Virus record (IMG/VR): IMGVR_UViG_3300028173_000007 | Location: 25,588 to 89,587 of that record | Source of the DNA: a virus | Reading direction: 5' to 3' (one strand) | DNA length: 64,000 nucleotides | In this document: positions 1 through 64,000 of the stretch, one piece after another | Position numbering within the stretch: the first letter of the stretch is position 1 | Layout of the letters: every line of letters begins with the position of its first letter | Made by a program: the position numbers and the translations under genes | Notes under the pieces: generated by a model | The model's input: only the letters and a program-made list of their open reading frames with translations | The model's database searches: none | Told to the model about the DNA's origin: nothing

Positions 1-1
1 G

Positions 2-3000
2 TCCACGGTCCCGATCAAGAAGCTCGACGAAGACGAGCGGGACCTTGCGCTCGACGTGATCGGCCGGCTGCGCCGCGAGATCGGGAAGCTCAAGAGCGGG
101 CTCGAAGCCGGCGCGAAGGAAGAACAGCGGTTCGGCGGGCACTCGGTGTTCCGCACTCACCACGGGATGCACTCGTTCACGGCGCCCACCGGGGCCGACA
201 AGGGCAAGATCGCGGAGGCCTGGATCACGTCGCACCTTGAGCGCGTCGGGCACGAGGCCATGAAGGAGGCCGCCGACAAGCACTATGGCGGCGAGAACGA
301 AGACGCCCCCCACGAGCACGGCATCCCCGAGAACGTACTTCGCGCCGTCCGCGCCACGCTGCGCCCCGAGGTGGTGAGCGCCTGGAGCATGGGCGGTATC
401 AAGCTCATGGACGACGGCCAGGCGCAGAAGAAGGCCGCAGCGGCGGCCAGCGCCACCGGGAAGCAGGCCGTGGCCGACAAGGCCAAGCGCGCCGAGGCGA
501 AGAAGGCCCGCGCGGCCGAGAAGAAGGCCGCCCGCGCCGAGAAGGCGCGCGCCGAGGCGAAGCCCGAGGACGACCCGAAGCGGGGCCCCGACGGCGAGCT
601 CACCGAGAAGGAGAAGGAACAGCGCCGCGAGAACGCGCGGCGCCGCAAGGGGACCGGGAAGCCCGACGAGCCGAAGAAGGGCCGCGCCCCGGCCTTCGAC
701 AATGAGACCTGGGCGAAGAAGTACGGGAAGCACGCGGAGAACGTCGAGGTCGTCGGCGGGCACATGACCGTATGGCAGATGGGCCAGAGCGGGAGCATGG
801 GCACCCGCGGAAACTGGTACGTCACCGCGCCCAACGGGAAGAACGTCGGCCGGGCGGCCAGCGCGGAGAAGGCGCGGGAGGTGGCCGAGCAGAAGGCCGC
901 TCAGCACAAGCCGCTCGGCGCTGGCGAGGTGCTGGACGAGATCCGCAAGCGCGGGGGCCACGGCATCGCGGACGGGATGCACGCGGACGCGAAGGAACGC
1001 ACCGAGGGCCACTACACCGCCACGACGCACACCGGGAAGAAGATCCCCAAGGGCGGCCCAGGCGAGCACACCGAGGGCTGGAGCTCCGCGGAGCACTCCA
1101 GCGCGGCGGCCTGGCACAAGAAGCAGGAGGACGCCAAGCGAGCGGACCCGCGTTCAAGCCTCGAAGACGCGAACCACCACGGCCGCATGGCCGAAGCGCA
1201 CCTCGGGGCCTACACGGCGATCCACGAGGGGCGGACGAAGGCGCGGAAGGCGAAGGACTTGGCCGCGCTCAAGGCCGACCCGAAGGCGAGGTTCCACGAC
1301 GCCCTTGCGTCGACCGGGTACGGCCCCGGCGGCCGGGGCTATGAGGCCGTGCGGGACTACATCGGCCTCGCCAACAGCCCCGAGGAAGCGGGCACCCTGG
1401 CGGCCGCCCTCGACTACTCGGGAGAGGCGGGCGCGCGTAGCTTCGAGGCCCTGGCGGCCCGAGCTCTCAAGGTGTCCCCGGCCGAGCTCGTGACGCGCAA
1501 GCGCGCCCACGCAGCGGCCGGCGCGGCCGCCGGCGGCGCCAAGGGCGACGAGCCGAAGCGGGTCGGCGGGGAGCTCACCGAGAAGGAGAAGGAGCAGCGG
1601 CGGGAGAACGCGCGCCGGCGGCGCAAGTTCACCCCCATCGACCCGAAGAAGGCCGCAGTCCCCGAGCACCTCCGCGCGGGGACTGCGGCGCAGGTGGGCG
1701 AGAACATCGCGGCGAACGCCAAGCTCGCCAGCACCGACGACGAGCGACAGAACGTCCGCGATCACGTCTCGCGGCTACTCGCCGCGGGGACGATCACGTC
1801 CGAAGCCGGGGAGCGGGCGTACCTGGCCGCTGGGCTGACGAAGGACGGCGGATTCAAGGCGGCCGAGCCCGCCCCCAAGGCCGAGCCCGCCCCCAAGGGG
1901 CGGGAGGCCCGCCAGGCCGAACACAAGCGCCGAGGCGGCGAGGCGGCGACCGCTCACCAGGCGGTCGCCGACCACCAGAGCGCGTGGATCAAAGAGCAGG
2001 GCGGGTCCGCCAAGTTGCGCGAGCGCGGCATCCGGCGCATGGACCAGATCCCGGTGCCGGACGAGCTCAAGATGAAGCGCCAGAAGGCGCGGGATGCCGT
2101 TGCGGCGCACCACCACGAGAACGGCGGCGCGGGCGGCTTCACGGCCGCGGCGATCAACGACGCGACCGCCTTTATCAAGCGCAGCGAGGCCAGCGGCGGC
2201 AACTTCGAGGTGCTCAAGTGGGCCCGCGCGGTGTTGTCGCAGATCAAGGCGGCCGGCCCCAACGCCGTGCGCGACACCCCCCCGCACCCCGGCAAGGGGA
2301 GCGCCACCGCGACCGCAGAGAAGTTCCTCGCCCGGCTGCGCGACCAGAACAGCCATTGGGGCGGAGACGACCGCAACGACGTGGGCGATGCCATCGTGAA
2401 GGAGGGCCGAAACAAGCGGACGGGGGCCGCGGAGCACGTCGTCAACTTCACGACCCGCCGCGGCCGCGAGGACCACCAGCGGCTCGGGGCCATCGCGACC
2501 GGCTTCGGCGGCCAGATGGTGCGGCGCAAGGGCTTCGTGTTCGCCACGCCTGAGAAGGCGCGCGCCTTCGCGGAGGCGCACGCCATCCACCACGGCACGG
2601 GCTCGCCCTACAGCGCCAGCAAGGCGGCCCAGGAGCCCGAGGGCGGCAAGCGGGGGCCCGGCGGTGAGCTCACCCCCGACGAGCTCGCCCAGCGCCGGGA
2701 GAACGCCGCGAAGCGCAAGGGGACGGGAAAGCCCGACGACGCGCCCAAGGCGAAGCCGAAGAAGGCCGACGAGCCCAAGGCGAAGCACCACCACGACGGT
2801 TGGCCCGAGGACCAGTACCAGCGCGCGCAGGCCTTCCGGCGCGCGCTCTATGAGGGCCCGATCAAGCTCGGGAACGGCGGCCAGGTGGAGACCACCGACA
2901 CGGGAGTCAAGGTCACGCACCCCGACGGGCGTGAACACGAGATGCGCGTCCCCAGGATCGACCGCGACAACACGGCGATTGAGGCCGCGGAGAACGGCGG

Positions 3001-5554
3001 GCCCGTGATCGCGGCGCCCCTGGGCAGGATGGAGGGCTACACCGCGAAGGCCGACGGCCTCCCGGTGGGGGGCCGCGCTCACATCGCGTACAACAAGGGC
3101 CAGGACGCCCTCGCCAAGCTCCACGCGCACGCCAGCGCACGGGCCCGCGGTGAGAAGGTGGACGCCGGCGAGCTCCACGACGCGGCCGAGGCCGTCACGC
3201 GACACGCCCAGGCCGTCGAGGCGGCCCACACCCGCCGCGGGAAGCCGCGGGACGCGGCCCTGCGGAAGCGCGGAAGTCTGATCGCGCAGCGAGACGCCGT
3301 GCTCTCCAGCGCCCAGGATGCCGTCGCGTTCCACGGCCAAGGCAAGCCCGACCCCGAGGCCTTCCACGCCTGGGCCAAGGACAAGAGCCCCGAGAAGCTC
3401 GTAGACCTGGCCGCGAAGGTCACCGGGGAGGGCGGGCACCCCGCCGCAACTGAGCTCGCCTTCGGCAAGGTGCCGGCGCACGACATCGTGCGCGCCGCGA
3501 TGGACAGCATCGGCAAGACCGGCTCTCGTGCCCGAAGCATCCCCGCCACCATGCGGCGCGCGGTCCATGCCCTCGGCCACCTGGCGGGGGAGCACCGCGG
3601 ACACGAGAGCATGGCCCTCGGCGCGGCCTGGACCGACCTTCCCGACGCGGTGTTGGAGGGGATCAAGACCCGAGGCCGCACCGCAGACGGCAAAGACTGG
3701 CACCCCAACGGCCAGCGGAAGCGCGCCGCGGAGAACGCCGTCGGTGAGCTCCGCGCCCGCGACAACGCCGCCCAGCGGCTCGGCGTGCCCCGTGTCGAGG
3801 TTCAGCCGAAGGTGGGGGTCAACGGCACCGAGCTCAGTCACTTGGCGGCGGGCATGAGCGACCTTCGCAAGCGGGCCAGCGCCGGCGACAAGCACGCGGA
3901 GGGCGAGATCAAGATGCGCGGCATGGCCGCCGATCTCCTGGGCCACGGGAAGCACGTCCTCGACTCCCTGCACGACCACGGCGGCGTGCATGAGGTGTTC
4001 GGCGGCGACCACGAACACATCAAAGCGCCGGACGGGAGCACCTACCGCCGGAACACGGGCCACGCCGGCGAGACGACGTGGAAGAAGGTCGGCGCGGACG
4101 GCACGACCGGCGAGTCGTGGAACCGCGGGGCGAGCCGCGCGGCTCTCGAAAAGCAGCACGGCACCGACGGGTGGGGCGACGCCAACGAGACGAAAGAGCA
4201 GGCCCACGGCCGGCTACTGGCCGACCTGAGCACGCAAGCCGGGCAGACGAGGCGGACGCCTGGGCGAAAGGAGCTCAGCGGGTACGACAAGACGGGGATC
4301 GCGATCCGCCAGCACCTCGAAGGCTCGAAGCTCATCGAGCACGACGAGCACGGCCCCGTGTCGCTCGGCCAGGTGGCCGAGGTCATGGACCGGCACCAGA
4401 ACGTCGCGGAGGCCGGCTCGAAGCGCGACAACATCCCCTCGCCCAACTGGCCGGCGAAGCTCTCCGACGAGCGCCTGGGCGAGATCGTGAAGCACCGCAA
4501 CGAGCCCGGTCTACACGACCGCTTCCACCGGGAGCAGACCGCGCGCGCCGATCACGAGCTCCACCAGGGCGACCACGGCGATCACGAGGCGGCGAAGTCC
4601 GGTAACGGCTGGACGGTCAAGAAGGGCGGAAAGCACACCGGGATCAAGGCCGACACGAAGGGCGAAGCCCTGCACGCGGCCGGGATGCTCCACCGAGGGG
4701 ACTCGGGCGAGGACGTAGAGCACGCCCTCGCCACGGGCACGGCGAAGCGCGCGGTGGGCGTCTACAAGGAACGCCGGCGCCAGGCCGCCGCGGGGGCCGA
4801 CGCGGCCAGCCTGCACGCCATGACGCAGGCGACGGCGCCCGCCGCCGGTGAGTTCAACGTCGAGGCGAAGCCGCACACGACCCGAGCGAAGGCGGCCGCC
4901 CGCATGGCGAAGTTCGCCAGCACCGAGGATGATCGCGTCAACTTGCAGAGCTACCATGTGAAGGATGGGCACGCCACCGCGACGGACGGGCACCGCCTGG
5001 CCAGTATCCCCGTGAAGGGTGACCACGAGGACGGGGCGACCTACCGAGCTCACGGCGACGCGGTGCCGAAGCACATCGAGGGCGACGCCGAGAAGGTGGC
5101 CGCGTGGCACAAGGGCTGGGGCCGAGGCTCGCAGAGCGACGTGAACTTCCCCGACTACACGCAGGTCACGCCCAAGGGGCACCCCCACGTCGATCACGTC
5201 GATGCGAAGCACCTCACGACCGCACTTCGGATGCTCAAGCCGCACATGGACGGGAAGGTCCCCCACATGCGCCTTGAACGGAAGGACGGGAAGCTCTACG
5301 CCACCGCCGACGTGGGCCACGCGGTAGACGGCGGCGTGGCACGCATCCACCTGGGCGACACCTCGCACCCTGACGGGCAGGTGGGCATCAATCACAAGTA
5401 CCTCTCCGACGCGACGCAGGGCGCAAAGGGCACGGTCCAGATCAAGACCGGGAGCATGAAGCCCCGAGCCGACGACAGCGACCACGGCCTCGCGCCGATG
5501 GCCGTACACCGCGAGGACGGCGAGAAGCACATCATCATGCCGCTGCGCGTGTGA
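2..5554 (+). CDS. Giant multidomain head-module protein with C-terminal beta-clamp-like domain (5' partial)
   Basis: The frame is open through the left edge, so the true start is outside; the first in-window start codon is a GTG at 56. The first residues (TVPIKKLDEDER) recall the beginning of XkdF-like phage proteins. About 1,830 residues rich in Ala, Lys, Glu and His follow. Counting from the GTG, three near-identical linkers with core GELTEKEKEQRRENA lie at about residues 172, 499 and 862 and appear to separate modules. From about residue 1600 the protein resembles bacterial DNA polymerase III beta clamp: ATDGHRLA at about 1642, FPDYTQVTPK at about 1698, and a terminal IIMPLRV like the VVMPMRL end of DnaN. 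About 230 residues match, enough for roughly two of the three clamp domains. Position ahead of the prohead protease suggests a virion or head-assembly protein. The clamp resemblance is my own reading of motifs; the rest has no recognised function. Confidence 0.75.
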   Translation, partial: STVPIKKLDEDERDLALDVIGRLRREIGKLKSGLEAGAKEEQRFGGHSVFRTHHGMHSFTAPTGADKGKIAEAWITSHLERVGHEAMKEAADKHYGGENEDAPHEHGIPENVLRAVRATLRPEVVSAWSMGGIKLMDDGQAQKKAAAAASATGKQAVADKAKRAEAKKARAAEKKAARAEKARAEAKPEDDPKRGPDGELTEKEKEQRRENARRRKGTGKPDEPKKGRAPAFDNETWAKKYGKHAENVEVVGGHMTVWQMGQSGSMGTRGNWYVTAPNGKNVGRAASAEKAREVAEQKAAQHKPLGAGEVLDEIRKRGGHGIADGMHADAKERTEGHYTATTHTGKKIPKGGPGEHTEGWSSAEHSSAAAWHKKQEDAKRADPRSSLEDANHHGRMAEAHLGAYTAIHEGRTKARKAKDLAALKADPKARFHDALASTGYGPGGRGYEAVRDYIGLANSPEEAGTLAAALDYSGEAGARSFEALAARALKVSPAELVTRKRAHAAAGAAAGGAKGDEPKRVGGELTEKEKEQRRENARRRRKFTPIDPKKAAVPEHLRAGTAAQVGENIAANAKLASTDDERQNVRDHVSRLLAAGTITSEAGERAYLAAGLTKDGGFKAAEPAPKAEPAPKGREARQAEHKRRGGEAATAHQAVADHQSAWIKEQGGSAKLRERGIRRMDQIPVPDELKMKRQKARDAVAAHHHENGGAGGFTAAAINDATAFIKRSEASGGNFEVLKWARAVLSQIKAAGPNAVRDTPPHPGKGSATATAEKFLARLRDQNSHWGGDDRNDVGDAIVKEGRNKRTGAAEHVVNFTTRRGREDHQRLGAIATGFGGQMVRRKGFVFATPEKARAFAEAHAIHHGTGSPYSASKAAQEPEGGKRGPGGELTPDELAQRRENAAKRKGTGKPDDAPKAKPKKADEPKAKHHHDGWPEDQYQRAQAFRRALYEGPIKLGNGGQVETTDTGVKVTHPDGREHEMRVPRIDRDNTAIEAAENGGPVIAAPLGRMEGYTAKADGLPVGGRAHIAYNKGQDALAKLHAHASARARGEKVDAGELHDAAEAVTRHAQAVEAAHTRRGKPRDAALRKRGSLIAQRDAVLSSAQDAVAFHGQGKPDPEAFHAWAKDKSPEKLVDLAAKVTGEGGHPAATELAFGKVPAHDIVRAAMDSIGKTGSRARSIPATMRRAVHALGHLAGEHRGHESMALGAAWTDLPDAVLEGIKTRGRTADGKDWHPNGQRKRAAENAVGELRARDNAAQRLGVPRVEVQPKVGVNGTELSHLAAGMSDLRKRASAGDKHAEGEIKMRGMAADLLGHGKHVLDSLHDHGGVHEVFGGDHEHIKAPDGSTYRRNTGHAGETTWKKVGADGTTGESWNRGASRAALEKQHGTDGWGDANETKEQAHGRLLADLSTQAGQTRRTPGRKELSGYDKTGIAIRQHLEGSKLIEHDEHGPVSLGQVAEVMDRHQNVAEAGSKRDNIPSPNWPAKLSDERLGEIVKHRNEPGLHDRFHREQTARADHELHQGDHGDHEAAKSGNGWTVKKGGKHTGIKADTKGEALHAAGMLHRGDSGEDVEHALATGTAKRAVGVYKERRRQAAAGADAASLHAMTQATAPAAGEFNVEAKPHTTRAKAAARMAKFASTEDDRVNLQSYHVKDGHATATDGHRLASIPVKGDHEDGATYRAHGDAVPKHIEGDAEKVAAWHKGWGRGSQSDVNFPDYTQVTPKGHPHVDHVDAKHLTTALRMLKPHMDGKVPHMRLERKDGKLYATADVGHAVDGGVARIHLGDTSHPDGQVGINHKYLSDATQGAKGTVQIKTGSMKPRADDSDHGLAPMAVHREDGEKHIIMPLRV

Positions 5555-5826
5555 CGGTGGACGAACCGCGTTCAATCCGGTGCGGCTCGTGTGGCCACAC
5601 CATCGGGGCTCACCAGGGCGGCCGGCTCAAGTTGCGCGTGCGTGTCCTGGCGTTCGGGCCGGACGGCGCCGCGAAGGCCCCGTGCCCGCGCTGTAAGCGC
5701 GACACGCCGGTTCCGGTGGAGCTCGCCCCCGAGTACCGGCCGGCAGCCCTCAACCGCCAGTCTCGGGCCGCAGCCGCGCGAGCTCGGGCCGCGGCCAGGT
5801 TGACGCACGCGCCCGAGACGCCTTAG
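5551..5826 (+). CDS. Com-like zinc-ribbon protein
   Basis: A 91-residue protein starting at a GTG that overlaps the stop of the giant upstream gene (GTGA). It has a CxxC pair near the N-terminus (IRCGSCG) and a second at CPRCKRDTPV. This arrangement is close to phage Mu Com, a small zinc protein that activates translation of the mom DNA-modification gene by binding its mRNA. A roughly 20-residue insertion separates the two cysteine pairs, and the C-terminus is Ala/Arg-rich, suiting nucleic-acid binding. No mom-like gene was recognised in the window, so the target is unknown. It is translationally coupled to the upstream gene and followed by a terminator. Confidence 0.6.
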   Translation: MTVDEPRSIRCGSCGHTIGAHQGGRLKLRVRVLAFGPDGAAKAPCPRCKRDTPVPVELAPEYRPAALNRQSRAAAARARAAARLTHAPETP

Positions 5827-5867
5827 CCTCTCGGGCAGACGCGATAGCGACACTCATTAGCGGCCTA

Positions 5868-5920
5868 GTCCCCCAGGGGACACCGAGAGGCGCCCAGGGG
5901 AGACCCTGTGGCGCCTTTTT
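5868..5920 (+). terminator. Tandem hairpins; rho-independent terminator
   Basis: A short perfect hairpin (GTCCCC/GGGGAC, 5868-5881) is followed by a long G+C-rich stem at 5888-5916 (AGGCGCCCAGGG pairing with CCCTGTGGCGCCT, one bulged T) that runs straight into five T residues. This is a textbook intrinsic terminator between the polyprotein/Com-like pair and the prohead protease gene. Confidence 0.8.
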
Positions 5921-5938
5921 GCGTTTGGAGAGCCCGGC

Positions 5939-6790
5939 GTGACCATGCCAGCCCCCAGCCCCACAACCCGCCTTCACGGGTGGATGCCGTGGGAGGCCTT
6001 TTTCAAGGCCGACGCGCCCAAGGGCAAGCGGCTACGCATTCGCGGCATCGTGAGCACCGAGCACCGAGACCTACAAGGCGAGGTGGTCGTGCAGGCCGGC
6101 CTCGACTGCTCCCCGATCTCGCAAGGCCGCGGGTGGTTCAACGACAATCACCGCCGCGAGACGGGCCAGGAGCTCGGCATCCCGACGAAGGTGTGGCGAA
6201 CGAAGGTCAAGGGCGTACCGGCGACGGCCGTCGAGGGCTACCTGCTCGACACGCCCGAGGGCCGGCGCGTGTGGACGAACGCGCGCGCTCTCGCGGGGAC
6301 CGGCCGCAACTACGGTTTCAGCGTCGAGGGCGCGATCCTCGAACGGGACGTGACCGACCAGAAACGGATCGTCCGCTCGGTTGCCCGGCAGATCGCGATC
6401 ACCCGTTGCCCGGTCAACCCGAACACCGAACTTGAACCAATCGCCAAGAGCCTCACGGCGCACATGGAGAAGGCCGTCCGCTTGGGCGCCGCCTTCCCTG
6501 GCGCCAGCGGCCAGCCTGGCCAGATGGGCGCGCTGGTGCCGCAGGACCTCGGCCGTCGGGCCGACGGCCACGACGACGAAGTGCAGTTCTTCGGGGGCCT
6601 GGCCTTCGATTGGGCCGCGTTCGCGCGGTCTCACAGCGCATCGGACGCCCTCAGAAACGGGCGCCGTCGCACACGTCCCCGCCTGGAGAAATCCCAGGCA
6701 GTCGCCTATGTCCGCGCGCGGCTCCCCGGTGCCACCGACGCGCAGATCAGAACCATCCTCGCCGGCGCGTCCGGCGCAACTGGAGCGTGA
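5939..6790 (+). CDS. Prohead serine protease
   Basis: A 283-residue protein resembling caudoviral prohead proteases, which cut scaffold and capsid N-termini during head maturation. Typical features are RGIVSTEHRDLQGE near residue 40, a histidine-containing segment (FNDNHRRETG) and NYGFSVEG near residue 124 carrying the probable catalytic serine; VNPNTELEPIAK matches the usual end of the catalytic domain. The GTG at 5939 is preferred because GGAGAG lies six bases upstream; an ATG follows two codons later. The C-terminal third is Arg-rich and less conserved. It follows a terminator and precedes the scaffold candidate and the capsid gene, the usual order for this enzyme. Confidence 0.8.
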   Translation: MTMPAPSPTTRLHGWMPWEAFFKADAPKGKRLRIRGIVSTEHRDLQGEVVVQAGLDCSPISQGRGWFNDNHRRETGQELGIPTKVWRTKVKGVPATAVEGYLLDTPEGRRVWTNARALAGTGRNYGFSVEGAILERDVTDQKRIVRSVARQIAITRCPVNPNTELEPIAKSLTAHMEKAVRLGAAFPGASGQPGQMGALVPQDLGRRADGHDDEVQFFGGLAFDWAAFARSHSASDALRNGRRRTRPRLEKSQAVAYVRARLPGATDAQIRTILAGASGATGA

Positions 6791-6792
6791 AC

Positions 6793-7590
6793 ATGGAGAT
6801 CCTGCCCTACCTCAAAAGCATGGCGAAGGGTGGCGACAAGGCCGCGCTGGCGTGCCTCAAGTCGATGGCCGGTGACGGCAACGACGACGCGGCCGATGCG
6901 GTCCACGAGCTCGAAGGCGGCGACGTGGACGGCGGGAACGGCTCGGAGGCCGGCGACGCCCTCAACGGCGAGTTCGGCAAGTCGGAGGACTTCGGCCCCC
7001 TGTTCGACCTCGACGCCCTCGACAACGAGATCGCGGACGCGGAGCCCTTCGCCAAGTCGGAGGACTACCCCGAGGTGCCCGACGCCCGCGAGATCATCGG
7101 CGCCCAGGATGGCGTCGCGGCCGCGATGGCGATGGACGCCGACGATCTCGTCGAGGGCTTCGTCAAGGGCGTGTCGGAGGCCATCGACCGCCTCGGTGAC
7201 GCGACCCTGTGGAACGGGACCGGCGTGGAGGCGATGGCGAAGTCCGTCACCGCCATTGGCGAGATCCTGCACGCGCAGACCGACGCCCTCGGCGAGCTCC
7301 GCAAGGGCATGACCGAGCTCCGCGCCACCTTCCTGAGCCGCGGCGCCGGCCTGGCCGGCGTGGACGCGGCGCAGCCCGCGGCCCGCCCCCGTCTGCGCAA
7401 GTCGCTGGACGACGACGCGCTGGGGGCCCCCAGCGCCGGTGACGACCTGAACACGTTGCGGAAGTCGCTCCGCACCATGCGCGGCGCGACCTCCCGCGAC
7501 GACACGGCGAAGCAGGCCATGATCGGCGAGGCCCTCGAAGACCTGACCATCGGCGAGACGGCGCGTGCGCGCGCCCTCGTGGCCGGCTGA
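6793..7590 (+). CDS. Putative scaffold protein
   Basis: A 265-residue acidic, helical protein between the prohead protease and the major capsid protein, the usual position of a scaffold. The start is taken as the ATG at 6793, two bases after the protease stop; the frame is open further upstream but that part shadows the protease. The N-terminal half is rich in Asp, Glu and Gly with FAKSEDY-like repeats. The centre (about residues 110-180) is predicted helix with hydrophobic spacing suited to a coiled coil. The C-terminal quarter is basic (LRKSLRTMRG). No catalytic motif is visible. Scaffold is inferred from position and composition; a head-decoration protein is the alternative. Confidence 0.5.
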   Translation: MEILPYLKSMAKGGDKAALACLKSMAGDGNDDAADAVHELEGGDVDGGNGSEAGDALNGEFGKSEDFGPLFDLDALDNEIADAEPFAKSEDYPEVPDAREIIGAQDGVAAAMAMDADDLVEGFVKGVSEAIDRLGDATLWNGTGVEAMAKSVTAIGEILHAQTDALGELRKGMTELRATFLSRGAGLAGVDAAQPAARPRLRKSLDDDALGAPSAGDDLNTLRKSLRTMRGATSRDDTAKQAMIGEALEDLTIGETARARALVAG

Positions 7591-7665
7591 CACACAACCT
7601 GCGCGGCGCGTAGGGCCGCACTCGGACCACCGGGCGCCTGGCGCTCTCAGATTGGAGAAACCATC

Positions 7666-9171
7666 GTGGAAATTGCGGACATTTTCGGCGGACAGGCCGA
7701 GGTCACCGGCGCCGGCGTCGCGGCGGCGCTCGGGAAGGGCTCGGTGGGCGAGCTCCTCAAGTCGATGAGCGTCGGGGCGACGTTCCCGGCCCAGATCGGG
7801 GACCTCAACCCCGGTCAACTGATGGCGACGGTCCCCCAGGACCTCGACGACGTGCTCCACAACATGAGCTTCGACCCGCGGAAGCACACCTTCCTGTTCC
7901 GCGAGACCCACCACGACAAGGTGTGGAGCACGGTTCACCAGTACGTCCGCAAGCAGTCGCAGGGCTCGCTCGGCCGTCGGTTCATGTTCCACCAGGAGGG
8001 CGGCCTGCCGCCCGAGTCGGACAGCACCTACACGCTGGAGCAGGTCGCGATGAAGTTCGCCGGCTCCGTCCGGCGGCTCCCGATCCAGGCGCGGCTCGTG
8101 AAGTCCATCGCGGGTAACACCGTGAAGGCCCAGAACAAGGACGGGGCCGAAGAAATCCTCGCCGGCATCGAGTGGGCGATGCTCTACGGCAACCCGACCG
8201 TGAACCCGATGACCTTCGAGGGGATCAAGCAGTCGATGATCCGCGAGGGGATCAGCCTCGACGCCGGCGGCATCGCGCCCACCGAGGCGCTCATCGATGA
8301 GGGCATGGAGCGGATCACCGAGCGGCCCAACTGGGGCTACCCGACCGACATCCTGTGCAGCCCCCGGATGCACAAGACGATCCGGCAGGTCTACGCGCCC
8401 CGAATGCGCTCCATGCTCGGCAAGGCCTTTCACCCCAACTACAGCTTGAAGGGCATGACCTTCGATCACTGTGCCGAGGGTGACGAGGTGCGGATTCGGA
8501 AGCACCCGCTCGCCATCGAAGAAGCCCCCGTGTGCGACGAGCTCGGGGCCGGCCCCGACCCGAGCAAGCGCCCCGTGCTCCCCATCGTGATCAGCCAGCC
8601 CACGCCGGCCAACGACGCGGACAGCCTGTACGGCAACGGCCAGGCGGCGCGCGCCGGCGGCGTGGTCAAGTACCGCGCCGTGGCCATCAACGAGTACGGG
8701 ATGAGCGTCCCCCTGACCCTCAACGACGCCAACATCGGCGCCGGCCAGTCCGCGCCCTTCACGATCAAGGATGGCGCCGTCCCCGGCGCGCTGAACCGGG
8801 CGACCGGCTTCATCATCTACCGCACCGAGCCGGGCCTGCTCGCGCCCACCGCCACGCAGATCGACGAGATCAGCGCGGCCAGCGGCGCGAACGTGACCTA
8901 CACCGACCGCGCCGAGAACCTGCCGGGGTGCTCCGACCTGTTCCTCCTGAGCAACAACCGCGAGGCCTTGTGCTGGAAGCAGTTGCTCCCCTTCTTCAAC
9001 TTCCCGCTGGGGAACCTCGACACGTCCTACCGCTGGGCGCTGCTCCTGTTCGGGGCCCTCAAGATCGCGTTGCCCCGGCACCACGCCGTGATCCGCAACG
9101 TGAAGCCCGACCTCGCGCTGCGCCAGGTCTTCGGGCCCGGCGATCAGAGCTCGGCCCAGGCCAACCTGTAG
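7666..9171 (+). CDS. Major capsid protein
   Basis: A 501-residue protein in the capsid position, with the family-typical stretch AEEILAGIEWAMLYGNP around residue 165 followed by a FEGIKQSM segment. Start is GTG 7666 with GGAGAAA a few bases upstream. Around residues 305-420 there is an inserted beta-rich domain (VVKYRAVAINEYGMSVP, then FIIYRTEPG) that looks like a fibronectin/Ig-like fold and would probably decorate the capsid surface. The C-terminal part (TSYRWALLLFGALKIALPRHH) returns to the capsid core. A strong hairpin follows the stop. Confidence 0.8.
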   Translation: MEIADIFGGQAEVTGAGVAAALGKGSVGELLKSMSVGATFPAQIGDLNPGQLMATVPQDLDDVLHNMSFDPRKHTFLFRETHHDKVWSTVHQYVRKQSQGSLGRRFMFHQEGGLPPESDSTYTLEQVAMKFAGSVRRLPIQARLVKSIAGNTVKAQNKDGAEEILAGIEWAMLYGNPTVNPMTFEGIKQSMIREGISLDAGGIAPTEALIDEGMERITERPNWGYPTDILCSPRMHKTIRQVYAPRMRSMLGKAFHPNYSLKGMTFDHCAEGDEVRIRKHPLAIEEAPVCDELGAGPDPSKRPVLPIVISQPTPANDADSLYGNGQAARAGGVVKYRAVAINEYGMSVPLTLNDANIGAGQSAPFTIKDGAVPGALNRATGFIIYRTEPGLLAPTATQIDEISAASGANVTYTDRAENLPGCSDLFLLSNNREALCWKQLLPFFNFPLGNLDTSYRWALLLFGALKIALPRHHAVIRNVKPDLALRQVFGPGDQSSAQANL

Positions 9172-9173
9172 CC

Positions 9174-9209
9174 GGTTGAGACGGGCGCCGGCTGGCGCCC
9201 GTCTCAACC
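9174..9209 (+). terminator. Strong hairpin after capsid gene
   Basis: A perfect 16-bp inverted repeat (GGTTGAGACGGGCGCC with its complement) with a 4-base GGCT loop starts three bases after the capsid stop. No T tract follows, so it may act as a partial terminator or as an mRNA 3' stabiliser that sets the high capsid dose. Confidence 0.7.
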
Positions 9210-9278
9210 CTCCCGCTTGGGTGCGGTTGCCCGCCCGCGGCCCCTGTGCTCACACCTGCCGGGCATGGAGCGGCTTTC

Positions 9279-9527
9279 ATGCCCACGTTCACAGCCCACA
9301 ACCCTTGTGCCTCGGGGCCAGTCCGAACGTCGCATGGCGTCTTCGAGGCCATCGACGGCACAATCACATTCGTTGGCGCTCCCGAGCTCGCAGACTACTT
9401 CCGCTCGACGGGGTGGGAGGTCGTCGTGCAGACTCCACCGAAGCCCGCCGCACCGAAGCGGGCGCCGAAGCGCGGACGCAAGCCGAAGGCGGCCGCGGAG
9501 ACGCCCCCGAGCGGGGGCGAGGGGTAA
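9279..9527 (+). CDS. Small head protein, basic C-terminus
   Basis: An 82-residue protein. The ATG at 9279 has GGAG eight bases upstream and is preferred over a GTG at 9246 with no ribosome site. The N-terminal half (FEAIDGTITFVGAPELADYF) is compact; the C-terminus is rich in Lys, Pro and Ala (KRAPKRGRKPKAAAE). Such basic tails occur in small proteins next to capsid genes, but no family was recognised. Confidence 0.6.
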   Translation: MPTFTAHNPCASGPVRTSHGVFEAIDGTITFVGAPELADYFRSTGWEVVVQTPPKPAAPKRAPKRGRKPKAAAETPPSGGEG

Positions 9528-9530
9528 CCG

Positions 9531-10046
9531 ATGGCGTCCGTCCTCGACATTCTCCGCAGCCTGGGCCGCCTGGGCCTGCGCCTCGACGTGGCCGCGATTC
9601 AGCGGTCATTCTCCCGAACCTCGAACGCCCTTCACGTTGTGACCGGGCCGGCGATGCCGGTGTACGCGAACATCGAAGCGGCCCGAGGCCTCCCCTACAA
9701 CGACGTGGAGCCGCTGCTTTCGCAGGCGGGAGCGGCCGCGGCCGCGGCGCCGGCCGACCCCGCCGACATCAACGACGCGGCGAAGGATGCCGCGCTGGAG
9801 ACCCGGTACTTTGGCCGAGCTCGCCTGTTTTGGCGGAACACCGCCGGCGGGACGCGCACGTCGGTCAACGTGACCGTGTGGGCCCGCACGGCCCTCGGCT
9901 GGGTCAAGACCAGTGACGCGGTGGTCGCCCTGGCCGAAGGCACCGAGTGGGTCATGGCGAACGTGGCCTATCGGGACGTGTACCTCGAAACGACCCTCAC
10001 CGGGGGCGCCGGCGAGGTGACGATCTACGTCGGCGGGGAGGGCTGA
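9531..10046 (+). CDS. Putative head-associated protein
   Basis: A 171-residue protein, ATG three bases after the preceding stop. A helical N-terminus (LDILRSLGRLGLRLD) is followed by an Ala/Pro linker near residue 75 and a beta-rich C-terminal half (RARLFWRNTAGGTRTSVNVTVWARTA). The layout suits a decoration or stabilisation protein; family unknown. Role inferred from position in the head module only. Confidence 0.6.
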   Translation: MASVLDILRSLGRLGLRLDVAAIQRSFSRTSNALHVVTGPAMPVYANIEAARGLPYNDVEPLLSQAGAAAAAAPADPADINDAAKDAALETRYFGRARLFWRNTAGGTRTSVNVTVWARTALGWVKTSDAVVALAEGTEWVMANVAYRDVYLETTLTGGAGEVTIYVGGEG

Positions 10047-10047
10047 C

Positions 10048-10521
10048 GTGCCGTCCCCGCTCAATTCGCCGCCGGTGTTCCTTCCCTTCGCGCCGACGCA
10101 CGACACGTTGCCGTCGTCGCCCTACACGGGCCAACAGGTGACGCACGCGGCGTCGGGGGTGGTGTTCCGGTGGAACGGCGCGGCCTGGGCCGCGGCCGCG
10201 CCTGGGCGGGAGGTGGCGCCCGCTGGCGCTGGCGTGGTGGTGGGGCGACTGGTGACCGTTGTGGCTGGCCTGGCCGAGCTCACCGACCCCGCCGCGCACC
10301 TTCACTGTTCCGGCATCGTGGAGGCGGTCGTCGAGGCCCTCGCCGTCTTCCGCTTCGCTGGGCCGGTGGCCGGTTTCTCTGGCCTCACACCCGCCGCGAC
10401 GATCTACGCCGGCGCCGGGGGGCTCCCCGTCGAGGACCCCGACGACGCCGAGAACGTGATCGCCGTCGGGTATGCCAGTGCGGCCGACACGATCCACGTT
10501 CAGCCGTCCGTCGGTGGGTGA
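10048..10521 (+). CDS. Head decoration-like protein
   Basis: A 157-residue protein starting at GTG 10048. The start includes YTGQQVTHAASGVVFRWNG, a pattern often seen in phage fibre and decoration proteins (a bound-surface label followed by beta strands). The rest is beta-rich and Ala/Gly-rich without cysteine or catalytic motifs. It sits among small head genes. Exact role unknown. Confidence 0.55.
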   Translation: MPSPLNSPPVFLPFAPTHDTLPSSPYTGQQVTHAASGVVFRWNGAAWAAAAPGREVAPAGAGVVVGRLVTVVAGLAELTDPAAHLHCSGIVEAVVEALAVFRFAGPVAGFSGLTPAATIYAGAGGLPVEDPDDAENVIAVGYASAADTIHVQPSVGG

Positions 10522-10819
10522 GCCCTCGCGCCCGGTGGCGGCGGACCTCCTGCTCATCGCCCTACTCGACGCGGGCGGCGCGCGGCATGGTCGCGTAGTG
10601 GTCTCGGGGAACCGATGCCGGTTCCACCTTGACCTTGAACGCTTGGACCGCGAGGGCCTCGCCGACAACCTGGCGCTTCTGGCGTCGGCTGTGCGTGAGC
10701 TCCCCGAAGTTGCAACGACGGCCGACCTGGCCGACCTGTTTGAAACCTCGGTCCTGCGACAGTGGGACCGGGCCATCAAGGCCGCCAAATCGGCGGTACA
10801 ACACGCCCGCAGGAGATAG
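10514..10819 (+). CDS. Small protein of unknown function
   Basis: About 101 residues if translation begins at GTG 10514, which overlaps the preceding stop by eight bases; an ATG at 10472 would add 14 residues but overlaps the upstream gene by 50 bases. The visible protein is alpha-helical and charged (LERLDREGLADNLALLASAVRELPE) and ends in a basic QHARRR. No family recognised. Start uncertain. Confidence 0.55.
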   Translation: MGEPSRPVAADLLLIALLDAGGARHGRVVVSGNRCRFHLDLERLDREGLADNLALLASAVRELPEVATTADLADLFETSVLRQWDRAIKAAKSAVQHARRR

Positions 10820-10822
10820 CCC

Positions 10823-11287
10823 GTGCCCCGCAAGCCCTCACGCGCCCGCAAGACCTCAGTGTCCGAGTCGGAGGCCCGCGTAGCGGACCTGTTCGAGCGT
10901 CTCCAGGCGCACGGAAACGCCGAAATCGAGGCCTGGAATGCCCAGGTCGTCAAGATGGAGGCCGCCTGGGGCGCCTACCGCGCCCACCGCGTCGGCCGCA
11001 TTCAGCGCGCAAACACGGTCCTCGGCGGCCTCAAGGATAAGCTCGTCGACTTCGGCCGCGTCGGGCAGGGCCGCGCCCCGCTCTACGCCGACCGGCGGCC
11101 CCTGGCGGACCTCTACCGCGAGGGCGTGGCGGTCCTGGGCGACCCCATCCCCGAGGACGACGCCGCAATCCTGGCCGTTCTGGGCGCCGAGGTGGCCGCA
11201 TTCCTGGCCGAGTCCCCAGCCTTGCCGCCCGCACTTCCGGCGCCCACCGAGGACGACGCCGACGAACTCATCGAGCCTGAGCTCTAG
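10823..11287 (+). CDS. Small helical protein of unknown function
   Basis: A 154-residue protein, GTG three bases after the preceding stop. It starts with a basic segment (RKPSRARKTS), continues as a long predicted helix (VADLFERLQAHGNAEIEAWNAQ) and ends acidic (EDDADELIEPEL). The polarity would suit a protein bridging DNA or capsid charges. Family not recognised. A 12-bp palindrome (GACGGCGCCGTC, 11288-11299) directly follows the stop. Confidence 0.6.
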   Translation: MPRKPSRARKTSVSESEARVADLFERLQAHGNAEIEAWNAQVVKMEAAWGAYRAHRVGRIQRANTVLGGLKDKLVDFGRVGQGRAPLYADRRPLADLYREGVAVLGDPIPEDDAAILAVLGAEVAAFLAESPALPPALPAPTEDDADELIEPEL

Positions 11288-11371
11288 CGACGGCGCCGTC
11301 CTCGGGATACGCTCCAGGCGCCCGAAAGGCCCGCACGCTCGCTCGCATAAACCCAACTGAGAGGTGCGCTT

Positions 11372-14164
11372 ATGTCTTTCGGGACCCCCGTTTCCTTGCG
11401 CCGGTGGGATACCACCGCCAACAAGATCGCCCGGCTCAACGCCAACGACACGGACGCGAACAACGTCCTCGCCATGAACCAGATCCGCGCGGGCGAGTTT
11501 CACCTCGCGTCGGGCGGCGGCGGGTCCCCGATCTACGACGGGGCGACTGGCGCCGTGGCTGTGGCCACGCTGCGCGACAGCGGCGCGCACAACTTCGGCC
11601 TGAGCGGCGCCGCGATCACCTTCGATGGTGACGTGGTGGTGTCGGGCGATCTCATGCTCACCGGGCAGACCTTGACGGTCAACGGCGAGGTGAGCCTCAC
11701 CGACTCGCACGTCTACATGAACGCGGGCTACCAGACGGCCGCGGGCCGCGCCGGCGGCCTGGCCGTGAACTACTTGCCCACCGCCACGGTGGACACGGCG
11801 AACGGCGCGGTTGCGGCCACCACCCTCGCCACGACCGGGACGGGGATCTTTGCCGCGGGCGATTTCGTGCAGATCGCGAGCTCGGACAACGGGATCGACG
11901 GCGTGTACGAGGTCGTGAGCCACACGGCAAACGTCCTGACGATCAACGGCACCCCGACCCACCAGTTCTGCGCCACGGCGATGGCCGTCGGCACCGAGGA
12001 CACCGGAACGAAGCTGACGAAGGTCACCGTTTCGGTGCTCCAGGCGGGCACCGATGGCCTGTGGGAGATGGGCAAGGGCGCCACCGCGTCGGACTTGACC
12101 TCCGACCTGGAGGACCTCGGCGCCGCCGCCCTGACCGGCATCCTCGAAGACCTCGACACCCTGGGGGCGGCGGCCTCCGACGGGCAGTTCATCGTCGCCA
12201 CGGGCGCGGGCGCCTTCGCCTACGAGTCCGGCGCCACCGTCCGCACCTCGCTCGGGCTGGCCATCGGCTCGGACGTGCAGGCCTATGACGCCGAGCTCGC
12301 CGCGCTGGCGGGCCTGACCTCGGCGGCCGACGGCCTGCCCTACTTCACCGGCAGCGGGACGGCCGCCCTGGCCACCATGACCGCGGCGGGCCGGGCCATC
12401 CTCGACGACGCCGACGCGAGCGCCCAGCGCACGACCCTGGGCCTGGCCATCGGCTCGGACGTGCAGGCCTACGACGCGGAGCTCGCCGCGCTGGCGGGCC
12501 TGACCTCGGCGGCCGACTCCCTGCCCTACTTCACCGGCAGCGGGACGGCCGCCCTGGCCACCATGACCGCGGCGGGTCGGGCCATCCTCGACGACGCCAA
12601 CGCGAGCGCCCAGCGCACCACGCTCGGCCTGGCCATCGGCTCGGACGTGCAGGCCTACGACGCGGACCTGGCCGCCATCGCCGCGCTGGCCAACACCGAC
12701 GGGAACTTCATGGTCGGCAACGGCTCGGCCTGGGTGGCCGAGTCCGGCGCCACGGCGCGCACCAGCCTCGGGCTGGGCACCGGCGACTCGCCCACCTTCG
12801 CCAACGCGACCCTGACGACGGACCTCACCGTCGCCACGATCACGGGCCAGGCGTCCTCGGTGGTGATCGGCGCGGCCTCCGACATGGTGAGCATCGGCTC
12901 CTACGGCGGCGGGAACACCCTCACCATGTACGGGTCCACCGTGTCGATCTCGGGCGACGACGGCGCCGTCGACACCATCGGCGCCGGGCTGAACTTCACG
13001 GGCGGCATGGGCGGCGCCTACAGCGCGACGAGCGCGGCGGGCGGCGGCGGCTTCAACTTCAACACCGGGTCGGGTGGGGCCGGCGGCGGGTCCGGCCTCG
13101 ACGGCGCCGCCGGCGGCGATGTCTACTTCACCTTGGGGGGCGGCGGGTCGAACATCGGCTTCACCGGCGGCAAGGGCGGCAGCTTCAACGTGTCCGGCGG
13201 TCAAGGCGGCGATGCGGAGAATGGTGGCGACGTGACCTTCGACGCCGGCATGGCCGGGTCGGGCGGGTCCGACGGCGCGATCAGCATCGGCGCCAGCTAC
13301 GCACTCACCCTGGCGCTGGCGAACAGCGCCACCACGACGAGCGCCTACGGCCTGTGGGACTTCGCCAACACGGGCGGGTCCACCGGGAACGCCGACTTCG
13401 ACGTGGCCGGCTACGCGCAGTTCGCGGGGGCGGTCGAATTCGACTCCACCGTGCAACTGGACGGGGCGGCCACCTTCAACGCGGACGCGACCTTCGCCGA
13501 CGCCGTGAAGGTCCAGTTCGGGACCGGGACCGATGCCGACATCGCCTGGGTGGACGGGTCGAGTCTGCTCGACTTCAACGTCACCGGCTCGCTGGAGATC
13601 GACACCTCGGCCGCCATCGCCATCGAGAGCTCGGGCGGGGCGATCAGCATCGGGGCCGACGCGGTGGCCCAGGCGATCAACATCGGCACCGCCGGCGCGC
13701 GCACGGTCAAGCTCGGCAACACCGCGGCCACCGTCGAGATCGACGGGCCGGTCGTCCAGCAGATCGACGAGGGCTGGGGCGTCAAGACCGGCGCGGGCGG
13801 GCTGGACGTGGCCACCAACACGGTCGGCACCGGCGCGGTGGTCTACTTCTCGGGCAACGACACGCTCAGCGGGGCCACCGCGGCCAGCAGCGGGGGTGCC
13901 GAGGATACCTTCGGCGTGTACGATGGCACGACGATTGTGGACCGTGGTCCGGTGACCATCGCGAAGAAGACGGGGGCGGCGTGGACGGCGGGCGACAAGG
14001 TGTACCTCGACCCCACCAACAGCGAGGCGACCACCACGGCCCCCAGCGGGTCGAGCGAGTGGGTGCGCAGCCTCGGCCGCGTCATGACCTCGGCGGCCAG
14101 CGGGGACGCCACCGGCCGCGTGTGGCTGACCCTCTCGGAAGACCCGATGCAGAACCCGGCGTAA
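11372..14164 (+). CDS. Large Gly/Ala-rich fibre protein
   Basis: A 930-residue structural protein starting at ATG 11372 behind a GAGAGG ribosome site. It is beta-rich and low in cysteine. Residues about 290-430 contain a tandem repeat of 62 residues (LGLAIGSDVQAYDAELAAL...) typical of phage fibre shafts. A Gly-rich tract follows (about residues 540-640: GGMGGAYSATSAAGGGGF and similar), then a repeated-strand C-terminal half. Phage fibre proteins of this type trimerise. Its location between head and connector genes, far from the tail-fibre genes at 30-36 kb, suggests a capsid or neck fibre rather than a receptor-binding tail fibre; that is inference. Confidence 0.65.
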   Translation: MSFGTPVSLRRWDTTANKIARLNANDTDANNVLAMNQIRAGEFHLASGGGGSPIYDGATGAVAVATLRDSGAHNFGLSGAAITFDGDVVVSGDLMLTGQTLTVNGEVSLTDSHVYMNAGYQTAAGRAGGLAVNYLPTATVDTANGAVAATTLATTGTGIFAAGDFVQIASSDNGIDGVYEVVSHTANVLTINGTPTHQFCATAMAVGTEDTGTKLTKVTVSVLQAGTDGLWEMGKGATASDLTSDLEDLGAAALTGILEDLDTLGAAASDGQFIVATGAGAFAYESGATVRTSLGLAIGSDVQAYDAELAALAGLTSAADGLPYFTGSGTAALATMTAAGRAILDDADASAQRTTLGLAIGSDVQAYDAELAALAGLTSAADSLPYFTGSGTAALATMTAAGRAILDDANASAQRTTLGLAIGSDVQAYDADLAAIAALANTDGNFMVGNGSAWVAESGATARTSLGLGTGDSPTFANATLTTDLTVATITGQASSVVIGAASDMVSIGSYGGGNTLTMYGSTVSISGDDGAVDTIGAGLNFTGGMGGAYSATSAAGGGGFNFNTGSGGAGGGSGLDGAAGGDVYFTLGGGGSNIGFTGGKGGSFNVSGGQGGDAENGGDVTFDAGMAGSGGSDGAISIGASYALTLALANSATTTSAYGLWDFANTGGSTGNADFDVAGYAQFAGAVEFDSTVQLDGAATFNADATFADAVKVQFGTGTDADIAWVDGSSLLDFNVTGSLEIDTSAAIAIESSGGAISIGADAVAQAINIGTAGARTVKLGNTAATVEIDGPVVQQIDEGWGVKTGAGGLDVATNTVGTGAVVYFSGNDTLSGATAASSGGAEDTFGVYDGTTIVDRGPVTIAKKTGAAWTAGDKVYLDPTNSEATTTAPSGSSEWVRSLGRVMTSAASGDATGRVWLTLSEDPMQNPA
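12251..12674 (+). repeat. 186-bp tandem repeat inside the fibre gene
   Basis: Two full copies of a 186-bp unit (12251-12436 and 12437-12622) and a partial third copy from 12623. The copies are nearly identical at the nucleotide level, including silent positions, which indicates recent duplication or ongoing homogenisation. Each unit encodes 62 residues of fibre shaft, so unequal recombination would change fibre length in frame. Confidence 0.85.
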
Positions 14165-14181
14165 GCCGAAGGGGGGCGTAG

Positions 14182-14505
14182 ATGGCCCGACGTAAGAAGC
14201 CCGCGCCCCCCAGCTTCGGCGCCGAGGTCCCGCTAGGGGATCTCGTCGCCAGGCTGGCCGTTGCGGCCCTCGTGACGCGAGTCGGTCGCCCCCATGAGGT
14301 GCCCGCCATGCAACGCCAGGCGGACGCCTTGACGGCGGCCCTGAACTCGGTGCCGTGTCGCTTCGATCTCACCGCCACCGACGACGCCGGCGCCGAGTTA
14401 CTACAGCGAGTCGAGGCCGGCGACCTGGGCGTCCTCGACGCCATCGTTCGAGCGAGCCGGGCCGGGCATGGACTCACTGTGACCCCCACGAAGGTTTCGC
14501 CATGA
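14182..14505 (+). CDS. Small protein of unknown function
   Basis: A 107-residue protein, ATG 14182. A basic N-terminus (MARRKKPAPPS) precedes a helical body containing GAELLQRVEAGDLGVLDAIVRASRAG. No motif recognised. It lies between the large fibre gene and the connector gene and overlaps the next start by four bases. Confidence 0.55.
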   Translation: MARRKKPAPPSFGAEVPLGDLVARLAVAALVTRVGRPHEVPAMQRQADALTAALNSVPCRFDLTATDDAGAELLQRVEAGDLGVLDAIVRASRAGHGLTVTPTKVSP

Positions 14506-14744
14506 GCTCCCCGCCTGTGGCCAACCGCTTTGGCGTCACGGCCTCAATCGAGGACGGGCTCGCCGTCCTCTCGTTCGCCTACCAGCCGCCCGCGGTGCCT
14601 GGCCGGGAGCCGCGGGGCCCCGTCGTGGTGAGCACGCAGGCGCTCCCGCTACCCGTGGTGCGCGGCCTCCGCGCGGCCCTCGAAGAACTCGAAGTGCGCC
14701 TCGCCCAGCACGAGGTCACGACTCGCCCGACAGGGGGGCACTAG
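14502..14744 (+). CDS. Small protein of unknown function
   Basis: An 80-residue protein with ATG 14502 overlapping the previous stop (ATGA); a longer open frame upstream is only a shadow of the previous gene. The sequence is beta-strand-like (GLAVLSFAYQPPAVPG), with a C-terminal helix (VRGLRAALEELEVRLAQHE). No recognised family. Coupling to the neighbours suggests a minor head or connector component. Confidence 0.55.
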   Translation: MSSPPVANRFGVTASIEDGLAVLSFAYQPPAVPGREPRGPVVVSTQALPLPVVRGLRAALEELEVRLAQHEVTTRPTGGH

Positions 14745-16133
14745 GTGGCCATCTTCGGCAAAATCGGACAGCCCGTTCGCATTCAGGCCCCGATCTACGA
14801 GCTCGACGGGGTGACCCGAAAGGCCGGCGTCGCGGCCGACGTGGACGTGCAGGTGCTCGTGGGTGGCGTTGACGCCGCCCTGGCGTCCACCGTCAACGAG
14901 ATCGCCACCGACGCGGGCCCCGAGTACCTCGTGACCTTCACGCCGCTTGTGGAGGGCCTGCACACCGTCCGCATTCGCTACGCCCCGACCATGACCGACC
15001 TCGGCGACGAGGTGCAGGTGTGGCGGCACAACTTCAACGACTTGGCGGGATTTACGGTGCTCCCGCTGGCCCGCGCGGCGGTGGACGTGGGGAACGCCGT
15101 CGAGCTCCGCGTGCGCTTCGTCCTCAACGATGGCACGCCGTTTGATCCCTTCGAGCTCCGACAGGTGGTGATCACCAACGCGGACACGTCCGCGGTGCTG
15201 TGGACTATCGGCGCGGCGGGCATCGAGCGACTGGCCGAGGGCGAGTATCGCGTCTGGACCCCCGTAGCCCTCGGCGAGAGCCTCACGCTGGCGGATCGTT
15301 GGTACTTCAAGGGCTTCAACGGGTCGGAGCAGTCGCGGGGCTTCGCGCGCGTCGTGGCGGCCGTGGTGGGCGCCACCGACCTGCTCGTCACGGTCGAGCG
15401 GCTCAAGCGTCACGAGCTCGGCGGGGTGGACCTCACCGACAACGACGGAAACCCGCTGGCGCTGGAGACCTTCGAGGAATCCATCCGAGAGGCCACCGAC
15501 GAGCTCGCCGCCCGGCTGGATATCAAGCTCGCGCCCGAGGTGGTCACCGAACACCACGACTACGACCTTTCCCGGTGGTCGATGTTCGGCTGGACCGAGG
15601 TAGACCACCGGCCGCTGCGCGAGGTCCTCAAGGTCGAGGCCTCATACCAGGGTAGCGGCTACGTCCTTCCGTTCCCCGTCGAATGGATCAACATCGTTGA
15701 CCCCGACTTCGGGCAGTTCAACGTGGTTCCGCAGACGGGAACCCTTGAACAGTTCCTCACCATGCAAGCGGGTAACGCGGTGGGCTCGCTCATGCCCGTG
15801 TTGCACCCCGGCGGATCCCCGTGGTGGCCGAACCTCTTTCACGTCACCTACCGCGCCGGCTTCGACGTGGGGAAGGTGCCGCCGCGCATTCAGAAGGCGA
15901 TTGCGCTCAAAGCGGGCATCGAGATCCTCAACATCGCCGGCGAGATGATCATCGGGTCGGGCATCGCCAGCCAGTCGATCAGCATCGGCGGCCTCTCGCA
16001 GTCGGTGTCGACGACGAGCTCGGCGACGAACGCCGGACACGGCGCGCTCATCATCCAGTTCACCAACCAACTGAAAGAGCTCATTCCGGCCATCCGGCGC
16101 CAGTACCACGGCGTGAGCTTCGGGGTGGTGTGA
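14745..16133 (+). CDS. Head-tail connector/adaptor protein
   Basis: A 462-residue protein beginning at GTG 14745 directly after the preceding stop. The N-terminal 200 residues look like two beta-sandwich (Ig-like) domains. The C-terminal half holds the adaptor-like part: an FHVTYRAGFD segment, a helix (RIQKAIALKAGIEILNIAG), then SQSISIGGLSQSVSTTSSAT. That last string is typical of head-tail connector proteins of contractile phages, as I recall the family. It would form part of the neck ring below the portal. The zinc-ribbon neck gene follows one base later. Confidence 0.65.
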   Translation: MAIFGKIGQPVRIQAPIYELDGVTRKAGVAADVDVQVLVGGVDAALASTVNEIATDAGPEYLVTFTPLVEGLHTVRIRYAPTMTDLGDEVQVWRHNFNDLAGFTVLPLARAAVDVGNAVELRVRFVLNDGTPFDPFELRQVVITNADTSAVLWTIGAAGIERLAEGEYRVWTPVALGESLTLADRWYFKGFNGSEQSRGFARVVAAVVGATDLLVTVERLKRHELGGVDLTDNDGNPLALETFEESIREATDELAARLDIKLAPEVVTEHHDYDLSRWSMFGWTEVDHRPLREVLKVEASYQGSGYVLPFPVEWINIVDPDFGQFNVVPQTGTLEQFLTMQAGNAVGSLMPVLHPGGSPWWPNLFHVTYRAGFDVGKVPPRIQKAIALKAGIEILNIAGEMIIGSGIASQSISIGGLSQSVSTTSSATNAGHGALIIQFTNQLKELIPAIRRQYHGVSFGVV

Positions 16134-16134
16134 C

Positions 16135-17004
16135 GTGGCCGAGTGGTGGATCGACAAGGCCGGCCAGCCGGCCAGGCGGGCGCCAAAGCACGGCGGCAAG
16201 AGCTCGGGCGTCTACTTCGATCCCGACAAGTTCGAGCGGGCCATTCAGGAACAGGGCGACCTTGTGCGCTGGGAGCAGGCGGCCCGGTGCCCGTGCTCGA
16301 ACCCCACCGGCCACGCGGACCCGCTGTGCGAGTCCTGCGGCGGGCAGGGCTGGGAGTATCACTCGCCCCTTGAGATCCGCGCCATCGTCGACCGCCTGGA
16401 ATTCAGGATCGACGCGCTGGAGAAGATGGGGGACTTGGCCTTCGGCTCGGTCGCTTGCACGTTGCAGCCGGTCCACCGGCTCAATTTCCGCGACCGGCTG
16501 GTGCTACTTGAGAACGTGATCGGTCACTCGGAGCTCACCCGCCGGCGCGGCCAGGTGGACCGGCTCGCCTTCCCCATCGCGCACACCACCGAGCGGGTGC
16601 TCACGAAGAACGCCGCCGGCGAGGAAGTGGTGCGCCAGTGGAAGGCGGGCGTCTTGCGCTTGCGGTTGCAGACCGGCGACCGCACGCCCGGCCCCGTGCT
16701 CCGCGAGGGCCTCGACTTCGCGGTGACGGGCGACGGGCGCATCGACTGGAGCCTCGGGGACCAGCGCGGGACCGCCCCAGGGCTCCCCGAGGGCCCCCGC
16801 GCGCCAGGTGGCGCCTACGCGGTGACCTACTACCACCACCCGAGCTACATCGTGTCCAACTGGCCCTATGCCATGCGAACGCTCCACGTCCAGCGGAAGC
16901 GCCCGAGCCCCGAGCACCTCCCCGGCCCGATCAGCGCCTTCGCCCAGCTTGAGGCCCGCCGCGACGAATTCGGGGCGACCATCGTGGAGGATCCCGGTGC
17001 GTGA
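16135..17004 (+). CDS. Neck/connector protein with zinc ribbon
   Basis: A 289-residue protein, GTG 16135. Near residue 50 there is a cysteine cluster (RCPCSNP... then CESCGGQG) of zinc-ribbon type; proteins with this cluster occur next to connector genes in contractile phages. The remainder is mixed alpha/beta, with VTYYHHPSYIV near the end. It lies between the connector and a further neck gene, with an eight-base overlap downstream. Structural neck role is inferred from order. Confidence 0.55.
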   Translation: MAEWWIDKAGQPARRAPKHGGKSSGVYFDPDKFERAIQEQGDLVRWEQAARCPCSNPTGHADPLCESCGGQGWEYHSPLEIRAIVDRLEFRIDALEKMGDLAFGSVACTLQPVHRLNFRDRLVLLENVIGHSELTRRRGQVDRLAFPIAHTTERVLTKNAAGEEVVRQWKAGVLRLRLQTGDRTPGPVLREGLDFAVTGDGRIDWSLGDQRGTAPGLPEGPRAPGGAYAVTYYHHPSYIVSNWPYAMRTLHVQRKRPSPEHLPGPISAFAQLEARRDEFGATIVEDPGA

Positions 17005-17971
17005 GAAGGACCTCGGCGTCGAGCTCGACGCGCTGCTAGACCTTGAGGGGTGGGGGCGGACCTCGGTGGAGCTCCGCTTGCGCCGCATCCTGCGAATGGC
17101 GCGCGCGCACGCGGTCGAGCTCGCCGGGACCCGCCTCGAAGGGCCGCGCCAACAGTGGGTCGACGCCCTGGGCGAGCCGACCTTCGAGGCCCTCTCCCCC
17201 ACCATCATGCGCGCGTCGCTGGTGCTGGGTGAGGGCGGCGCCGCGGGCAACGTCAAGGCCTTCGCCCACATGCTCGAAGAAGGCGCCCCCGCGTGGGATC
17301 TGCGCCTGACCATGTTCCCCGGCCGCCCCGAGAAGCAGCACCAGATCAAGCGGGACGCCGAGGGGTTTCGCTACCGTTCGATCCCGTTCAAGCACTCAAT
17401 GGGCGGCGCGAAGCCCGCGGGGCACCAGTTCACCCGAACCGGCCAGCGCCCCAACAGCCTCGCCCACCGCGGAGCTCTCGACTTGGCCGGGGCCCAGGTC
17501 GTGAACCGCGCGGTGTCCGATGGGATGGCGCGGATCAAGGGCCGCGACGCCCGCCGCGCGGCGGGCCAACTTCCGCCGCACACGCGCGGCAACACGCGCA
17601 CCGCGCCGGGCCTCCCGACGAAGTGGGGCGAGCGCCTCGACGCCGGCCTGGCGCCCATCCTGCGGCAACGGCACGTCACCGACATTTTCTCGGGCATGGT
17701 CCGCACCTCGAAGGACTACGAGAAGAAGCAGGACGAGGGCGGCCACATGACGTTTCGGACGATCTCGGAGAATCCGGGGACGCACCGCTACGACACCGAC
17801 GGACGCGGAGGCCCAGGAGGAAAGCGCAACGTCATGGGGAACACCTCAGAGCGCAACTGGACGCACCCCGGCTTCCCTGGCGTGTTCATCCTGCGCGATA
17901 CGCAGTCCTACGCCTTGAGCATCGCCGGCGAGCACTTCGGCCCGCTCGACTCGGGGGCCCCCGGTGCGTGA
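16997..17971 (+). CDS. Putative neck or minor tail protein
   Basis: A 324-residue protein. GTG 16997 overlaps the preceding stop and is preferred over an in-frame start 129 bases upstream that lies inside the previous gene. The first 100 residues are helical; the centre is basic and Arg-rich (RIKGRDARRAAGQLPPHTRG); the end is beta-rich. Order resembles gene 10-type neck proteins of other phages, but no diagnostic motif was seen. Confidence 0.5.
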   Translation: MREKDLGVELDALLDLEGWGRTSVELRLRRILRMARAHAVELAGTRLEGPRQQWVDALGEPTFEALSPTIMRASLVLGEGGAAGNVKAFAHMLEEGAPAWDLRLTMFPGRPEKQHQIKRDAEGFRYRSIPFKHSMGGAKPAGHQFTRTGQRPNSLAHRGALDLAGAQVVNRAVSDGMARIKGRDARRAAGQLPPHTRGNTRTAPGLPTKWGERLDAGLAPILRQRHVTDIFSGMVRTSKDYEKKQDEGGHMTFRTISENPGTHRYDTDGRGGPGGKRNVMGNTSERNWTHPGFPGVFILRDTQSYALSIAGEHFGPLDSGAPGA

Positions 17972-18656
17972 GCATCCAGACGACGCCCTCGGCCCGCAGG
18001 CCGTCGCGCCTGGCGACGGTGGCGCACACTCGCTGTACGCCTTCGCGGAGCGGTTGTTTGTAGAGGCCCTCGTCAACGGGGTGATCCAGTTCCAAGCGAA
18101 CCCCCGGCATTGGGATGCCCTGCTCGGCTTCATTGACGAACTCGAACGGGCCAACGTGCGCCGCGTCATGGAGGCCCGCCCGCCCTCGATTCGCCACGGC
18201 TACGCGCGCGACGGGGACCCCTGGCCGGTGATCGGGGTCACGCTGGGATCTGAGGTCCCGAACCTCGACGTAGCGGGGGGCGTGCTGGCGGTCGAGGATG
18301 GCGTGCTGGAACTCGGGGAGATCCGAACGCAGAACCTCGACTTGACGATCTACGCGGACAATCCCGATCTGGCGCTGTACCTGTATCACTGGACGAACTA
18401 CGTCCTACTCGCGCACACCGATTGGCTGCACCGGCAGGGTTTGATGATGCCGCAGTTCACCTCGGGGCAGGAGCTCGCGCCCGACCCGCGATACCTCCCC
18501 GAGACGTGCTATCTTCGGCGCGCGACTTGGCAGGTGACCGGCGAAGTGTACGCCGCGATCCCCATGCGTGACCCGCCGGGGCGGGTGTACGCAGCGAACC
18601 CGACGGCGGTCGTAGACGGTCACCGCGGGCTGATCCGAACCGGAGGTGCGGAATGA
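17964..18656 (+). CDS. Putative tail terminator / neck protein
   Basis: A 230-residue protein, GTG 17964, overlapping both neighbours. It lies immediately before the tail sheath, the usual position for the protein that caps the tail and joins it to the neck. The body is mixed alpha/beta (YLYHWTNYVLLAHTDWLHRQG) with no catalytic motif. Assignment rests on synteny. Confidence 0.5.
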   Translation: MREHPDDALGPQAVAPGDGGAHSLYAFAERLFVEALVNGVIQFQANPRHWDALLGFIDELERANVRRVMEARPPSIRHGYARDGDPWPVIGVTLGSEVPNLDVAGGVLAVEDGVLELGEIRTQNLDLTIYADNPDLALYLYHWTNYVLLAHTDWLHRQGLMMPQFTSGQELAPDPRYLPETCYLRRATWQVTGEVYAAIPMRDPPGRVYAANPTAVVDGHRGLIRTGGAE

Positions 18657-21151
18657 GTGCGAGCTCGGTGCAGACGACGAAGGGCTCAACCCACGTCCCC
18701 GGCGTCTATAACGAAACGAAGGTCGTCGGCATCCCCCTCGCGACGCCTGGCGCAAAGGTGCTCGTGCTCATCGGTGAGGCCGAGGGCGCGGAACCGGGCA
18801 AGATCCACACCCTCACGCGGCCGGGCGCGGCCCGCGCGCTCTTTCGCTCGGGTGACCTGCTCGACGCGGCCCTCATGGCCTTTGACCCGAGCCGCTCGGC
18901 GAAGATCACCGGCCGCCCGGCGCAGGTGTTCGCGTACAAGACGAACCCCGCCACGCAGTCGGCCGTCACCCTCGGGAACGGGGACGGTGACGCCCTCGTG
19001 CTCACCAGCCGCGATTATGGCCTGTTCACGTCGCGCATCGGCGTTGACCTGACCTTGGGGACGAACCAGGGCTTCAAGGTGGACGTGGAGCTCGACGGGA
19101 AGACCGAGAGCGCCGACGACCTCGGCGGCGTCGCGGCCTTCACCGCCGACTACGCCACCACCGGCGACGCCGCCACCATGCAAATGGTCGTGAGCGACAC
19201 CGAGATCCGCGCGGACTACACGGTGGCCCGTGCCGGCCTGGCGATCACCGACCCGGCCGCGGCCGGACTCGTCGAGGTCCTGAGCTCAAGTGCCTACGAC
19301 GCGCACCAGCGCGTCACCGTCTATGGGCTGGACGCCGGCGGCGATCCGGTCTTCGAGGTCTTCGCGCTCAACGGCGTGACGGCCGTTGTCGGGTCGCAGA
19401 CCTTCGGCCAGGTCACCGGCTGGCGCGTGGATGGCGCCACCGCTGGCGTGATCACGGTGCAGGAGGACGGCGCGGGCGGCGTGCTGGACACCACCGCGGC
19501 CACGCTCAGCGTGGCGGCCACCGGCAAGGTGGAGGTGGTGAGCACCGACGCCGACGACACCGGCCGGATCATCGTCGAGGGCCTCTCCGCGGCCGGGAAC
19601 CCCATCGCGGAGACGCTCACCCTGGCCGGCCTGGGCGTGGTGGCCGGCGCGCTCGTCTTCGACAAGGTGACGCGCGCGCGCCTCGTGGGCGTGGCCGAGG
19701 GCAACGTCTCGGTGCGGCAGAACAGCGACAACGCGGTCGCCTTCACCATCGCCGCGGGCAGTCTCACCGCGGGCGTGGACATCAACGAGGGGCTGTACCT
19801 CCCCGACGCGATGGCCTTCGACTCGGTGATCAGCACCATCCTTGACGCGGCCAGCGTGGGCGCCGTCCTCGTGGTGCGCGGGCTGAACCGGGCCGGCGCC
19901 GCGGTGGCCGAGAAGGTGGCCCTGCTCGACTCGGCCGTGCTCACCACCGCCGACGTGGTGCAGGTGACGCAGATCGAGCTCGGCGCCCTTCCGGTGGCCC
20001 GCACGGTGACCCTCTCGGGAACCGCGGCGAGCTCGAAGGTGGCCGAGCGGCCGCTACTGCGCGACGCCGTGGCCTACTTCAACGCCCTTCCCGGCTTCGC
20101 CGCGGCGACGGCCTCCCCGGCGGCCTTCAAGGTGGTGGACCTCGACAGCGCCAGCCAGTCGATCCGAAGCGCGACCCCCGTCGACTTCGGCGCCGATCTC
20201 GTCGCCCTCGTGGGGTGGTTCAACGCTTCGAGTCGACTCGTCTCGGCCGCGGCCAGCGCCGGCGCCACCGGGGCGCCCTCAGTCCTCGCACAGCGCGCCT
20301 ACCTCGTGGGCGGGGCCGAGGGCACCACGGCGATGGATCATTGGCGCGCGGCCCTCCTGGCCGCGAAGAAGGCCACCCTCGACGCGGCCTTCAAGGCCTC
20401 CCGCCAGGTGATCGTTCCCCTGAGCGACTCCGATGCGGTCCACAACCTGATCAACGGCGAGCTCCGCGCCCGCGACGGCGTGCATGAGGCCGCCGCGTTC
20501 CTCGGGCTCGCCACCACGAAAGACAAGGCCGCGATCAAGACCGCGATCCGCGCCGGGAACAACCGGCAGATCGCGTTCAGTGCGCAACAGGTGGTGGCCT
20601 TCGACGACAGCGGCGCCGAACGCACCATGCCGGCGTGGTCCTGGCCCGTGCTCCTGGGCGCGCTCATGTGCGGCAGCCGCACGGCCGAGCCGCTCACCGA
20701 GGCCGAGGGCAACACGATCCGCACGGTGAACCATGCGTCGTGGGATGCGGTCGACGACATCGAGGAAATGATCGCGGCCGGGCTGATCGTCGTGCATGGG
20801 CGCCAGGTGGTGCGCTCGGTGTCCTCGTGGCTGGAGGACGACAATCGGTACTACACCGAGGTCTCCACGAATGAGAGCCTCGACGACTCGGCCTTCAACA
20901 TGCGGCGCGCGCTGCGCCCGCTGGTGGGGGCGCCGGACTTCGACGGGAGCGCCTCGACGCTCCGCTCCGCGGCCTTGGCCGAGCTCGAACGGCAGGTGAC
21001 CCGCGGCGAGATCAAGACCTTCAACCCCGAGGGCGTGGTCGTGACGGACATCGGGGACGGCTTCGACGTGGACTATGAGATCGAGCCCGTCGAGCCGATC
21101 AACTTCATCCGGCCGACCGCCTACGCTCAGCCGCTCTCTGTCCGCATCTAG
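18653..21151 (+). CDS. Tail sheath protein with inserted beta-repeat domains
   Basis: An 832-residue contractile sheath protein, ATG 18653. The start (STHVPGVYNETKVV) and the last 150 residues (RTVNHASWDAVDDIEEMIAAG ... EIEPVEPINFIRPTAY) are characteristic of sheath N- and C-terminal strands, which interlock neighbouring subunits. Between about residues 205 and 465 there is an insertion made of three related beta modules (starts near residues 207, 293 and 391) with the shared pattern GL-AAGNPI-ET-L. The insertion explains the length, which is well above typical sheaths of roughly 400-660 residues. The tube gene follows nine bases after the stop. Confidence 0.9.
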   Translation: MSASSVQTTKGSTHVPGVYNETKVVGIPLATPGAKVLVLIGEAEGAEPGKIHTLTRPGAARALFRSGDLLDAALMAFDPSRSAKITGRPAQVFAYKTNPATQSAVTLGNGDGDALVLTSRDYGLFTSRIGVDLTLGTNQGFKVDVELDGKTESADDLGGVAAFTADYATTGDAATMQMVVSDTEIRADYTVARAGLAITDPAAAGLVEVLSSSAYDAHQRVTVYGLDAGGDPVFEVFALNGVTAVVGSQTFGQVTGWRVDGATAGVITVQEDGAGGVLDTTAATLSVAATGKVEVVSTDADDTGRIIVEGLSAAGNPIAETLTLAGLGVVAGALVFDKVTRARLVGVAEGNVSVRQNSDNAVAFTIAAGSLTAGVDINEGLYLPDAMAFDSVISTILDAASVGAVLVVRGLNRAGAAVAEKVALLDSAVLTTADVVQVTQIELGALPVARTVTLSGTAASSKVAERPLLRDAVAYFNALPGFAAATASPAAFKVVDLDSASQSIRSATPVDFGADLVALVGWFNASSRLVSAAASAGATGAPSVLAQRAYLVGGAEGTTAMDHWRAALLAAKKATLDAAFKASRQVIVPLSDSDAVHNLINGELRARDGVHEAAAFLGLATTKDKAAIKTAIRAGNNRQIAFSAQQVVAFDDSGAERTMPAWSWPVLLGALMCGSRTAEPLTEAEGNTIRTVNHASWDAVDDIEEMIAAGLIVVHGRQVVRSVSSWLEDDNRYYTEVSTNESLDDSAFNMRRALRPLVGAPDFDGSASTLRSAALAELERQVTRGEIKTFNPEGVVVTDIGDGFDVDYEIEPVEPINFIRPTAYAQPLSVRI

Positions 21152-21159
21152 GAGGACCG

Positions 21160-21603
21160 ATGCCCAACGCGAACACCGGAATTCAGCGCGGCGCAGTCCA
21201 GCACGGCGCTCGCGGCTACCTCACGGTTGGGGGAAAGACGGTCGGCTATGTGCAGTCCGTCTCCTGGCAAGAGGGCACCGAGTTTCAGCCGCTCGACGTG
21301 CTCGACAACTTGGAGACCGAAGAACACGTCCCGGTGGCCTACACCGTGTCGGGGTCCGTCTCGCTGGTGAAGGTGGTAGACCGCTCGCTCAAGCGGGCCG
21401 GGATTCAGACCCCCATCGCCCAGGTGCTCGGGGCGGGAACGCTCACCATCGAGATCAAGGACCGCCCGACGGATCAAGCTACCAACATCATCGAGGGCGT
21501 CCGGTTCAGCACGAAGTCGGGCAACATGGCGAAGCGCCAGATCACCGTCGAGAATCTCCAGTTCGTCGCGCTTCGGATGCGCGACGAGTCGGGGCTGGTG
21601 TAG
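21160..21603 (+). CDS. Tail tube protein
   Basis: A 147-residue protein directly behind the sheath gene, ATG 21160 with AGGAGG upstream. Size and beta-rich sequence (VAYTVSGSVSLVKVVDRSLKRAG, TIEIKDRPTDQ) fit the contractile-tail tube protein that stacks as hexameric rings inside the sheath. Sheath-tube-chaperone-tape order supports the call. Confidence 0.85.
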   Translation: MPNANTGIQRGAVQHGARGYLTVGGKTVGYVQSVSWQEGTEFQPLDVLDNLETEEHVPVAYTVSGSVSLVKVVDRSLKRAGIQTPIAQVLGAGTLTIEIKDRPTDQATNIIEGVRFSTKSGNMAKRQITVENLQFVALRMRDESGLV

Positions 21604-21664
21604 CAGCACCGCCCCCCCCCACCCGCACCCCGGCCAGGCCGGGCCTCACGACCAGGGGTAGACC
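21604..21664 (+). other. Intergenic C-tract and hairpin after tube gene
   Basis: A run of nine C (21612-21620) is followed by CCCGGCC-A-GGCCGGG (21629-21643). This could attenuate transcription between the abundant tube and the low-dose chaperone genes. A GGGGTA ribosome site for the next gene closes the region. Confidence 0.4.
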
Positions 21665-22123
21665 ATGACGAAGACCGACGACGCCGCCGCCCTCCTGGGC
21701 GAGCTCGACGAAGCCGCGGCCCTCCGCGAGCTCACCAGCGCAGGCAAGCCCACCGACGCCCCCGAGATCATCCCCCGCGAGAAGGTGATCGGCATCCACT
21801 ACAGGTGCGGCGACGGCGAGGTGCTCGAAGGTGCGCTCACCTTCTCGGTGCCCAGCGTGCGGCAAGAGCGCGTGATCGAGGCGCGCAAGGCGCAACTGTG
21901 CGGCGGCATCCCTCCGATCACCGAGGCGGGTATGTACCTCATCGAGCAGATCGCTTACTTGGAGGTCTGCACCGCCAACCGGCCAAAGTGGATGGCCGAG
22001 GTGCAGGACATCCCCGACCCTGCGCTCCTGGGCGCCCTGTATCGGGAGGCGCGCGAGCACCACGCGCGGTTTCGTGGAGCCGCGCGCGATCTTCGGCCGG
22101 GTGCTGGGGACGCTCAGCGATAG
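21665..22123 (+). CDS. Tail assembly chaperone, first frame
   Basis: A 152-residue protein between tube and tape measure, ATG 21665. Such proteins bind the tape measure during tail assembly and are left out of the virion. The acidic N-terminus and the helical middle (RQERVIEARKAQLCGG) fit. The last 50 bases overlap a second open frame displaced by +1 (equivalently -2), the arrangement used by many phages to make a frameshifted longer chaperone. No single slippery site is obvious; the overlap contains CGGTTTCGT. Confidence 0.7.
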   Translation: MTKTDDAAALLGELDEAAALRELTSAGKPTDAPEIIPREKVIGIHYRCGDGEVLEGALTFSVPSVRQERVIEARKAQLCGGIPPITEAGMYLIEQIAYLEVCTANRPKWMAEVQDIPDPALLGALYREAREHHARFRGAARDLRPGAGDAQR

Positions 22124-22394
22124 CGAGGCCCGCGTTCGCCAGGCCTGGGAGGATGTCTTCGGGCAGCCCGCGGCGGGCAACCCGCTTTGGCATGACCAGC
22201 CCTGGGCGGTGAGCCTGGCCGCGGTGCTGGAGAAGCGCGTCCGCGAGGACCGCGCCGACCCGGTGGCCTCGCGGGAACTCGAACACCTGCTAGAGTCCTA
22301 CCTGTCCGGCCGTGACCCTGACCGATACGACCCGGTGGTCGACGAGATCGAGGCGGCCATCGCACGGGGCGAGGACCCCTTCGAGGACTCGTGA
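22074..22394 (+). CDS. Tail assembly chaperone, second frame
   Basis: A 106-residue frame overlapping the previous gene. It can start at GTG 22074 as a separate protein, or be reached by a +1/-2 ribosomal frameshift from the upstream gene; the frame stays open upstream through the overlap. The C-terminus is acidic (EIEAAIARGEDPFEDS). The phage Mu chaperone pair is reported to use a -2 shift, the same frame relation as here. Either way it is the downstream chaperone partner; the mode of expression cannot be decided from sequence alone. Confidence 0.6.
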   Translation: MEPRAIFGRVLGTLSDSEARVRQAWEDVFGQPAAGNPLWHDQPWAVSLAAVLEKRVREDRADPVASRELEHLLESYLSGRDPDRYDPVVDEIEAAIARGEDPFEDS

Positions 22395-24214
22395 GCGACT
22401 ACAAAACCACCCTCAAAGTCGACGCGGATACCTCGGGGCTCCAGGCCGCCCGCGACGAGCTCGCCAAACTCCACGAGGAACGCGCCCGCTTTGAGCAAGG
22501 CCGAGACCCGACCACCGGGGCCCCCGGTGGCGCCGGGGGCCCCGGTGGCGGCGCGGGGGGTGGCGGTGGCGGCGGCGCCGAGGGCGGCGCGCGCGCGGCC
22601 CGAGAGGTGGAAGAAGTAGAGCGCCGGCGGGTGGTCACACGCGACGGGCGGGTCACCACCTACGACTACGACGAAGACGGCAACCTCACCCGCACGAGGA
22701 CCCGGCGCACCGTCGGCCAGTGGGGAAAGGACACCGCCGGCCAGGCAGTCAATCAGGCGCCGGGCTACGGCATGATCGCGACTGCGCTCGCCGGCATCCC
22801 GGTCATTGGCGGGCTCCTGGCGTCGGGCGTCTCGGGCCTCATGGAGACCCGCAGCCGCTATGCCGCCTATGAGTCCTCAGAGGCCGACCTCCTGGCGCTT
22901 GAGGGCAACACCCGCACCAGTCGGCCCGAGGGCCTGGGCGTGCGTCTGGGGCTCGGGCCGGCGGCCCTGCGCGGGCAACTGCGCGGGCTCCTGGGCGGCG
23001 GGTACAACCAAGACGCCCTGACGAGCGCCGGCATGGGCGCAGGGGCCGACGCCATCGCCCGGCGGCTGGCCGTCACGGCGGCGCTCACGGCGGGCGATGC
23101 CTACGGGATCGACTCGGGCACGTTCGGGGAGTACCTCGGCCAGTGGAAAGAGGGCGGGGGCCTCTCCCGCCGGTCGATGGGCAGCACCGACCCATACTCC
23201 CACATGATGCTTTCGATGAGCGGCGCGCGGCTGGCCGAGAATTCGCCCCAGGACATCGGCCGCTATCTGTCCATGATCGCGGCGAACACCGCGAACATGG
23301 CCGAGCAGGGGCTCAACATCGACCCGCTGGCGCTGGTGACCCTCGGGGAGACTCTGCGCCAGGTGGGAGGCGGGAGCGCAGCGGGGATTGACCTCTCGCG
23401 CCAGGCTACAGGCCTGCGCGGCATGAAGGCCGGCCAGGCCTGGGGGAACATGCTCATGGGCGTGGGCCGCGGCCAGGGCTCGCCCATGCAGGAGGCCATG
23501 ATTCACGACCTCATGGGGACCGGCGACGGCGAAAGCTACTTCGAGAACAGCTTTCGGCTTCAAAACGTCATGCATAACCCGCAGGAGGCGGCGGGCCTGC
23601 TCCTGAGCACGATCAAGCGGTTTCGGGAGTCGCCGGGCGACAAGTACGAGCGGTGGTGGACGATGAGCCAGTTCTTCCCCGACCAGAACCCGAACGACCT
23701 CATGGCGTGGCTCACCGGCGACGAGCTCCCCGAACTCGGGGAGGTGTCGGCAGCCCTCGGGGGGAACGTCGGGGACACGGCGGCGGACATCGGCAAGCGC
23801 GCCGGCCGGTCCCGCCAGTTCAAGAAATCCGAGGCGGGCATGGAACGCGAAGACGTGCAACGCCTTCGCGGGGACGCCTCGGCCCGAGGCTTTGTGCTCA
23901 AGGCGGATCGGGCTTTCTTCGACGCCAAGCGGGTGATTCTCGACACAACGATCCTCACGCCGGGAAGCCTCCTGATCAAGACCATCGACCACCTCAAAGA
24001 CAAGGCGACGGCGGCGCCGGGCGACAAGGGCGTCATGCGCCAACTGCAAGAGTGGCTCCTGCCAGGCGGGGCGGCGGCCAAGGGGGCGAAGGCGGTCCCG
24101 GTCAAAAAGACCCAAGTGGAGATCGTGCCTACTGAGGGCCTTCAACACATGTTCCGGTTCATCGAGCGTATTGAAAGCGGCGAGGGCGAAGGCGCCTTCT
24201 CGAACTACGGGTGA
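22391..24214 (+). CDS. Tail tape measure protein
   Basis: A 607-residue protein, GTG 22391, overlapping the chaperone stop. It has a coiled-coil-like N-terminus (LQAARDELAKLHEERARFEQG), a very Gly-rich linker near residues 40-65, a hydrophobic segment near residues 125-150 (IATALAGIPVIGGLLASGVSG) and a long helical body. The tape measure sets tail length; using the usual proportionality of about 0.15 nm per residue the tail would be roughly 90 nm. Identity follows from length, position and the hydrophobic segment. The Gly-rich linker (GGAGGGGGGGAEGG) is unusual. Confidence 0.75.
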   Translation: MSDYKTTLKVDADTSGLQAARDELAKLHEERARFEQGRDPTTGAPGGAGGPGGGAGGGGGGGAEGGARAAREVEEVERRRVVTRDGRVTTYDYDEDGNLTRTRTRRTVGQWGKDTAGQAVNQAPGYGMIATALAGIPVIGGLLASGVSGLMETRSRYAAYESSEADLLALEGNTRTSRPEGLGVRLGLGPAALRGQLRGLLGGGYNQDALTSAGMGAGADAIARRLAVTAALTAGDAYGIDSGTFGEYLGQWKEGGGLSRRSMGSTDPYSHMMLSMSGARLAENSPQDIGRYLSMIAANTANMAEQGLNIDPLALVTLGETLRQVGGGSAAGIDLSRQATGLRGMKAGQAWGNMLMGVGRGQGSPMQEAMIHDLMGTGDGESYFENSFRLQNVMHNPQEAAGLLLSTIKRFRESPGDKYERWWTMSQFFPDQNPNDLMAWLTGDELPELGEVSAALGGNVGDTAADIGKRAGRSRQFKKSEAGMEREDVQRLRGDASARGFVLKADRAFFDAKRVILDTTILTPGSLLIKTIDHLKDKATAAPGDKGVMRQLQEWLLPGGAAAKGAKAVPVKKTQVEIVPTEGLQHMFRFIERIESGEGEGAFSNYG

Positions 24215-24218
24215 GCCG

Positions 24219-25904
24219 ATGATGGGAGACCTGCCCGTCAAGGGGCACGACAAGTTGCGGCCAGGTGCGCAGGTGGTAGACCACGGGCACCGCTACACGC
24301 CGCGGTTGACCTTCTACAGCTACGCCAGCGGCGAGCTCGAAGCGGGCGCATACGTTACGGGCTTCGACGTGTCCACCGATCTGAGCAACCCCGAGGGCCA
24401 GTGGTCGGCCACGCTCAAGCGGCGGATCTTCCCGCTGGGCGACAGCGACGCCCAGCCGGACGTTGACCGCGATTGGGGCGCGCTCCTGAGCCCCGGCGAC
24501 TGGTGTCTGATCACCGTTCACGACGGCCACCACGGGTGGCCGCTTCGCCTGGGCCGCATCGACGATATCCACCGCTCGCGCGAGGCCGGCCAGGGCGGCG
24601 TGACGCGCTACACCTACAGCGTGAGCGGCTCGAACGCGGGCTCATGCCTCACGAAGCACGAGGTGGTGGTCCTCCCGCAGTTCAAGGGCGCGACGGCGGC
24701 CGACCTGCTCCGCGACTTGGGCCCGTTTCACCGCTCCCTGGGCCGGGTCCTGTTCCGCTTCGGGAAGGATGGCGTGGCGCCGCACGAGCTCGTGCCGTCC
24801 CTGCTCTACTTCTTCCTCGGCCGCTACACCGGCGAGACCTACGGGCGCTCGGCGGCGCCGGTCTTCACCCTTCCGCCGACGATGCCGGTCAAGCCCATCG
24901 GCCGACCGGAGGACGTGTTCGGGCGGCTGGGGGACGGCTGGCCCTTGGGCGACCTCCTGCGCTTCGAGACCGAGCGCCTCGACGGGCGCGTCGTGATCCG
25001 AGAGCTCATGGCCGGACTGCCCGACGGCCAACGGCTGTGGGACTACCTCGGGAGCTTCTCAGACCCCGACGTAAACGAGTTCTTCGTCGACTTCCTCCCG
25101 AACTCCTGGGAAGTGGGAAAGTCTATGTCCGTCGAGGACTTCACCCACGACGGCGGCGACATCGACTTCTCGCCGCGCGCGGTGCTGCGGCGCCGGCCCT
25201 TCCCGTCGGAGGCCTACATGACGGCCCGCGCTATCGGCTTCGGCGTGGAGCCCATCGGGCCGACCGGCGTCGAGCGGTGGCAGCGTCTCCCCTGGACGAT
25301 GATCGACGAGCGCCAACTGCAATCGGACGAGACGGGGCGCAGCGACCGCGAGCGGTTCAACTTCTACTTGTCCCTTCCGCACTCCAGCTTCGGCGGCCAC
25401 CCCTACTCGCTCGCCCTCGGCTCGGGCTCGCGCGGCGAGCTCCCGATCACGGCGGGGACCCGCAACGCGGTGGGCGAGGGGACCGACCTTGACCGCGCCG
25501 AGCGTCACGGGTGGCGCAGGCGGGAGATCCGCTCGCCCTACCTCCCGACCGACCCGAGGGCGCACACCGCGCAATACTACGTCTGGAGCCGGCTACTTGC
25601 CGACTGGAATCAGGGGAACGCCGAGCGATGGTCGGGGACCCTGACCACCGGCCGGATGCTCCCCGGCGTGCGGGTGGGCGAGCGGCTCCACGTCTTTCGG
25701 GACGGCCGCTCGCGCGTCGAGGGGTACTACATCGAGCGGGTGTCGCACTCGTGGCGGCGCGCGGGGACCGGCGAGCGCACCAGTACAACGATGTCCGTCA
25801 CGAGGGGCAGCGAAGACCCGCTCGGCGGCTACAGCCCGAAGGGCTGGGGGGCGGACACCGACGGCGCCGACCTGCGGCGGATCCTGATCGGAGACACCGC
25901 GTGA
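24219..25904 (+). CDS. Baseplate hub protein
   Basis: A 561-residue protein. Start is ATG 24219 (or the adjacent ATG 24222); the longer open frame upstream is a shadow of the tape measure. The order tape measure-hub-spike suggests the gp27/Mu gp44-like ring at the tail tip. The N-terminus (RYTPRLTFYSYASGELEAGAY) is beta-rich; the C-terminal region (RMLPGVRVGERLHVF then YYIERVSHSWRR) resembles the end of hub proteins where they contact the spike. No lysozyme motif was seen. Confidence 0.65.
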   Translation: MMGDLPVKGHDKLRPGAQVVDHGHRYTPRLTFYSYASGELEAGAYVTGFDVSTDLSNPEGQWSATLKRRIFPLGDSDAQPDVDRDWGALLSPGDWCLITVHDGHHGWPLRLGRIDDIHRSREAGQGGVTRYTYSVSGSNAGSCLTKHEVVVLPQFKGATAADLLRDLGPFHRSLGRVLFRFGKDGVAPHELVPSLLYFFLGRYTGETYGRSAAPVFTLPPTMPVKPIGRPEDVFGRLGDGWPLGDLLRFETERLDGRVVIRELMAGLPDGQRLWDYLGSFSDPDVNEFFVDFLPNSWEVGKSMSVEDFTHDGGDIDFSPRAVLRRRPFPSEAYMTARAIGFGVEPIGPTGVERWQRLPWTMIDERQLQSDETGRSDRERFNFYLSLPHSSFGGHPYSLALGSGSRGELPITAGTRNAVGEGTDLDRAERHGWRRREIRSPYLPTDPRAHTAQYYVWSRLLADWNQGNAERWSGTLTTGRMLPGVRVGERLHVFRDGRSRVEGYYIERVSHSWRRAGTGERTSTTMSVTRGSEDPLGGYSPKGWGADTDGADLRRILIGDTA

Positions 25905-27022
25905 AGCCACCGTTCCGCTATCAGGAGGCCACGCCGCGCCGGGTGCGCGGGCGTCCCCCGCGCCAGGTGAAGCAGACCTTCCCCACGCGGGGGGTCGTCA
26001 TGGCGGTTCACTTTGCAGACGAGACCGAGGGCGGCGAACTCCCGTCCGCGGCCTACCACCACCCCGCCCAGGTGACGTGCGACGTGTTGACGTGGTGGGG
26101 CGGCGCTATCTACGACGTGCCGGTCATGCAACGCGGATCCTCGGTGGGTGACGCGGAGCTCTGGACGCCGCGGCCGGCGACGCGGACCCTCGACGGATCC
26201 CCGCTCGTGTGGGAGCAGACCCCCGAGGACGCCCCGGCCGACCCCGAGAACACCGACGGGGAGTGGGTCGTCGTCGCGTTCTTCGACGGGGACCCCTCGG
26301 CGCCCTACATCGAGGGGAGCATCCCCCACCCCAGGACGCGGCGCGCGCACGGTGGCGCCCAGGCCCGCGAGGCCTTCGACCCCACGGCCGACGGCTCTAT
26401 GCCGATCACACCCCACGGGCATGAGCGGTACACCGCTCACGCGGGGTCTGTGCTGCGCGTGGACGCTTCGGGGAACGTCCGCTTGGACACGCGCCAGGCC
26501 GGGGAGGACCAGACCGGAGAGGGCGCCCCGAGCGGCGGTCATGTTGACGTGGATCTCCGCTCGGGCGCCTGGGTCACCCTTCGATACGACGGCGGGCGCC
26601 AGGTGCGCTTGCGGCTCGACGGCGACGGCACCCCGCAACTGGATATCTTCGCAGGGGATCGGCCGCTGGCGCGGCTCTCGGACTACATCGAGATCAACGC
26701 CACCACGTCGCCCCTCTGGGCCGCATTCATCGCGGCGGTGGTCGCCGCACACCAGACGGTCATTCCGCCGCTACAGGCCGCAGCGAACGCCCAGGGAACC
26801 ACGGTGGACGCCCTCGCAGCCTGGGCGGCAACGCCGGCCCCGCCCAACAACGGCCGGCCCCCGTTCGTCGCGCCTGACGTGGGCGAGGTGCTCCCTGTGC
26901 CGCCGCCGGCGGCGGGCCCGTTCCCGGCGCCATACGATCAAACGCCCGGCGGCGCCCCGCCGGCGGGCTTCCAGGCGGTCGGCCAGGTGGTCACCGCGAG
27001 CTCGCAGATCCGGGGGACCTGA
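25901..27022 (+). CDS. Baseplate spike / OB-fold puncturing protein
   Basis: A 373-residue protein, GTG 25901 overlapping the hub stop. The central part (GEWVVVAFFDGDPSAPYIEGSI) matches the OB-fold domain of phage spike proteins (gpV/Mu gp45-like), where a beta barrel binds the hub. It is followed by a repetitive beta segment (SVLRVDASGNVRLDTR, VTLRYDGGRQVRLRLDGDG) that would form the spike helix. The C-terminus is Pro/Ala-rich. It would pierce the outer membrane. Confidence 0.65.
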   Translation: MKPPFRYQEATPRRVRGRPPRQVKQTFPTRGVVMAVHFADETEGGELPSAAYHHPAQVTCDVLTWWGGAIYDVPVMQRGSSVGDAELWTPRPATRTLDGSPLVWEQTPEDAPADPENTDGEWVVVAFFDGDPSAPYIEGSIPHPRTRRAHGGAQAREAFDPTADGSMPITPHGHERYTAHAGSVLRVDASGNVRLDTRQAGEDQTGEGAPSGGHVDVDLRSGAWVTLRYDGGRQVRLRLDGDGTPQLDIFAGDRPLARLSDYIEINATTSPLWAAFIAAVVAAHQTVIPPLQAAANAQGTTVDALAAWAATPAPPNNGRPPFVAPDVGEVLPVPPPAAGPFPAPYDQTPGGAPPAGFQAVGQVVTASSQIRGT

Positions 27023-28795
27023 ATGGCAGTCACACACAGCGAGCGCCCGAGCCGGTGGCGGTTCACCTACGCGATGGAGCTCGTCGCCATCGACGGCAGC
27101 GGCCGCGGCGCGAACCGGGTGCTGAACCTCCCGATCAACCCGACTTCCGTCGCGTACCGGAGCACGCCCGGCAACGATGAGACGTGGACCGCTGGCGGCG
27201 TAGCCCTCGAAGATTCGGGATTCGTGTCTCGCGATATCACGATCCAGGGCTCGCCAGGCCTGGAACCGAAACGGGGGTGGAAACTGGAGAGCACCGACCC
27301 GCACAAGCCGGAAACGGGCTTCACCTTCCGAGACGGAAACGAGCTCTTTGCGGAGCTATGGCGGTGGTTCGAGTTCTACGCCGAGCTCAAGCGCCGACAA
27401 GACGTTGCGAGCAAGTGGTTCATGGTGTGGCACGACTTCCGCCGCGGCTGGCATTGGGTCGTGCAGCCGAAGGAGTGGGACACCTCGCGGGAGGCGAAGC
27501 AGCACCGGCTACACCACCCGTTCGAGTTCCGGCTCAAGGCCGTTTCGGACTACGACGCGCTCGCCCTGGGCGGCGTGGCGGGCTTCTTCGCAGACGTGCG
27601 GAGCGCCACCGACGAGATCGCCGGGCTCCTGCTCGACGCGGCCGGCTACCTGGCGGACATCGACTCGTTTCGCTCGGAGGCCGACCAGACGTTCCTCGGC
27701 GGCATCCAGCAGGTGATCTCGGCGGGCGGCCGCATCCTCGACGGCCTGGCCGCGGTCTCCGCTGGCGTGCGGGACACCCTCAACTTTGAGAACCGACTCG
27801 CGGCGCAGATGGCGACGCTCGTGGACGGGCTCGCCTACGAGCTCAGTGCGGCCTTCGGGAAGCACCGAGACGGCGCGGCCGCGCCGGGGGCTGGTGACCC
27901 TTGGACGCCTGGGAACCAGCCGGCGAGCCGCGCGGTGGCGGCCTACCGGGCCACGCAGCAAATGTCGCAGTCCCTCGACCGGATGAGAGCTCGCCGCGAC
28001 CTGTGGGAACCGGACCTTCCCGAAGCGCGCGCCCGGCGGCGCGCGCTTCGAGCGGGCGCAACGGCCCTCAGTGACGCGGAGGTGGCCGCGCCCGGCGTGC
28101 TGGCCATCGGTGCCCGCGCCACGGCCGGGTCGGCGTACACGCGCGCTCTGGCGCGCAGACGAGAGGCCGAGCGGGAGAGCTTGCCGACCTACACGGGGAC
28201 TCGGGCCTACGTCGTGGCGCCGGGGGACACCCTGCTCTCGATTGCGCTCGAAGAAGTGGGGGCCCGCGACGCATGGACGGATATTGCGGCCATCAACAGC
28301 CTGCGGCACCCCTACATGAGCCGAGCTCGCACGCCGGGCACGGTGGCGCCTGGGGATACGATCATCGTGCCCACCTTCGGGACCTCGAAGCCGTCCCCCA
28401 GGGGCACGAGGGCTGAAATCGAGCGGGAGGCCCTCGGGGTGGACTTCGAGCTCACCGCCGGCGGGCTCGTCTACAACGCCGCCGGCGACGGCTACCGAAC
28501 GGTGGAAGGTGTGGCCTGCTACCTGCAATCCATCAACGAGGTGCGCTTCGGTACGAAGTTCGGGGAGAACCTCACCTGGCCGTCCGTGGGCATCCTGGCC
28601 CCGGTGGGCTCGCCCAATCGCGACGGGACACCATCGGCTGTGGCACTCTCTGTGCGCCGCGCGTGCCTCACCGACCCGAGGACGGCCGAAGTTGTGGATC
28701 TCGAATTCATCGACGGTGGAGACACCATCGACGTAGTGGCCACGCTCCGACCCCAGGGGTTTACGGGTACGCTCACCGTCCAGCGGAGGGCCTGA
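27023..28795 (+). CDS. Baseplate protein with LysM and gp25/W-like domains
   Basis: A 590-residue protein, ATG 27023. Three parts are visible: an N-terminal beta/alpha domain (about 1-200) with helical region to 390; a LysM module at about 394-450 (AYVVAPGDTLLSIALEE ... TVAPGDTIIVPT); and a C-terminal part (about 470-590: GVACYLQSINEVRFGTKFGE ... FIDGGDTIDVVATL) resembling gp25/gpW-like baseplate wedge proteins. LysM in baseplates is known from T4 gp53 and PBSX XkdP-like proteins. It would join hub to wedge and perhaps touch peptidoglycan. The fusion of LysM and wedge parts in one chain is notable. Confidence 0.65.
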   Translation: MAVTHSERPSRWRFTYAMELVAIDGSGRGANRVLNLPINPTSVAYRSTPGNDETWTAGGVALEDSGFVSRDITIQGSPGLEPKRGWKLESTDPHKPETGFTFRDGNELFAELWRWFEFYAELKRRQDVASKWFMVWHDFRRGWHWVVQPKEWDTSREAKQHRLHHPFEFRLKAVSDYDALALGGVAGFFADVRSATDEIAGLLLDAAGYLADIDSFRSEADQTFLGGIQQVISAGGRILDGLAAVSAGVRDTLNFENRLAAQMATLVDGLAYELSAAFGKHRDGAAAPGAGDPWTPGNQPASRAVAAYRATQQMSQSLDRMRARRDLWEPDLPEARARRRALRAGATALSDAEVAAPGVLAIGARATAGSAYTRALARRREAERESLPTYTGTRAYVVAPGDTLLSIALEEVGARDAWTDIAAINSLRHPYMSRARTPGTVAPGDTIIVPTFGTSKPSPRGTRAEIEREALGVDFELTAGGLVYNAAGDGYRTVEGVACYLQSINEVRFGTKFGENLTWPSVGILAPVGSPNRDGTPSAVALSVRRACLTDPRTAEVVDLEFIDGGDTIDVVATLRPQGFTGTLTVQRRA

Positions 28796-28798
28796 TCC

Positions 28799-30202
28799 AT
28801 GTTCGAGCTCCAGACTGACCGGGAGGTGCGGGAGCGGCTCGTCGCTCGTGTCGTCGCGCGGTCGGTCCTCTCCGACCTGGCACCGGGCGATCCCATGCTA
28901 CAGCTTCTCGGGGCGGCCGCCCTGGAGTTCGAGGGGGTGTATCTGGCCGCGGCCGAGATCCTCGCCCTGTTCAACCTCGACGACGCCACCGGGGAAGACC
29001 TCGACGAGCGCGGCGCCGAGGTCCTGCCCGACGGGCTCCCCAGGGGCGGGGCCTCTCGGGCCGTCGGCCAGCTTCGGTGGACCGCGCCGAACGCCGTCGC
29101 CGTCGAGGTGCCGATCCCGGCGGGCACCGTCGGCGCCCGCGCGGGGTCGCCGCCGACGAACTACGTCACCACCGAGGCCGGGCGCATCCCGGTCGGGTCC
29201 ACGCAAAGCGAGGCCCTCACCGGGGGGGACATCGCCGCGGCCGCGGCCGCGCCAGGTGGCGCCGCCAACGCGGCCATCGACTCGGTGCAGGTGTTCGTCG
29301 GGGCCGTGCCCAACGCGACCATTCTCACGAACCCCGCGCCCTTCCAGGGGGGGCGCGACGCCGAATCCGACGCGGACTACCGCGACCGGATCCGCGCCCA
29401 CCTGCGGACCCTCTCGCGGTGCATCCCCGAGGCCCTCGAACAACGCGCCCGCTCGGCCGAGGTCGCCGGGCGTCGCGTGACCGCGGCGCGCACCTGGGAG
29501 GATCCCGTGAACCGGGGGCACGTCGTGGTCTACATCGACGACGGTAGCGGCCAGCCGGCCGAGACCGCGGCGGCCGCGGCGGTGGTGTTCACCGACGCGG
29601 TGGCTGGGGCGGTGGGGGGCGAACAGGAGTTCTACGTCCCCCTCTGGCCCGTGTTCGGCAGCCTGACCGTGACGCACACGCCCAGCGGCGGGCCCGCCGC
29701 GGTGCTCACCGAGGGCACCGACTACGTTCTGATCGGCTCTCGCGGCCTCGTGTGGCTCACGTCCTCGGCCTTCCCGACCGGCCTCGCGACCGGGGCCAAG
29801 TTGGAGGTCTCGGCGTACACGCACTATGCGGGGCTGATCCGAGAGGCTCAGCGGCGAATCGAGGGGGACCCGGCAGATCGGGTGAACTACCCGACTTGGC
29901 GCGCGGGTGGCGTGGTGGTCGACGTGCTCCCCCCCGTGCTTCGCCAGGTGACCGTGACGGCGCACGTTGTGGCCGACGTGGACGCAGACCGAGAGGCCGT
30001 GGTCGCGAACGTCCGCCGGGCGCTGGCGGCCTATGTGAACGGCCTTGGCATCGGCCGCGCCGTCGTCCATTCCGAACTCGTGGAGCGGGCGATGGGCGTT
30101 GCGGGCATGTACGATGTGACCATCGAGGCGCCGGCGGCGAATATCCCCGTAGCCTTCAACGCCGTGGCGCGCGTCACCACGGCCAACTTGACCGTTTTGT
30201 AG
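28799..30202 (+). CDS. Baseplate J-like wedge protein
   Basis: A 467-residue protein, ATG 28799, four bases behind the preceding gene. It has the features of baseplate J/gp6-like proteins: GDPMLQLLGAAALEFEG near residue 30, PIPAGTVGARAGS near residue 102, a conserved EALEQRARSAEVAGRRVTAA near residue 215, and a C-terminal VVANVRRALAAYVNGLGIG followed by VHSELVERAMGVAGMYDV. These proteins form the outer ring of the baseplate that triggers sheath contraction. Confidence 0.85.
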   Translation: MFELQTDREVRERLVARVVARSVLSDLAPGDPMLQLLGAAALEFEGVYLAAAEILALFNLDDATGEDLDERGAEVLPDGLPRGGASRAVGQLRWTAPNAVAVEVPIPAGTVGARAGSPPTNYVTTEAGRIPVGSTQSEALTGGDIAAAAAAPGGAANAAIDSVQVFVGAVPNATILTNPAPFQGGRDAESDADYRDRIRAHLRTLSRCIPEALEQRARSAEVAGRRVTAARTWEDPVNRGHVVVYIDDGSGQPAETAAAAAVVFTDAVAGAVGGEQEFYVPLWPVFGSLTVTHTPSGGPAAVLTEGTDYVLIGSRGLVWLTSSAFPTGLATGAKLEVSAYTHYAGLIREAQRRIEGDPADRVNYPTWRAGGVVVDVLPPVLRQVTVTAHVVADVDADREAVVANVRRALAAYVNGLGIGRAVVHSELVERAMGVAGMYDVTIEAPAANIPVAFNAVARVTTANLTVL

Positions 30203-30211
30203 GGGGCGCAG

Positions 30212-30664
30212 GTGGCGAAACCGATTGCGATCACGGGGGGCGAGCAGACCCACGCCTACGCCGATCTTCCGCTGGTGGTGGGGCTCAACGGCGCATCATC
30301 CACCGCGGACGCCGGGCGGACTATCGTGTCCTACTCGTGGACCTTCCTCGAAGTCCCCCAGGGCTCGGCGGCGGTGCTGGCCAGCGCCGCCACCGCCACG
30401 CCGAACTTCACCGCAGACAAGCCGGGAACCTACCTCGCCGTGCTGGAGGTCACCGACTCGGGGGCCGAGATCAGCGACACCGACGTTCGGACCATGCCAG
30501 CGACGGCCTACGCGGCCGTGACGGTGACCACGCAGTTTCTCGCGCTCAAGGTGCCGGCCTGGCAGCAGCGGCGCGTGTCGCGCGAGCTCCAAAGCAACTG
30601 GCACGCCCTCGACGCGGAGATCGGCGCCGTGCGCGGCCGCCTTGACGCCCTGGAGACGCCCTGA
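30212..30664 (+). CDS. Small tail protein with PKD-like domain
   Basis: A 150-residue protein, GTG 30212. The first 110 residues look like a PKD/Ig-like sandwich: TIVSYSWTFLEVPQGS, then FTADKPGTYLAVLEVTDSG, the strand pattern of PKD domains. The last 35 residues are a helix (RRVSRELQSNWHALDAEIG). It is coupled to the following fibre gene (stop and start overlap as TGATG). Probably a tail-tip or fibre attachment protein. Confidence 0.6.
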   Translation: MAKPIAITGGEQTHAYADLPLVVGLNGASSTADAGRTIVSYSWTFLEVPQGSAAVLASAATATPNFTADKPGTYLAVLEVTDSGAEISDTDVRTMPATAYAAVTVTTQFLALKVPAWQQRRVSRELQSNWHALDAEIGAVRGRLDALETP

Positions 30665-31791
30665 TGGCCCTTCGCTACTCGTTCTTTGCCGCCGACGGCA
30701 CCGGCGCCGGCGTGACCGGCCTCACCCCCACGGTGGAGACCTGGCGGACAGCCGCGGGCGGCGCCCCATCGGACGCCCAGCCGAGCTTGACCGAGCTCGA
30801 CGCCACGAACGCGGCCGGCTGGTACTACTTCGATCTCGACGTGCAGGCGGACACGCTGATCGGCATCGACTTCACGGCAGCGACGACTAACGTCAAGGGC
30901 CCGAGCGGCTATAGCGGTGGGCGTCGCGTGTCCGCCGAGCTCCAGACCACCGACGCGGCCTTCACCAGTGCGCGACTCGCCAACCTCGACGAGCTCGGCG
31001 GCTCGAACCTGCCAGCCGACGTGGATACGCTCGTCGCGCGGCTCACCGCGACTCGCGCGGGCAACCTCGACGAGATCACCGGGACCCGCCTCTCCGAGCT
31101 CGACCCGGCCAACATGCCGGCCGGGGTGTCCACGGCGTCGGCCCAGGCCACGACGGCGGCCACGCAGGCCACGACGGCGGCCACGCAGGCCACGACGGCG
31201 GCCACGCAGGCCACGACGGCGGCCACGCAGGCCACGACGGCGGCCACGCAGGCCACCGCGGCCTCGGCCTCGGCCGCGACGGTTGAGACGCGGCTCTCCG
31301 CGGGTCGCGCGAGCAACCTCGACAAGATCGACGACGCGATCTCCAACGTGGCCGACAACGTGTGGGACGTGGCGGTCGGGGTGCCCGTCGTGGGCAGCTT
31401 CGGGGCGGCGGTCAACGACCAGCCCTCCCGCGTCTTCGCGTTCAGCCTGGGCGAATTCGATGCCGCGACGATGATCGCGGAGATCCTCGCGTGTTGCCGG
31501 GCCACCTCCGACAACGTGTGGGCGAAGATGCCCGCCGCGGCGGCCGCGCCGAACGGATCCTTCGGGTGGTTGCTGGAGCTCGCCGCGCGCATCGCCGCGA
31601 AGGTCAACGTGGTTGTCGACCCCGGCACCTTCGACGGGGTGAAGATGGAAGACGGCGCGATCCGCGTCTACCGCACCTTGGCGCACGCGGACCTCGACAA
31701 CCCCGCAAACGCCATCGCGACGATCAGCCTGGCCGCGGTCTATGACGGCTCCGACAACCTCGACAAGCTCACCGGGACCGAACCGGGGTGA
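30664..31791 (+). CDS. Tail fibre protein with heptad-repeat shaft
   Basis: A 375-residue protein, ATG 30664. A beta-rich head (about 1-80) is followed by a helical region with five perfect copies of the heptad ATTAATQ (about residues 162-196) and then further helix and a beta C-terminus. Heptads of this kind form trimeric coiled coils in fibre shafts. Together with the downstream genes it probably builds the adsorption apparatus. Confidence 0.65.
   Translation: MALRYSFFAADGTGAGVTGLTPTVETWRTAAGGAPSDAQPSLTELDATNAAGWYYFDLDVQADTLIGIDFTAATTNVKGPSGYSGGRRVSAELQTTDAAFTSARLANLDELGGSNLPADVDTLVARLTATRAGNLDEITGTRLSELDPANMPAGVSTASAQATTAATQATTAATQATTAATQATTAATQATTAATQATAASASAATVETRLSAGRASNLDKIDDAISNVADNVWDVAVGVPVVGSFGAAVNDQPSRVFAFSLGEFDAATMIAEILACCRATSDNVWAKMPAAAAAPNGSFGWLLELAARIAAKVNVVVDPGTFDGVKMEDGAIRVYRTLAHADLDNPANAIATISLAAVYDGSDNLDKLTGTEPG
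31147..31251 (+). repeat. 21-bp minisatellite, five perfect copies
   Basis: Five identical tandem copies of a 21-bp unit, with no silent variation, encode ATTAATQ heptads in the fibre shaft. Copy number could change by slippage or recombination without breaking the frame, adjusting shaft length. Confidence 0.9.
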
Positions 31792-32393
31792 GCTCACGGC
31801 ACACCATCGCGGCGATCACGGGGGGCTTCGGCCTTCCCGGTGTCTACGCGCCGGGCGTCCTGACCGAGCTCGTCCCCGCTCCAACGCTGGCGGACCCGCC
31901 GCCCGAGCCGGGGGGGTGGGGTGACCGCTTCGGGGAGGACTTCGGCGGGGGGGTGCCTGCACCTGCGGCGCAGTCCCCGTCGACCACCATCCCTGACGAT
32001 GGGGGCCTGTTCCTGACCGTGACCCTCTACGGGGCGCCGAACGGCCGCTACAGGGCCACCGTGGGCGGCGTGGGGGCCTACTCGGGCGTTCCGGGGCAGG
32101 GCTTCGACCTCTACCAGTCCGGCGAGCCGGTCCCCGAGCAATTCGGGGAGGGCGCCATCCTCTCGGTGCGAACGCTGCGCTTCGTCGCGCCGGCCGGCCT
32201 GGCCACCGGGGCTCACGACATCGTGATCGCCGGGCCGGGGGGCTACGTCGAGACCTTCGCCGGCGCCGTGAGCGTCGTGCGCCGGCCCCGGCGCGTCCTC
32301 GATTACTCATTCAGGGCTAAGTTCCCGCCGGGCTCATACACGGCGCTACGGGGGCTCGTGGAGCTCCCCAGCGGGGAGGTCCTCGACCCGTGA
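31788..32393 (+). CDS. Tail protein of unknown family
   Basis: A 201-residue protein, GTG 31788, overlapping neighbours by four bases on both sides. The first 60 residues are Pro/Gly-rich; the rest is beta-rich (LFLTVTLYGAPNGRYRATVGG; HDIVIAGPGGYVETFAGAVSV), like a small carbohydrate-binding or fibre-linker sandwich. Function is not recognised; context places it in the adsorption apparatus. Confidence 0.55.
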   Translation: MSSRHTIAAITGGFGLPGVYAPGVLTELVPAPTLADPPPEPGGWGDRFGEDFGGGVPAPAAQSPSTTIPDDGGLFLTVTLYGAPNGRYRATVGGVGAYSGVPGQGFDLYQSGEPVPEQFGEGAILSVRTLRFVAPAGLATGAHDIVIAGPGGYVETFAGAVSVVRRPRRVLDYSFRAKFPPGSYTALRGLVELPSGEVLDP

Positions 32394-33700
32394 GCATCTA
32401 CAGGAACGGCCGCGAGGTGACCGACGCCCTGGGCGACGAGTTCAACCGCCTCGCCGGCGCCATCGCGACACGCCTTGTCGCAGACCTCCCGCCGGCAGGT
32501 CACGAGACGCCGCCAGCGGGCGCGGTGGCCGCGCAGGTTGAGACCACCTGGGCGATGGATGCCGCGGGCGGCGAGGTCATGATCCGGGGCGAGCGCATCC
32601 CCTACACGAGCGCCGGCGTGGGCCTGCTCTCGGGGCTCACCCGCGACCCGTTCGTCACCGAGACGTACCGCCGCGGCGAGCTCGTGGTGTACCTGGGTCG
32701 CACGTCGGCGCTCGACGAAGCGCGGGCCATGCTTCTCGCGCGCACGGCCGAGGGCCCGTATCTGGCGGTCAAGGGGCGCAACCTGGGCGTGCCTCGCTAC
32801 CTGAACGTGACCGAGCCCACCTATCGGTTGCTGATCCTCGCCCTGGCATACATGCCGGCGAAGGGATCGCGGGACAGCCTCGACACCCTGCTCGCGGCCC
32901 TGTTCGCTGATCAGGGCCTCGACGGCACCGGGGAAGCCTTCGCGGACGGGCGGGTAGTGGCCGCGGTGGGCACCTTCAAGGCGTCCATGCGCGGGCTCAT
33001 GGTAGACGTGGGCGCCCCCGCGATCCGCACGCGGATCCTTCGGGTGAGCGGCGACGGCGCGACGATCTGGTGCGACCGGCAGGGCTCCCCGCATTGGCTC
33101 CCCGCGGCCTTCCCGCCGGCGAACCCCGCAGCCTTCCACGTCCACCCCTGGGCGGTCTCTGAGCCGGCAGACCGGCCCTGCACCGTGCGGGTCACCGTGC
33201 GGACGCGGCCCGCCGCGTCACCGCTCGGCTACGCCTACCTCGCGCCGGCCGAGATCGTGACGCCGGTCGCCGTTGGCCAGGTGGCCGTCACGCACACGAT
33301 CCGCCAGGTGCTCGGGGTGTGGCTGGCCACCGACGCCCACCGGACGGGCACGAACTACGCCACGTCCAACACCTTCGCGGGGTCCGTCGTCACCCTCGAC
33401 ACCCCGCTCCCCGGCGCCCTCCCCGACGTGGTGGTGGACTACGGGTGGGCCTATCCCGAGGGCGGCGCCGGCGCCGGGGGTCTGCCCGGTGACGCCACCG
33501 GCCGCGGCACCGCCGAGATCCTGCCCGGCGTCCACGTTCGCAACCCTGACCCCATCATGGCGGGCGAGGTGCAGGTGGGCGAGCTCGTGCGATATCCGCT
33601 CTACCTGGGCGGGCGCCTGTCCGCGCTTCGAGCTATCCTCGACGCGCTCACCGTGGCCGGGGTGATCGCTGAATCCGATATCGGGGTGTGGGAGTCGTAG
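32390..33700 (+). CDS. Baseplate or fibre-connector protein
   Basis: A 436-residue protein, starting at 32390 and overlapping the preceding stop. The middle (VTEPTYRLLILALAYMPAKG) resembles proteins that follow baseplate J in contractile phages and connect fibres to the wedge. The C-terminus is beta-rich and ends in LSALRAILDALTVAGVIAES. It lies directly before the beta-helix spike gene. Confidence 0.5.
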   Translation: MSIYRNGREVTDALGDEFNRLAGAIATRLVADLPPAGHETPPAGAVAAQVETTWAMDAAGGEVMIRGERIPYTSAGVGLLSGLTRDPFVTETYRRGELVVYLGRTSALDEARAMLLARTAEGPYLAVKGRNLGVPRYLNVTEPTYRLLILALAYMPAKGSRDSLDTLLAALFADQGLDGTGEAFADGRVVAAVGTFKASMRGLMVDVGAPAIRTRILRVSGDGATIWCDRQGSPHWLPAAFPPANPAAFHVHPWAVSEPADRPCTVRVTVRTRPAASPLGYAYLAPAEIVTPVAVGQVAVTHTIRQVLGVWLATDAHRTGTNYATSNTFAGSVVTLDTPLPGALPDVVVDYGWAYPEGGAGAGGLPGDATGRGTAEILPGVHVRNPDPIMAGEVQVGELVRYPLYLGGRLSALRAILDALTVAGVIAESDIGVWES

Positions 33701-33701
33701 C

Positions 33702-36134
33702 ATGAGACGAGTCATTTTCAAGCTCGACGGGCAACGGCTCGACCGCCCCGACGCGGAGGCGCTACACGCGCTCCCCGACGAGGCCCTCCGCGACATTCTC
33801 CGCGGGCTGGTGAGCGGCGCGGAGAAGTTCGTCCTGGGCGGCTTCGAGGTCACGTTGACCGGCCCGAGTGAGCCGAAGCAGATCAACGTCGCACTCGGGG
33901 CCGCGGTGAGCGGCTGGACGCGCGACGACGGCGTGACCGAGTACGGGCAGCTACTCGACGAGGGGCTACAGGCCGCGCTCTTGTACGACTTCGCCGGCCT
34001 GGCCGCCGGCACCTATTCGGTGTGGGTCCGTTTCGCCTACGTCGAGGGGCAGACCGCGAACCGCGCCTACCTGGCCGACGTGGCCGGCGTGGGCGTGGAG
34101 CGGGTGCAGCCCACCGAGACGCGCCTCCTGGCCGATTGGGAGCTCACCGCGACCCGAGACGGCGTGGACCCTGATCCCGGCTTCGGGTGGCTGCGCGTGG
34201 CGCGCGTGGCCTACTCGGGCGCCGATCTCGTGGATACTGACATCGTGCTCGGCCGCGAATCTCTGTTCGAGGGCGTGGGCACCGCGAGCGGCTGGGCCCT
34301 TCCCGATCACAGCCGAGACGACGACCGCCTGGCGAACGGCCTGACCACGCTCAAGACCTGGGCCTGGGCCATCATGCGCCGGGTGCAGGAGCTCGGCGGG
34401 GCCAAGTGGCACCGCGCGCCGCTCTACGCCGAGAACGTCCGCAGCGCCAGCACCGAGATCGGCATCGTGGACGGGACCGGCGATGCCGACAGCGCGCACC
34501 TCAAGTTGACCTCACCAGTGGCCGCCCTGGCGCTCACGGTGCAGTTCGCGGGAGGCGTGGGGCAGGACCCCCGCGCCGGGGTGGTCTTTCATCCCCAGGC
34601 GGCGGCGCCTGGCCAGTGGGACATCGACGCATCGGCTGGGTCTGTCCTGCTCTCGGCCTCTACCATCCGGCGCTACATTCGCGGTGCCGGCGGCATCCTC
34701 TCGCGCACCGCCGGCGCGAACGCCCTACTCACGAACGCCGGCGCGGCCCTGCACACCTTCCGCGGCCTGACCTTCCGCGCAGCGGCGGGGGGTGACCCCC
34801 TTCTCCTGCTCAACGGCGGCGACCTGACCTTCGTGGACTGCCGTTTCGAGGACACCGGCGGGGCCACGTCTGCTCTCGTGGAGCTCACCGGCGCGGCGCG
34901 CGTCCGCTTCATCAACTGCACCTGGGTCCCCGCCGCGGGGGCTGACGGCCTACTGGTGAACCATGCCGGCGCAGACGTGGTACTCGACGGCTGCACCTGG
35001 GCCGGCGGCCGCTACGGCGCCCAGATCGCCACCACGCCCGCGCGGCTTCTGGTGCGCGCTCCGCACTTCACCGGCGGCATCGACACCGGGATCAAGGGCG
35101 CGGCCGGTGGTGAGGTGCTGGAGCTCACCGGGCCCACCTCGGACGGCTCGATTGTGACTGCCCTCGTGGACCTGGGCGGCACGGCGCCGGTCTTCTACTC
35201 GGGGGCCGGCGCCGCCGATGCGCTGGTGCCCAACACGGGGGACGTGCGGCCCTCGCTGGACGCCGGCGTGCTCCGAGCTCGCAAGGGGCGCCTGTACCTC
35301 GACCACCGGACGGGGGGCGCCGCGGGCGGCCGGTATATCTACGCCGCCGACGGATTCCTCAAGGGCACCGCGCGCGACCTGGGCGCCCTCGACGCCGACT
35401 TCCGCTATCTGCACGCCGGCGGGCGGCGGGTCATGCTCCAGTCCGGCACGGCCGGCCGAGGCCGCGGCATGGTCTACGACCCGACCGAGATCGGCGGCCT
35501 GGGCCTGATTCAGATCGCGGACGTGGACGACCCCGGCGGGGGCGAGGTCGTCACGCCCGACGTGGGCCTCAACGCTGACCGCATCCTCCTGGGCCGGACC
35601 ATCGGCGCGAACGCGGCCGGGTGGCTGACCCGACACACGGCCTTGCGCGGGTGGGTCCGCATTCGCGTGGACGAAGGTTTCGCGGCGCCCTACTTCCAAG
35701 TCGAGTCCGCCCGCGGGGACGGGACGCCAATCGCGGTGACGCGCGAGCTCGACGACGTGAACGGAGACGCCCACTACTACACGATCCGGCATGACGCCTT
35801 CGGCGGCGGGATCGACACATGCTTCTCGGCGCAGGGCTACGCCGGGGCACTCGGTCAACGAAACTACGACCAGAACGCGGCCTTTTCCGAGACCCTCGGC
35901 CGGACCTTCCACGTTGATCTGCGGCAGTTGCAGATCGGCGGGGACGTGACACTCGTCCTCGTGCCCTACATGCGCGAACCGAACGGCGACATCGTGCATT
36001 TCAAGGGCGATGCGACCTGGGCGACCGCCATCGGGACCTATTGGGATCTGCCGAAGGCCTACGAGATCCACGTCCAGGCCCACGGGAAGGCCGGCGCGGA
36101 GTTTGTCGAGGGGGGTGGTGACCTCTGGCCTTAG
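33702..36134 (+). CDS. Tailspike/tail fibre with right-handed beta-helix
   Basis: An 810-residue protein, ATG 33702, the last gene of the rightward tail block. Residues about 1-230 form an attachment domain. Residues about 310-520 show short repeating strands with spaced Asn/Cys/Gly (LTFVDCRFEDTGG, VRFINCTWVPAAG, VVLDGCTWAGG), the ladder pattern of a right-handed parallel beta-helix as in tailspike depolymerases. No catalytic acid set can be assigned by eye. The C-terminal 200 residues are likely the receptor-binding head. Its stop overlaps that of the convergent small gene. Confidence 0.7.
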   Translation: MRRVIFKLDGQRLDRPDAEALHALPDEALRDILRGLVSGAEKFVLGGFEVTLTGPSEPKQINVALGAAVSGWTRDDGVTEYGQLLDEGLQAALLYDFAGLAAGTYSVWVRFAYVEGQTANRAYLADVAGVGVERVQPTETRLLADWELTATRDGVDPDPGFGWLRVARVAYSGADLVDTDIVLGRESLFEGVGTASGWALPDHSRDDDRLANGLTTLKTWAWAIMRRVQELGGAKWHRAPLYAENVRSASTEIGIVDGTGDADSAHLKLTSPVAALALTVQFAGGVGQDPRAGVVFHPQAAAPGQWDIDASAGSVLLSASTIRRYIRGAGGILSRTAGANALLTNAGAALHTFRGLTFRAAAGGDPLLLLNGGDLTFVDCRFEDTGGATSALVELTGAARVRFINCTWVPAAGADGLLVNHAGADVVLDGCTWAGGRYGAQIATTPARLLVRAPHFTGGIDTGIKGAAGGEVLELTGPTSDGSIVTALVDLGGTAPVFYSGAGAADALVPNTGDVRPSLDAGVLRARKGRLYLDHRTGGAAGGRYIYAADGFLKGTARDLGALDADFRYLHAGGRRVMLQSGTAGRGRGMVYDPTEIGGLGLIQIADVDDPGGGEVVTPDVGLNADRILLGRTIGANAAGWLTRHTALRGWVRIRVDEGFAAPYFQVESARGDGTPIAVTRELDDVNGDAHYYTIRHDAFGGGIDTCFSAQGYAGALGQRNYDQNAAFSETLGRTFHVDLRQLQIGGDVTLVLVPYMREPNGDIVHFKGDATWATAIGTYWDLPKAYEIHVQAHGKAGAEFVEGGGDLWP

Positions 36135-36340
36135 CCGAGGACGCCGGCCGCGGTGAGGCGCTCAACCGCCCTCGCCAGGCGGTAGCGGTCGAGCTCGGTA
36201 CAGACGGCGGACGGTAGGACGACCGCGCTTCGGACGGGGCTTCTGGGGTCGTACCATTCCTCGACGCACGACAACTGCGGCACATCGCCGCACGTCCAGC
36301 CCTTCGCGGTGAGGTGCTCGGTGAGCTCAAGGCGCGTCAC
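36131..36340 (-). CDS. Small unknown protein of the REC cassette
   Basis: A 69-residue protein read leftward. The GTG at 36340 overlaps the REC gene stop (GTGA); a longer open frame upstream only shadows the REC gene. The sequence (LTEHLTAKGWTCGDVPQLSCVEEWYDP) is compact with two cysteines and an alpha-helical C-terminus (RYRLARAVERLTAAGVLG). No family recognised. Tight coupling suggests it works with the receiver protein. Confidence 0.6.
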   Translation of the reverse strand: MTRLELTEHLTAKGWTCGDVPQLSCVEEWYDPRSPVRSAVVLPSAVCTELDRYRLARAVERLTAAGVLG

Positions 36341-36912
36341 TGGCCGAGCAGCGCGGATACCGTGGCGTAGGGCTCGCCAGGCACGAAGGGTTTGCGCACA
36401 TAGGGCACGCCCAGGTCCTCGGCCACCCCAGGCGCGAAGGTGGCCGAACCCGACATCAACGCGAAGGGCACGCCCAGCGACGCCGCCAGCACCCCGAGGT
36501 CTCGCCCGTAATATGGGTCCATGTGCAGATCGGAGAGCACCGCAAGGGGTGTGCGTCTGATCCACCAGCCCACCGCGACCGGCCGCAGGGGGATCACGGG
36601 GACCGTGAGGTGCATCCCGAGCATTCGCGCCACCGATTTACGAATGTAGGCCTGATCGTCCACCACGAGGACGGCGCGGGTGTAGGGCCCGAACCGCGGC
36701 TTCGCAAACTGCGCCAACATGCCGAAGGTGCAGCCCTCGACGTGTTGGATCGCGCCCCGCGAGGCCCCGGTCTCGTCGCACATGGCGCAGCGCCAGGACA
36801 CCCCGCCCGTTCGGTCTCGGTCGTACTCACCAGTCGCCCCGGAGTGAAACATGGTCGCGCTTCGGGGCGCGGGGCCATCCTCGAACGGCAATCCGACCGG
36901 CCGCTCAGACAT
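36337..36912 (-). CDS. Phage response-regulator receiver (REC) protein with N-terminal zinc finger
   Basis: A 191-residue protein; ATG 36912. Residues about 78-191 form a complete two-component receiver domain: acidic pair D85-D86 (VLVVDDQ), phosphoacceptor D128 (LSDLHM), Ser154 (MSGSA) and K174 (VRKPF), in the right spacing. Residues 42-61 carry CxxC-x11-H-x3-C (CAMC ... HVEGC), probably a zinc finger. There is no DNA-binding output domain, so it would act by protein contact, as CheY-like proteins do. It is encoded between a tiny membrane protein and a 69-residue protein, all overlapping and leftward. A host histidine kinase is the likely phosphodonor; none was seen in the window. Confidence 0.8.
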   Translation of the reverse strand: MSERPVGLPFEDGPAPRSATMFHSGATGEYDRDRTGGVSWRCAMCDETGASRGAIQHVEGCTFGMLAQFAKPRFGPYTRAVLVVDDQAYIRKSVARMLGMHLTVPVIPLRPVAVGWWIRRTPLAVLSDLHMDPYYGRDLGVLAASLGVPFALMSGSATFAPGVAEDLGVPYVRKPFVPGEPYATVSALLGQ

Positions 36913-37030
36913 CGGACCACCACCCCAGCCGAGCACCGGCGACGAAGACCCCCAGGGCCCCACCGCTGACCAGCGACAGCACCAGAAGCCCGTAAGCCCA
37001 TGCCGCCGCGTCGTCTACCCCTGTCCCCAT
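36905..37030 (-). CDS. 41-residue single-span membrane protein
   Basis: A very short gene with ATG at 37030 and a strong GGGAGGG ribosome site about seven bases ahead; its stop overlaps the REC start by eight bases. The product has a short N-terminal part (MGTGVDDAAAW) and one membrane segment (YGLLVLSLVSGGALGVFVAG). The strong ribosome site and coupling argue that it is real despite its size. It may tether or inhibit a membrane partner of the receiver protein; that is inference. Confidence 0.6.
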   Translation of the reverse strand: MGTGVDDAAAWAYGLLVLSLVSGGALGVFVAGARLGWWSDV

Positions 37031-37066
37031 GCGAGCCCTCCCGTTGTGTCCAGTGAGCGTGGACGG

Positions 37067-37085
37067 CATACGAACGCCTGTCAAT
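37067..37085. promoter_or_regulatory. Putative operator overlapping a -35 box (matches site at 63193-63211)
   Basis: The 19-mer CATACGAACGCCTGTCAAT matches 15 of 19 positions of the minus-strand sequence at 63211-63193. Read leftward it includes a consensus -35 hexamer TTGACA (37084-37079) ahead of the membrane-peptide/REC cassette, although no good -10 stands at standard spacing. Confidence 0.45.
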
Positions 37086-37102
37086 GTTCTGCGCCCGCTC
37101 AC

Positions 37103-37123
37103 GCTGGTGATAGGATCACCAGC
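37103..37123. promoter_or_regulatory. Perfect 9-bp inverted repeat upstream of endolysin
   Basis: GCTGGTGAT-AGG-ATCACCAGC is a perfect dyad with a 3-bp spacer, 18 bases before the endolysin ATG and its GAGGTGA ribosome site. It could be a repressor operator or a leader hairpin controlling lysis timing. The remainder of 36913-37141 holds the leader and promoter of the leftward cassette. Confidence 0.55.
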
Positions 37124-37141
37124 CTAACCCGAGGTGAGTCA

Positions 37142-37993
37142 ATGAGCTTTGCGACTGCTCTCGCCGCTCTTGAGGCGGCCCACGCCGACGAGCTCCGACA
37201 CGTCTCCCGTGAGGGCGCACACGAGCGGCTCGACCTCGAAGCGAGGATCGCGGAGCTCAGCGCGGAGCTCAGCGCGCGCCAGGTGGTGCCCTCCCCGCAG
37301 GCGGCGCCGCTCGGGGCGGGCACCGAGCTCGGCGGGCCCGGTCGCGTGGCTGTGTCGGCCGCGCTGGCGGACTGGCGCGCGGTCGTTCAGGAGCCGCCGG
37401 GAACGGGGGCCGAGCGCATTCACGAGATCATCGAGGCGTGCGGGTGGGGCTACTCGGTGGTCTCGGCCGACGAGCGGGCCGAGCGCCGGCGCGATGGCCA
37501 GCCGCACCCCGACCGCTACACCCACAACGGGGATTTCTCGTGGTGTGGGTGTGCCGTGGGCTCGTGGTGGGCCCAGGCCGCTTTGCGGCCCGTCTGCCGT
37601 CCTGGCATCGACGAGCGAAGCGCGCGCAGCTACAAGCGGACCCCGCTCAAGGTCTTTTCGTCGTGCTACAGGCTCGTCCACCACTACGCGGCGGGTACGC
37701 CGCGGATCGTTGACCCCGAGGGCGTGCAGGCCGGCGACATCGTGATCGTCGGCCCGAAGCCTGGCCACCGCAAGGCGAGGACGTGGGGCGCGCATGTGAC
37801 GATGGCCACCGGGCCGCTACAGGCCGACGGGGAGGTCCCCACCGTCGAGGGGAACGCCAAGGGGCGAGGCCCGAACGGTGACACCTACGAGGGCGTGGTG
37901 TGTCGCTCTCGGCCGCTGGCGAGCAACCGCGCTTCCGTCTACCGTGTGCTCCATTGTATCCGGCCCATCGCGGCCGACTTCGCGGAGGTGTGA
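37142..37993 (+). CDS. Endolysin, CHAP/NlpC-like cysteine peptidase
   Basis: A 283-residue protein, ATG 37142 with GAGGTGA upstream; the longer open frame is non-coding upstream sequence. Residues 1-45 are a coiled-coil-like helix (HERLDLEARIAELSAELSA). From residue 90 the catalytic part appears: Cys near residue 135 (DFSWCGCAVGSWW), His near 217 (TWGAHVTMATG) and an acidic/Asn site (TVEGNAKG), in the order of CHAP/NlpC-P60 peptidases that cut peptide cross-links. No signal peptide is visible, matching release by the adjacent holin. Confidence 0.65.
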   Translation: MSFATALAALEAAHADELRHVSREGAHERLDLEARIAELSAELSARQVVPSPQAAPLGAGTELGGPGRVAVSAALADWRAVVQEPPGTGAERIHEIIEACGWGYSVVSADERAERRRDGQPHPDRYTHNGDFSWCGCAVGSWWAQAALRPVCRPGIDERSARSYKRTPLKVFSSCYRLVHHYAAGTPRIVDPEGVQAGDIVIVGPKPGHRKARTWGAHVTMATGPLQADGEVPTVEGNAKGRGPNGDTYEGVVCRSRPLASNRASVYRVLHCIRPIAADFAEV

Positions 37994-37995
37994 TC

Positions 37996-38454
37996 TTGTC
38001 CCGTCTCGTGTTCCTCATGTTCGCCCTCGTGCCGGCCGCTGCGCTGGCCCAGGAGGCCGCCGCGGCCTCCCCCTGGGCCTCGGCCCTCGGCTATCTGCTC
38101 CAGGCGGCAGCGGTCGTCCTGCTCGCCCTCGCGAGCCTGGCCTCGAAGCGGCTTTTGGCCCGCTTCGGCGTGAAGCAGTCCGCGGAGCTCCAGGCCGCCA
38201 TTCAGAACACGGTACGCACCGGCGTATCCGCGGCCGAGGAATGGGCCGCGCGAGAGCTCAAGGCCGGACGGGTGCCCGACAGCCGCGAGAAGTTCGAGCT
38301 CGTGCTAGGGCTCGTCAAGGCCGCCTGGCCGAAGGCCCGCGAGAACGATGTTGTGCAGGCCATCGACGCCGAGCTCGCGCGAACCCCTGGCCTGGGCGCC
38401 ACCGGCAAGCGCGCCGTTGGGCGCTTCGATGAATTCGAGGGCATGGAGGGGTGA
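37996..38454 (+). CDS. Holin, LLH-like
   Basis: A 152-residue protein. TTG 37996 is chosen because a strong GGAGGTG lies seven bases upstream, two bases after the endolysin stop. The N-terminus is signal-like (LVFLMFALVPAAALAQ), then a membrane segment (SALGYLLQAAAVVLLALASLA), then a helical C-terminal domain (KQSAELQAAIQNTVRTGVSAAEEWA ... KFELVLGLVKAAWP), which is the layout of LLH-type phage holins. It would form inner-membrane lesions to release the endolysin. Confidence 0.65.
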   Translation: MSRLVFLMFALVPAAALAQEAAAASPWASALGYLLQAAAVVLLALASLASKRLLARFGVKQSAELQAAIQNTVRTGVSAAEEWAARELKAGRVPDSREKFELVLGLVKAAWPKARENDVVQAIDAELARTPGLGATGKRAVGRFDEFEGMEG

Positions 38455-38455
38455 C

Positions 38456-38746
38456 GTGGAGGCGCTCCTTTCGGCCCTCGCGGCCCTTCTCCTGGCCGCG
38501 GTCCCTCTCCTGCTCGCGTGGGTGGAGAAGCGCGTCGAGGCCTCGCCGCGCGAAGTGCGCCGCGCCAGCCTCGACGCGGAGCTCCGCGACACCACGAAGG
38601 CCCTCGCGGCAAACGATGCGCGCGCCCTCGCTGCGGTGTGGGCTCGTCGCACTCGTCGTCTCCGCTTGCGGGGGGTGTCCCCGCCCTCCCGAGACCGCGC
38701 CCGAGATCGTGACGGTATCGACGGCCGAGATCCGGCCCTGCGCTGA
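38456..38746 (+). CDS. Inner-membrane spanin subunit (Rz-like)
   Basis: A 96-residue protein, GTG 38456. It has an N-terminal membrane anchor (ALLSALAALLLAAVPLLLAWV) and a charged helical tail (EKRVEASPREVRRASLDAELRD), then an Arg-rich end. A second frame for a lipoprotein is embedded in its 3' half, the classic Rz/Rz1 layout. It would span the periplasm and fuse inner and outer membranes in the last step of lysis. Confidence 0.7.
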   Translation: MEALLSALAALLLAAVPLLLAWVEKRVEASPREVRRASLDAELRDTTKALAANDARALAAVWARRTRRLRLRGVSPPSRDRARDRDGIDGRDPALR

Positions 38747-38885
38747 CGTGGAGGCCGCGGCCGGGCTCCCCCCCGGTGCCTTGGGCGCCAATTGTTGGGT
38801 GGTGTCGGGTGGATGGATGGTCGAAAGACTTGAACAGGAGCAGGGCCTTGAATCGGCGCTTGAGGAATGCGAGCGCGGCGACTGA
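38616..38885 (+). CDS. Outer-membrane spanin lipoprotein (Rz1-like), overlapping frame
   Basis: An 89-residue protein in a different frame, ATG 38616, overlapping 131 bases of the inner spanin gene. The N-terminus is a lipoprotein signal (LRCGLVALVVSAC, cleavage before Cys at the VSAC lipobox), followed by Pro-rich PRPPETAPE. Being much longer than the overlap, it extends past the Rz-like stop. The lipobox spanin is direct evidence for a Gram-negative, two-membrane host. Confidence 0.75.
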   Translation: MRAPSLRCGLVALVVSACGGCPRPPETAPEIVTVSTAEIRPCADVEAAAGLPPGALGANCWVVSGGWMVERLEQEQGLESALEECERGD

Positions 38886-38931
38886 GCGCGGCCGGGACGC
38901 ATCTGGTATCTATCAAGACCGGAGGTGGCCG

Positions 38932-39411
38932 ATGTTGAGTTTGCTTGTCTTCGCCGCCCTGCTCGCACCGCGGGGCCCCGCGCTTGCGGAAGTGCAGGAG
39001 TCATTGCACCGGATCGAGCAAATCCAAGCCGAGGTGCGCGCCGACCTGAAAGGTCTGAAAGAGGACATCGGGGAGGTAAAGGGCGTGCAGGCAAAGCAGG
39101 CCCTCGACATCGGGGTGTTCTACCGACAACACCATATCCCAACCCGGTCGGAGTGGGCGACGGTCGTTCATCGACCCTCGTATGAGAAAGTAGCCGGCCA
39201 GGTTGAGAACATGAGCCGCACACTGGACTATCTGCTCGGCGGCCTCGGCGTGGTCCTCGCGGTGTTCGGGTGGATCATGAACTCGGTACGGGTGCAGGTG
39301 CAGCACCTCTCCGACGCACCGCCGCCGCCGGCGCCCCCGCCGCCCAGACGGACCAGACGGACCAGCCCAACCGGCTACGTCGATCCCGAGGTCACGGATC
39401 AAACAGGGTGA
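38932..39411 (+). CDS. Membrane protein with signal peptide and coiled coil
   Basis: A 159-residue protein, ATG 38932 behind GGAGG. It starts with a secretory signal (MLSLLVFAALLAPRGPALA), then a coiled coil (VQESLHRIEQIQAEVRADLKGLKEDIGEVK), one membrane span near residue 100 (DYLLGGLGVVLAVFGWIMNSV) and a Pro-rich tail (PPPPAPPPP). It is the last gene of the lysis block, so a second holin, antiholin or lysis regulator is plausible. Its end overlaps the convergent gene at 39392 by 20 bases. Confidence 0.6.
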   Translation: MLSLLVFAALLAPRGPALAEVQESLHRIEQIQAEVRADLKGLKEDIGEVKGVQAKQALDIGVFYRQHHIPTRSEWATVVHRPSYEKVAGQVENMSRTLDYLLGGLGVVLAVFGWIMNSVRVQVQHLSDAPPPPAPPPPRRTRRTSPTGYVDPEVTDQTG

Positions 39412-39730
39412 GCGGCAGCGAGTAGTCCAGACCGCACCGGCCCAGGAGCCGATCAACGGCGGCCCAGGTCGGCGCCCCGTGCTCAGCCTTCCAGGCCCGC
39501 CGCGCGTCGTCGCCGTGCTCGACCATGAGCTTCCCGGCCTTCCGCCAGGTGGCAGTCCCGATCCTCATCCGGTAGGCGTCCACGAGGCGCACGCGGAGCA
39601 CCTCGGCCGGGTCGTACCCCTCCGCGAGATCGTTGTAGGGCTCGGGCTCGTCCCGCTCGCGGTCGGCCTTCACGGGCAGCACGGGCGGCGCGAAGCCGAA
39701 CCGGCCTTGACGGTCGGGTGCCACGGTCAC
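39392..39730 (-). CDS. Small protein of unknown function
   Basis: A 112-residue protein at the end of the leftward recombination operon. GTG 39730 overlaps the preceding stop (GTGA). It contains AEGYDPAEVLRVRLVDAYRMRIGTATWRKAG and ends LDYSLPLTLFDP. No family recognised; possibly a small accessory to the nuclease genes. Confidence 0.55.
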   Translation of the reverse strand: MTVAPDRQGRFGFAPPVLPVKADRERDEPEPYNDLAEGYDPAEVLRVRLVDAYRMRIGTATWRKAGKLMVEHGDDARRAWKAEHGAPTWAAVDRLLGRCGLDYSLPLTLFDP

Positions 39731-40038
39731 GAGACCAGCCGCGCGGTGAAGGCCCCGACGCCATTCGCGATCAAGAACATCGCGACCTGCGCGGCCTCCT
39801 TGGCCCCGCATTGGATTCGGTCGGGGTCGGCACCTTCGAGCTCGCCTTCGGCGTAGCAGACGAAGCCGCCGGTGGTCACGAGGGCCTCGGGGTCGAGGTC
39901 CACCTGGGCGCCCGGCAGCGTGTCTACCTGGGCGCGGAAGGCGACCGCGGCCTTTCGCGTGAACCCGAGGGCCCGCAGCACCTCCGCGAAGCGGGACGGG
40001 GCGCAGTCGTAGGCATAGACGCAGACGACGGGGATCAT
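39727..40038 (-). CDS. Small protein of unknown function
   Basis: A 103-residue protein starting at 40038, overlapping the end of the SbcC-like gene. The sequence (VCVYAYDCAPSRFAEVLRALGF ... QCGAKEAAQVAMFLIANGVG) suggests a small mixed alpha/beta fold. No known motif. Overlap on both sides places it firmly in the operon. Confidence 0.55.
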   Translation of the reverse strand: MIPVVCVYAYDCAPSRFAEVLRALGFTRKAAVAFRAQVDTLPGAQVDLDPEALVTTGGFVCYAEGELEGADPDRIQCGAKEAAQVAMFLIANGVGAFTARLVS

Positions 40039-42527
40039 TGGACACCTCCAAACCGCGCGGCGCCGTCCGGCCCGCGCTCGACGACGAGCCGGCCAGGCAG
40101 GGCCTCGGCCACGCTTTCAATGTGAGTGATCAAGAGCATCGCCGGGTACTGGCGAACCAGCGCGCCCAGCGCGCCGGTGAGAGCGTCGAGGCCCTCATCG
40201 TCGAGGGCGCCGAAGCCGCCCTCATCGATCACCAGCCATTCCACCGGCACGCCCTCCCGCTCGGCCAGGAGGCGCGCAAGGGCGATGCGGAGCGACACGT
40301 CCACGCGGAACCGCTCGCCGCCGCTGTAGTCGTCAAGGGGGCGCTCCCCGGCGTCGTCCGTCACCACCACTTCGAGGGTCTCCCGCTCGTCGCCGGCGTT
40401 CGTGGTTCGGGTCGTGTCGATGCGGACGGCCATCCCCCGCGGCGCGATCTCGGCCAGGAGCTCGTTTGTGACCTGCTCCAGCCGGGGGATCGCCCGTTCG
40501 ATCACGAGGACCGGCGCCACCTGGCAAGCGGCCTCGACGCGCCGCCAGCGTGCCGCGTCGACCGCGGCCTTGTCGGCCGTCTCGCGGGCGGCCTGTGCGG
40601 CCTGCTCGGCCTTCTCTGCGGCGATCTGAGCCGCGGCAGCCTGCATCCACTGGCGGTGGAGCCCGTCGGTGGCGGCGGCCGTGACCCTGGCCTCTCGGCG
40701 GGTGTCCTCGACGGCCTGGGCGGCCGCGGCGACGCCGGCCGCGGCCTGGACTGCCCCTTCAAGGGCCTCGCGCGCCTTGGTGAGCGCGTCGCCGCACGTC
40801 GCTACCCGCCGGCCGAACTCGGGCAGGGCGTCGCGCGCCTGGGCCGCCTGGGCCGCCTTCGCGGCTAGAGTCTGGGCCGCGGTGAAGGCCCGCCAGGCCC
40901 TCTCGGCCTGCTCTCGGGCCGCGGCCGGTTCGAGGTCCGGCAGGGCTTCGAGCTCGGCGCGCGCCTTCGCCCCTCGGGCTTCGATCTCTTTGAGCCCCGC
41001 GAGTGTGGCGCGCGCCGCGTCCACCTGGGCATGGCCACTGATGGCCCCCCCCGCCAAGTCTCGCGCCCTCGTCGCCCTGCCGATGGCCCTCGCGTTCGCC
41101 CTCGTGAGCTCCGCTCGGCTGCGCGCTTCTACGGCGGCCGCGGTAGCAGTAGCAGCGGCGGCCGCGGTGGCGCCGTCTCGCCGGCGCGCTTCGAGGCTTC
41201 CGGCGGCCTCGCGGGCGTCCGCCAGCAGGACGCACTCGTTTTGCAGGTCGCACGGCTCAGCGCCGGGCCCCTCTCGCCATGCGGTCGCGCGCCCGCACGG
41301 CACGTCTCGCAAGAGCTTCGCGACCTTCACCGTGCGGGCGTAGTCTCGCCGGGCGCCTTCCAGCGCGGAACGGGCGGCCTCGGCCGCGAGCTCCAGGCGC
41401 CCCAGGTCGTCGAGGGCGGCCGCCGTCGCGGCCGCCGCGGCCCTGCGGTCGGGCAGGACCCGCTCGGCCACCTGGGCGCGCTTGAGGGCCCTCTGTGCGA
41501 CGTGTAGCGTTCGCCGGCGCCCCGTCTTCACCTTCGCGTGCTCGGTTCGCCAGTCGGCCATCGCCGCGTCCAGCGCGTGACGCGCGACGGTTCGCTTGCC
41601 GGCGGTGTCGGCGGCCCGGTCGGCCTCGGCGCGCATCCGGTCGGCCGTTTCTCGGAGATCGGGGAGGGCCGCGGCCGCGGCCGCGGTCTCGTCGGCCTCC
41701 ACGGCCAGGCGCTCGGCCGCGTCCCGCTCGTCCGCGGCGCGACTGAGGGCGCCAGCGCGCACGTTGACCTCGTGCGCGGCCGCGTCCCGCTTCTCGGCGG
41801 CCGCCTTCACCGCGTCGAGGGCTTCGACGGCATCCCGCGCCGCATCCCGCGCCGCATCGCTCGACGCCTTCGCCCGCTCCTGGCCAGCCAGGAGCTCAGC
41901 GGCCCGCTCTCGGGCCTGGGCGGCTTCACCCTCGGGCGCGATGTCCTGCGCCCGTTGGCGGGCGGCCTGGCCGGCCTGCTCGGCGTCTCGGGCCTTCACC
42001 CGCGCCGCGTCGCGCCGCGTGCGCCACACGTCCAGCCGCAGCAGTTGTCGGAGCAGGTCGCGCCGTTCTTCGGGCTTCGCTCGCGTGAATCGGTCGGCGT
42101 CCCCCTGGGTAAGCACCGACGCAGCGGTGAGCACGTCCACCGGCACGCCTACGGCGTCTTCGATGGTTTGCTGGGTCTCGCGGATCGACTTCGAGCTCAG
42201 CGACACCGACGCCGGCGCGGCGCCGCGGTAGAGGTCGAGGCGGGACTTGCCCCGGCCCAAGGTGGACCGCTGGCGAACCACGGTGTAGACCTCGCCGGCG
42301 GCCTCGAAGACCACCTCGCCGCTGGCCTCGGCCTCACCGAGTCGCACCACCGAATCGGCCCCGCCGCTCCGCGTGGTGCCGTAGATGGTCCAGAGGATGC
42401 CGTCAATGATGGACGACTTGCCGGCCCCGTTCGGGCCGGTGACAACAACGTGCGGGAGCCGCGCGAAGTCGAGTTCGCACTCGCCCCACGCGCGGAAGTT
42501 CCGCAGTTTCAGACTGCATAGTTTCAT
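40035..42527 (-). CDS. SbcC/Rad50-like recombination ATPase (gp46-type)
   Basis: An 830-residue SMC-family ATPase. Walker A at 31-39 (GPNGAGKSS), long coiled-coil arms rich in Ala/Arg/Glu, then signature DDYSGGERFR near 735, Walker B VEWLVIDEGGFGALD and a switch histidine (LLITHIES). The apex has Cys residues (PCDLQNEC) rather than a plain CxxC zinc hook. With the adjacent SbcD-like nuclease it would resect DNA ends for recombination-dependent replication. ATG 42527 is preceded by a GGGG-loop hairpin lying on the ribosome site. Confidence 0.85.
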   Translation of the reverse strand: MKLCSLKLRNFRAWGECELDFARLPHVVVTGPNGAGKSSIIDGILWTIYGTTRSGGADSVVRLGEAEASGEVVFEAAGEVYTVVRQRSTLGRGKSRLDLYRGAAPASVSLSSKSIRETQQTIEDAVGVPVDVLTAASVLTQGDADRFTRAKPEERRDLLRQLLRLDVWRTRRDAARVKARDAEQAGQAARQRAQDIAPEGEAAQARERAAELLAGQERAKASSDAARDAARDAVEALDAVKAAAEKRDAAAHEVNVRAGALSRAADERDAAERLAVEADETAAAAAALPDLRETADRMRAEADRAADTAGKRTVARHALDAAMADWRTEHAKVKTGRRRTLHVAQRALKRAQVAERVLPDRRAAAAATAAALDDLGRLELAAEAARSALEGARRDYARTVKVAKLLRDVPCGRATAWREGPGAEPCDLQNECVLLADAREAAGSLEARRRDGATAAAAATATAAAVEARSRAELTRANARAIGRATRARDLAGGAISGHAQVDAARATLAGLKEIEARGAKARAELEALPDLEPAAAREQAERAWRAFTAAQTLAAKAAQAAQARDALPEFGRRVATCGDALTKAREALEGAVQAAAGVAAAAQAVEDTRREARVTAAATDGLHRQWMQAAAAQIAAEKAEQAAQAARETADKAAVDAARWRRVEAACQVAPVLVIERAIPRLEQVTNELLAEIAPRGMAVRIDTTRTTNAGDERETLEVVVTDDAGERPLDDYSGGERFRVDVSLRIALARLLAEREGVPVEWLVIDEGGFGALDDEGLDALTGALGALVRQYPAMLLITHIESVAEALPGRLVVERGPDGAARFGGVQ

Positions 42528-42541
42528 CGGTTCCCCAACCG
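42528..42541 (-). promoter_or_regulatory. Start-codon hairpin (putative translational operator), copy 1
   Basis: Read on the minus strand: CGGTT-GGGG-AACCG, ending directly against the ATG of the SbcC-like gene. The ribosome-binding G run is the loop. A second copy stands at the same position before the gene at 49667 with a compensated outer pair. The rest of the 40-base gap to the SbcD-like gene is unremarkable. Confidence 0.6.
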
Positions 42542-42567
42542 GCTAGAGTGGTCGTGTGGCGCCCAGC

Positions 42568-43860
42568 CTACAGGGCGGCCCCGTCGAGGGCCACCACGTC
42601 GGCCGTGATCTGATCTGCAAATTCACCGAGGTCCGGCCGGGCCTCGAACACGCCGCGGAGGACCGCAGCCGTCGACAGGTCCGCGCCCAGGTCCACGCGG
42701 GCCCGGTCGGTGCGCTCCACCTGGCACTCGTTCCGCACCACCACGCCGGCGGCCACCAGCGAGCGCACCGCGGCCCCCACGGCTTCGAGCCGCTCGGGGG
42801 CGACCGTGCCCCGCACTCGGTAGACCACCGCCCCAGCCGGGCCGCTGGCGGCCTCGGTGCGGATCCTCCCGTTGATCACCTCGTCGGTGAGCTCGTCGGG
42901 CGTGAGCGTCTCGAATTGCCGGGCGTGTGGGTTGCCCACGAACTCGGCCTTCGTGTGCCATTGGGTGAAGGTGAGCAGCGTCGCGCCGGCGTGATAGCCC
43001 GCTTCGTCGAAGCGCAGCCGGTCGGGGGCCCCCGTGTAGCCGTGCGTGTGCTCGTCGGCGTCCCCGTAGCCCTCGACGGCCTGGCGCTTGTGCAGGTGCC
43101 CCCACACGGCCGCGTCGAAGGCCCCGAAATGGTCGGTCGGGATGGGCCAGTCGGCCAGCGGCACCGTCTGGTGATCGGAGAACACCGCGCCGGCCAACGT
43201 GCCGTGCCCCAGGAGGATCCTCGGCCGCCGGGCGCCGCCTTCGAGCTCGTGCGGCGCGTCCAACTTCGAGAGCGCCGCGTAGGCCTTGATCACGTCCCCG
43301 CAGACCTTCCCGTTTGCGCGGAGGGCTTCGACGACGGTCGGGGCCCCGCGTGCGAGCTCGGCGCGCGCAGGGTACGGCACCGGGTAGATGATGCCGCGCA
43401 GGTCGGGCCCCGCCTCGGTGGGGTCGAGTAGCGGAACCAAGTTCAGACGGCCCCCGCCCGACAGCGCGTAGGGCATGAACTCGTCGAGCACCACGATCCG
43501 CCCAGGCCGCCACCGCTTCATCGGCTCCAGCGCGTGCGCCACGGCGGCGCCGTTCGCCCGGTCGTGGTTCCCCAGGAGCACCACCACGAGGACCCCCCGG
43601 TCGGCCAGGCCGCAGAAGGCGTCCGCGACGATGGACTCGGCCGCGGGTGTCGGCCTCGGGTGCGGGTACACGTCGCCGGACACGAAGACCACGTTCGCGT
43701 CCGCGTCCTCGGCCGCCGTCACGATCCAGTCAAGGGTGCGCCGGGCGCCTTCGAGGACGGCCGGCCGGCCGGTCTCGCGGTCAATCGGTTGGAGGCCGGC
43801 CAGGTTGGCCGTGTCCCCGACGTGGAGGTCCCCCGTAGCGAGGATGCGTAGGTCTTGCAC
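42568..43860 (-). CDS. SbcD/Mre11-like nuclease (gp47-type)
   Basis: A 430-residue metallophosphoesterase with all expected motifs: GDLHVGD near residue 10, VSGDVYPH, LLGNHDRANG, LLGHGTLAG and WGHLHK. These coordinate two metal ions for exo/endonuclease cleavage of DNA ends in complex with the SbcC-like ATPase. Start is the GTG at 43860, two bases after the upstream stop. C-terminal about 120 residues form the capping/partner-binding region. Confidence 0.85.
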   Translation of the reverse strand: MQDLRILATGDLHVGDTANLAGLQPIDRETGRPAVLEGARRTLDWIVTAAEDADANVVFVSGDVYPHPRPTPAAESIVADAFCGLADRGVLVVVLLGNHDRANGAAVAHALEPMKRWRPGRIVVLDEFMPYALSGGGRLNLVPLLDPTEAGPDLRGIIYPVPYPARAELARGAPTVVEALRANGKVCGDVIKAYAALSKLDAPHELEGGARRPRILLGHGTLAGAVFSDHQTVPLADWPIPTDHFGAFDAAVWGHLHKRQAVEGYGDADEHTHGYTGAPDRLRFDEAGYHAGATLLTFTQWHTKAEFVGNPHARQFETLTPDELTDEVINGRIRTEAASGPAGAVVYRVRGTVAPERLEAVGAAVRSLVAAGVVVRNECQVERTDRARVDLGADLSTAAVLRGVFEARPDLGEFADQITADVVALDGAAL

Positions 43861-43862
43861 GG

Positions 43863-45023
43863 TCAGTCTTTCATCCAGGCGGGGAGCTCGTCGGGGAGGT
43901 CCAGCGGCTCGGCCGCGGGCTCGGCCGTGGGCTCGTCGGGCATCCCGTTCAACTTGTTGTCAAGCCGCGCCAGGTGGTCGGGGTCGAGCCGGTCGATCTG
44001 TTCGCCGGTGATCATGCCGGCCGCGTGCGCCTCGGCGCCGGGCATGGACGCCGGCGCGAGTCGCCCCTTACGGGCGGCCTTCGTCTTGAGCTCGGCGCGG
44101 ATCTCCCCGAAGTCGTCGCCCACCTCGGGCTCGTCGTCGAGCACGTCGTCGGGCTCGTCGTCGTCGGGCACGTCGATCACCTGCGGCGGCTCGGGCGCGT
44201 CCAGTGCCGCGCCGATCTCCGCGCGCTCCGCGCCGAACATGGCCGCGCCCACCGAAGCAAAGAGCTCGGCGCCGGCCCCGAGGGCCTTCGCGGCCGAGAG
44301 CAGGGCAACGGCCCGGTTCGTGGCCGGGTCGCCGTAGTTGCCAGTCCACACCATCTTTGCGGCGACGAAGGGCCGCGAGAGCTCCTGCGCCGTGTAGGCC
44401 TGGCGCAGCCCCAGGGCGAGCCGCACGGCCCGGTTGCGGGCCTTGGACTCGGTGTGCTCGGTGATGAACGCGCGGGTCTGCCGAAGTTGGCGCGCGCCCT
44501 TCTCGGCCGTCTCGGCGTTGGCGAGGATCTCCAGCGCCATCGGCGCGTCGTCGCGCAGGTCCAGCCGCTTGCGCGCTTCGATGCGGCGGGACTTCCCGTC
44601 AAGGTCCTGCACCTCGCACACCACCACGATCTCGCAGACGTGGGGGTGAGCGCCGTTGTCTTCGCGGCGGCTCATGCCCCAGGTGAGGCCAGCGGCCGCG
44701 CCGATCTTGTCGAGGGCCGCCTTGTGGAGCGCCCGCTTCCCGCGGCCGCCCTTCACCGGGTAGGTCTCGTTTTCCACGTCCACCGCGTGCGCGGCGACGG
44801 TGACGGCGTGCCCCTGTGGGATCAGGCCGACCCGCTGGACGGGGAGAAGCAGGTTCGCGTGCTCACTGAGCCCGTCGAGGGCCTCGCGGAGCGCGTCGAC
44901 CGACTCAAAGGTGCCGGTGCGCCGCGCGAGCTCCACCGAGACCGTTGCGATTGCCGTTTGCTGGGGCCGGGAGCGCCCGTGCGGGCCCCCTGGCCCCCTG
45001 GCCCACTGGTTGTCTCTGCTCAT
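43863..45023 (-). CDS. Probable single-strand annealing / recombination mediator protein
   Basis: A 386-residue protein; ATG 45023. The core contains KRALHKAALDKIGAAAGLTWG, then EHTESKARNRAVRLALGL and YTAQELSRPFVAAKMVW. The ES-KARNRA-R segment followed by a YT-EL-KPF motif is typical of phage annealing proteins of the Erf/Rad52-like group as I remember them. The C-terminal 110 residues are acidic and end in DELPAWMKD, like the tails of single-strand-binding proteins. Neighbouring SbcCD-like genes support a recombination role. Family membership is moderately sure. Confidence 0.5.
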   Translation of the reverse strand: MSRDNQWARGPGGPHGRSRPQQTAIATVSVELARRTGTFESVDALREALDGLSEHANLLLPVQRVGLIPQGHAVTVAAHAVDVENETYPVKGGRGKRALHKAALDKIGAAAGLTWGMSRREDNGAHPHVCEIVVVCEVQDLDGKSRRIEARKRLDLRDDAPMALEILANAETAEKGARQLRQTRAFITEHTESKARNRAVRLALGLRQAYTAQELSRPFVAAKMVWTGNYGDPATNRAVALLSAAKALGAGAELFASVGAAMFGAERAEIGAALDAPEPPQVIDVPDDDEPDDVLDDEPEVGDDFGEIRAELKTKAARKGRLAPASMPGAEAHAAGMITGEQIDRLDPDHLARLDNKLNGMPDEPTAEPAAEPLDLPDELPAWMKD

Positions 45024-45042
45024 GGTTCGTCGCTCCTGTACG

Positions 45043-45056
45043 CCGGCCTGGGCCGG
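45043..45056. promoter_or_regulatory. Hairpin between regulator and annealing gene
   Basis: CCGGCC-TG-GGCCGG is a perfect dyad in the 52-base gap between the XRE regulator and the annealing protein, flanked on both sides by GTAC-containing sequence. It may be an attenuator or processing site inside the leftward operon. Confidence 0.35.
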
Positions 45057-45075
45057 GGGTCGTGTACGGTCGAGC

Positions 45076-45285
45076 TCAGCCGACGGCGGCCACCTCGACG
45101 GTCTCCAACAGATCGGACGCCTGGACGGCGCCCGCGGTCTCCCGCTCGATACGGACGGCGAGCTCGAAACTCGGCCGCTGGCGGCCGGACGCGAGCCGAT
45201 AGATCGTGGTGTCGCTCACGCCCAGGCGGCCAGCGAACGCGAGCCGGGTCACCCCTTCACGGGTGAGCCAGTCCGCGAGCTTCAC
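45076..45285 (-). CDS. XRE/Cro-type regulator
   Basis: A 69-residue protein; GTG 45285 overlaps the preceding stop. A helix-turn-helix is clear (RLAFAGRLGVSDTTIYRLASGRQRPS), of the Cro/CI type. It is the second gene of the leftward operon and lies next to a divergent intergenic region with two dyads, so it probably autoregulates and controls the switch between leftward recombination and rightward replication genes. The window shows no integrase, so this need not mean lysogeny. Confidence 0.7.
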   Translation of the reverse strand: MKLADWLTREGVTRLAFAGRLGVSDTTIYRLASGRQRPSFELAVRIERETAGAVQASDLLETVEVAAVG

Positions 45286-45653
45286 GCGCCCCCCTCGAAG
45301 CGAGAGCACGCGACCACGACCGCGATTTGCTTCTGGGCCACCTGACACCGCCGCCCGCGCCGCACCGCGCGCCGGTAGGCCTTGATCCGCTTGCGGACCT
45401 GGGGGGACTGAGGCCGACGCCCGCCGTGCATGAACCGCATCGCGAGCCCCACGGTGGCCTCGGGCGTCGCGTTCAGGACGGACGCCACGGCGCGGTCGGT
45501 GCCGGTGCGCCGGTAGGGCACCCTGCGCCGGGCTCCCGTCACCGGGTCGGCCTCCCACATGCCCGGCCAGGTGAAGGCCCGGCCGCCCTCGCCAGTCCAC
45601 ACGCCATCCCCTCGCTTCTTCGTCCCGCCCGCTGCACTCCAACCGCTTCCCAT
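45282..45653 (-). CDS. Basic protein of unknown function
   Basis: A 123-residue protein, ATG 45653 with AAGGGAG upstream; a start at 45728 would run through the operator region and is less likely. It is first in the leftward operon. The C-terminal half is strongly basic (RKRIKAYRRAVRRGRRCQ), suggesting nucleic-acid binding. No family recognised. Confidence 0.55.
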   Translation of the reverse strand: MGSGWSAAGGTKKRGDGVWTGEGGRAFTWPGMWEADPVTGARRRVPYRRTGTDRAVASVLNATPEATVGLAMRFMHGGRRPQSPQVRKRIKAYRRAVRRGRRCQVAQKQIAVVVACSRFEGGA

Positions 45654-45673
45654 GTTTTCGCTCCCTTGGTTAG

Positions 45674-45714
45674 TGGTCGCTTGACGACCAGTTCCGAAGA
45701 CCGTACCGTCTTCG
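45674..45714. promoter_or_regulatory. Divergent control region: promoter with two operator-like dyads
   Basis: A rightward promoter TTGACG (45681-45686), 17 bases, TACCGT (45704-45709) points to the gene at 45738. Dyad 1, TGGTCG-N5-CGACCA (45674-45690), covers the -35; dyad 2, CGAAGAC-N6-GTCTTCG (45695-45714), covers the -10. The leftward XRE operon starts on the other side, so the XRE protein is the obvious candidate ligand. Confidence 0.6.
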
Positions 45715-45737
45715 TCGGAGCATCGCAAGGGGAGTTC

Positions 45738-46052
45738 ATGGGATGGTTTCTAGGCCTGGGCCTTGTGGCCTGGGCGGCCGCCAGGTGGGCGGCGGGGCGG
45801 CATCGTGCCCGCGCTATGGCCTCGCGTCAAGTCCTCGGCCCGGCGCCGGTCGTCGCCATGCGAACCACGGCAGGTGGTCGCCCCGCGCCACTTGGCCCGC
45901 TCCCCGAGGGCTGGACGGTCCTCGGGGAGACGCACCGCGGCCGGCCCGCTCCGCGGGGCTGGGTGTGGGTCCAGTTGCCAGCGCACGAGTACCAGCGGGC
46001 CGACCTCGTGCGCCTTCTGGCGCAGGCCATCGAGCCCAAGGGGGGCGCGTGA
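45738..46052 (+). CDS. Small membrane-anchored protein
   Basis: A 104-residue protein, ATG 45738 behind AAGGGGAG; the open frame further upstream crosses the operators and is not coding. An N-terminal anchor (MGWFLGLGLVAWAAARWAAG) is followed by a basic stretch and a soluble tail. First gene of the rightward replication block, overlapping the initiator start by four bases. Function unknown. Confidence 0.55.
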   Translation: MGWFLGLGLVAWAAARWAAGRHRARAMASRQVLGPAPVVAMRTTAGGRPAPLGPLPEGWTVLGETHRGRPAPRGWVWVQLPAHEYQRADLVRLLAQAIEPKGGA

Positions 46053-46948
46053 CCGAGAGGTGGCGACCGGGGGCCATCTTCCCCCTTCTGAGAATCCAGA
46101 CCTGGGCGGACGGCCAGCCGGTGAAGGCCGTTCACCGCGGCATCCTCGCGACCCTGTTCGAGCGGTCGGCGCCGGCCGATGGGAAGTGCAGAGACGGGAT
46201 CGTGCGGAACCGCAAGCTCGCCGCGTTCGGCCTCGGGCCCGACGTGGGCGCCTGGGCGGGTCGGCCCGAGGACCTGGGCGCGGCCCGGTCCTCGGTGCGG
46301 GAGACCCTGCGGCGGGCGCTGGCGCTCGGCGTGCTGGTGCGCCACGACCGGGCGGGGAAGCCCCCGATCTTCGTGTGGCAGGACGACCGGATCCGCGAGT
46401 TCGCCGCGCCACGACCCCAAAAGTCGTCTGCTCCTGCACTCCCTCTATCCTCTGCACCCGAGGGGGGGGGCTCGAAGGAGACCCGGTGCGAAAACGAACC
46501 CGGTACGAAAGCGGCCCCGGTCCAAAAAGAGACCCCCCCGTCTCTATATGATCCGCGCGCGCGTCTGGCCTTAGAACAACAACTACACACCCCCCTTACC
46601 CCCCAGGGGGGGGGACTGGCGGATCTGGATAGCTTGTGGGCCAGCGGGCACACGAGAGCTCGCCGCACCCGAGGGGTGCAGGGCTTCAACGGCGCCGAGA
46701 TTTCACGGGTGGCCGCTGCGCTCCAGAAGCACGGCTTCGAGCCGGTCAAGGCCGCACTCGAAGCCGAGATCCTCGCCGCGGCCGGGTCGGCGCCGCGCAT
46801 GGACATCGCGCTCAACACGTTGGACGGCCAACCGTCCCCGCCTCGCAGACCAGCGGGCCGGGGGCCAAGGCCTCAGAGGGGCGGGGGCAACCCCGCGAAT
46901 CCGGTTGCGCTGGACCGGGCCAAATGGCGAACGCCGGCAGGAGGATAG
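46049..46948 (+). CDS. Replication initiator-like protein (lambda O-type arrangement)
   Basis: A 299-residue protein; GTG 46049 overlaps the preceding stop. The N-terminal 115 residues look like a winged-helix DNA-binding region (ILATLFERSAPADGKCRDGIVRNRKLAAFG; SSVRETLRRALALGVLVRHDRAGKPP). The centre (about 125-190) is low-complexity and lies over the iteron-like repeats; the C-terminal part (RGVQGFNGAEISRVAAALQKHG) is helical and may contact the downstream DnaC-like loader. Initiator followed by loader, with repeats inside the initiator gene, is the lambdoid O-P plan. Function is inferred from this context. Confidence 0.55.
   Translation: MTERWRPGAIFPLLRIQTWADGQPVKAVHRGILATLFERSAPADGKCRDGIVRNRKLAAFGLGPDVGAWAGRPEDLGAARSSVRETLRRALALGVLVRHDRAGKPPIFVWQDDRIREFAAPRPQKSSAPALPLSSAPEGGGSKETRCENEPGTKAAPVQKETPPSLYDPRARLALEQQLHTPLTPQGGGLADLDSLWASGHTRARRTRGVQGFNGAEISRVAAALQKHGFEPVKAALEAEILAAAGSAPRMDIALNTLDGQPSPPRRPAGRGPRPQRGGGNPANPVALDRAKWRTPAGG
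46468..46535. other. Putative replication origin: four 17-bp iteron-like repeats
   Basis: Four adjacent 17-bp units: GGGCTCGAAGGAGACCC, GGTGCGAAAACGAACCC, GGTACGAAAGCGGCCCC, GGTCCAAAAAGAGACCC. All start GG, have a central AA and end CCC; units 2 and 3 are the clearest. Because 17 is not a multiple of three, the repeats cannot reflect repeated protein sequence. They are followed by the relatively A+T-rich TCTCTATATGAT (46541-46552) and TTAGAACAACAACTACACAC (46571-46590). Confidence 0.6.
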
Positions 46949-46952
46949 AGGA

Positions 46953-47966
46953 ATGACCGACGAACCGAAGACCATCGAGGCCGAGCCCTCGCCCGAGCCC
47001 TCGCCCGAGCCCTCGCCCGAGCCCTCGCCCGAGCCCAGCGGGCGCGGCAACCTGGGCGCGGCCGTGGACGCCCTCGCGGCGTCCTGGCGGCTGGAGTCGC
47101 CGACTCGGCCCGAGCCCCCGAAGCCGGACGGGCCCCCGACGCTCATCCTCGCGCAGACCCCCGAGGGCCTCCGCGCGGAGGTGACGCCCTGCACCTGCAC
47201 CGACGGGTATCAGATCACCGACGCGGGCGCGGTGCCGTGCTCGGCCTGCTCGACGCCGAAGCGGGCGGCTGCGCTGATCAACCGCTGCGGCCTCCCGGCC
47301 GAGCCTGGGGCGTGCTACTTCGCCGGCTACCGCTACCTCAACGAGCCCGCGCCCGGCGAGCCCGACGGGGAGGAACGGGGGGGCGTGGTCTACGTCAAGG
47401 GCGGGGCCTACCTGCACCCCGCCCAGGAGCGCCGCGCCGCCCTCGCGGCCATGCGCTCACTCTCCGACCGCGTGGCGAAGCTGCGCCACGTTGGGGAGCT
47501 CCGCGGCCTGAGCTCGGTCCTACTCGCGGGCCCGCCCGGCGTGGGGAAGTCCTACCTCGGCGCGGCGTTCGCCCTCGAAACCATCCTCGCCGGCGCGCGC
47601 CTGGCCGTCCGCTACTGCCACATGGGCGGGCTCCTGGCCGAGTGCCGGCAGAGCATCCAAGCGCAGAAGCGAACGCAGGCCCTCGTGGATGCCGTGGCCA
47701 CCGTGCCGGTCCTCGTGTTCGACGAGCTCGGCGCGGGCCGCGCGACGGATTGGGAGCGCAGCATCGCGGACGAGATCATCGCGCGGCGCTACGACGCCGG
47801 CCTCCTGACCGTCTCCGCGACGAACTACACGACCGGGGCGGACCCCGAGCCCGAGGACCTGGGCGCCCTGCGGAACCGGATCGGCCCGCCGGCGGCGTCT
47901 CGCCTGTGGCACCGCTCGGTGACCTACACGCTCAGCGGCGTGGACCTCCGCGGGGTGGTCTCGTGA
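46953..47966 (+). CDS. DnaC-like helicase loader (AAA+ ATPase)
   Basis: A 337-residue protein, ATG 46953. The N-terminus has four 12-bp repeats (46986-47033) giving PSPE repeats, a flexible linker. A cysteine cluster at about residues 73-90 (CTCTDGYQI ... CSACSTPK) suggests a zinc-binding N-terminal domain as in DnaC. The ATPase core has Walker A GPPGVGKS near 193, Walker B VLVFDELG near 253, a sensor-like TVSATNYTTG and arginine-rich end. It would load the host replicative helicase at the origin next door. Confidence 0.8.
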   Translation: MTDEPKTIEAEPSPEPSPEPSPEPSPEPSGRGNLGAAVDALAASWRLESPTRPEPPKPDGPPTLILAQTPEGLRAEVTPCTCTDGYQITDAGAVPCSACSTPKRAAALINRCGLPAEPGACYFAGYRYLNEPAPGEPDGEERGGVVYVKGGAYLHPAQERRAALAAMRSLSDRVAKLRHVGELRGLSSVLLAGPPGVGKSYLGAAFALETILAGARLAVRYCHMGGLLAECRQSIQAQKRTQALVDAVATVPVLVFDELGAGRATDWERSIADEIIARRYDAGLLTVSATNYTTGADPEPEDLGALRNRIGPPAASRLWHRSVTYTLSGVDLRGVVS

Positions 47967-48358
47967 AGCGCGGCAGCTACAAGGACGCAGTTCGCGGCGC
48001 GCGCCGCGCGGCCGAGTGGGAGGCGGCCACGAAAGCGGCCACGAAGGCCGATCTCGTGGCCTTCATCGAGGCCACCGTGTTTCTGGTGGCCACCGCGCCC
48101 GACTACGCCCGCCGGTTGCGGCGGCTCACGCTCCACAATGCGTGGCTTCGGGCCAGCGACCGACACCACGCCGCGATGAGCCGGACACTGGATGCCCTCA
48201 CCCGCAGCATGGAGGCCACGAAGACGGGCGACTATCCCGAGATCGCCGCCGCGCACAAGGCCCGCGACAAGGCCTTCGCGGCCGAAGCCAAGGCCGAAAA
48301 GGCGAGCGAGCGAGCGTATGCCGCCCTGCGAGCGTTCGACGATGAGGTGGCGCTGTGA
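47963..48358 (+). CDS. Helical protein of unknown function
   Basis: A 131-residue protein, GTG 47963 overlapping the loader stop. Strongly helical and Ala/Lys-rich (KAATKADLVAFIEATVFLVATAP; AHKARDKAFAAEAKAEKASERAYAALRAF), likely coiled coil. No motif recognised. Overlaps the next gene by four bases. Confidence 0.55.
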   Translation: MKRGSYKDAVRGARRAAEWEAATKAATKADLVAFIEATVFLVATAPDYARRLRRLTLHNAWLRASDRHHAAMSRTLDALTRSMEATKTGDYPEIAAAHKARDKAFAAEAKAEKASERAYAALRAFDDEVAL

Positions 48359-48792
48359 TCGTGTGGCTTCTGGTGTCCATCGTGACCGTTGCCGACGTGG
48401 CCTGCGGCGAGAGCTCGCACGCCTTCACCGACGCGAAGGCCGTCGCCGGCGTGATCATGAACCGAGCTCGGGCGCGGGGCGTGACGCCGCTCGAAGCGGC
48501 CACGCGCCGCGGCCAGTTCGCCCGCGGGTGTCGAGCCGTCAACGCGCCCTCGCGGCTCACCTGGCGCCACCTGGCCGCCAGCACGCGCGCACACCTGGGC
48601 ATCGACCGGCGGCCCGCGTGGCTCACCGAGGACGTGCTTTGGTTCTGCGCCGAGGCCGGGCCCGAGGCCGGCTGCGCCCGCTGGCGCGAGCCCGGCTCCT
48701 GGGGCCGCAAGTTGGCCGAGGCCGGCCGCACCTACGACACGCGCCCGCACCGCGCCGGGCGCCTCATGCACCGCTATTGGAGGATGCCATGA
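48355..48792 (+). CDS. SleB-like cell-wall hydrolase
   Basis: A 145-residue protein, GTG 48355. It has a hydrophobic N-terminus (MIVWLLVSIVTVADVA) and the hallmarks of the SleB/hydrolase-2 family: catalytic-type GES near residue 19, AVAGVIMNRA and a downstream QFARGC segment. The family cuts peptidoglycan glycan strands. The hydrophobic N-terminus could act as a signal or anchor. A wall hydrolase inside the replication block, far from the lysis genes, is unusual. Confidence 0.6.
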   Translation: MIVWLLVSIVTVADVACGESSHAFTDAKAVAGVIMNRARARGVTPLEAATRRGQFARGCRAVNAPSRLTWRHLAASTRAHLGIDRRPAWLTEDVLWFCAEAGPEAGCARWREPGSWGRKLAEAGRTYDTRPHRAGRLMHRYWRMP

Positions 48793-49265
48793 CCACCCGC
48801 CCCGCCCCCGCCCCCAGGTGTTCCGGCCGCGTCCACGACGGCGGCGCGTCGGTTCGGTTTCACCAGTGCCGCCGTAATGCCGTCCTCGGCCCGTGTAAGG
48901 ACGGGCACCACTGGTGCCGCCAGCACGCCCCCCGCTACCTCGCCGCGGCCGGCGCCGAGACCGTCCAACTTTGGTGCGTCCGCCTGTATCAAGGCGAGCT
49001 CCAGACCAGCACCGCGCATTTTCGCCTCACGCCGAAGACCTACGTCCTGGCGTCGGAGCGGGGCTTCGACTTCGTGACGAAACATGACCGCGGGCTGGTG
49101 GATCGGGGCGGCATCGTGGACGCCCGCTACTACGCGGTGATCGGCCGAACCGAGGGCGAGGCCTACCGGCGTTTCGCCAGCTTCGCCAGTGCGCGGGCTG
49201 TGAAGTTGGCCGAGGACCTCGCCGCACTCCGCGCCGCCATCGCGTGCGCCGAGGGGGAGTCTTGA
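48789..49265 (+). CDS. Cysteine/histidine-rich protein of unknown function
   Basis: A 158-residue protein, ATG 48789. The N-terminal 45 residues carry several Cys and His (CSGRVHDGG, FHQCRRNAVLGPCKDGHHWCRQH), a likely zinc site. The rest is mixed alpha/beta with FRLTPKTYVLASERGFDFVTK. No family recognised. Overlaps the preceding stop. Confidence 0.55.
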   Translation: MTTRPAPAPRCSGRVHDGGASVRFHQCRRNAVLGPCKDGHHWCRQHAPRYLAAAGAETVQLWCVRLYQGELQTSTAHFRLTPKTYVLASERGFDFVTKHDRGLVDRGGIVDARYYAVIGRTEGEAYRRFASFASARAVKLAEDLAALRAAIACAEGES

Positions 49266-49267
49266 GC

Positions 49268-49651
49268 GTGGGCCGCTGGAGCCTGCGCGAGTACCCTCGG
49301 GCCTGCGCCTACTGCGGAGAGGCCCTGACGGCCCCCCGGCCAGGCCGGGACGGTGACCGCGTGGCCATGATCGTTGTCGAGCACCCGCTGACCCGCCGGA
49401 AGGTGTCGGTGGGCTGGCACATCGGGGAAGAAGGCGACGCCACCGGGGGCCACTGTTACGACGTGTCCCCGTTCGGTGACCGGCTCGTCGTCGAGGACGA
49501 CGGCGTGGCCTTCACGTTCACCATGATTCGAGAGATCGCGAAGCGGGGGCCCAACCGGGTCCGCGTCCTGCTCGAAGGGGAGACGGCCGTCGATGCGCGC
49601 GGCCGCCTCCTGGGCCCCGATGGGGCTGCACTCACACGCGCTATCGCCTGA
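49268..49651 (+). CDS. Small protein with CxxC motif
   Basis: A 127-residue protein. GTG 49268 has GGGGGAG about nine bases upstream; TTG 49262 is the alternative. It begins RACAYCGEAL (CxxC), contains VGWHIGEEGD and a helical C-terminus. No family recognised. Followed by the second start-codon hairpin. Confidence 0.5.
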   Translation: MGRWSLREYPRACAYCGEALTAPRPGRDGDRVAMIVVEHPLTRRKVSVGWHIGEEGDATGGHCYDVSPFGDRLVVEDDGVAFTFTMIREIAKRGPNRVRVLLEGETAVDARGRLLGPDGAALTRAIA

Positions 49652-49652
49652 G

Positions 49653-49666
49653 AGGTTGGGGAACCT
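49653..49666 (+). promoter_or_regulatory. Start-codon hairpin (putative translational operator), copy 2
   Basis: AGGTT-GGGG-AACCT abuts the ATG at 49667, with the ribosome-binding G run as the loop. Compared with copy 1 at 42541-42528 the core GGTTGGGGAACC is identical and the outermost pair changes from C-G to A-U, so pairing is kept. Confidence 0.6.
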
Positions 49667-50248
49667 ATGACCGACACTAAGACCGGGTGGCGCGAGCTCG
49701 CCGCCGCCCAGAAGACGAAGAAGAAGACCCGCAAACGGCCGGACGACCCGGAGCACCGCGCACAGTGCGGCATCGTGGAGGTGATGCGGCTCACGCAGAT
49801 CCCCCACGCGGCGAGCCTCAACGGCGTGAGGCTCCCCCCCGGCCTGGCCGGGAAGGCGAAGGCCGCGGGCATGACCGCCGGCGAGCCGGACTTCCGCATC
49901 GACGGCCACCCGTTGCGGCCCGAGCTCGCCACCCTCGCCCTCGCCGCGGTTCGCCTCCGCGGTGTCGCTGGCAAGTTCGCGGAGGGGCCGCAAGCTCGAC
50001 AACTTGAGGCCGTGGCCGATTGGCTGGCCGTCGGCGCCCCGTCCGCGGTGTTCGTGGAGCTCAAGGCCGACGACGTGGCCAAGCGCAACCGGCTCACCGA
50101 CCCCGAGGCCGGCGCGAGCGACGTGCAGCGCGCCCGCATGGCCGAGATCCGACAGGTGAGCGGCGCCGAGTGCTTTGTGGCCTACGGCATGGACGACTGC
50201 CTGCGGAAAATGGGCGAGCTCGGCTTCGCTGTGAGGGGGTGCCTGTGA
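49667..50248 (+). CDS. VRR-NUC-type nuclease
   Basis: A 193-residue protein, ATG 49667. It shows the PD-(D/E)XK layout of phage VRR-NUC proteins: GIVEVMRLTQIPHAAS near residue 35, GEPDFRI near 72 and VELKADDVAK near 130, the last two carrying the metal-binding D and ExK. Phage members act as structure-specific or Holliday-junction nucleases. A basic stretch (KTKKKTRKR) near the N-terminus suits DNA binding. Translation is probably controlled by the hairpin on its start. Confidence 0.7.
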   Translation: MTDTKTGWRELAAAQKTKKKTRKRPDDPEHRAQCGIVEVMRLTQIPHAASLNGVRLPPGLAGKAKAAGMTAGEPDFRIDGHPLRPELATLALAAVRLRGVAGKFAEGPQARQLEAVADWLAVGAPSAVFVELKADDVAKRNRLTDPEAGASDVQRARMAEIRQVSGAECFVAYGMDDCLRKMGELGFAVRGCL

Positions 50249-51522
50249 GCGCGTCGACTGACCTTCCCGTCTACAACGCAACCGGGGGCCGCAACACCTG
50301 GGCGACCCCGCCCGCGTTCCTCCGCGCCGCCGCCGCCGCCCTGGGCGTCGAGGACTTCGCCCTCGACATCGCCGCCCTCGGGTGGAGCTCCCAGGGGCGC
50401 CGCTACTTCGGGCCCGACGCCGAGATCATGGCCGACCGTGACGCCTTCGGGGGCGACCACCCGCCCATGCCCCGCACCGCGGGCCTCGCGCCCGGCTCGC
50501 CCGAGCTCGTGGCCAGGTGGCGCGCAGACGGCGCCCGCTACGCAAACCCGCCCTACTCCCGCGCGTGCCTCGCGTGCCGCGACGGCGAGTGGAAGCGGGC
50601 CACGAAGACCCGAAAGGGGTGCTCGGCCAAGGGCCACGCCAGCCGGACGGTCACCGACTGGATGCGCGCCATCGCGGCCGCCGGCGTCGACCCCGAGGGC
50701 GGCGGGCCCTTCCTGGCCCTGCCCGCGTTCCGGCCGGCGACCGAGTGGTTCAGCCGCCACGTTCACGGCGTCGCGCGTCGCGTGGTCCTGCCCCGCGGCC
50801 GGCTGCGCTTCGAGACGGGGCCGGGCAAGCCGGCGAAGACGGGCGCCCCGTTCCCCTCGTGCCTCATCGAGTACGTCCCGCCCCCGCCGGGCTGGGCCTG
50901 GGTGACGCAGTACGGCGCGATCAACGCGGACGGGACCGACCCCGATATCCCGCCCCCCGTCGTGCGGCGGGAGTCGGACCCGGCGAGGTCCTACGTCGTG
51001 CGGGGGAGCGTGGCGTGTCTCCTGGGTGCCGACATCGCGCGCCAGAAGGTCGCGCGCGAAAGGGTCGCCCTCGGGGTGCCCGAACTTGAGCCCGTGGAGC
51101 CGCCAGCCGACCGGGAGTGGTTGGCCCGAGTGGAGACCGCCGCAGCGGAAATCCGGGGAGCCTACGGCCCCGAGGCCCTCGCCGGCCTCCCGCCCGAGTA
51201 CCTCACCGGGGGGCGCGTGAACCGCATCGCCGTCACCGTCACCACGAAGCCGACGCCCGAGCCCGTGAAGCGGGGGAATGTGAAGCTGATCACCCTGGGG
51301 GGGGGCGCGGAACAGGGGGGGGAGGATAGCGGCGCAGCCGCTCGCCAGGTGAGCGAGTTGCGGCCCGTTCGTGACGGTGGCGTGGGGCGCGGCACCGCGG
51401 ATCTCTCCCACCGCGGGGTGTGCGGGTGCTGTGGAGCTCCCCGAGGGCCCGACGCCAGCATGACCCACGACGGCGAGTGCATCTGGCACCCCTCGCGGGA
51501 CATCGGCCTCTCCCCATACTGA
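50245..51522 (+). CDS. Dam-type DNA N6-adenine methyltransferase, C-terminally extended
   Basis: A 425-residue protein, GTG 50245. The first 220 residues match phage Dam-family enzymes: ATGGRNTWATPP start, ALDIAALG, and motif IV ANPPYSR near residue 100, then FLALPAFRPATEWF and a PSCLIEY end. A cysteine-rich insertion follows motif IV (CLACRDGEWKR ... KGCSAKG). The C-terminal extension, about 200 residues, ends in another Cys cluster (GVCGCCGAPRGP ... GECIW). Runs of nine (51297-51305) and eight G (51315-51322) lie in the extension and could slip. It probably protects phage DNA from restriction. Confidence 0.75.
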   Translation: MSASTDLPVYNATGGRNTWATPPAFLRAAAAALGVEDFALDIAALGWSSQGRRYFGPDAEIMADRDAFGGDHPPMPRTAGLAPGSPELVARWRADGARYANPPYSRACLACRDGEWKRATKTRKGCSAKGHASRTVTDWMRAIAAAGVDPEGGGPFLALPAFRPATEWFSRHVHGVARRVVLPRGRLRFETGPGKPAKTGAPFPSCLIEYVPPPPGWAWVTQYGAINADGTDPDIPPPVVRRESDPARSYVVRGSVACLLGADIARQKVARERVALGVPELEPVEPPADREWLARVETAAAEIRGAYGPEALAGLPPEYLTGGRVNRIAVTVTTKPTPEPVKRGNVKLITLGGGAEQGGEDSGAAARQVSELRPVRDGGVGRGTADLSHRGVCGCCGAPRGPDASMTHDGECIWHPSRDIGLSPY

Positions 51523-51854
51523 CCGCCAGGGCGTATGCTGCGCCCGCTCGCGTTCTGTGGGTGTTCCACCGCCGGTGTGAGCTAGCCTCGCGCGCAACAG
51601 CCGGCGGTGGTCCTCTTGCGCACCCTCTCTTGCGCACCTATTGAGCACCGGCCGCCCGCGCTCAATAGGGGGGGTACGAAAACGTACCCCCTGACCAGAT
51701 AGAGGGTACGAAAACGTACCCCCTTGTCGACCGTCCATGAGCTCACTACCGTTTGTGCAGGTGCTCGCGGCGTGCCCCAGCGCGCCCGAGTGGGGCCCCA
51801 ACGTGACCCCGCGTGACTCGACGTGAGCCCGCGCGGTCCAGCATAGGCCGGCAA
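51523..51854. other. Non-coding regulatory cluster of inverted repeats
   Basis: No convincing gene lies here. Four dyads follow one another: CCACCGCCGG/CCGGCGGTGG (51566-51575, 51601-51610); CCTATTGAGC/GCTCAATAGG (51637-51646, 51660-51669); GGGGGTACG-AAAA-CGTACCCCC (51670-51691); GGGTACG-AAAA-CGTACCC (51704-51721). The last two contain the 17-mer GGTACGAAAACGTACCC, which matches 15 of 17 bases of an iteron in the initiator gene. A short direct repeat (CTTGCGCACC, 51614 and 51629) is also present. This could be a terminator after the methylase gene, a second initiator-binding site or a terminase recognition region. Confidence 0.6.
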
Positions 51855-52607
51855 GTGACCGACATCGTGGAGCATTCAGGGGGGGCGCATCCGGGTACAC
51901 TGGAGACCCCGAAGCCTGACCCCGACGACGCACGACCGTTCGAGGTGCTCGACGCCCTGGACGCCGGCGAGTCGGTGCGCGCCGTTCGGGCCCGGTTCAA
52001 GATCGGCGCTGGCACCCTGCGGAAGCTCCGCGCCGATCCCGAGCTCGCCGCCCGACGTGAGACCCACCGCGAGGCCCTCGCCGAGCACGAGCGAATGCGC
52101 GTGCCCTACCTCGTGGCCGAGCACCTGATCGACACGCTCAACGTGTCCGCGACCGCTCGACACTTCGGGATCAGCCGCCCGACGGTTTACAAGTACCTCG
52201 CTTCGACCGGGGCGATAAGCGCCGTGCGCGAGCTCGCAGGCCTGAACGCCGCCCTTGTGCGCCTCGCTGCGCAGCGGGCCTTGGCCGAGGGCGTGCCCGA
52301 GCTCCTGCGCATCCTCACCGACAGCGAGAGCGACGCGGTGACTGGCAAGGCGAACGTGGCCGAGGTCCTGCGGAAGCTGGGCGTGGGGGAGCAGTCCGGC
52401 GGCGGCCCGAGCATCGTCGCGAACGTGGCCGTCGCCACCGACGGCGGCCAGGCCATCGCAGGCGAAGGCGCCCAGGTGGCGAACCTGCCCGCGCCTCTAC
52501 ACGAAGCAGACCTTCCGACCGAGGCCCTTCACCGCCTGGCGCGTGCGTGCCTCGACGTGGAGACGCTCGCGGTCACCGACCCGGAACCTGACGAGGTGAA
52601 GCGATGA
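51855..52607 (+). CDS. Two-HTH DNA-binding protein, probable small terminase
   Basis: About 250 residues if GTG 51855 is used (an in-frame GTG 51813 would add 14). Two helix-turn-helix units are visible: SVRAVRARFKIGAGTLRKLR near residue 40 and NVSATARHFGISRPTVYKYL near 95. Next comes a helical region (AALVRLAAQRALAEGVPELLRIL). Small terminases carry such N-terminal HTHs and a central oligomerisation helix, and the large terminase lies 3.7 kb downstream in the same direction. A transcription regulator is the alternative. Confidence 0.45.
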   Translation: MTDIVEHSGGAHPGTLETPKPDPDDARPFEVLDALDAGESVRAVRARFKIGAGTLRKLRADPELAARRETHREALAEHERMRVPYLVAEHLIDTLNVSATARHFGISRPTVYKYLASTGAISAVRELAGLNAALVRLAAQRALAEGVPELLRILTDSESDAVTGKANVAEVLRKLGVGEQSGGGPSIVANVAVATDGGQAIAGEGAQVANLPAPLHEADLPTEALHRLARACLDVETLAVTDPEPDEVKR

Positions 52608-52816
52608 AGCACCAGTCCGTCGACCCGGAGTGGTTGTGGCTTGACGCACGGCTGCGCGCGATGGCCGCGGCCATCGCGCGCCACCGTGCGCAGGCGGGCG
52701 AGATCATCCGATCCACGCGCTTTCAGAGGTGGCGCACCGAGTGGGACCGGCACGCCGACCGCTGGCAGGTCCTCATGGACTCGGAACACGAGACGGAAGC
52801 CGAGGTGTGCGGGTGA
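52604..52816 (+). CDS. Small protein of unknown function
   Basis: A 70-residue helical protein, ATG 52604 overlapping the preceding stop. It contains DPEWLWLDARLRAMAAAIARHRAQAGEI and ends acidic. No family recognised. Confidence 0.55.
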   Translation: MKHQSVDPEWLWLDARLRAMAAAIARHRAQAGEIIRSTRFQRWRTEWDRHADRWQVLMDSEHETEAEVCG

Positions 52817-53562
52817 AGTGGTACGAGAACAACGCGGGGACTCGCTCGCACGCCTTCGCCCCCCGCGCCCGACGCTCGGTGTGCGACAAGGCCGGGCGGA
52901 AGTCCTGCATCCACCCCGAGCGGGCGCCGCGGCCTGAGAAGTGCGGGGCGTGCCTCGCCGAGCTCGAAGCCCGAGCCGTGGCCGACCGCCCGGCCCGCGG
53001 CGAGCCCTCGCAACTTGGGTTGCTGGAGTCGGTGGCCGTCGCGGCCTTCGATCCCGCGCCCGACGCGCCCGCCCGCATTCAGGCGAACCGTCGAGGGCTG
53101 GAGACTGTGGCCCAGGCGACCGAGTGGTTAGAAGCCCGCCTCGACGACGGCGCCGACTGCCCGTGCTGCGGCCAGGTCGCGAAGGTCTACCGGCGCAAGC
53201 TGAACGCCGAGAAGGTGCGCGTCCTCGCGTGGCTCGCCTTCGTGAGCTCGCCGTCGTCGGCCTTCGTTCACTTGTCTGCGACCGCGCCGGCCTGGGTCCT
53301 CGCGGCGGGCGGCGAGGTCGCCAAGTTGCGCCATTGGGGCCTCGCGGAGCAGGCCCCGAACGACAACCCGAAGACGCGCACCTCGGGCCACTGGCGCGTG
53401 ACCGCGCGCGGTCTCGCGTTCCTGAACGGCGCCCAGGCGCCCGCGCACGTCCTCCTGTTCAACAACCGAGTCGTCGGCTTCGCAGAGACGACCACCACGG
53501 CGGCCGAGTCCGCCCAGAGCGGCGGCTTCGACTACCGCGCGCTCATGGAAGGGTGCGAATGA
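52813..53562 (+). CDS. Zinc-binding winged-helix-like protein
   Basis: A 249-residue protein, GTG 52813. N-terminal cysteines (SVCDKAGRKSCIHP ... KCGACLAEL) and a second group near residue 118 (ADCPCCGQVAKVYRRKL) suggest two zinc sites. The C-terminal half (KVRVLAWLAFVSSPSSAFVHL ... HWRVTARGLAFLNG) looks like a winged helix. Similar phage proteins of unknown role exist, as I recall. DNA binding is likely. Confidence 0.55.
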   Translation: MKWYENNAGTRSHAFAPRARRSVCDKAGRKSCIHPERAPRPEKCGACLAELEARAVADRPARGEPSQLGLLESVAVAAFDPAPDAPARIQANRRGLETVAQATEWLEARLDDGADCPCCGQVAKVYRRKLNAEKVRVLAWLAFVSSPSSAFVHLSATAPAWVLAAGGEVAKLRHWGLAEQAPNDNPKTRTSGHWRVTARGLAFLNGAQAPAHVLLFNNRVVGFAETTTTAAESAQSGGFDYRALMEGCE

Positions 53563-53684
53563 CCCGCGTGGCGCTACTCGTCGGCCTGGCGTTCACCCGC
53601 ATGGCGGTTCGCGGGGCCCTCGTCGGTGTTGCGGCCGTGGGTGCTGGCGCCGCCGTCCTCGTCGTCTGGGGGCTGTGTGACTGA
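53559..53684 (+). CDS. 41-residue membrane peptide
   Basis: ATG 53559 overlaps the preceding stop and the next start overlaps its end. The product is nearly all one hydrophobic span (GALVGVAAVGAGAAVLVVWG) with a short basic N-terminus. Too short for confident annotation, but coupling on both sides supports it. Confidence 0.45.
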   Translation: MTRVALLVGLAFTRMAVRGALVGVAAVGAGAAVLVVWGLCD

Positions 53685-54240
53685 GCCGCTCCCTACCCTG
53701 GAAATGCCCTGGGGCGTGACGCTGGACGCCTTCGAGGTTCGCGCCGCGGTCGCCCTCGGCCTGCGCCGAGCTCAGCAGAACAAGGCCGCCGGCCTGGCCG
53801 ACGACACGGCCGGCGGCCAGTCGGCCGTCGAGGTTCACGTCGTCGGGGCGCTCGGTGAGATCGCCTTCGCGCGCGTCGCGAACGTCTACCCTGACCTCGC
53901 CCCATGCCCCCGCATCGGTGGCGTGGACTCGGCCCTCGCAAGCGGCCTCACCGTGGACGTGAAGGCAACGCGGGCGCTGGACGGGAACCTGCTAGAGCCC
54001 GTCTCGAAGGCGAAGCACCCGAGCTCGCGCACGGCGGACGTGTGCGTCCTCGCGCGGGTGGCGTGGACCGAGGGCCAACGCACCGCAGAAGTCGAGCTCG
54101 TCGGGTGGGCCTGGACGGTCCACCTGCGGCAGACGATCCGCGAGGCGGGGATGCGGACCCCCGCGTACTTCCGCCACGCTTCGCGGCTCGCCCGAAGCCT
54201 CCCGCTAGTGACCTGGCCAGAAGGTGATCCCCGTGCCTGA
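53677..54240 (+). CDS. Putative PD-(D/E)XK-like nuclease
   Basis: A 187-residue protein, GTG 53677. GALGEIAFARV near residue 55 and LTVDVKATR near residue 93 provide the E and the D-x-K expected of a PD-(D/E)XK fold, followed by a strand-helix pattern (VCVLARVAWTEG; VELVGWAWT). Phage proteins with this short core occur near terminase and replication genes. The catalytic set is only partly visible, so the call is tentative. Confidence 0.45.
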   Translation: MTEPLPTLEMPWGVTLDAFEVRAAVALGLRRAQQNKAAGLADDTAGGQSAVEVHVVGALGEIAFARVANVYPDLAPCPRIGGVDSALASGLTVDVKATRALDGNLLEPVSKAKHPSSRTADVCVLARVAWTEGQRTAEVELVGWAWTVHLRQTIREAGMRTPAYFRHASRLARSLPLVTWPEGDPRA

Positions 54241-54524
54241 ACCGCTACCAGCCCCCCCCCGCAGACCGCCCCGAGGGCGACCACGGCCGGTGCAAGTCCT
54301 GCGGCGCCGGCGTGCTGTGGGTCGTCACCGACACCGGAAAGAAGATGCCGCTCGACCAGCCCTTCCCCATCGTGCCCGACGACCACGGGGCGTTTGTCGG
54401 CTTCGACAAGTGGGGCCGGTTCCGCTGCGGCTACGACGGGACCGGCGACCACCGCGCCGTCAACGTCGGGGCGTCTCACTTCGTCACCTGCCCGAACGCA
54501 GACCACCACCGAAAGAAGGGGTGA
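54233..54524 (+). CDS. Small zinc protein split by a C9 tract (apparent frameshift)
   Basis: The reading frame CKSCGAGVLWVVTDTGKKMPLD ... CPNADHH is clearly a small Cys-containing phage protein, but it has no normal start that includes its first CxxC. A well-placed start (GTG 54233, AAGGTGA five bases upstream) is in another frame and meets it across a run of nine C (54252-54260); losing one C joins them into about 96 residues. Either the phage uses slippage here or the run is a sequencing error. Internal alternatives are CTG 54237 (in frame, poor start) or GTG 54312 (loses the CxxC). Confidence 0.55.
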
Positions 54525-54527
54525 CCC

Positions 54528-54806
54528 ATGCGACGACTGACAGAACGCCAGGAGGCCGTGCTGCGCCGCTACATCGCGGCGGCCCTCGAAGGGCGCCCGC
54601 CCCCGACCATGCGCCAGGTGGGCGAGGCCACCGGCCGCACTCACACCAGCGTTCACCAGCACGTCGCCGCGTTGCGCAAGTGGGGATACATGGAGGGCCT
54701 GCGCGTGACGCACACGGCCCGAGGCGAGCCCTTCGTCCTCGCGGCCGAGGTGTTGGCCCAGGCGAGCGCCGAGGACCTCCGCGCGGCCCTTGAGGCCTGC
54801 GCGTGA
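54528..54806 (+). CDS. LexA-N-like winged-helix protein
   Basis: A 92-residue protein, ATG 54528. It resembles only the DNA-binding half of LexA (LTERQEAVLRRYIAAAL, PPTMRQVGEATGRTHTSVHQHVAALRKWGYM) with no protease domain. It could compete at SOS operators or act as a phage regulator. Overlaps the next gene by four bases. Confidence 0.65.
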   Translation: MRRLTERQEAVLRRYIAAALEGRPPPTMRQVGEATGRTHTSVHQHVAALRKWGYMEGLRVTHTARGEPFVLAAEVLAQASAEDLRAALEACA

Positions 54807-55024
54807 AGGCGGCCGGCATCATCGCCGCCCTCGTGGCGGCCGCGGCGGTCTACTGGCACGTCTACCCCGGCCCGTGCGGCCGACTGGCCGATCTCTGCGC
54901 GGAGCTCCACGAGGGGCGGGCCGCGCCGGGCTCGGTGTCGGTCGAGCTCGCGGTGGCCTGCTCCCCGTTCGCGCACATGCACGGCGAGTGGACGCGGGGC
55001 CAGTGCGCCGAGGTCCTCCCATGA
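54803..55024 (+). CDS. Small secreted or membrane protein
   Basis: A 73-residue protein, GTG 54803. N-terminal hydrophobic segment (AAGIIAALVAAAAVYWHVY), then a short domain with four cysteines (GPCGRLADLCAEL, VACSPFA, GQCAEV) that could form disulfides in the periplasm. Function unknown. Confidence 0.5.
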   Translation: MKAAGIIAALVAAAAVYWHVYPGPCGRLADLCAELHEGRAAPGSVSVELAVACSPFAHMHGEWTRGQCAEVLP

Positions 55025-55194
55025 TTGCCAGGCGCGACGCCGTGACCGTGGCGGAAGCGGTCAACAGGCGCCAGTCGACGGATCTTGCCGCTGCGCAACA
55101 GCGCGGCCAGGCGGCGGCGCTGGCCGTCGTGTGGCAACGCCTCCGGCTCTCATGGTCGCTAGCCCTCGTTGACGGCTACGCGGTGGTGACGTGA
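55021..55194 (+). CDS. Small protein of unknown function
   Basis: A 57-residue protein, ATG 55021 overlapping the preceding stop (ATGA). Helical, with VNRRQSTDLAAAQQRGQAAALA. No family recognised. Confidence 0.45.
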   Translation: MIARRDAVTVAEAVNRRQSTDLAAAQQRGQAAALAVVWQRLRLSWSLALVDGYAVVT

Positions 55195-55391
55195 CACCAG
55201 ACGGCGGCTTCGGCCTGGGCCTGCTCATGTACCGTCGCGGGCAACCGTCGCGGTTCCACCTTCACCCCGGCTGGCGCGTGTACGTCCTCGCGGGCCGAAC
55301 GCGCATGTTCGAGGTTCCCCCCTGGGCGACCCCGCTATCCCCGCTCCCCGTCCGCCTGGCCGCGCGCCTCGCTGCAAGGATCGGCCTGTAG
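55191..55391 (+). CDS. Small protein of unknown function
   Basis: A 66-residue protein, GTG 55191 overlapping the preceding stop. Short strands (PSRFHLHPGWRVYVLAG) and a basic, Leu/Ala-rich end (VRLAARLAARIGL). The next gene starts directly after its stop. No family recognised. Confidence 0.45.
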   Translation: MTPDGGFGLGLLMYRRGQPSRFHLHPGWRVYVLAGRTRMFEVPPWATPLSPLPVRLAARLAARIGL

Positions 55392-55823
55392 GTGGACTGG
55401 CCGGCGGACCTGCGCGCGGAGGCCCTCGCGGCCTTCGACTGTCCGGCGTACCAGCACCGGGTCGAAGGGCAGGTGTGCGCGGGGCTGTGGCTTGCGGCGA
55501 ACGCGCCCGACACGACCGAGAACACCGCGCGGCCCTTCTGGTGCCGCTGGTGCCCCGCCGGGGGCGACCGGGCCCGCGTGCTACGGTGGGCGGCCTGGCG
55601 CGTCTCCAGGGGCGTGCGCGGGCCCGTCCCCGCGGCATCCTTCGAGGTGCTCCGGTGGCTGGTGAAGGTCGGGCCTCGGATGGCCGGCCGGGAGGGGCGG
55701 GCGGGCGACAAGATCCCGACCCGCGTTGCGGGTGAGCTCCACCGGCGCGGCCTCCTGCTTCGGTGCGGCGAGCTCTACGAGCCGACCGATCTCGGTCGGG
55801 CGCTGGTGGAGGTGGCCCCGTGA
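55392..55823 (+). CDS. Protein of unknown function
   Basis: A 143-residue protein, GTG 55392. A Trp/Cys motif (ARPFWCRWCPAGGDRARV) lies in the first half; the second half looks like a winged helix (TRVAGELHRRGLLLRCGELYEPTDLGRALV). Overlaps the following start by four bases. Family unknown. Confidence 0.5.
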   Translation: MDWPADLRAEALAAFDCPAYQHRVEGQVCAGLWLAANAPDTTENTARPFWCRWCPAGGDRARVLRWAAWRVSRGVRGPVPAASFEVLRWLVKVGPRMAGREGRAGDKIPTRVAGELHRRGLLLRCGELYEPTDLGRALVEVAP

Positions 55824-56314
55824 CGAAACAAGCCGCAGCCGACCGCCTGGCCGCAGCCCTGCGCGCCAACCTCCCCGCTCGCGGCTGGACCGAGGTAGAC
55901 GGCCGCTTCGAGGCGGGGGAGACCACCGTTCAACCGTTCCCCGCGCGGCGCACGGTGGCGGTGTGCTGGCCCGTGCTGACCTCGGGGGCTATCCACCTGT
56001 GCCGCGTCGTGGTCGGGCCGCTGGGCGCCGGCCGCGGCTGGCCTGAGCGGCTGGCCTACGCGGCGTCGGCCTTCGTGAAGGGCGAGCCCGTGCCCGGTGT
56101 CCGCCACCGGCGCGTGCCCCCTCCCGAGGGGCTGGAGACCGTGCGCGTGCGGGTCGACTGCCCCGCATGTTCGGTGGACACCTTCGTCCCGCTCCCCGAG
56201 GTGCTCGCCCCCTCCCCCTGGCGGTGCGTGGAGTGCGGCGTCCCGCTGGCCGTGAAGATCCAGACGGCGACGAGCCGGGCCGGCCGGCCGCGCCTTGTGG
56301 CGGTGAAGGGGTGA
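55820..56314 (+). CDS. Zinc-ribbon protein upstream of terminase
   Basis: A 164-residue protein, GTG 55820. Two CxxC pairs (VDCPACSVD, WRCVECGVP) about 28 residues apart form a zinc ribbon in the C-terminal part; the N-terminal 100 residues are mixed alpha/beta. It overlaps the large terminase start. It could assist packaging, but that is only positional inference. Confidence 0.5.
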   Translation: MTKQAAADRLAAALRANLPARGWTEVDGRFEAGETTVQPFPARRTVAVCWPVLTSGAIHLCRVVVGPLGAGRGWPERLAYAASAFVKGEPVPGVRHRRVPPPEGLETVRVRVDCPACSVDTFVPLPEVLAPSPWRCVECGVPLAVKIQTATSRAGRPRLVAVKG

Positions 56315-58443
56315 AGGTCCGCCAAGTGTTGCGGGGCTGGGCCCGCGCGCTGGTGGTGGCCGGTGCGGCCTTCGCGCTGGCCCTCGGGGCCGTGGAGTGC
56401 GGCGACGGCCTCGCGCGCCTCCCGCTCACCTGGCCCGACGTGGCGGCCTCCGCGGCCGAGCTCCAGCCCGACGACGAGCTCCAGCCCGACGAACTCGCGG
56501 CGCTGGCCACCCTGACGCTCACCGGGCCCGCGCCCGACGACGACCCGACGCGCGCCTACCTCGCGCGGCGTCACCCGCAACTGCTCCGCGACTCACTCGC
56601 CTACTGGATGCGACACGCGGCCGGGATGGAGGTCGGCCCGCACCACGTCGAGTGGTCCGAGCTCCTGACGGAGCACTCCCACCTCGCCCTACTCGCGGCC
56701 CGTGGGCATGGGAAGTCCGCCTTCTGGAGCTACGCATACCCCCTCTGGCGCGCGTGGCGCGAGCCGAACACCCGCGGCCTCCTGATCTCGAACACCGAGG
56801 GGCAGGTGGCCGAGCTCATGCGGATCATGAAGGACGGCAAGGCCTTCGTGGACGGCACCGGGCGCGAATGGCGAATGCCCCCCGCAGCGAGCTTGCCGAT
56901 CCTCGCAGACATCGTGCCGCCCACATGGGAGCGGACGTGGACGACCGAGCGGATCTGGTTCACGAACGGGTCACTGTTCGAGGCTAAGACCTTCGGCAAA
57001 AGCTTTCGCGGGCGCCACGTTCAGTGGATCGTTGTCGACGACCCCATCAAAGACAACAGCCAGTACAGCGCCGTAGAACGGGAGAAGTCCAAAGCCTTCC
57101 TGCACCGCGCCATCGGCAAGATGCTACTCCCCGCGCGCGGGGCTCAAATGGTCGTGATCGGCACGCCGATGCACGGCGACGATCTACACGCCGATCTGCG
57201 CCGGCTGCACGTCCAAGCCGAGCGGCGAGGGCGCCGGCCTGGCGACTGGTTCCAGCGTCCCTATCCTGGGCATTGGCTGGACCCGACAACGGGCGAGAGC
57301 CGCTACCTGTGGCCGGCCCTGCGCGGGCACGCATGGCACCGGCGCGAGCGCGAGAGCAACGCCCTCGCGTACTCGCAGGAGATCGAGCTTCGGCCGGTCT
57401 CGGATGAGACCTCGCTTTTTCCCCCGTCGCTCCTGCACCGGCACGGGGACACGCTCAACCATGAAGCGGTGCTTCGGCCGTCGCGCGCCGACCTGGCCGC
57501 GGCCGGCTGGGCGGTGTTCATCGGCGTCGACCTGGCGATCTCGGCCGAGGTGGGCGCCGACTACACGGTGATCGTCGTGGTGGGCGTGGACTCGTCGCAG
57601 AACCGGCACCTTGTCGACCTGATCCGGCTGCACGGCGCCAGCTACTCGGCGCAGTTGTCGGCCATCATCGACGCCCACCGGCGGTACGGCGCCGAGCTCG
57701 TCTTCGTCGAGGGCAACCAATGGCAAGCGGTGGTGGCCCAGGGGCTCTCTGAGGGCACCGACTTGCCCGTCCGCCAGTACACGACCGGCGTAGAGAAGCA
57801 CTCGCTACGAAAGGGCGTGCCGTCCCTGCGGCCGCTCATCGAGAACGGCAAATACAGGTTCCCGCGCGGCGATGAGTACAGCCTTGCGCAGACGGACGTA
57901 CTATTCGCGGAGCTCCGCGACTTCGGGTTTGTAGACGGGAAGGTTCAGGGCATCGGGAACCACGACGATGCGGTCATGGCGCTTTGGATCACCGATCAGG
58001 CGATCCGCGAGGGCATCGCGTGGGGCTTCCGGTCGGACGCGGAGGACGAAGGCGCCGAGGCCACTATCGGGATGCACGCCGCAGTCGAGGCGGCCGAGCT
58101 CGCCGCCGAGGAAGGGCCGGGGGCCGAAGGCGTCCTCGCGGGGATGGCGGAGGCCGACCGGCTGGCCGAGCACGAGCGGCTGGTGCTCGCCAGGCCGGCA
58201 CGGCTGAACCCCGACGGGGTGCGCTGGCGACACGCGGCGATGGTTCACGGGGAGGGGCTCGACGGGGTGAAGGAGGCCGCGGCCTCCTGGCCAGCCGACC
58301 GGGGCGAACACGTCGCGGCGTGGAACGCGCTACAGCGGGAACCCTACGACCTGAGCTCGGTAGACCCGGCCATCGCGCAGGTGGTCTATCAGGACTCCCC
58401 AGGAGTCGCCCGAGCGATGTTGCGCGACCTGCTCGACCTGTAG
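56311..58443 (+). CDS. terL: Terminase large subunit with hydrophobic N-terminus
   Basis: A 710-residue packaging motor. Walker A-like RGHGKS near residue 130, Walker B IVVDDPI near 245, nuclease acids in FIGVDLAIS near 406, LVFVEGN near 470 and GNHDDAVM near 551. ATPase and RNase-H-like nuclease are thus both complete. If GTG 56311 is the start, the first 30 residues form a hydrophobic segment (ALVVAGAAFALALGAVE), unexpected for a cytosolic motor; a later start after a duplicated LQPDDELQPDE is possible. The C-terminal 130 residues are an Ala/Glu-rich extension. The convergent operon begins two bases after its stop. Confidence 0.85.
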   Translation: MKVRQVLRGWARALVVAGAAFALALGAVECGDGLARLPLTWPDVAASAAELQPDDELQPDELAALATLTLTGPAPDDDPTRAYLARRHPQLLRDSLAYWMRHAAGMEVGPHHVEWSELLTEHSHLALLAARGHGKSAFWSYAYPLWRAWREPNTRGLLISNTEGQVAELMRIMKDGKAFVDGTGREWRMPPAASLPILADIVPPTWERTWTTERIWFTNGSLFEAKTFGKSFRGRHVQWIVVDDPIKDNSQYSAVEREKSKAFLHRAIGKMLLPARGAQMVVIGTPMHGDDLHADLRRLHVQAERRGRRPGDWFQRPYPGHWLDPTTGESRYLWPALRGHAWHRRERESNALAYSQEIELRPVSDETSLFPPSLLHRHGDTLNHEAVLRPSRADLAAAGWAVFIGVDLAISAEVGADYTVIVVVGVDSSQNRHLVDLIRLHGASYSAQLSAIIDAHRRYGAELVFVEGNQWQAVVAQGLSEGTDLPVRQYTTGVEKHSLRKGVPSLRPLIENGKYRFPRGDEYSLAQTDVLFAELRDFGFVDGKVQGIGNHDDAVMALWITDQAIREGIAWGFRSDAEDEGAEATIGMHAAVEAAELAAEEGPGAEGVLAGMAEADRLAEHERLVLARPARLNPDGVRWRHAAMVHGEGLDGVKEAAASWPADRGEHVAAWNALQREPYDLSSVDPAIAQVVYQDSPGVARAMLRDLLDL

Positions 58444-58445
58444 GC

Positions 58446-58937
58446 TTAGAGCCATCTGGGGTCCACCCCGCAGGCTGGGCATGGGGGCGCCAACGGCGCC
58501 CCCTCACAGCGCGGGCACCTGAGCAGCGCGGCGGGGCCGCCCCGGCCGGCCAGGGCGCCAGCGGGGAGCCGCAAAGCACCTTCGAGGCTCTCCAGGCTCA
58601 AGGGCGACCCGTTGCGGCCCCAGGCCCGAGGGGGGTGCTTCGCCGCGCGCGAGAGGCGCGCGGCGAGGTTCCCGGCGGTGATCCCCAGGAGGCCCGCCAG
58701 GCCCTCGCGGTCGGCCGGTGCCGCGAGGCCGGGCGGGCCTCGCCCGTACTCGTCGAGCACGGCCAGGCGCAGGGCCAGCCGCCGCGCCAGAACGGGCCCG
58801 GTGACCTCGTGCCCATCGGGGCTGTACGCGCGGTGGAGACACTCGGTGCAGACGAAGACCTCGGCCCCGTCGGGCCTGTACGCGACGTGGAGCTCCGCGG
58901 GGGTGCCGCAGTCGGCGCAGGGTACGGGTGCCGTCAT
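58446..58937 (-). CDS. Zinc-finger protein, last gene of leftward operon
   Basis: A 163-residue protein, ATG 58937. CxxC pairs at both ends: PCADCG and FVCTECLHRA near the N-terminus, LRCPRCEG and PCPACG at the C-terminus, with a helix-turn-helix-like centre (LAGLLGITAGNLAARLSRAAKH). Probably a DNA-binding regulator. The convergent terminase stop is two bases away. Confidence 0.55.
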   Translation of the reverse strand: MTAPVPCADCGTPAELHVAYRPDGAEVFVCTECLHRAYSPDGHEVTGPVLARRLALRLAVLDEYGRGPPGLAAPADREGLAGLLGITAGNLAARLSRAAKHPPRAWGRNGSPLSLESLEGALRLPAGALAGRGGPAALLRCPRCEGAPLAPPCPACGVDPRWL

Positions 58938-59455
58938 GGTGTGTCCTCAAGTTGGAGGTGGACGGGGCGCCGCTCGGTGGCCTGGGCAGCGGCCACCGCG
59001 GCGGCCATGCCGGCCGCGCTCGACCGGGAATCCCCGCCGGGCTCGGGCTCTATGTCGGGCATCCCGAAGCGCCCTATCGCGTAGCCGTGCGCGGCCATGC
59101 GCGCCACCTCGGCCACCTTCGGCCGCTCGTCGGCGTAGAGCTCGGCGGCGATCTTCGCCATCGGGCCGGGCCCTCGAATGATCCGCGTGGAGCGCGACCC
59201 CTTGCCGCGGACGTACACGAGGACGGTGCAGCCCAGCGCGAGGGTGAGGTATCCCAGCACGATCAAGTCGGTTGGGGTGGTACACGGGACGAGAACGTCC
59301 ACGTCGGGCGGGCCCGCGGCGAGCTCGCGCTCAAGGTGCGGGTGCCGCTCCAGTAGGCGCCCGAGGATGCGCCGTGCGTTGTCGCGCTCGCCGCCCTCGC
59401 CGCCCTCCGCGAGTGCCTGCAATCGGCGCAGCCGGTCGACGCTGGGCGCGGTCAT
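58934..59455 (-). CDS. Putative nucleotide- or metabolite-binding protein
   Basis: A 173-residue protein, ATG 59455. A helical start (DRLRRLQALAEGGEGGERDNARRILGRLLE) leads to a hydrophobic strand region (DVLVPCTTPTDLIVLGYLTLALGCTVLVYVRG) and a charged tail. The middle resembles phage proteins of the nucleoside deoxyribosyltransferase-like superfamily only loosely. Function unknown. Confidence 0.5.
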   Translation of the reverse strand: MTAPSVDRLRRLQALAEGGEGGERDNARRILGRLLERHPHLERELAAGPPDVDVLVPCTTPTDLIVLGYLTLALGCTVLVYVRGKGSRSTRIIRGPGPMAKIAAELYADERPKVAEVARMAAHGYAIGRFGMPDIEPEPGGDSRSSAAGMAAAVAAAQATERRPVHLQLEDTP

Positions 59456-59931
59456 AGCCACACCTCGACCATGCCGCGCTCGCCGGGCGCGGGGAGCTCC
59501 ACGCGGTAGCCGGCGGCGCGCGCCTCGCGGGCGCGGCTGGCGATGATCCGGTCGGCCAGGTCTCGCGCTTCGCCCTCGGGGAAGCGCGCCCGCAGGCCCC
59601 GAAGTTTGATGAACATTCGGGAGACGGCCAGGGCGAGGCCGGCCGCGGCGACGGGAACGGGCGTCTGAGAGCGCCCCACGGTCGAGCCGGCCAGTATGCG
59701 CGTGTCGAGGATATCGAGCACGGGGAGAAGCTCGTCGAAGGCCGCCGCCCAGGTGTCCTCGTGGGGCTCGTGGGTGGTGTCGCCGGCGACGGCCTGCACC
59801 TCCCCGGTGGAAACGAGGTAGGCCGCCACGTCGGCGGCCAGGTGCGCCGGCGGCGCCGTCGCGAGGATGATGCGCGCCGCGGCGAGGTCGAGCAGGTCGG
59901 GCAGGTCGGGCAGGTCGGGCCCCGAACTCAC
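59452..59931 (-). CDS. Protein of unknown function with PDL repeats
   Basis: A 159-residue protein; GTG 59931 overlaps the preceding stop. It starts with PDLPDLPDLLDL, encoded by 9-bp repeats, followed by helices (RIILATAPPAHLAADVAAYLV; DTWAAAFDELLPVLDILDTRI). No family recognised. Confidence 0.5.
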   Translation of the reverse strand: MSSGPDLPDLPDLLDLAAARIILATAPPAHLAADVAAYLVSTGEVQAVAGDTTHEPHEDTWAAAFDELLPVLDILDTRILAGSTVGRSQTPVPVAAAGLALAVSRMFIKLRGLRARFPEGEARDLADRIIASRAREARAAGYRVELPAPGERGMVEVWL

Positions 59932-60620
59932 GACCCCGACCCCGCGGCGTGAGCTCGGCGGCAGGACGCGCACGCGCCCGTTGAGGGCTTCGAGCACGCG
60001 CCGCAGATCCCGCCCAGGCCCTCGGGCTGGGCGCCGTCGTCGGTGACGATGCCGCACTCGTCGAAACGCCACATGCGCCCGGCGTAGACCACGACGGCCA
60101 GGCCGGGAGTGCCGCGAGCAGTCCGAAGGGCCTCGCCCAGATCCAAGCCGACCCAGGTCTTGCGCATGGTCGAGTCGGTCCCGAGCACCCACACGGCCGC
60201 GGGGCTCTCGGGGCTCCCGCCCACGTCGTAGAGCGCCGCGACGGCCTGCTCAGCCGTGCGCGCCGCGTTGCCGTCCGTCCACCACGCCGCGGCGTGGTCC
60301 TCGGCCGCGTGGGCCGGGATGATGCCGAAGGGGCCGCCGGCGGCCCACTGTGAGTGGCCGGCGGGGTCGATGGTGCGGAGGTTGTCGAGGATGCGCCCGA
60401 GCGTCTCGGGGGAGGGGTGGGCGTCGGCGTCGCAGGACGAGCAGACGACGTGCGCGGGCCCGTTGGGGCCCGGCACCCATCCCCCGTCGCCGGGGTGGCC
60501 GCAGGCCCAACAGTCGTGCTCGGGGACCTCGTGGTCGCACGCGCCCGAGGTCCCGCACACGCCGCAGCGTGGCTCGGGGGGCTCGGTGAGGTAGCGGTCA
60601 AGGTCGGATTTGAAACTCAC
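59928..60620 (-). CDS. Multi-zinc-finger protein
   Basis: A 230-residue protein; GTG 60620 overlaps the preceding stop. The first 70 residues contain CGVCGTSGACDHEVPEHDCWACGH and VVCSSCDADAH, and the C-terminus has ICGACSKPSTGACASCRR. The middle is alpha/beta (AVWVLGTDSTMRKTWVGLDLGEAL; AVVVYAGRMWRFDECG). Role unknown; possibly nucleic-acid binding or host take-over. Confidence 0.55.
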   Translation of the reverse strand: MSFKSDLDRYLTEPPEPRCGVCGTSGACDHEVPEHDCWACGHPGDGGWVPGPNGPAHVVCSSCDADAHPSPETLGRILDNLRTIDPAGHSQWAAGGPFGIIPAHAAEDHAAAWWTDGNAARTAEQAVAALYDVGGSPESPAAVWVLGTDSTMRKTWVGLDLGEALRTARGTPGLAVVVYAGRMWRFDECGIVTDDGAQPEGLGGICGACSKPSTGACASCRRAHAAGSGS

Positions 60621-61144
60621 GAGCAGGTCTCCTTTGCAGTGTCCAGGGCGCCGAGTTTGGCGGCCGCGCCCGAGAAGAACAGGCGCGCGGCGCGGGTCGC
60701 CTCGACCCGAGCCGAGGCCCGCCCGCCCTTGACGCGGCCCTCGGCCACGACGATCCCCCCGACGCTCACGGTCCAGGGGTTGAGGCCCGCGCCGTCGTCC
60801 AGCCGGGCGAGGTCAATCGAATTGAACCGGACGAAGGCCGCCGAGGGCACCCACCGGCCGCCGGGCACGGTCCAAGGGGTGACGGTGAGGCCCGGCGCCG
60901 CGTCGCGCGCCACGCCGGCCGCGACCGTCCACTGTGCCGCGTTCACGTCGCAGAGGTTCGCGGCTTCGTCGAGGGCCAAGCACACGTTGTGCGCTTCGAG
61001 GTCGTCGCCACGTCGCAGGACCGTCCCCAGGCTGCGCAGGAAGTCGGCCAGGTGGGCGGCCCGTGGCTTGCCGGTGGTGGGCTCCATGAGCCCGAGCGAG
61101 CGCCCGTGGCGCAGGTTGTGGAGGATCGCGGTGTAGACGCTCAC
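60617..61144 (-). CDS. Protein of unknown function
   Basis: A 175-residue protein; GTG 61144 overlaps the preceding stop. Helical N-terminal half (VYTAILHNLRHGRSLGLM; HLADFLRSLGTVLRRGDDLEAHNVCLALDEAANL), beta-rich C-terminal half. No motif recognised. Confidence 0.5.
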   Translation of the reverse strand: MSVYTAILHNLRHGRSLGLMEPTTGKPRAAHLADFLRSLGTVLRRGDDLEAHNVCLALDEAANLCDVNAAQWTVAAGVARDAAPGLTVTPWTVPGGRWVPSAAFVRFNSIDLARLDDGAGLNPWTVSVGGIVVAEGRVKGGRASARVEATRAARLFFSGAAAKLGALDTAKETCS

Positions 61145-61728
61145 AGCACCCCCCCGCACTTGGGGCAGGGCTCGTCCGCCGGGAACGTCGGGCCGTCGTC
61201 GCAGGGGACCCACCCGGTGCTCTCGCAGCGGTCGCACCCGACCCGCTGGCGGGCGGCGGCCACGGCGGCGGCCGAGACGGCGCCGGTGCGGATCAGGATG
61301 GCGAGCACCTCCGCGGCTTCGAGGGGGAGCCGATGGGGCACCCCTCGGGCGAGGTCGTCGGGGTCGGGGCTGATCCAGGCGCGCGACGACGGCGTGAGCG
61401 TCACCAGCCGTGCTCGGCGCTCGCCCATGAAGCCGCCCGAGGTGGGGCAGAACCACCGGGCGGTGACCTCCTGCACGAATTGACCGCGGGCGCGGAGCTC
61501 CGAGCCGTCGGAGAAGGTCGCGAAGCGCACGCGGTGGAACTCGTCGGCGTCGGCGGCGAGGTCGCCGCCAGCGGACACGCACTCCAGCGCGACGCCCGGC
61601 CGGTCGATGGTGCCGGGGCTCATGGCGCCCAAGGTGAGCGCGGCGCTGACGACGCCCTCCCAGGTGGCGTCACCGCCGGACTGGACGAACAGGTCGAGGG
61701 CCCCGAGGGCCTGGGGTGTGCGGCTCAT
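61141..61728 (-). CDS. Protein of unknown function with C-terminal zinc ribbon
   Basis: A 195-residue protein, ATG 61728. The last 30 residues carry VGCDRCESTGWVPCDDG and PCPKCGGVL, a DnaJ-like zinc-ribbon pattern. The N-terminal part is mixed alpha/beta. No family recognised beyond the ribbon. Confidence 0.5.
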   Translation of the reverse strand: MSRTPQALGALDLFVQSGGDATWEGVVSAALTLGAMSPGTIDRPGVALECVSAGGDLAADADEFHRVRFATFSDGSELRARGQFVQEVTARWFCPTSGGFMGERRARLVTLTPSSRAWISPDPDDLARGVPHRLPLEAAEVLAILIRTGAVSAAAVAAARQRVGCDRCESTGWVPCDDGPTFPADEPCPKCGGVL

Positions 61729-62126
61729 TCCTGCCCCCCGATGGCGGCGAGGTTCGCGTCGCGGTAGGCCTCGGCGCCGGCGTGCCAGTCGTCGGCCGTG
61801 AGCTCACCGGCCGGGATGCCGAGCTCCAGGCGGACGAACTCGTCGGTGTTCGCGCTCCCGCCCATCGCGTCGAGGTTCGCGCGCTTGGCGAAGGCCTCGC
61901 GGACCTCGCACCGGAACAGATCGCCGGCGAGCTTGTCGAGCTCGCGCAGGGCCACGGCCAGGCCGGCCGCGGTGACCTCGGGCTCGGGCCGGGGGGCCCG
62001 CGGGAGAAGGTGCCCGCTCTCGGCCGCGATGGTGACGCGGTAGGCGCCGGCGTCCACCTGCACCACGAGCGACCCGCCCAGGTGGGCGAGATCTCGGGCG
62101 ATGGCGGGGAAGTCGGAGAGGTTCAT
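61725..62126 (-). CDS. Protein of unknown function
   Basis: A 133-residue protein, ATG 62126. Alpha/beta sequence (SDFPAIARDLAHLGGSLVVQVDAG; LAVALRELDKLAGDLFRCEV) and an acidic C-terminus (LTADDWHAGAEAYRDANLAAIG). Overlaps neighbours by four bases on both sides. Confidence 0.5.
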   Translation of the reverse strand: MNLSDFPAIARDLAHLGGSLVVQVDAGAYRVTIAAESGHLLPRAPRPEPEVTAAGLAVALRELDKLAGDLFRCEVREAFAKRANLDAMGGSANTDEFVRLELGIPAGELTADDWHAGAEAYRDANLAAIGGQE

Positions 62127-62890
62127 GCGTGGGGCTCCTGGGGGTCGGGGTCGTCGTTCATGGCGGCGGCCGCCGCCATGGCCTCCGCGCAGGTGGCGAG
62201 GGCGGGCTCGCTTCCGAACAAGGCCGCATCGCAGGCGCGAAGCATGGCGTCGTCGCCGGCCGCGACGGCCTCCGCGCGAAGGGCGAGGACCTGGGCGTCG
62301 GTGATCACGGCGAGGGTGGGGGCGTCGGTCACGTCGGCGGGGAACCAGTCGACGCAGAAGGCGCCGGCCGGGAGGGCCTCGACGGTGCCGTCGTAGGTGG
62401 TGCGCCCTTCGGCCACCGTCCATGTGCAGACGCTACCGCCGGGGTCGGCGGCGCGGTCTTCGTCGAGGTCTTCGCCGAAGCCCTCCGCGCAGAAGCGGGG
62501 CGCGGCGTGCCACGCATGGACCGCGGCCGCGGCCGAGGGGAGGACATCGCCCGAGACGCCGCAGCCGCAGGTCACGGCGTAGCCGCCGGTTTCGGCCGCC
62601 ACGTTGACGGGCTGGCCGCAGCACGCGCGGGCGGCGTAGACGACCTGGGCGCGGGGGGCGGGCTCGCCGTCGAGGGCCTTCGCGGCCCCGGCGAGGTTCC
62701 ACGCGGCGATGGCCTCGCGGGCGCCGGCCCAGGTCCCGTCGCCGGGCTCGGCCCAGGGGCCCCGGATGCCGCAGAAGGCGCAGCAGACGGCCTCGCGGCG
62801 GTTCTTCCGCTCGACGCCGATCTGGCGGCTCCCGCAGTAGCCGCAGAGGGCCGCGGCGCTCATGGAGGGGTGAAGGGGGGCGGTGGACAT
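62123..62890 (-). CDS. Double Lar-like zinc-ribbon protein, possible anti-restriction
   Basis: A 255-residue protein, ATG 62890 behind GGAG. Residues about 15-65 (LCGYCGSRQIGVERKNRREAV, CCAFCGIRGPW, AIAAWN) match the pattern of phage/prophage Lar restriction-alleviation proteins: CxxCGS, second CxxC, then a terminal AW. A second, degenerate copy follows near residues 90-130 (ACCGQPVNVAAE ... CGCGVSGD ... AVHAWH). The rest is Ala-rich alpha/beta. Lar proteins stimulate modification by type I restriction systems; most family members are untested. Confidence 0.5.
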   Translation of the reverse strand: MSTAPLHPSMSAAALCGYCGSRQIGVERKNRREAVCCAFCGIRGPWAEPGDGTWAGAREAIAAWNLAGAAKALDGEPAPRAQVVYAARACCGQPVNVAAETGGYAVTCGCGVSGDVLPSAAAAVHAWHAAPRFCAEGFGEDLDEDRAADPGGSVCTWTVAEGRTTYDGTVEALPAGAFCVDWFPADVTDAPTLAVITDAQVLALRAEAVAAGDDAMLRACDAALFGSEPALATCAEAMAAAAAMNDDPDPQEPHA

Positions 62891-62899
62891 CGGGAGCTC

Positions 62900-63148
62900 C
62901 TATCGGGCGCGGTTCGAGCAGGTGGCGACGGCGCGGAGGTCGGCGCGGAGGTTGAAGTCGTCGTCGGGGTCGAGGACCACGGCGGCGCGCAGGATGGCGC
63001 GAGCCTCCGAGGTCATGGCCGCGTAGGTCCGGCCGTGCATCTTCTCGCGGCGGCGGCGGGCGGTGGCGCGCACGTCGTCGGCGGCGTGCTGGGCGATCAA
63101 GCGGTCGGCGCGCTTGAGGTGGGTTGGGAAGATGGCAGGCCAGGGCAT
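62900..63148 (-). CDS. Small basic protein, first gene of leftward operon
   Basis: An 82-residue protein, ATG 63148 with GGAG seven bases upstream. It is helical and basic (LIAQHAADDVRATARRRREKMHG) with an acidic middle (VLDPDDDFNLRADL). Being first behind the strong promoter, it is probably made early. No family recognised. Confidence 0.55.
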   Translation of the reverse strand: MPWPAIFPTHLKRADRLIAQHAADDVRATARRRREKMHGRTYAAMTSEARAILRAAVVLDPDDDFNLRADLRAVATCSNRAR

Positions 63149-63163
63149 GTTCAGACTCCAGTC

Positions 63164-63180
63164 GCCCCACCTGACGGGGC
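63164..63180 (-). promoter_or_regulatory. 5' leader hairpin of leftward operon
   Basis: GCCCC-N7-GGGGC lies at the predicted 5' end of the transcript (start near 63181, seven bases from the -10). A hairpin at the very 5' end usually protects mRNA from decay. Confidence 0.45.
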
Positions 63181-63187
63181 ACCTCTG

Positions 63188-63216
63188 CTTATACGGACAC
63201 CCGTTCGTATGTGCAA
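63188..63216 (-). promoter_or_regulatory. Leftward promoter with operator in the spacer
   Basis: Read on the minus strand: -35 TTGCAC (63216-63211), 17-base spacer, -10 TATAAG (63193-63188). The spacer and the first -10 bases contain the dyad ATACG-N-AC-N4-GT-N-CGTAT (63191-63210), exactly where a repressor would block RNA polymerase. The site is shared with 37067-37085. Confidence 0.7.
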
Positions 63217-63231
63217 CCCAAAGTTACACAT
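63209..63231. promoter_or_regulatory. Second dyad overlapping the -35 region
   Basis: ATGTGCAAC-CCAAA-GTTACACAT has arms matching at 8 of 9 positions. It overlaps the -35 box of the leftward promoter and lies between the divergent genes, so it is a likely binding site for another regulator or an activator. Confidence 0.5.
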
Positions 63232-63296
63232 GCCGGCAAAAGCGAGCTCCCACGGGGTTTTCCGGCCGTGTATGCTCGTCGCCTCGGTGGCGACAC

Positions 63297-63458
63297 CTCA
63301 AGCTCGCGGCAGACCTGCTCGCCGCGCATGGTGAGCACGCCCGCGTCTGGTTGCTCGGCGAGGGATTTCGACTCGACCCGAGCCTGCGCCGCAATGTCGA
63401 CGAGGCGCTGCGGCTGGCGGGCGTGCCCGAGGTCGTGACGCCCGACCTGTTCGATTGA
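63297..63458 (+). CDS. Reading frame without a normal start
   Basis: A protein-like frame (KLAADLLAAHGEHARVWLLGEGF ... LRLAGVPEVVTPDLFD) runs to 63458 with no ATG or GTG between the divergent promoter and its helical core; CTG 63315 and TTG about 63351 are the only near candidates. The upstream 65 bases hold a small hairpin (GTCGCC/GGCGAC, 63278-63294). It may be expressed from a rare start, by frameshift from the ATG at 63230, or be a remnant. Confidence 0.3.
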   Translation, partial: LKLAADLLAAHGEHARVWLLGEGFRLDPSLRRNVDEALRLAGVPEVVTPDLFD

Positions 63459-63488
63459 CACGCGGGCGAGCCCGCTGGGGAGATGATG

Positions 63489-64000
63489 ATGAGGTCCTTT
63501 CTGGTCGGGGTGCTGCTTGTGCTCTGCTTGCCGCTCGGCGGCGCGACGATGTGCGACACCGACTCTGACGTGCCGATGCCGTGCGCGCAGGCTGACGGCG
63601 GCGTGTGCGCCTCGCCGTGGTACGTCAATCGCGCGCTCGGCGTGGTCCGCAACGACGACAACAAGCCCATCCTCGCGCTGAACGTCTACTGGCAGAACGA
63701 GCCCGCAGGCGCGGCGCTGACGGTCAACGGGGTCGTGTTGCAATGCCAGTTCACGCCGGGGTCGCGGTCGTTCCCCTGCGCGGGCGGGACGTGGACGGTC
63801 ACCGTCGAGGCGGCTGACGAGATCGTGGTCAAGTTCCACCCCTACAGCGGGACACCCGGCAACGGGACCGCGCTCTACTACAAATTCAGCGGCGACTCGT
63901 CCATTCCGGCCGGGCTCAAGCAGCCGAGCCAAATCGGGACCCTCGGTGAGTACGACTGGCGCGACCAGCGCACGGGCACAGGCCGCGACCATCACGCCGA
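63489..64000 (+). CDS. Secreted protein, 3' partial
   Basis: The first 170 residues of a gene cut by the right edge. Three in-frame ATGs stand in a row (63483, 63486, 63489); the third has the best spacing (six bases) from GGGGAG. A signal peptide is clear (MRSFLVGVLLVLCLPLGGATM), then a Cys-containing, beta-rich mature part (LALNVYWQNEPAGAALTVNGVV, CAGGTWTVTVEAADEIVVKF). It may be an exported phage protein acting in the envelope, or a virion protein. No family recognised. Confidence 0.55.
   Translation, partial: MRSFLVGVLLVLCLPLGGATMCDTDSDVPMPCAQADGGVCASPWYVNRALGVVRNDDNKPILALNVYWQNEPAGAALTVNGVVLQCQFTPGSRSFPCAGGTWTVTVEAADEIVVKFHPYSGTPGNGTALYYKFSGDSSIPAGLKQPSQIGTLGEYDWRDQRTGTGRDHHA

Follow-up and report, generated by a model that had tools for sequence, protein, structure and literature searches.

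The last 234 residues of a giant protein encoded in the head-gene block of a soil phage are descended from the bacterial sliding clamp DnaN. Our best reading, which we regard as an even call, is that they are delivered with the virion and serve as a docking module for host clamp clients or as a decoy.

Identification of the clamp domain

The window analyzed comprises 64,000 nucleotides and covers positions 25588-89587 of the viral record IMGVR_UViG_3300028173_000007, whose length is 89,587 bases. The gene of the giant protein runs from record position 24797 to 31141 as a single open frame of 2,114 aa and starts 791 bases upstream of the first base of the window; the length of 1,832 aa given for this ORF in a preliminary description of the window was wrong, as the start lies before it. 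Identical copies of the protein are present in two other samples. Its features are as follows (window coordinates).

2..5554, + strand: giant protein gene, in-window part (residues 265-2114 of 2,114; one open frame)
578..661, + strand: linker repeat, copy 1, KRGPDGELTEKEKEQRRENARRRKGTGK (residues 457-484, direct reading)
near 1556: linker repeat, additional copy, KRVGGELTEKEKEQRRENARRRR
2648..2731, + strand: linker repeat, KRGPGGELTPDELAQRRENAAKRKGTGK (residues 1147-1174)
4850..5551, + strand: DnaN-derived C-terminal domain (residues 1881-2114; PHROG_947, viral DnaN profile, AlphaFold2 model, Foldseek)
4850..5146, + strand: shortened clamp domain 2, with ATDGHRLA at 4979-5002 (alignments to viral and Escherichia coli DnaN)
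5147..5551, + strand: FPDY connector and complete clamp domain 3 (GINHKYL at 5384-5404, IIMPLRV at 5531-5551)

The landmarks by which a clamp had been recognized (ATDGHRLA, FPDYTQVTPK, GINHKYL, and IIMPLRV) all lie in one and the same frame, with FPDYTQVTPK at 5147-5176 and the stop codon at 5552-5554. The last 222 residues match PHROG_947, "DNA polymerase processivity factor" (E=6.8e-13, model positions 136-365 of 368). The match to TIGR00663 (dnaN; E=6.6e-8) reaches 31.9 bits, below the curated cut-off of 137.65, and that of the clamp domain to Pfam DNA_pol3_beta_3 reaches 11.3 bits, below the cut-off of 27. We drew viral DnaNs from IMG/VR with an alignment of the domain and the DnaNs of E. 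coli and a Rhizobium phage, and a profile of 64 of them, from which the window sequence was left out, gave 75 bits for the best domain (81 for the whole sequence) versus at most 1.5 bits for 200 shuffled sequences. The AlphaFold2 model of the domain, built with viral DnaN relatives, had a pLDDT of 81.5 and a pTM of 0.78, with pLDDT values of about 50-65 around the shortened part of domain 2, just before FPDY. When this model was compared with the PDB by Foldseek, the best 50 matches were bacterial sliding clamps (E from 2e-12 to 3e-11, probability 1.00, TM(query) 0.60-0.66). The structure prediction and the DnaN profile, the two checks proposed beforehand, thus found the clamp topology and a DnaN match, and profiles, model, and Foldseek together confirm the suggestion that a clamp fold is fused to a protein of the head-gene block.

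Searches with single sequences had little reach. Neither the clamp domain nor the whole giant protein gave any tblastn match among 50,697 phage records, and single-protein scans of viral and GTDB contigs returned identical copies or nothing, so alignments were required as queries. In a plasmid search, the sole match was a dnaN whose annotation reads DNA polymerase III subunit beta.

Recurrence of the fusion in other viral lineages

A search with the N-terminal module of the giant protein (described below) led to 29 loci in viruses and another two in genome assemblies, which we scanned with the DnaN profile and then with a compact-clamp profile. Counting the window virus, six distinct viral lineages carry a clamp domain at the C terminus of a protein that shares this module; the fused relatives, referred to by their loci, are L099 (1,504 aa), L103 (1,009 aa), L105 (1,318 aa), L108 (779 aa), and L127 (990 aa). 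Domain 1 of the clamp is absent in all fused members. All relatives are contigs from metagenomes or assemblies. In a profile-profile comparison with DnaN, four of the other fused domains, with the window excluded, gave a probability of 98% and E=1.7e-13. The six fused domains form one group in a maximum-likelihood tree, with moderate support and a very long branch for L127.

These relatives bear on whether the fusion is real. A Met codon at window position 4820, just ahead of the domain, would allow the clamp to be translated separately from an internal start, but a ribosome-binding sequence was looked for before this ATG and none was seen. That the fusion is an artefact of assembly or a frameshift is already contradicted by the relatives, with the same architecture in five further lineages, and by the same open frame in separate samples. 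We regard this whole class of explanations, separate translation included, as extremely improbable.

One pair of viruses differs in the clamp itself. L102 is 99.9% identical to L103 over about 8 kb save for 1,483 bp that are missing from L102 (L102:8111-9658 versus L103:4325-7351); the clamp protein has lost its C-terminal half there, and the deletion ends just short of the next gene, which is intact. Provided that neither of the two contigs is misassembled, this natural loss in a near-identical virus suggests that some populations at least can do without the clamp domain.

Loss of ring-forming parts and retention of the binding pocket

DnaN consists of three domains, and two subunits make up a six-domain ring. 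The window domain does not have this three-domain organization: domain 1 is missing, the match to the DnaN profile beginning at model position 119 of 365, and domain 2, ahead of FPDY, lacks a stretch of about 20 residues that forms a pair of strands in intact DnaN. A domain 1 hidden further upstream was considered and rejected, as the profile starts at that position and residues 230-280 give a mere 0.5 bits. Domain 3 is complete, and the junction of domains 2 and 3, with the pocket for clamp-binding motifs (CBMs), is still present. The likeness to DnaN that the landmarks had indicated therefore holds for domain 3 and the junction but not for domain 1, and for domain 2 only in shortened form.

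We took the 18 CBM-pocket residues of E. coli from a published list (PMC11139829). The window domain retains this pocket, with 14 of the 18 residues identical (R152, L155, T172, G174, H175, R176, L177, P242, V247, N320, Y323, M362, P363, and R365), two changed conservatively (V360I and M364L), and two different (R246Q and V344K); R246 is invariant among intact viral DnaNs. The dimer interface of DnaN is not retained, since the window domain has I272P, L273H, and E304I, and Y153, Y154, R269, and R279 are likewise altered.

Because the pocket columns are highly conserved from the outset, the contrast between pocket and other conserved positions was recomputed for three conservation cut-offs, each time once with gapped positions and once without them. 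Among positions conserved to at least 0.85 in viral DnaNs, the window domain keeps 14 of 16 in the pocket and 8 of 17 elsewhere (p=0.017); raising the cut-off to 0.9 weakens the contrast, with p=0.075 when the window protein is taken by itself. Three relatives show a stronger contrast, namely, L103 (16/16 versus 6/17), L099 (14/16 versus 6/17), and L108 (12/16 versus 3/17). It is absent in L105, where the pocket is degenerate (6/16 versus 4/17), and L127 has poor motifs, so binding cannot be the role of the domain in every member.

The degenerate pockets of L105 and L127 would agree with a domain that is inert as a clamp, an old capture that now caps the end of the giant protein for structure, folding, or packaging and whose pocket likeness is a relic. 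The natural loss of the domain in L102 and its terminal position in every fused protein point the same way. What such a history does not account for is that four of the five aligned members have retained pocket positions in preference to equally conserved ones elsewhere, which drift would not yield, and we consider this explanation possible but rather doubtful.

The missing parts weigh directly on the idea of a working processivity clamp for early replication, in which several copies, or copies together with host DnaN, would encircle the injected DNA. Descent from DnaN and the clamp fold are clear, several standalone phage clamps are short too, and no separate phage clamp was found in the record, an absence that is weak because the 89.6-kb record may be incomplete. 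Against these points stand the absence of domain 1, the shortening of domain 2, the I272P and L273H changes, and the loss of other inner-face or interface residues, and the tether to a chain of 1,880 residues would hinder loading. We judge such a clamp very improbable. Replacement of the host clamp, one of the roles suggested initially, is disfavored for the same reason, as the ring-forming parts (domain 1, part of domain 2, and the dimer residues of domain 3) are missing.

A subtler use of the ring geometry would be as a poison subunit, with domain 3 pairing with domain 1 of the host clamp and blocking or opening the host ring. Domain 3 is complete and, from what is known of the family, provides the side of the DnaN dimer interface that meets domain 1 (PMC11139829); yet the hydrophobic interface residues I272 and L273 have become P and H, and E304 has become I, which makes this pairing improbable in our view.

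Relationship to other phage clamps

The window domain shares with DnaN (TIGR00663; PF00712/PF02767/PF02768; PHROG_947) its descent, domain 3, and the domain 2/3 junction, and it also keeps the CBM-pocket residues and the C-terminal MP[LM]R motif. It differs in being the C-terminal part of a 2,114-aa protein and in scoring below the Pfam and NCBIfam cut-offs. Among the reference phage clamps compared, the DnaN of Rhizobium phage RR1-A (AGN34417.1) had the best BLASTP pairwise score (E=2e-8). Unlike the window domain, standalone phage DnaNs have three domains, are nearly all of 300-490 aa, and are encoded alone, and nearly all phage DnaNs that we retrieved by similarity were of this kind. We also observed a 1,033-aa viral protein with a complete N-terminal three-domain DnaN followed by a C-terminal extension of about 650 residues (L079:7551-10652).

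The short phage clamps of PHROG_3007 (e.g., Bas81_0046 and VPRG_00008) resemble the window domain in lacking domain 1 and keeping the pocket motifs of domains 2 and 3. Their truncation is the opposite one, with the whole of domain 2 and about half of domain 3, and they are standalone proteins of 178-192 aa. In the tree these short standalone clamps are separate from the fused group and branch with E. coli DnaN, so the window domain does not belong to PHROG_3007. PHROG_3007 proteins are annotated either "DNA polymerase III beta subunit" or "RusA-like Holliday junction resolvase." Those with the second label (L009:1483-2019 and L013:1483-2019), often found beside a ParB-like gene, are truncated DnaN clamps, and this label looks wrong.

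The N-terminal module and the head-gene neighborhood

The preliminary description had treated everything upstream of the clamp as low-complexity sequence. This is true of the linker around residues 421-480, the clearest low-entropy stretch, but not of the N-terminal start, where residues 34-185 or so (about 150 aa) form a folded module (model pLDDT 92) with the motif order KGAGHKYxRR, WRYxY, GAKF, GHFEV, and RHDESG. The module is found in six proteins of the window virus, which are a DUF6884/Mom-like protein, proteins of 303, 1,850, and 932 aa, a C5-methylase protein, and the clamp protein. The copies are located as follows (record coordinates; L003 and L004).

1010-1465: module copy
4827-5156: module copy
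5417-5857: module copy
12504-12968: module copy
17034-17366: module copy
24797 onward: module copy

The 1,850-aa sister protein also contains a match to the linker repeat KRGPGGELTPDELAQRRENAAKRKGTGK. The window protein, L108, and L103 (P-A-A-G-E-F) have a similar linker of the A-P-x-x-G-x-F type ahead of the clamp domain, and nothing ties it to cleavage.

No Pfam or PHROGs family covers the module in the six proteins. Searches of the PDB by sequence and by fold gave nothing significant for it, the best fold matches being SH3/Tudor-type barrels, and a search of BFVD yielded a single significant match, to an uncultured-phage protein labeled "DdrB-like domain-containing protein." We regard the module as a candidate tag for virion packaging or delivery. 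Several carriers merit separate mention. One is a 1,126-aa module protein with DUF6884 and a match to Mom-like DNA modification proteins (L003:959-4339), and two single giant phage proteins bear the module twice (L098:8941-14940 and L115:9080-16687). Another, a 1,726-aa module protein devoid of a clamp domain (L100:7566-12743), is encoded near terL and portal matches on a Myxococcales MAG chromosome; this locus is probably a prophage and gives a hint at hosts.

The genes adjoining the clamp protein in the window are as follows.

5551..5826, + strand: small Zn-ribbon-like protein (weak Pfam Zn-ribbon matches; adjoins the clamp protein in L103 and L105)
5939..6790, + strand: head maturation (prohead) protease (PHROG_1028, E=9e-28)
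7666..9171, + strand: major capsid protein (PHROG_752, E=2e-49)

The order in the window virus is portal, MuF-like protein, the giant protein from module to clamp, Zn-ribbon protein, prohead protease, and major capsid protein, and L103 has the identical order. The visible part of L105 reads portal, MuF, clamp protein, and Zn-ribbon protein, and L127 has portal, MuF, clamp protein, and protease. The clamp protein thus follows MuF in the head-gene block of the window virus and three relatives; in L108 it lies between the major capsid protein and the tail sheath, away from MuF. Just upstream of the portal gene of the window virus is the following gene.

L004:6724-7725 (record 19724-20725): InPase-domain protein, 333 aa (PF18823, E=5e-33)

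InPase is a domain of the phage polyvalent proteins, whose published setting also includes methylases and MuF and portal neighborhoods and which are said to be likely packaged and injected (PMC5512222). Like them, the window protein is large and multidomain, with InPase and methylase neighbors and with portal, MuF, and protease genes nearby: module and clamp are joined in one 2,114-aa frame among the virion genes of a portal-terminase phage, between MuF and the protease. The clamp domain itself is not mentioned for polyvalent proteins in that founding study.

Proposed role

From the module and the gene position, we infer that the giant protein is delivered with the virion, by packaging and injection, an idea that fits the head-gene order, the shared module, and the polyvalent-type neighbor domains. 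Under the docking or decoy reading, the giant protein is of the polyvalent type, ends in a clamp reduced to its peptide-binding part, is probably packaged in the virion, and would enter the cell together with the phage DNA. The clamp domain would not encircle DNA. Judging from its conservation, the pocket would bind host proteins with CBMs, and the proteins held could include Pol III alpha, the clamp-loader delta subunit, MutL, translesion polymerases, and RecB. The last is a plausible client because the RecB of E. coli uses QVEMEF to bind the clamp pocket (PMC13254535). The outcome would be either recruitment of host replication factors (Pol III and the loader) to the incoming genome or a decoy that keeps repair and nuclease factors off it, and we are undecided between the two. 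Sequestration, as originally suggested, is plausible in a modified form, with the clients of the host clamp rather than the clamp itself as targets, since the surface retained is the one in which clamp-binding peptides are gripped.

Sliding clamps are known as rings. We put forward, tentatively and as something that may well prove wrong, that ring-less, pocket-only clamps have arisen at least twice independently in tailed phages, and that one kind is carried in the virion on a polyvalent protein, is injected, and captures host clients (polymerase, clamp loader, mismatch repair, and RecB) at the incoming genome ahead of all phage gene expression. If true, this would be a new phage route into the replication and repair network of the host just as the DNA enters, would extend the polyvalent-protein repertoire by a replication-factor domain, and would give a functional reading to the short phage clamps labeled RusA-like resolvases.

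Clients of the clamp domain would be those of the host, since searches of the record for polymerases of families A, B, and C were negative (again a weak absence, as the record may be incomplete), and the virus may use the host polymerase. None of the 18 phage proteins scanned carries a CBM pattern, in a search that is weak for such short motifs. Two further loci of the window, the first of them a replication function, are as follows.

46905..47966, + strand: DnaC-like helicase loader (PHROG_50, E=3e-22)
40035-43860, - strand: adjoining SbcC-like and SbcD-like genes

Follow-up and report, generated by a model that had tools for sequence, protein, structure and literature searches.

A probable stand-alone receiver protein in a variable slot between the tail and putative lysis genes of a myovirus

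In this work we have asked whether a small phage protein, P0002, encoded between a tail fibre-like gene and putative lysis genes, is a genuine receiver (REC) domain and, if so, from where it might be phosphorylated and on what it might act. The stretch of DNA that was analysed, referred to here as the window, comprises 64,000 bases and corresponds to bases 25588-89587 of an 89,587-base IMG/VR virus record with a GC content of about 72%. The record was typed as a myovirus by its matches to tail sheath, baseplate wedge, major head protein and head protease. A host inference via capsid relatives in genome contigs gave no match. At the beginning of the window (56-5554) lies a gene for a protein of 1832 residues, the C-terminal 220 of which match the phage DNA polymerase processivity factor family, while its first 1600 residues have no family. 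The locus itself is arranged as follows.

33702..36134, plus strand: 810-aa tail fibre-like protein, the end of the tail module and the left border of the slot (weak beta-helix match)
36131..36340, minus strand: P0003, 69 aa, family unassigned (ORF and translation)
36337..36912, minus strand: P0002, 191 aa, with an N-terminal CX2CX11HX3C motif and a C-terminal receiver domain (about 79-189)
36905..37030, minus strand: P0001, 41-aa peptide with a single transmembrane (TM) stretch, first gene of the trio (ORF and translation, hydropathy)
37031..37141, no strand: divergent intergenic region of 111 nt separating the trio from the gene of the putative endolysin
37103..37123, no strand: perfect 9-3-9 palindrome (21 bp), GCTGGTGATAGGATCACCAGC, candidate operator or leader hairpin of the lysis mRNA
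37142..37993, plus strand: 283-aa putative CHAP-like endolysin, the right border of the slot (assigned by eye)
37990..38454, plus strand: 154-aa holin-like protein (weak Holin_LLH match)

The first-pass annotation had described three overlapping leftward genes at 36131-37030, and the reading frames and translations agree with it exactly, giving proteins of 41, 191 and 69 residues. P0001 and P0002 start with ATG and P0003 with GTG, the first two genes overlap by 8 nt and the last two by 4 nt, and the P0003 gene runs convergently into the tail gene, again with an overlap of 4 nt. A ribosome-binding-like (Shine-Dalgarno-like) GGGAGG stands just before the ATG of P0001; a scan of the trio region for promoters and terminators found none. 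The third-position GC of the P0002 and P0003 frames (0.84 and 0.87) is gene-like when set beside the phage mean of 0.89, and the P0001 frame has a weaker coding signal (0.76). P0001 is the membrane peptide that had been predicted, with one strong and clear hydrophobic TM stretch (hydropathy 2.15 over 19 aa). Of 49 closely spaced genes in the window, just 4 are preceded by a gene for a small hydrophobic protein. Searches of all three proteins against Pfam, PHROGs and NCBIfam returned a sub-threshold REC match and nothing else, and P0003 had no meaningful family, PDB or phage match.

Is P0002 really a receiver? All the phosphorylation residues that had been claimed for it, D85, D86, D128, S154 and K174, are at these positions, and with P175 they align with CheY and the phage receivers in the same order and spacing; Y171 occupies the position of CheY Tyr106, the aromatic switch. 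The Pfam model PF00072 matches the protein with E=0.14 over its whole length and 0.044 over the REC part, at 12.8-14.4 bits, which lies below the Pfam cut-off of 30.2, and the match spans just half of the model. When PF00072 was run against the 89.6-kb phage genome, P0002 was its sole match (E=0.0037). The homology becomes clearer in profile comparison: hhalign against nine REC sequences gave a probability of 83 and E=8e-6 over 108 columns, compared with 0.002 for the best of 300 shuffles and 0.049 for the best other window protein tested. In the PDB the top phmmer match was MtrA (E=0.014), with an alignment running through all catalytic positions. A tblastn search of the REC part against a plasmid collection had among its high-ranking matches three that we translated; they proved to be the REC of a hybrid kinase and two OmpR-type response regulators, 30-36% identical across the whole domain. 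A match that would assign the domain to another flavodoxin-like family, one of the results named in advance as refuting, was not seen. Structure prediction, also proposed beforehand, gave a divided answer. AlphaFold2 with an alignment of five phage receivers produced a REC-like beta-alpha alternation (pTM 0.63, pLDDT 65), a shape that the alignment partly builds in, and Foldseek with this biased model returned receivers as top PDB matches and V22 gp30 as the first viral match; the single-sequence model had no usable fold (pLDDT 35).

Could P0002 instead be a decayed REC remnant derived from a host, or a different Rossmann-like domain, incapable of phosphotransfer? The sub-threshold Pfam score over half of the model would fit such a protein, as would the lack of any PHROG match, which even the degenerate receiver of phage V19 has. 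However, all catalytic and switch residues are kept in order and spacing, the full-length profile alignment beats all shuffles, the checked top matches of the unbiased search are receivers, and the reading frame is intact with a gene-like codon bias. We regard decay or chance resemblance as quite improbable. P0002 is very probably a divergent but real REC domain, as judged from sequence and modelling, and its complete acidic pocket predicts that it is competent for phosphorylation. No known output domain was found in it; the idea that it is a response regulator of the classical winged-helix type was rejected, since P0002 has no such domain. Like the bacterial single-domain response regulators CheY, DivK and Spo0F, it would combine the REC fold and acidic pocket with the lack of a DNA-binding domain; it differs from them in its N-terminal CCHC motif, its shortened alpha3 region and its phage context.

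The zinc finger ascribed to P0002 stands as a motif and not as a family: C42-X2-C45-X11-H57-X3-C61 is present, but residues 1-80 have no Pfam match. From its sequence the motif may bind zinc, and it probably offers a surface for partner binding. The same CX2CX11HX3C spacing is seen at the C terminus of a Dam-like methyltransferase encoded at 50245-51522 of the window.

The trio had also been presented as a cassette that might recur, and here the result was negative. Searches of viral contigs, GTDB genome contigs and phage isolates for P0002 relatives found an identical copy of the same phage and no diverged relative, and the three genes together were found in that copy alone. Two sister phages hold other genes in the slot. 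The sister G001, whose head (capsid) protein is about 60% identical to that of the window phage, has four leftward genes there, including those for a TM peptide, a Cys/His-rich protein and a helix-turn-helix (HTH)-like protein, followed by a weakly Amidase_2-like gene; the sister G008 has another leftward gene set. A receiver was found in neither, and the 810-aa tail fibre-like protein has an orthologue in the sister phages. Since the contents differ between sisters, genes are exchanged at this slot, and the receiver is an accession of the window lineage. The right border also varies: the weakly Amidase_2-like putative endolysin of a sister (L011:8667-9446) and the CHAP-like one of the window occupy the same position and look unrelated. 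An HTH-like protein sits in the slot of both sisters (L011:6913-7377 and L023:2560-2913), and a relative of these mutually related proteins, carrying an N-terminal zinc ribbon, is encoded outside the slot in the window phage (58446-58937).

The position between tail and lysis genes is as the first-pass annotation gave it, but the lysis labels are weaker than it implied. The putative endolysin has no match in Pfam, PHROGs or PDB, and the holin-like protein matches weakly (Pfam E=0.010-0.016; PHROG holin E=0.013). A pattern emerges from a comparison with phages of Alteromonas, in which V22 gp30 and A5 gp11 have been published as CheY-like proteins and R8W gp48 as PhoB, although with 153 aa gp48 is too short to hold the PhoB DNA-binding domain. 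In at least five lineages of Alteromonas phages, a stand-alone receiver is encoded after the tail fibre and near holin, spanin or endolysin genes (L027:7750-8578, L028:4497-5863, L031:3631-5745, L032:4139-5459, L033:1742-2836, L036:4187-5643 and L042-L045). The genes of V22 gp30 and A5 gp11 overlap an Rz-like spanin gene, the A5 gene lying three genes ahead of the endolysin; in R8W a holin precedes gp48 by two genes; in R9Y1 and its IMG/VR relatives (L042-L045) the endolysin is directly behind the receiver, and in PB15 both endolysin and holin are, with XX1924 being PB15-like. Every Alteromonas phage receiver gene compared is directly preceded by one for a small protein with a TM stretch, or with a TM stretch and a coiled coil, the two genes being separated or overlapping by fewer than 20 nt. 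The receivers of XX1924 and PB15 have Lys-Ser in place of Lys-Pro. In phage V19 the receiver is degenerate, lacking the phospho-Asp and Lys-Pro; its gene lies between tail genes and is preceded by that of a TM protein (L034:4498-4950). The phages concerned are of different morphotypes and one host genus, and because the receivers of R8W and R9Y1 are related to each other, as are those of V22 and A5, we count three to four independent origins; the placing in lysis clusters is a lead and not a statistic. An alignment of seven phage receivers was too divergent to serve as a search query. Many response-regulator matches in the phage collection were bacterial or faecal metagenome contigs and were left out of the phage receivers. 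The entry for Stenotrophomonas phage Bhz63 (L035:5217-6047) holds an OmpR-type regulator, whose neighbour is kinase-like and contains the string FLVTGVQTCALPIF, which resembles a sequencing adapter artefact.

How closely does P0002 resemble these proteins? Like V22 gp30 and A5 gp11 it stands alone, its gene following the tail fibre region and a gene for a small TM protein and lying near lysis genes. Those proteins (149 and 147 aa) have no zinc-finger-like extension, however, and their genes are co-directional with the spanin gene that they overlap, whereas the trio is on the minus strand and the putative lysis genes are on the plus strand. V22 gp30, 24% identical to P0002, also has a strong Pfam score; the REC scores are 79 bits for V22 and 77 for R8W, against 13.8 for P0002. 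The receivers of R8W (gp48), R9Y1, PB15 and XX1924 likewise stand alone directly behind a small TM protein and near holin or endolysin genes, but they lie on the same strand inside the lysis operon, have clear REC scores and lack the CCHC motif. The divergent cREC domains of jumbo phages, which are linked to NAD+/ADP-ribose enzymes, share with P0002 the catalytic aspartates (PMC7824862); an identity with cREC was rejected, as there was no NAD or ADP-ribose match among the P0002 neighbours searched. In the N4 pinholin paper, 'receiver domain' means something else. Stand-alone receivers had been called rare in phages, and they are uncommon among isolates, but they were already known from V22, A5 and R8W. 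In the papers that could be searched we found nothing on receivers within lysis cassettes, and their recurrent placing in lysis clusters is the more interesting result here.

What, then, might P0002 do? We consider it fairly probable that it is a phosphorylation-competent stand-alone receiver, set in a variable accessory slot between tail fibre and lysis genes of a myovirus, that is fed by host kinases and acts via protein contacts, possibly on lysis. D128 would receive phosphate from a host histidine kinase or from acetyl phosphate, the alpha4-beta5-alpha5 face would change shape via S154 and Y171, and the phosphorylated protein would then act by protein contact. Dependence on the host and action by contact are to be expected because the phage has no kinase and P0002 no known output domain. 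The proposal that it taps a host kinase gains from the complete pocket and from the lack of HATPase_c in the 89.6-kb record, which may be incomplete, a small phosphodonor being the other possible source. The most likely single target, tentatively, is an envelope or lysis step involving the membrane peptide P0001 or the lysis proteins, which is favoured by the neighbouring lysis genes and by the coupling to a TM peptide, both matched in the Alteromonas phages. The suggestion that P0002 could time lysis thus has indirect support from the receivers inside Alteromonas phage lysis clusters, and the divergence of its own gene from the lysis genes speaks against it. A host signalling pathway, which P0002 would intercept as a decoy or phosphate sink, comes next among the targets, itself somewhat unlikely and favoured by the opposite orientation and the exchangeable slot.

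Taken further, P0002 might have no role in lysis at all and might silence a host response, such as envelope stress, motility or defence, purely as a decoy or sink. This would suit a protein that lacks an output domain, comes from a phage record without its own kinase and is encoded in a variable accessory slot where the sisters have unrelated small proteins; and for one phage protein, PIT4, action on several host histidine kinases is known. A pure sink, however, would have no need of the CCHC motif or of a coupled TM peptide, and the host kinase that it would drain cannot be named; we see this as rather doubtful. Could the CCHC finger bind DNA instead, for example the palindrome at 37103-37123, so that phosphorylation-driven dimerisation of the REC domain switches the divergent trio and lysis promoters? 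Two gene sets that diverge from a 111-nt gap containing a perfect 21-bp palindrome invite this idea, as does the spacing shared with the C terminus of the Dam-like methyltransferase of this phage, and Yersinia entomophaga is known to encode a PhoB-related regulator, RoeA, next to a phage-like lysis cassette (PMC10101115). RoeA is a DNA-binding domain that lacks a receiver (PMC10101115); P0002 is the reverse. Moreover, the CCHC motif matches no DNA-binding family and the palindrome occurs once. Such an arm arose in 22 of 5000 shuffles of the intergenic region, but about two dozen comparable palindromic sites lie within the 64 kb, so that they are not rare in this GC-rich genome. The palindrome may instead be an RNA hairpin, which would pair over the Shine-Dalgarno of the putative endolysin gene (z -2.0). 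We judge DNA binding to be unlikely.

Several observations count against action of a phosphorylated receiver by protein contact, our preferred explanation. The REC score of P0002 is far below the Pfam cut-off and the scores of V22 and R8W, and no diverged relative was found that could show selection on the pocket. Transcription of the trio leads away from the lysis genes, and both sisters manage without the trio. The comparable receivers in lysis clusters are all from Alteromonas phages, some of them interrelated and not fully independent.

The Alteromonas CheY-like genes have so far been filed as auxiliary metabolic genes or PhoB. Perhaps unrelated phage lineages have repeatedly recruited a receiver and a small membrane protein and so coupled the moment of lysis to signals of the host phosphorelay, the window phage having a distant, zinc-finger-bearing version with a divergent promoter; as a general account this is a long shot. 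If phosphorylation of the receiver alters holin or endolysin activity, it would be a new input to lysis timing, and the idea is testable in cultured Alteromonas phages such as R8W and V22. If it is true, P0002 would show that the link between receivers and lysis may reach beyond one host genus.
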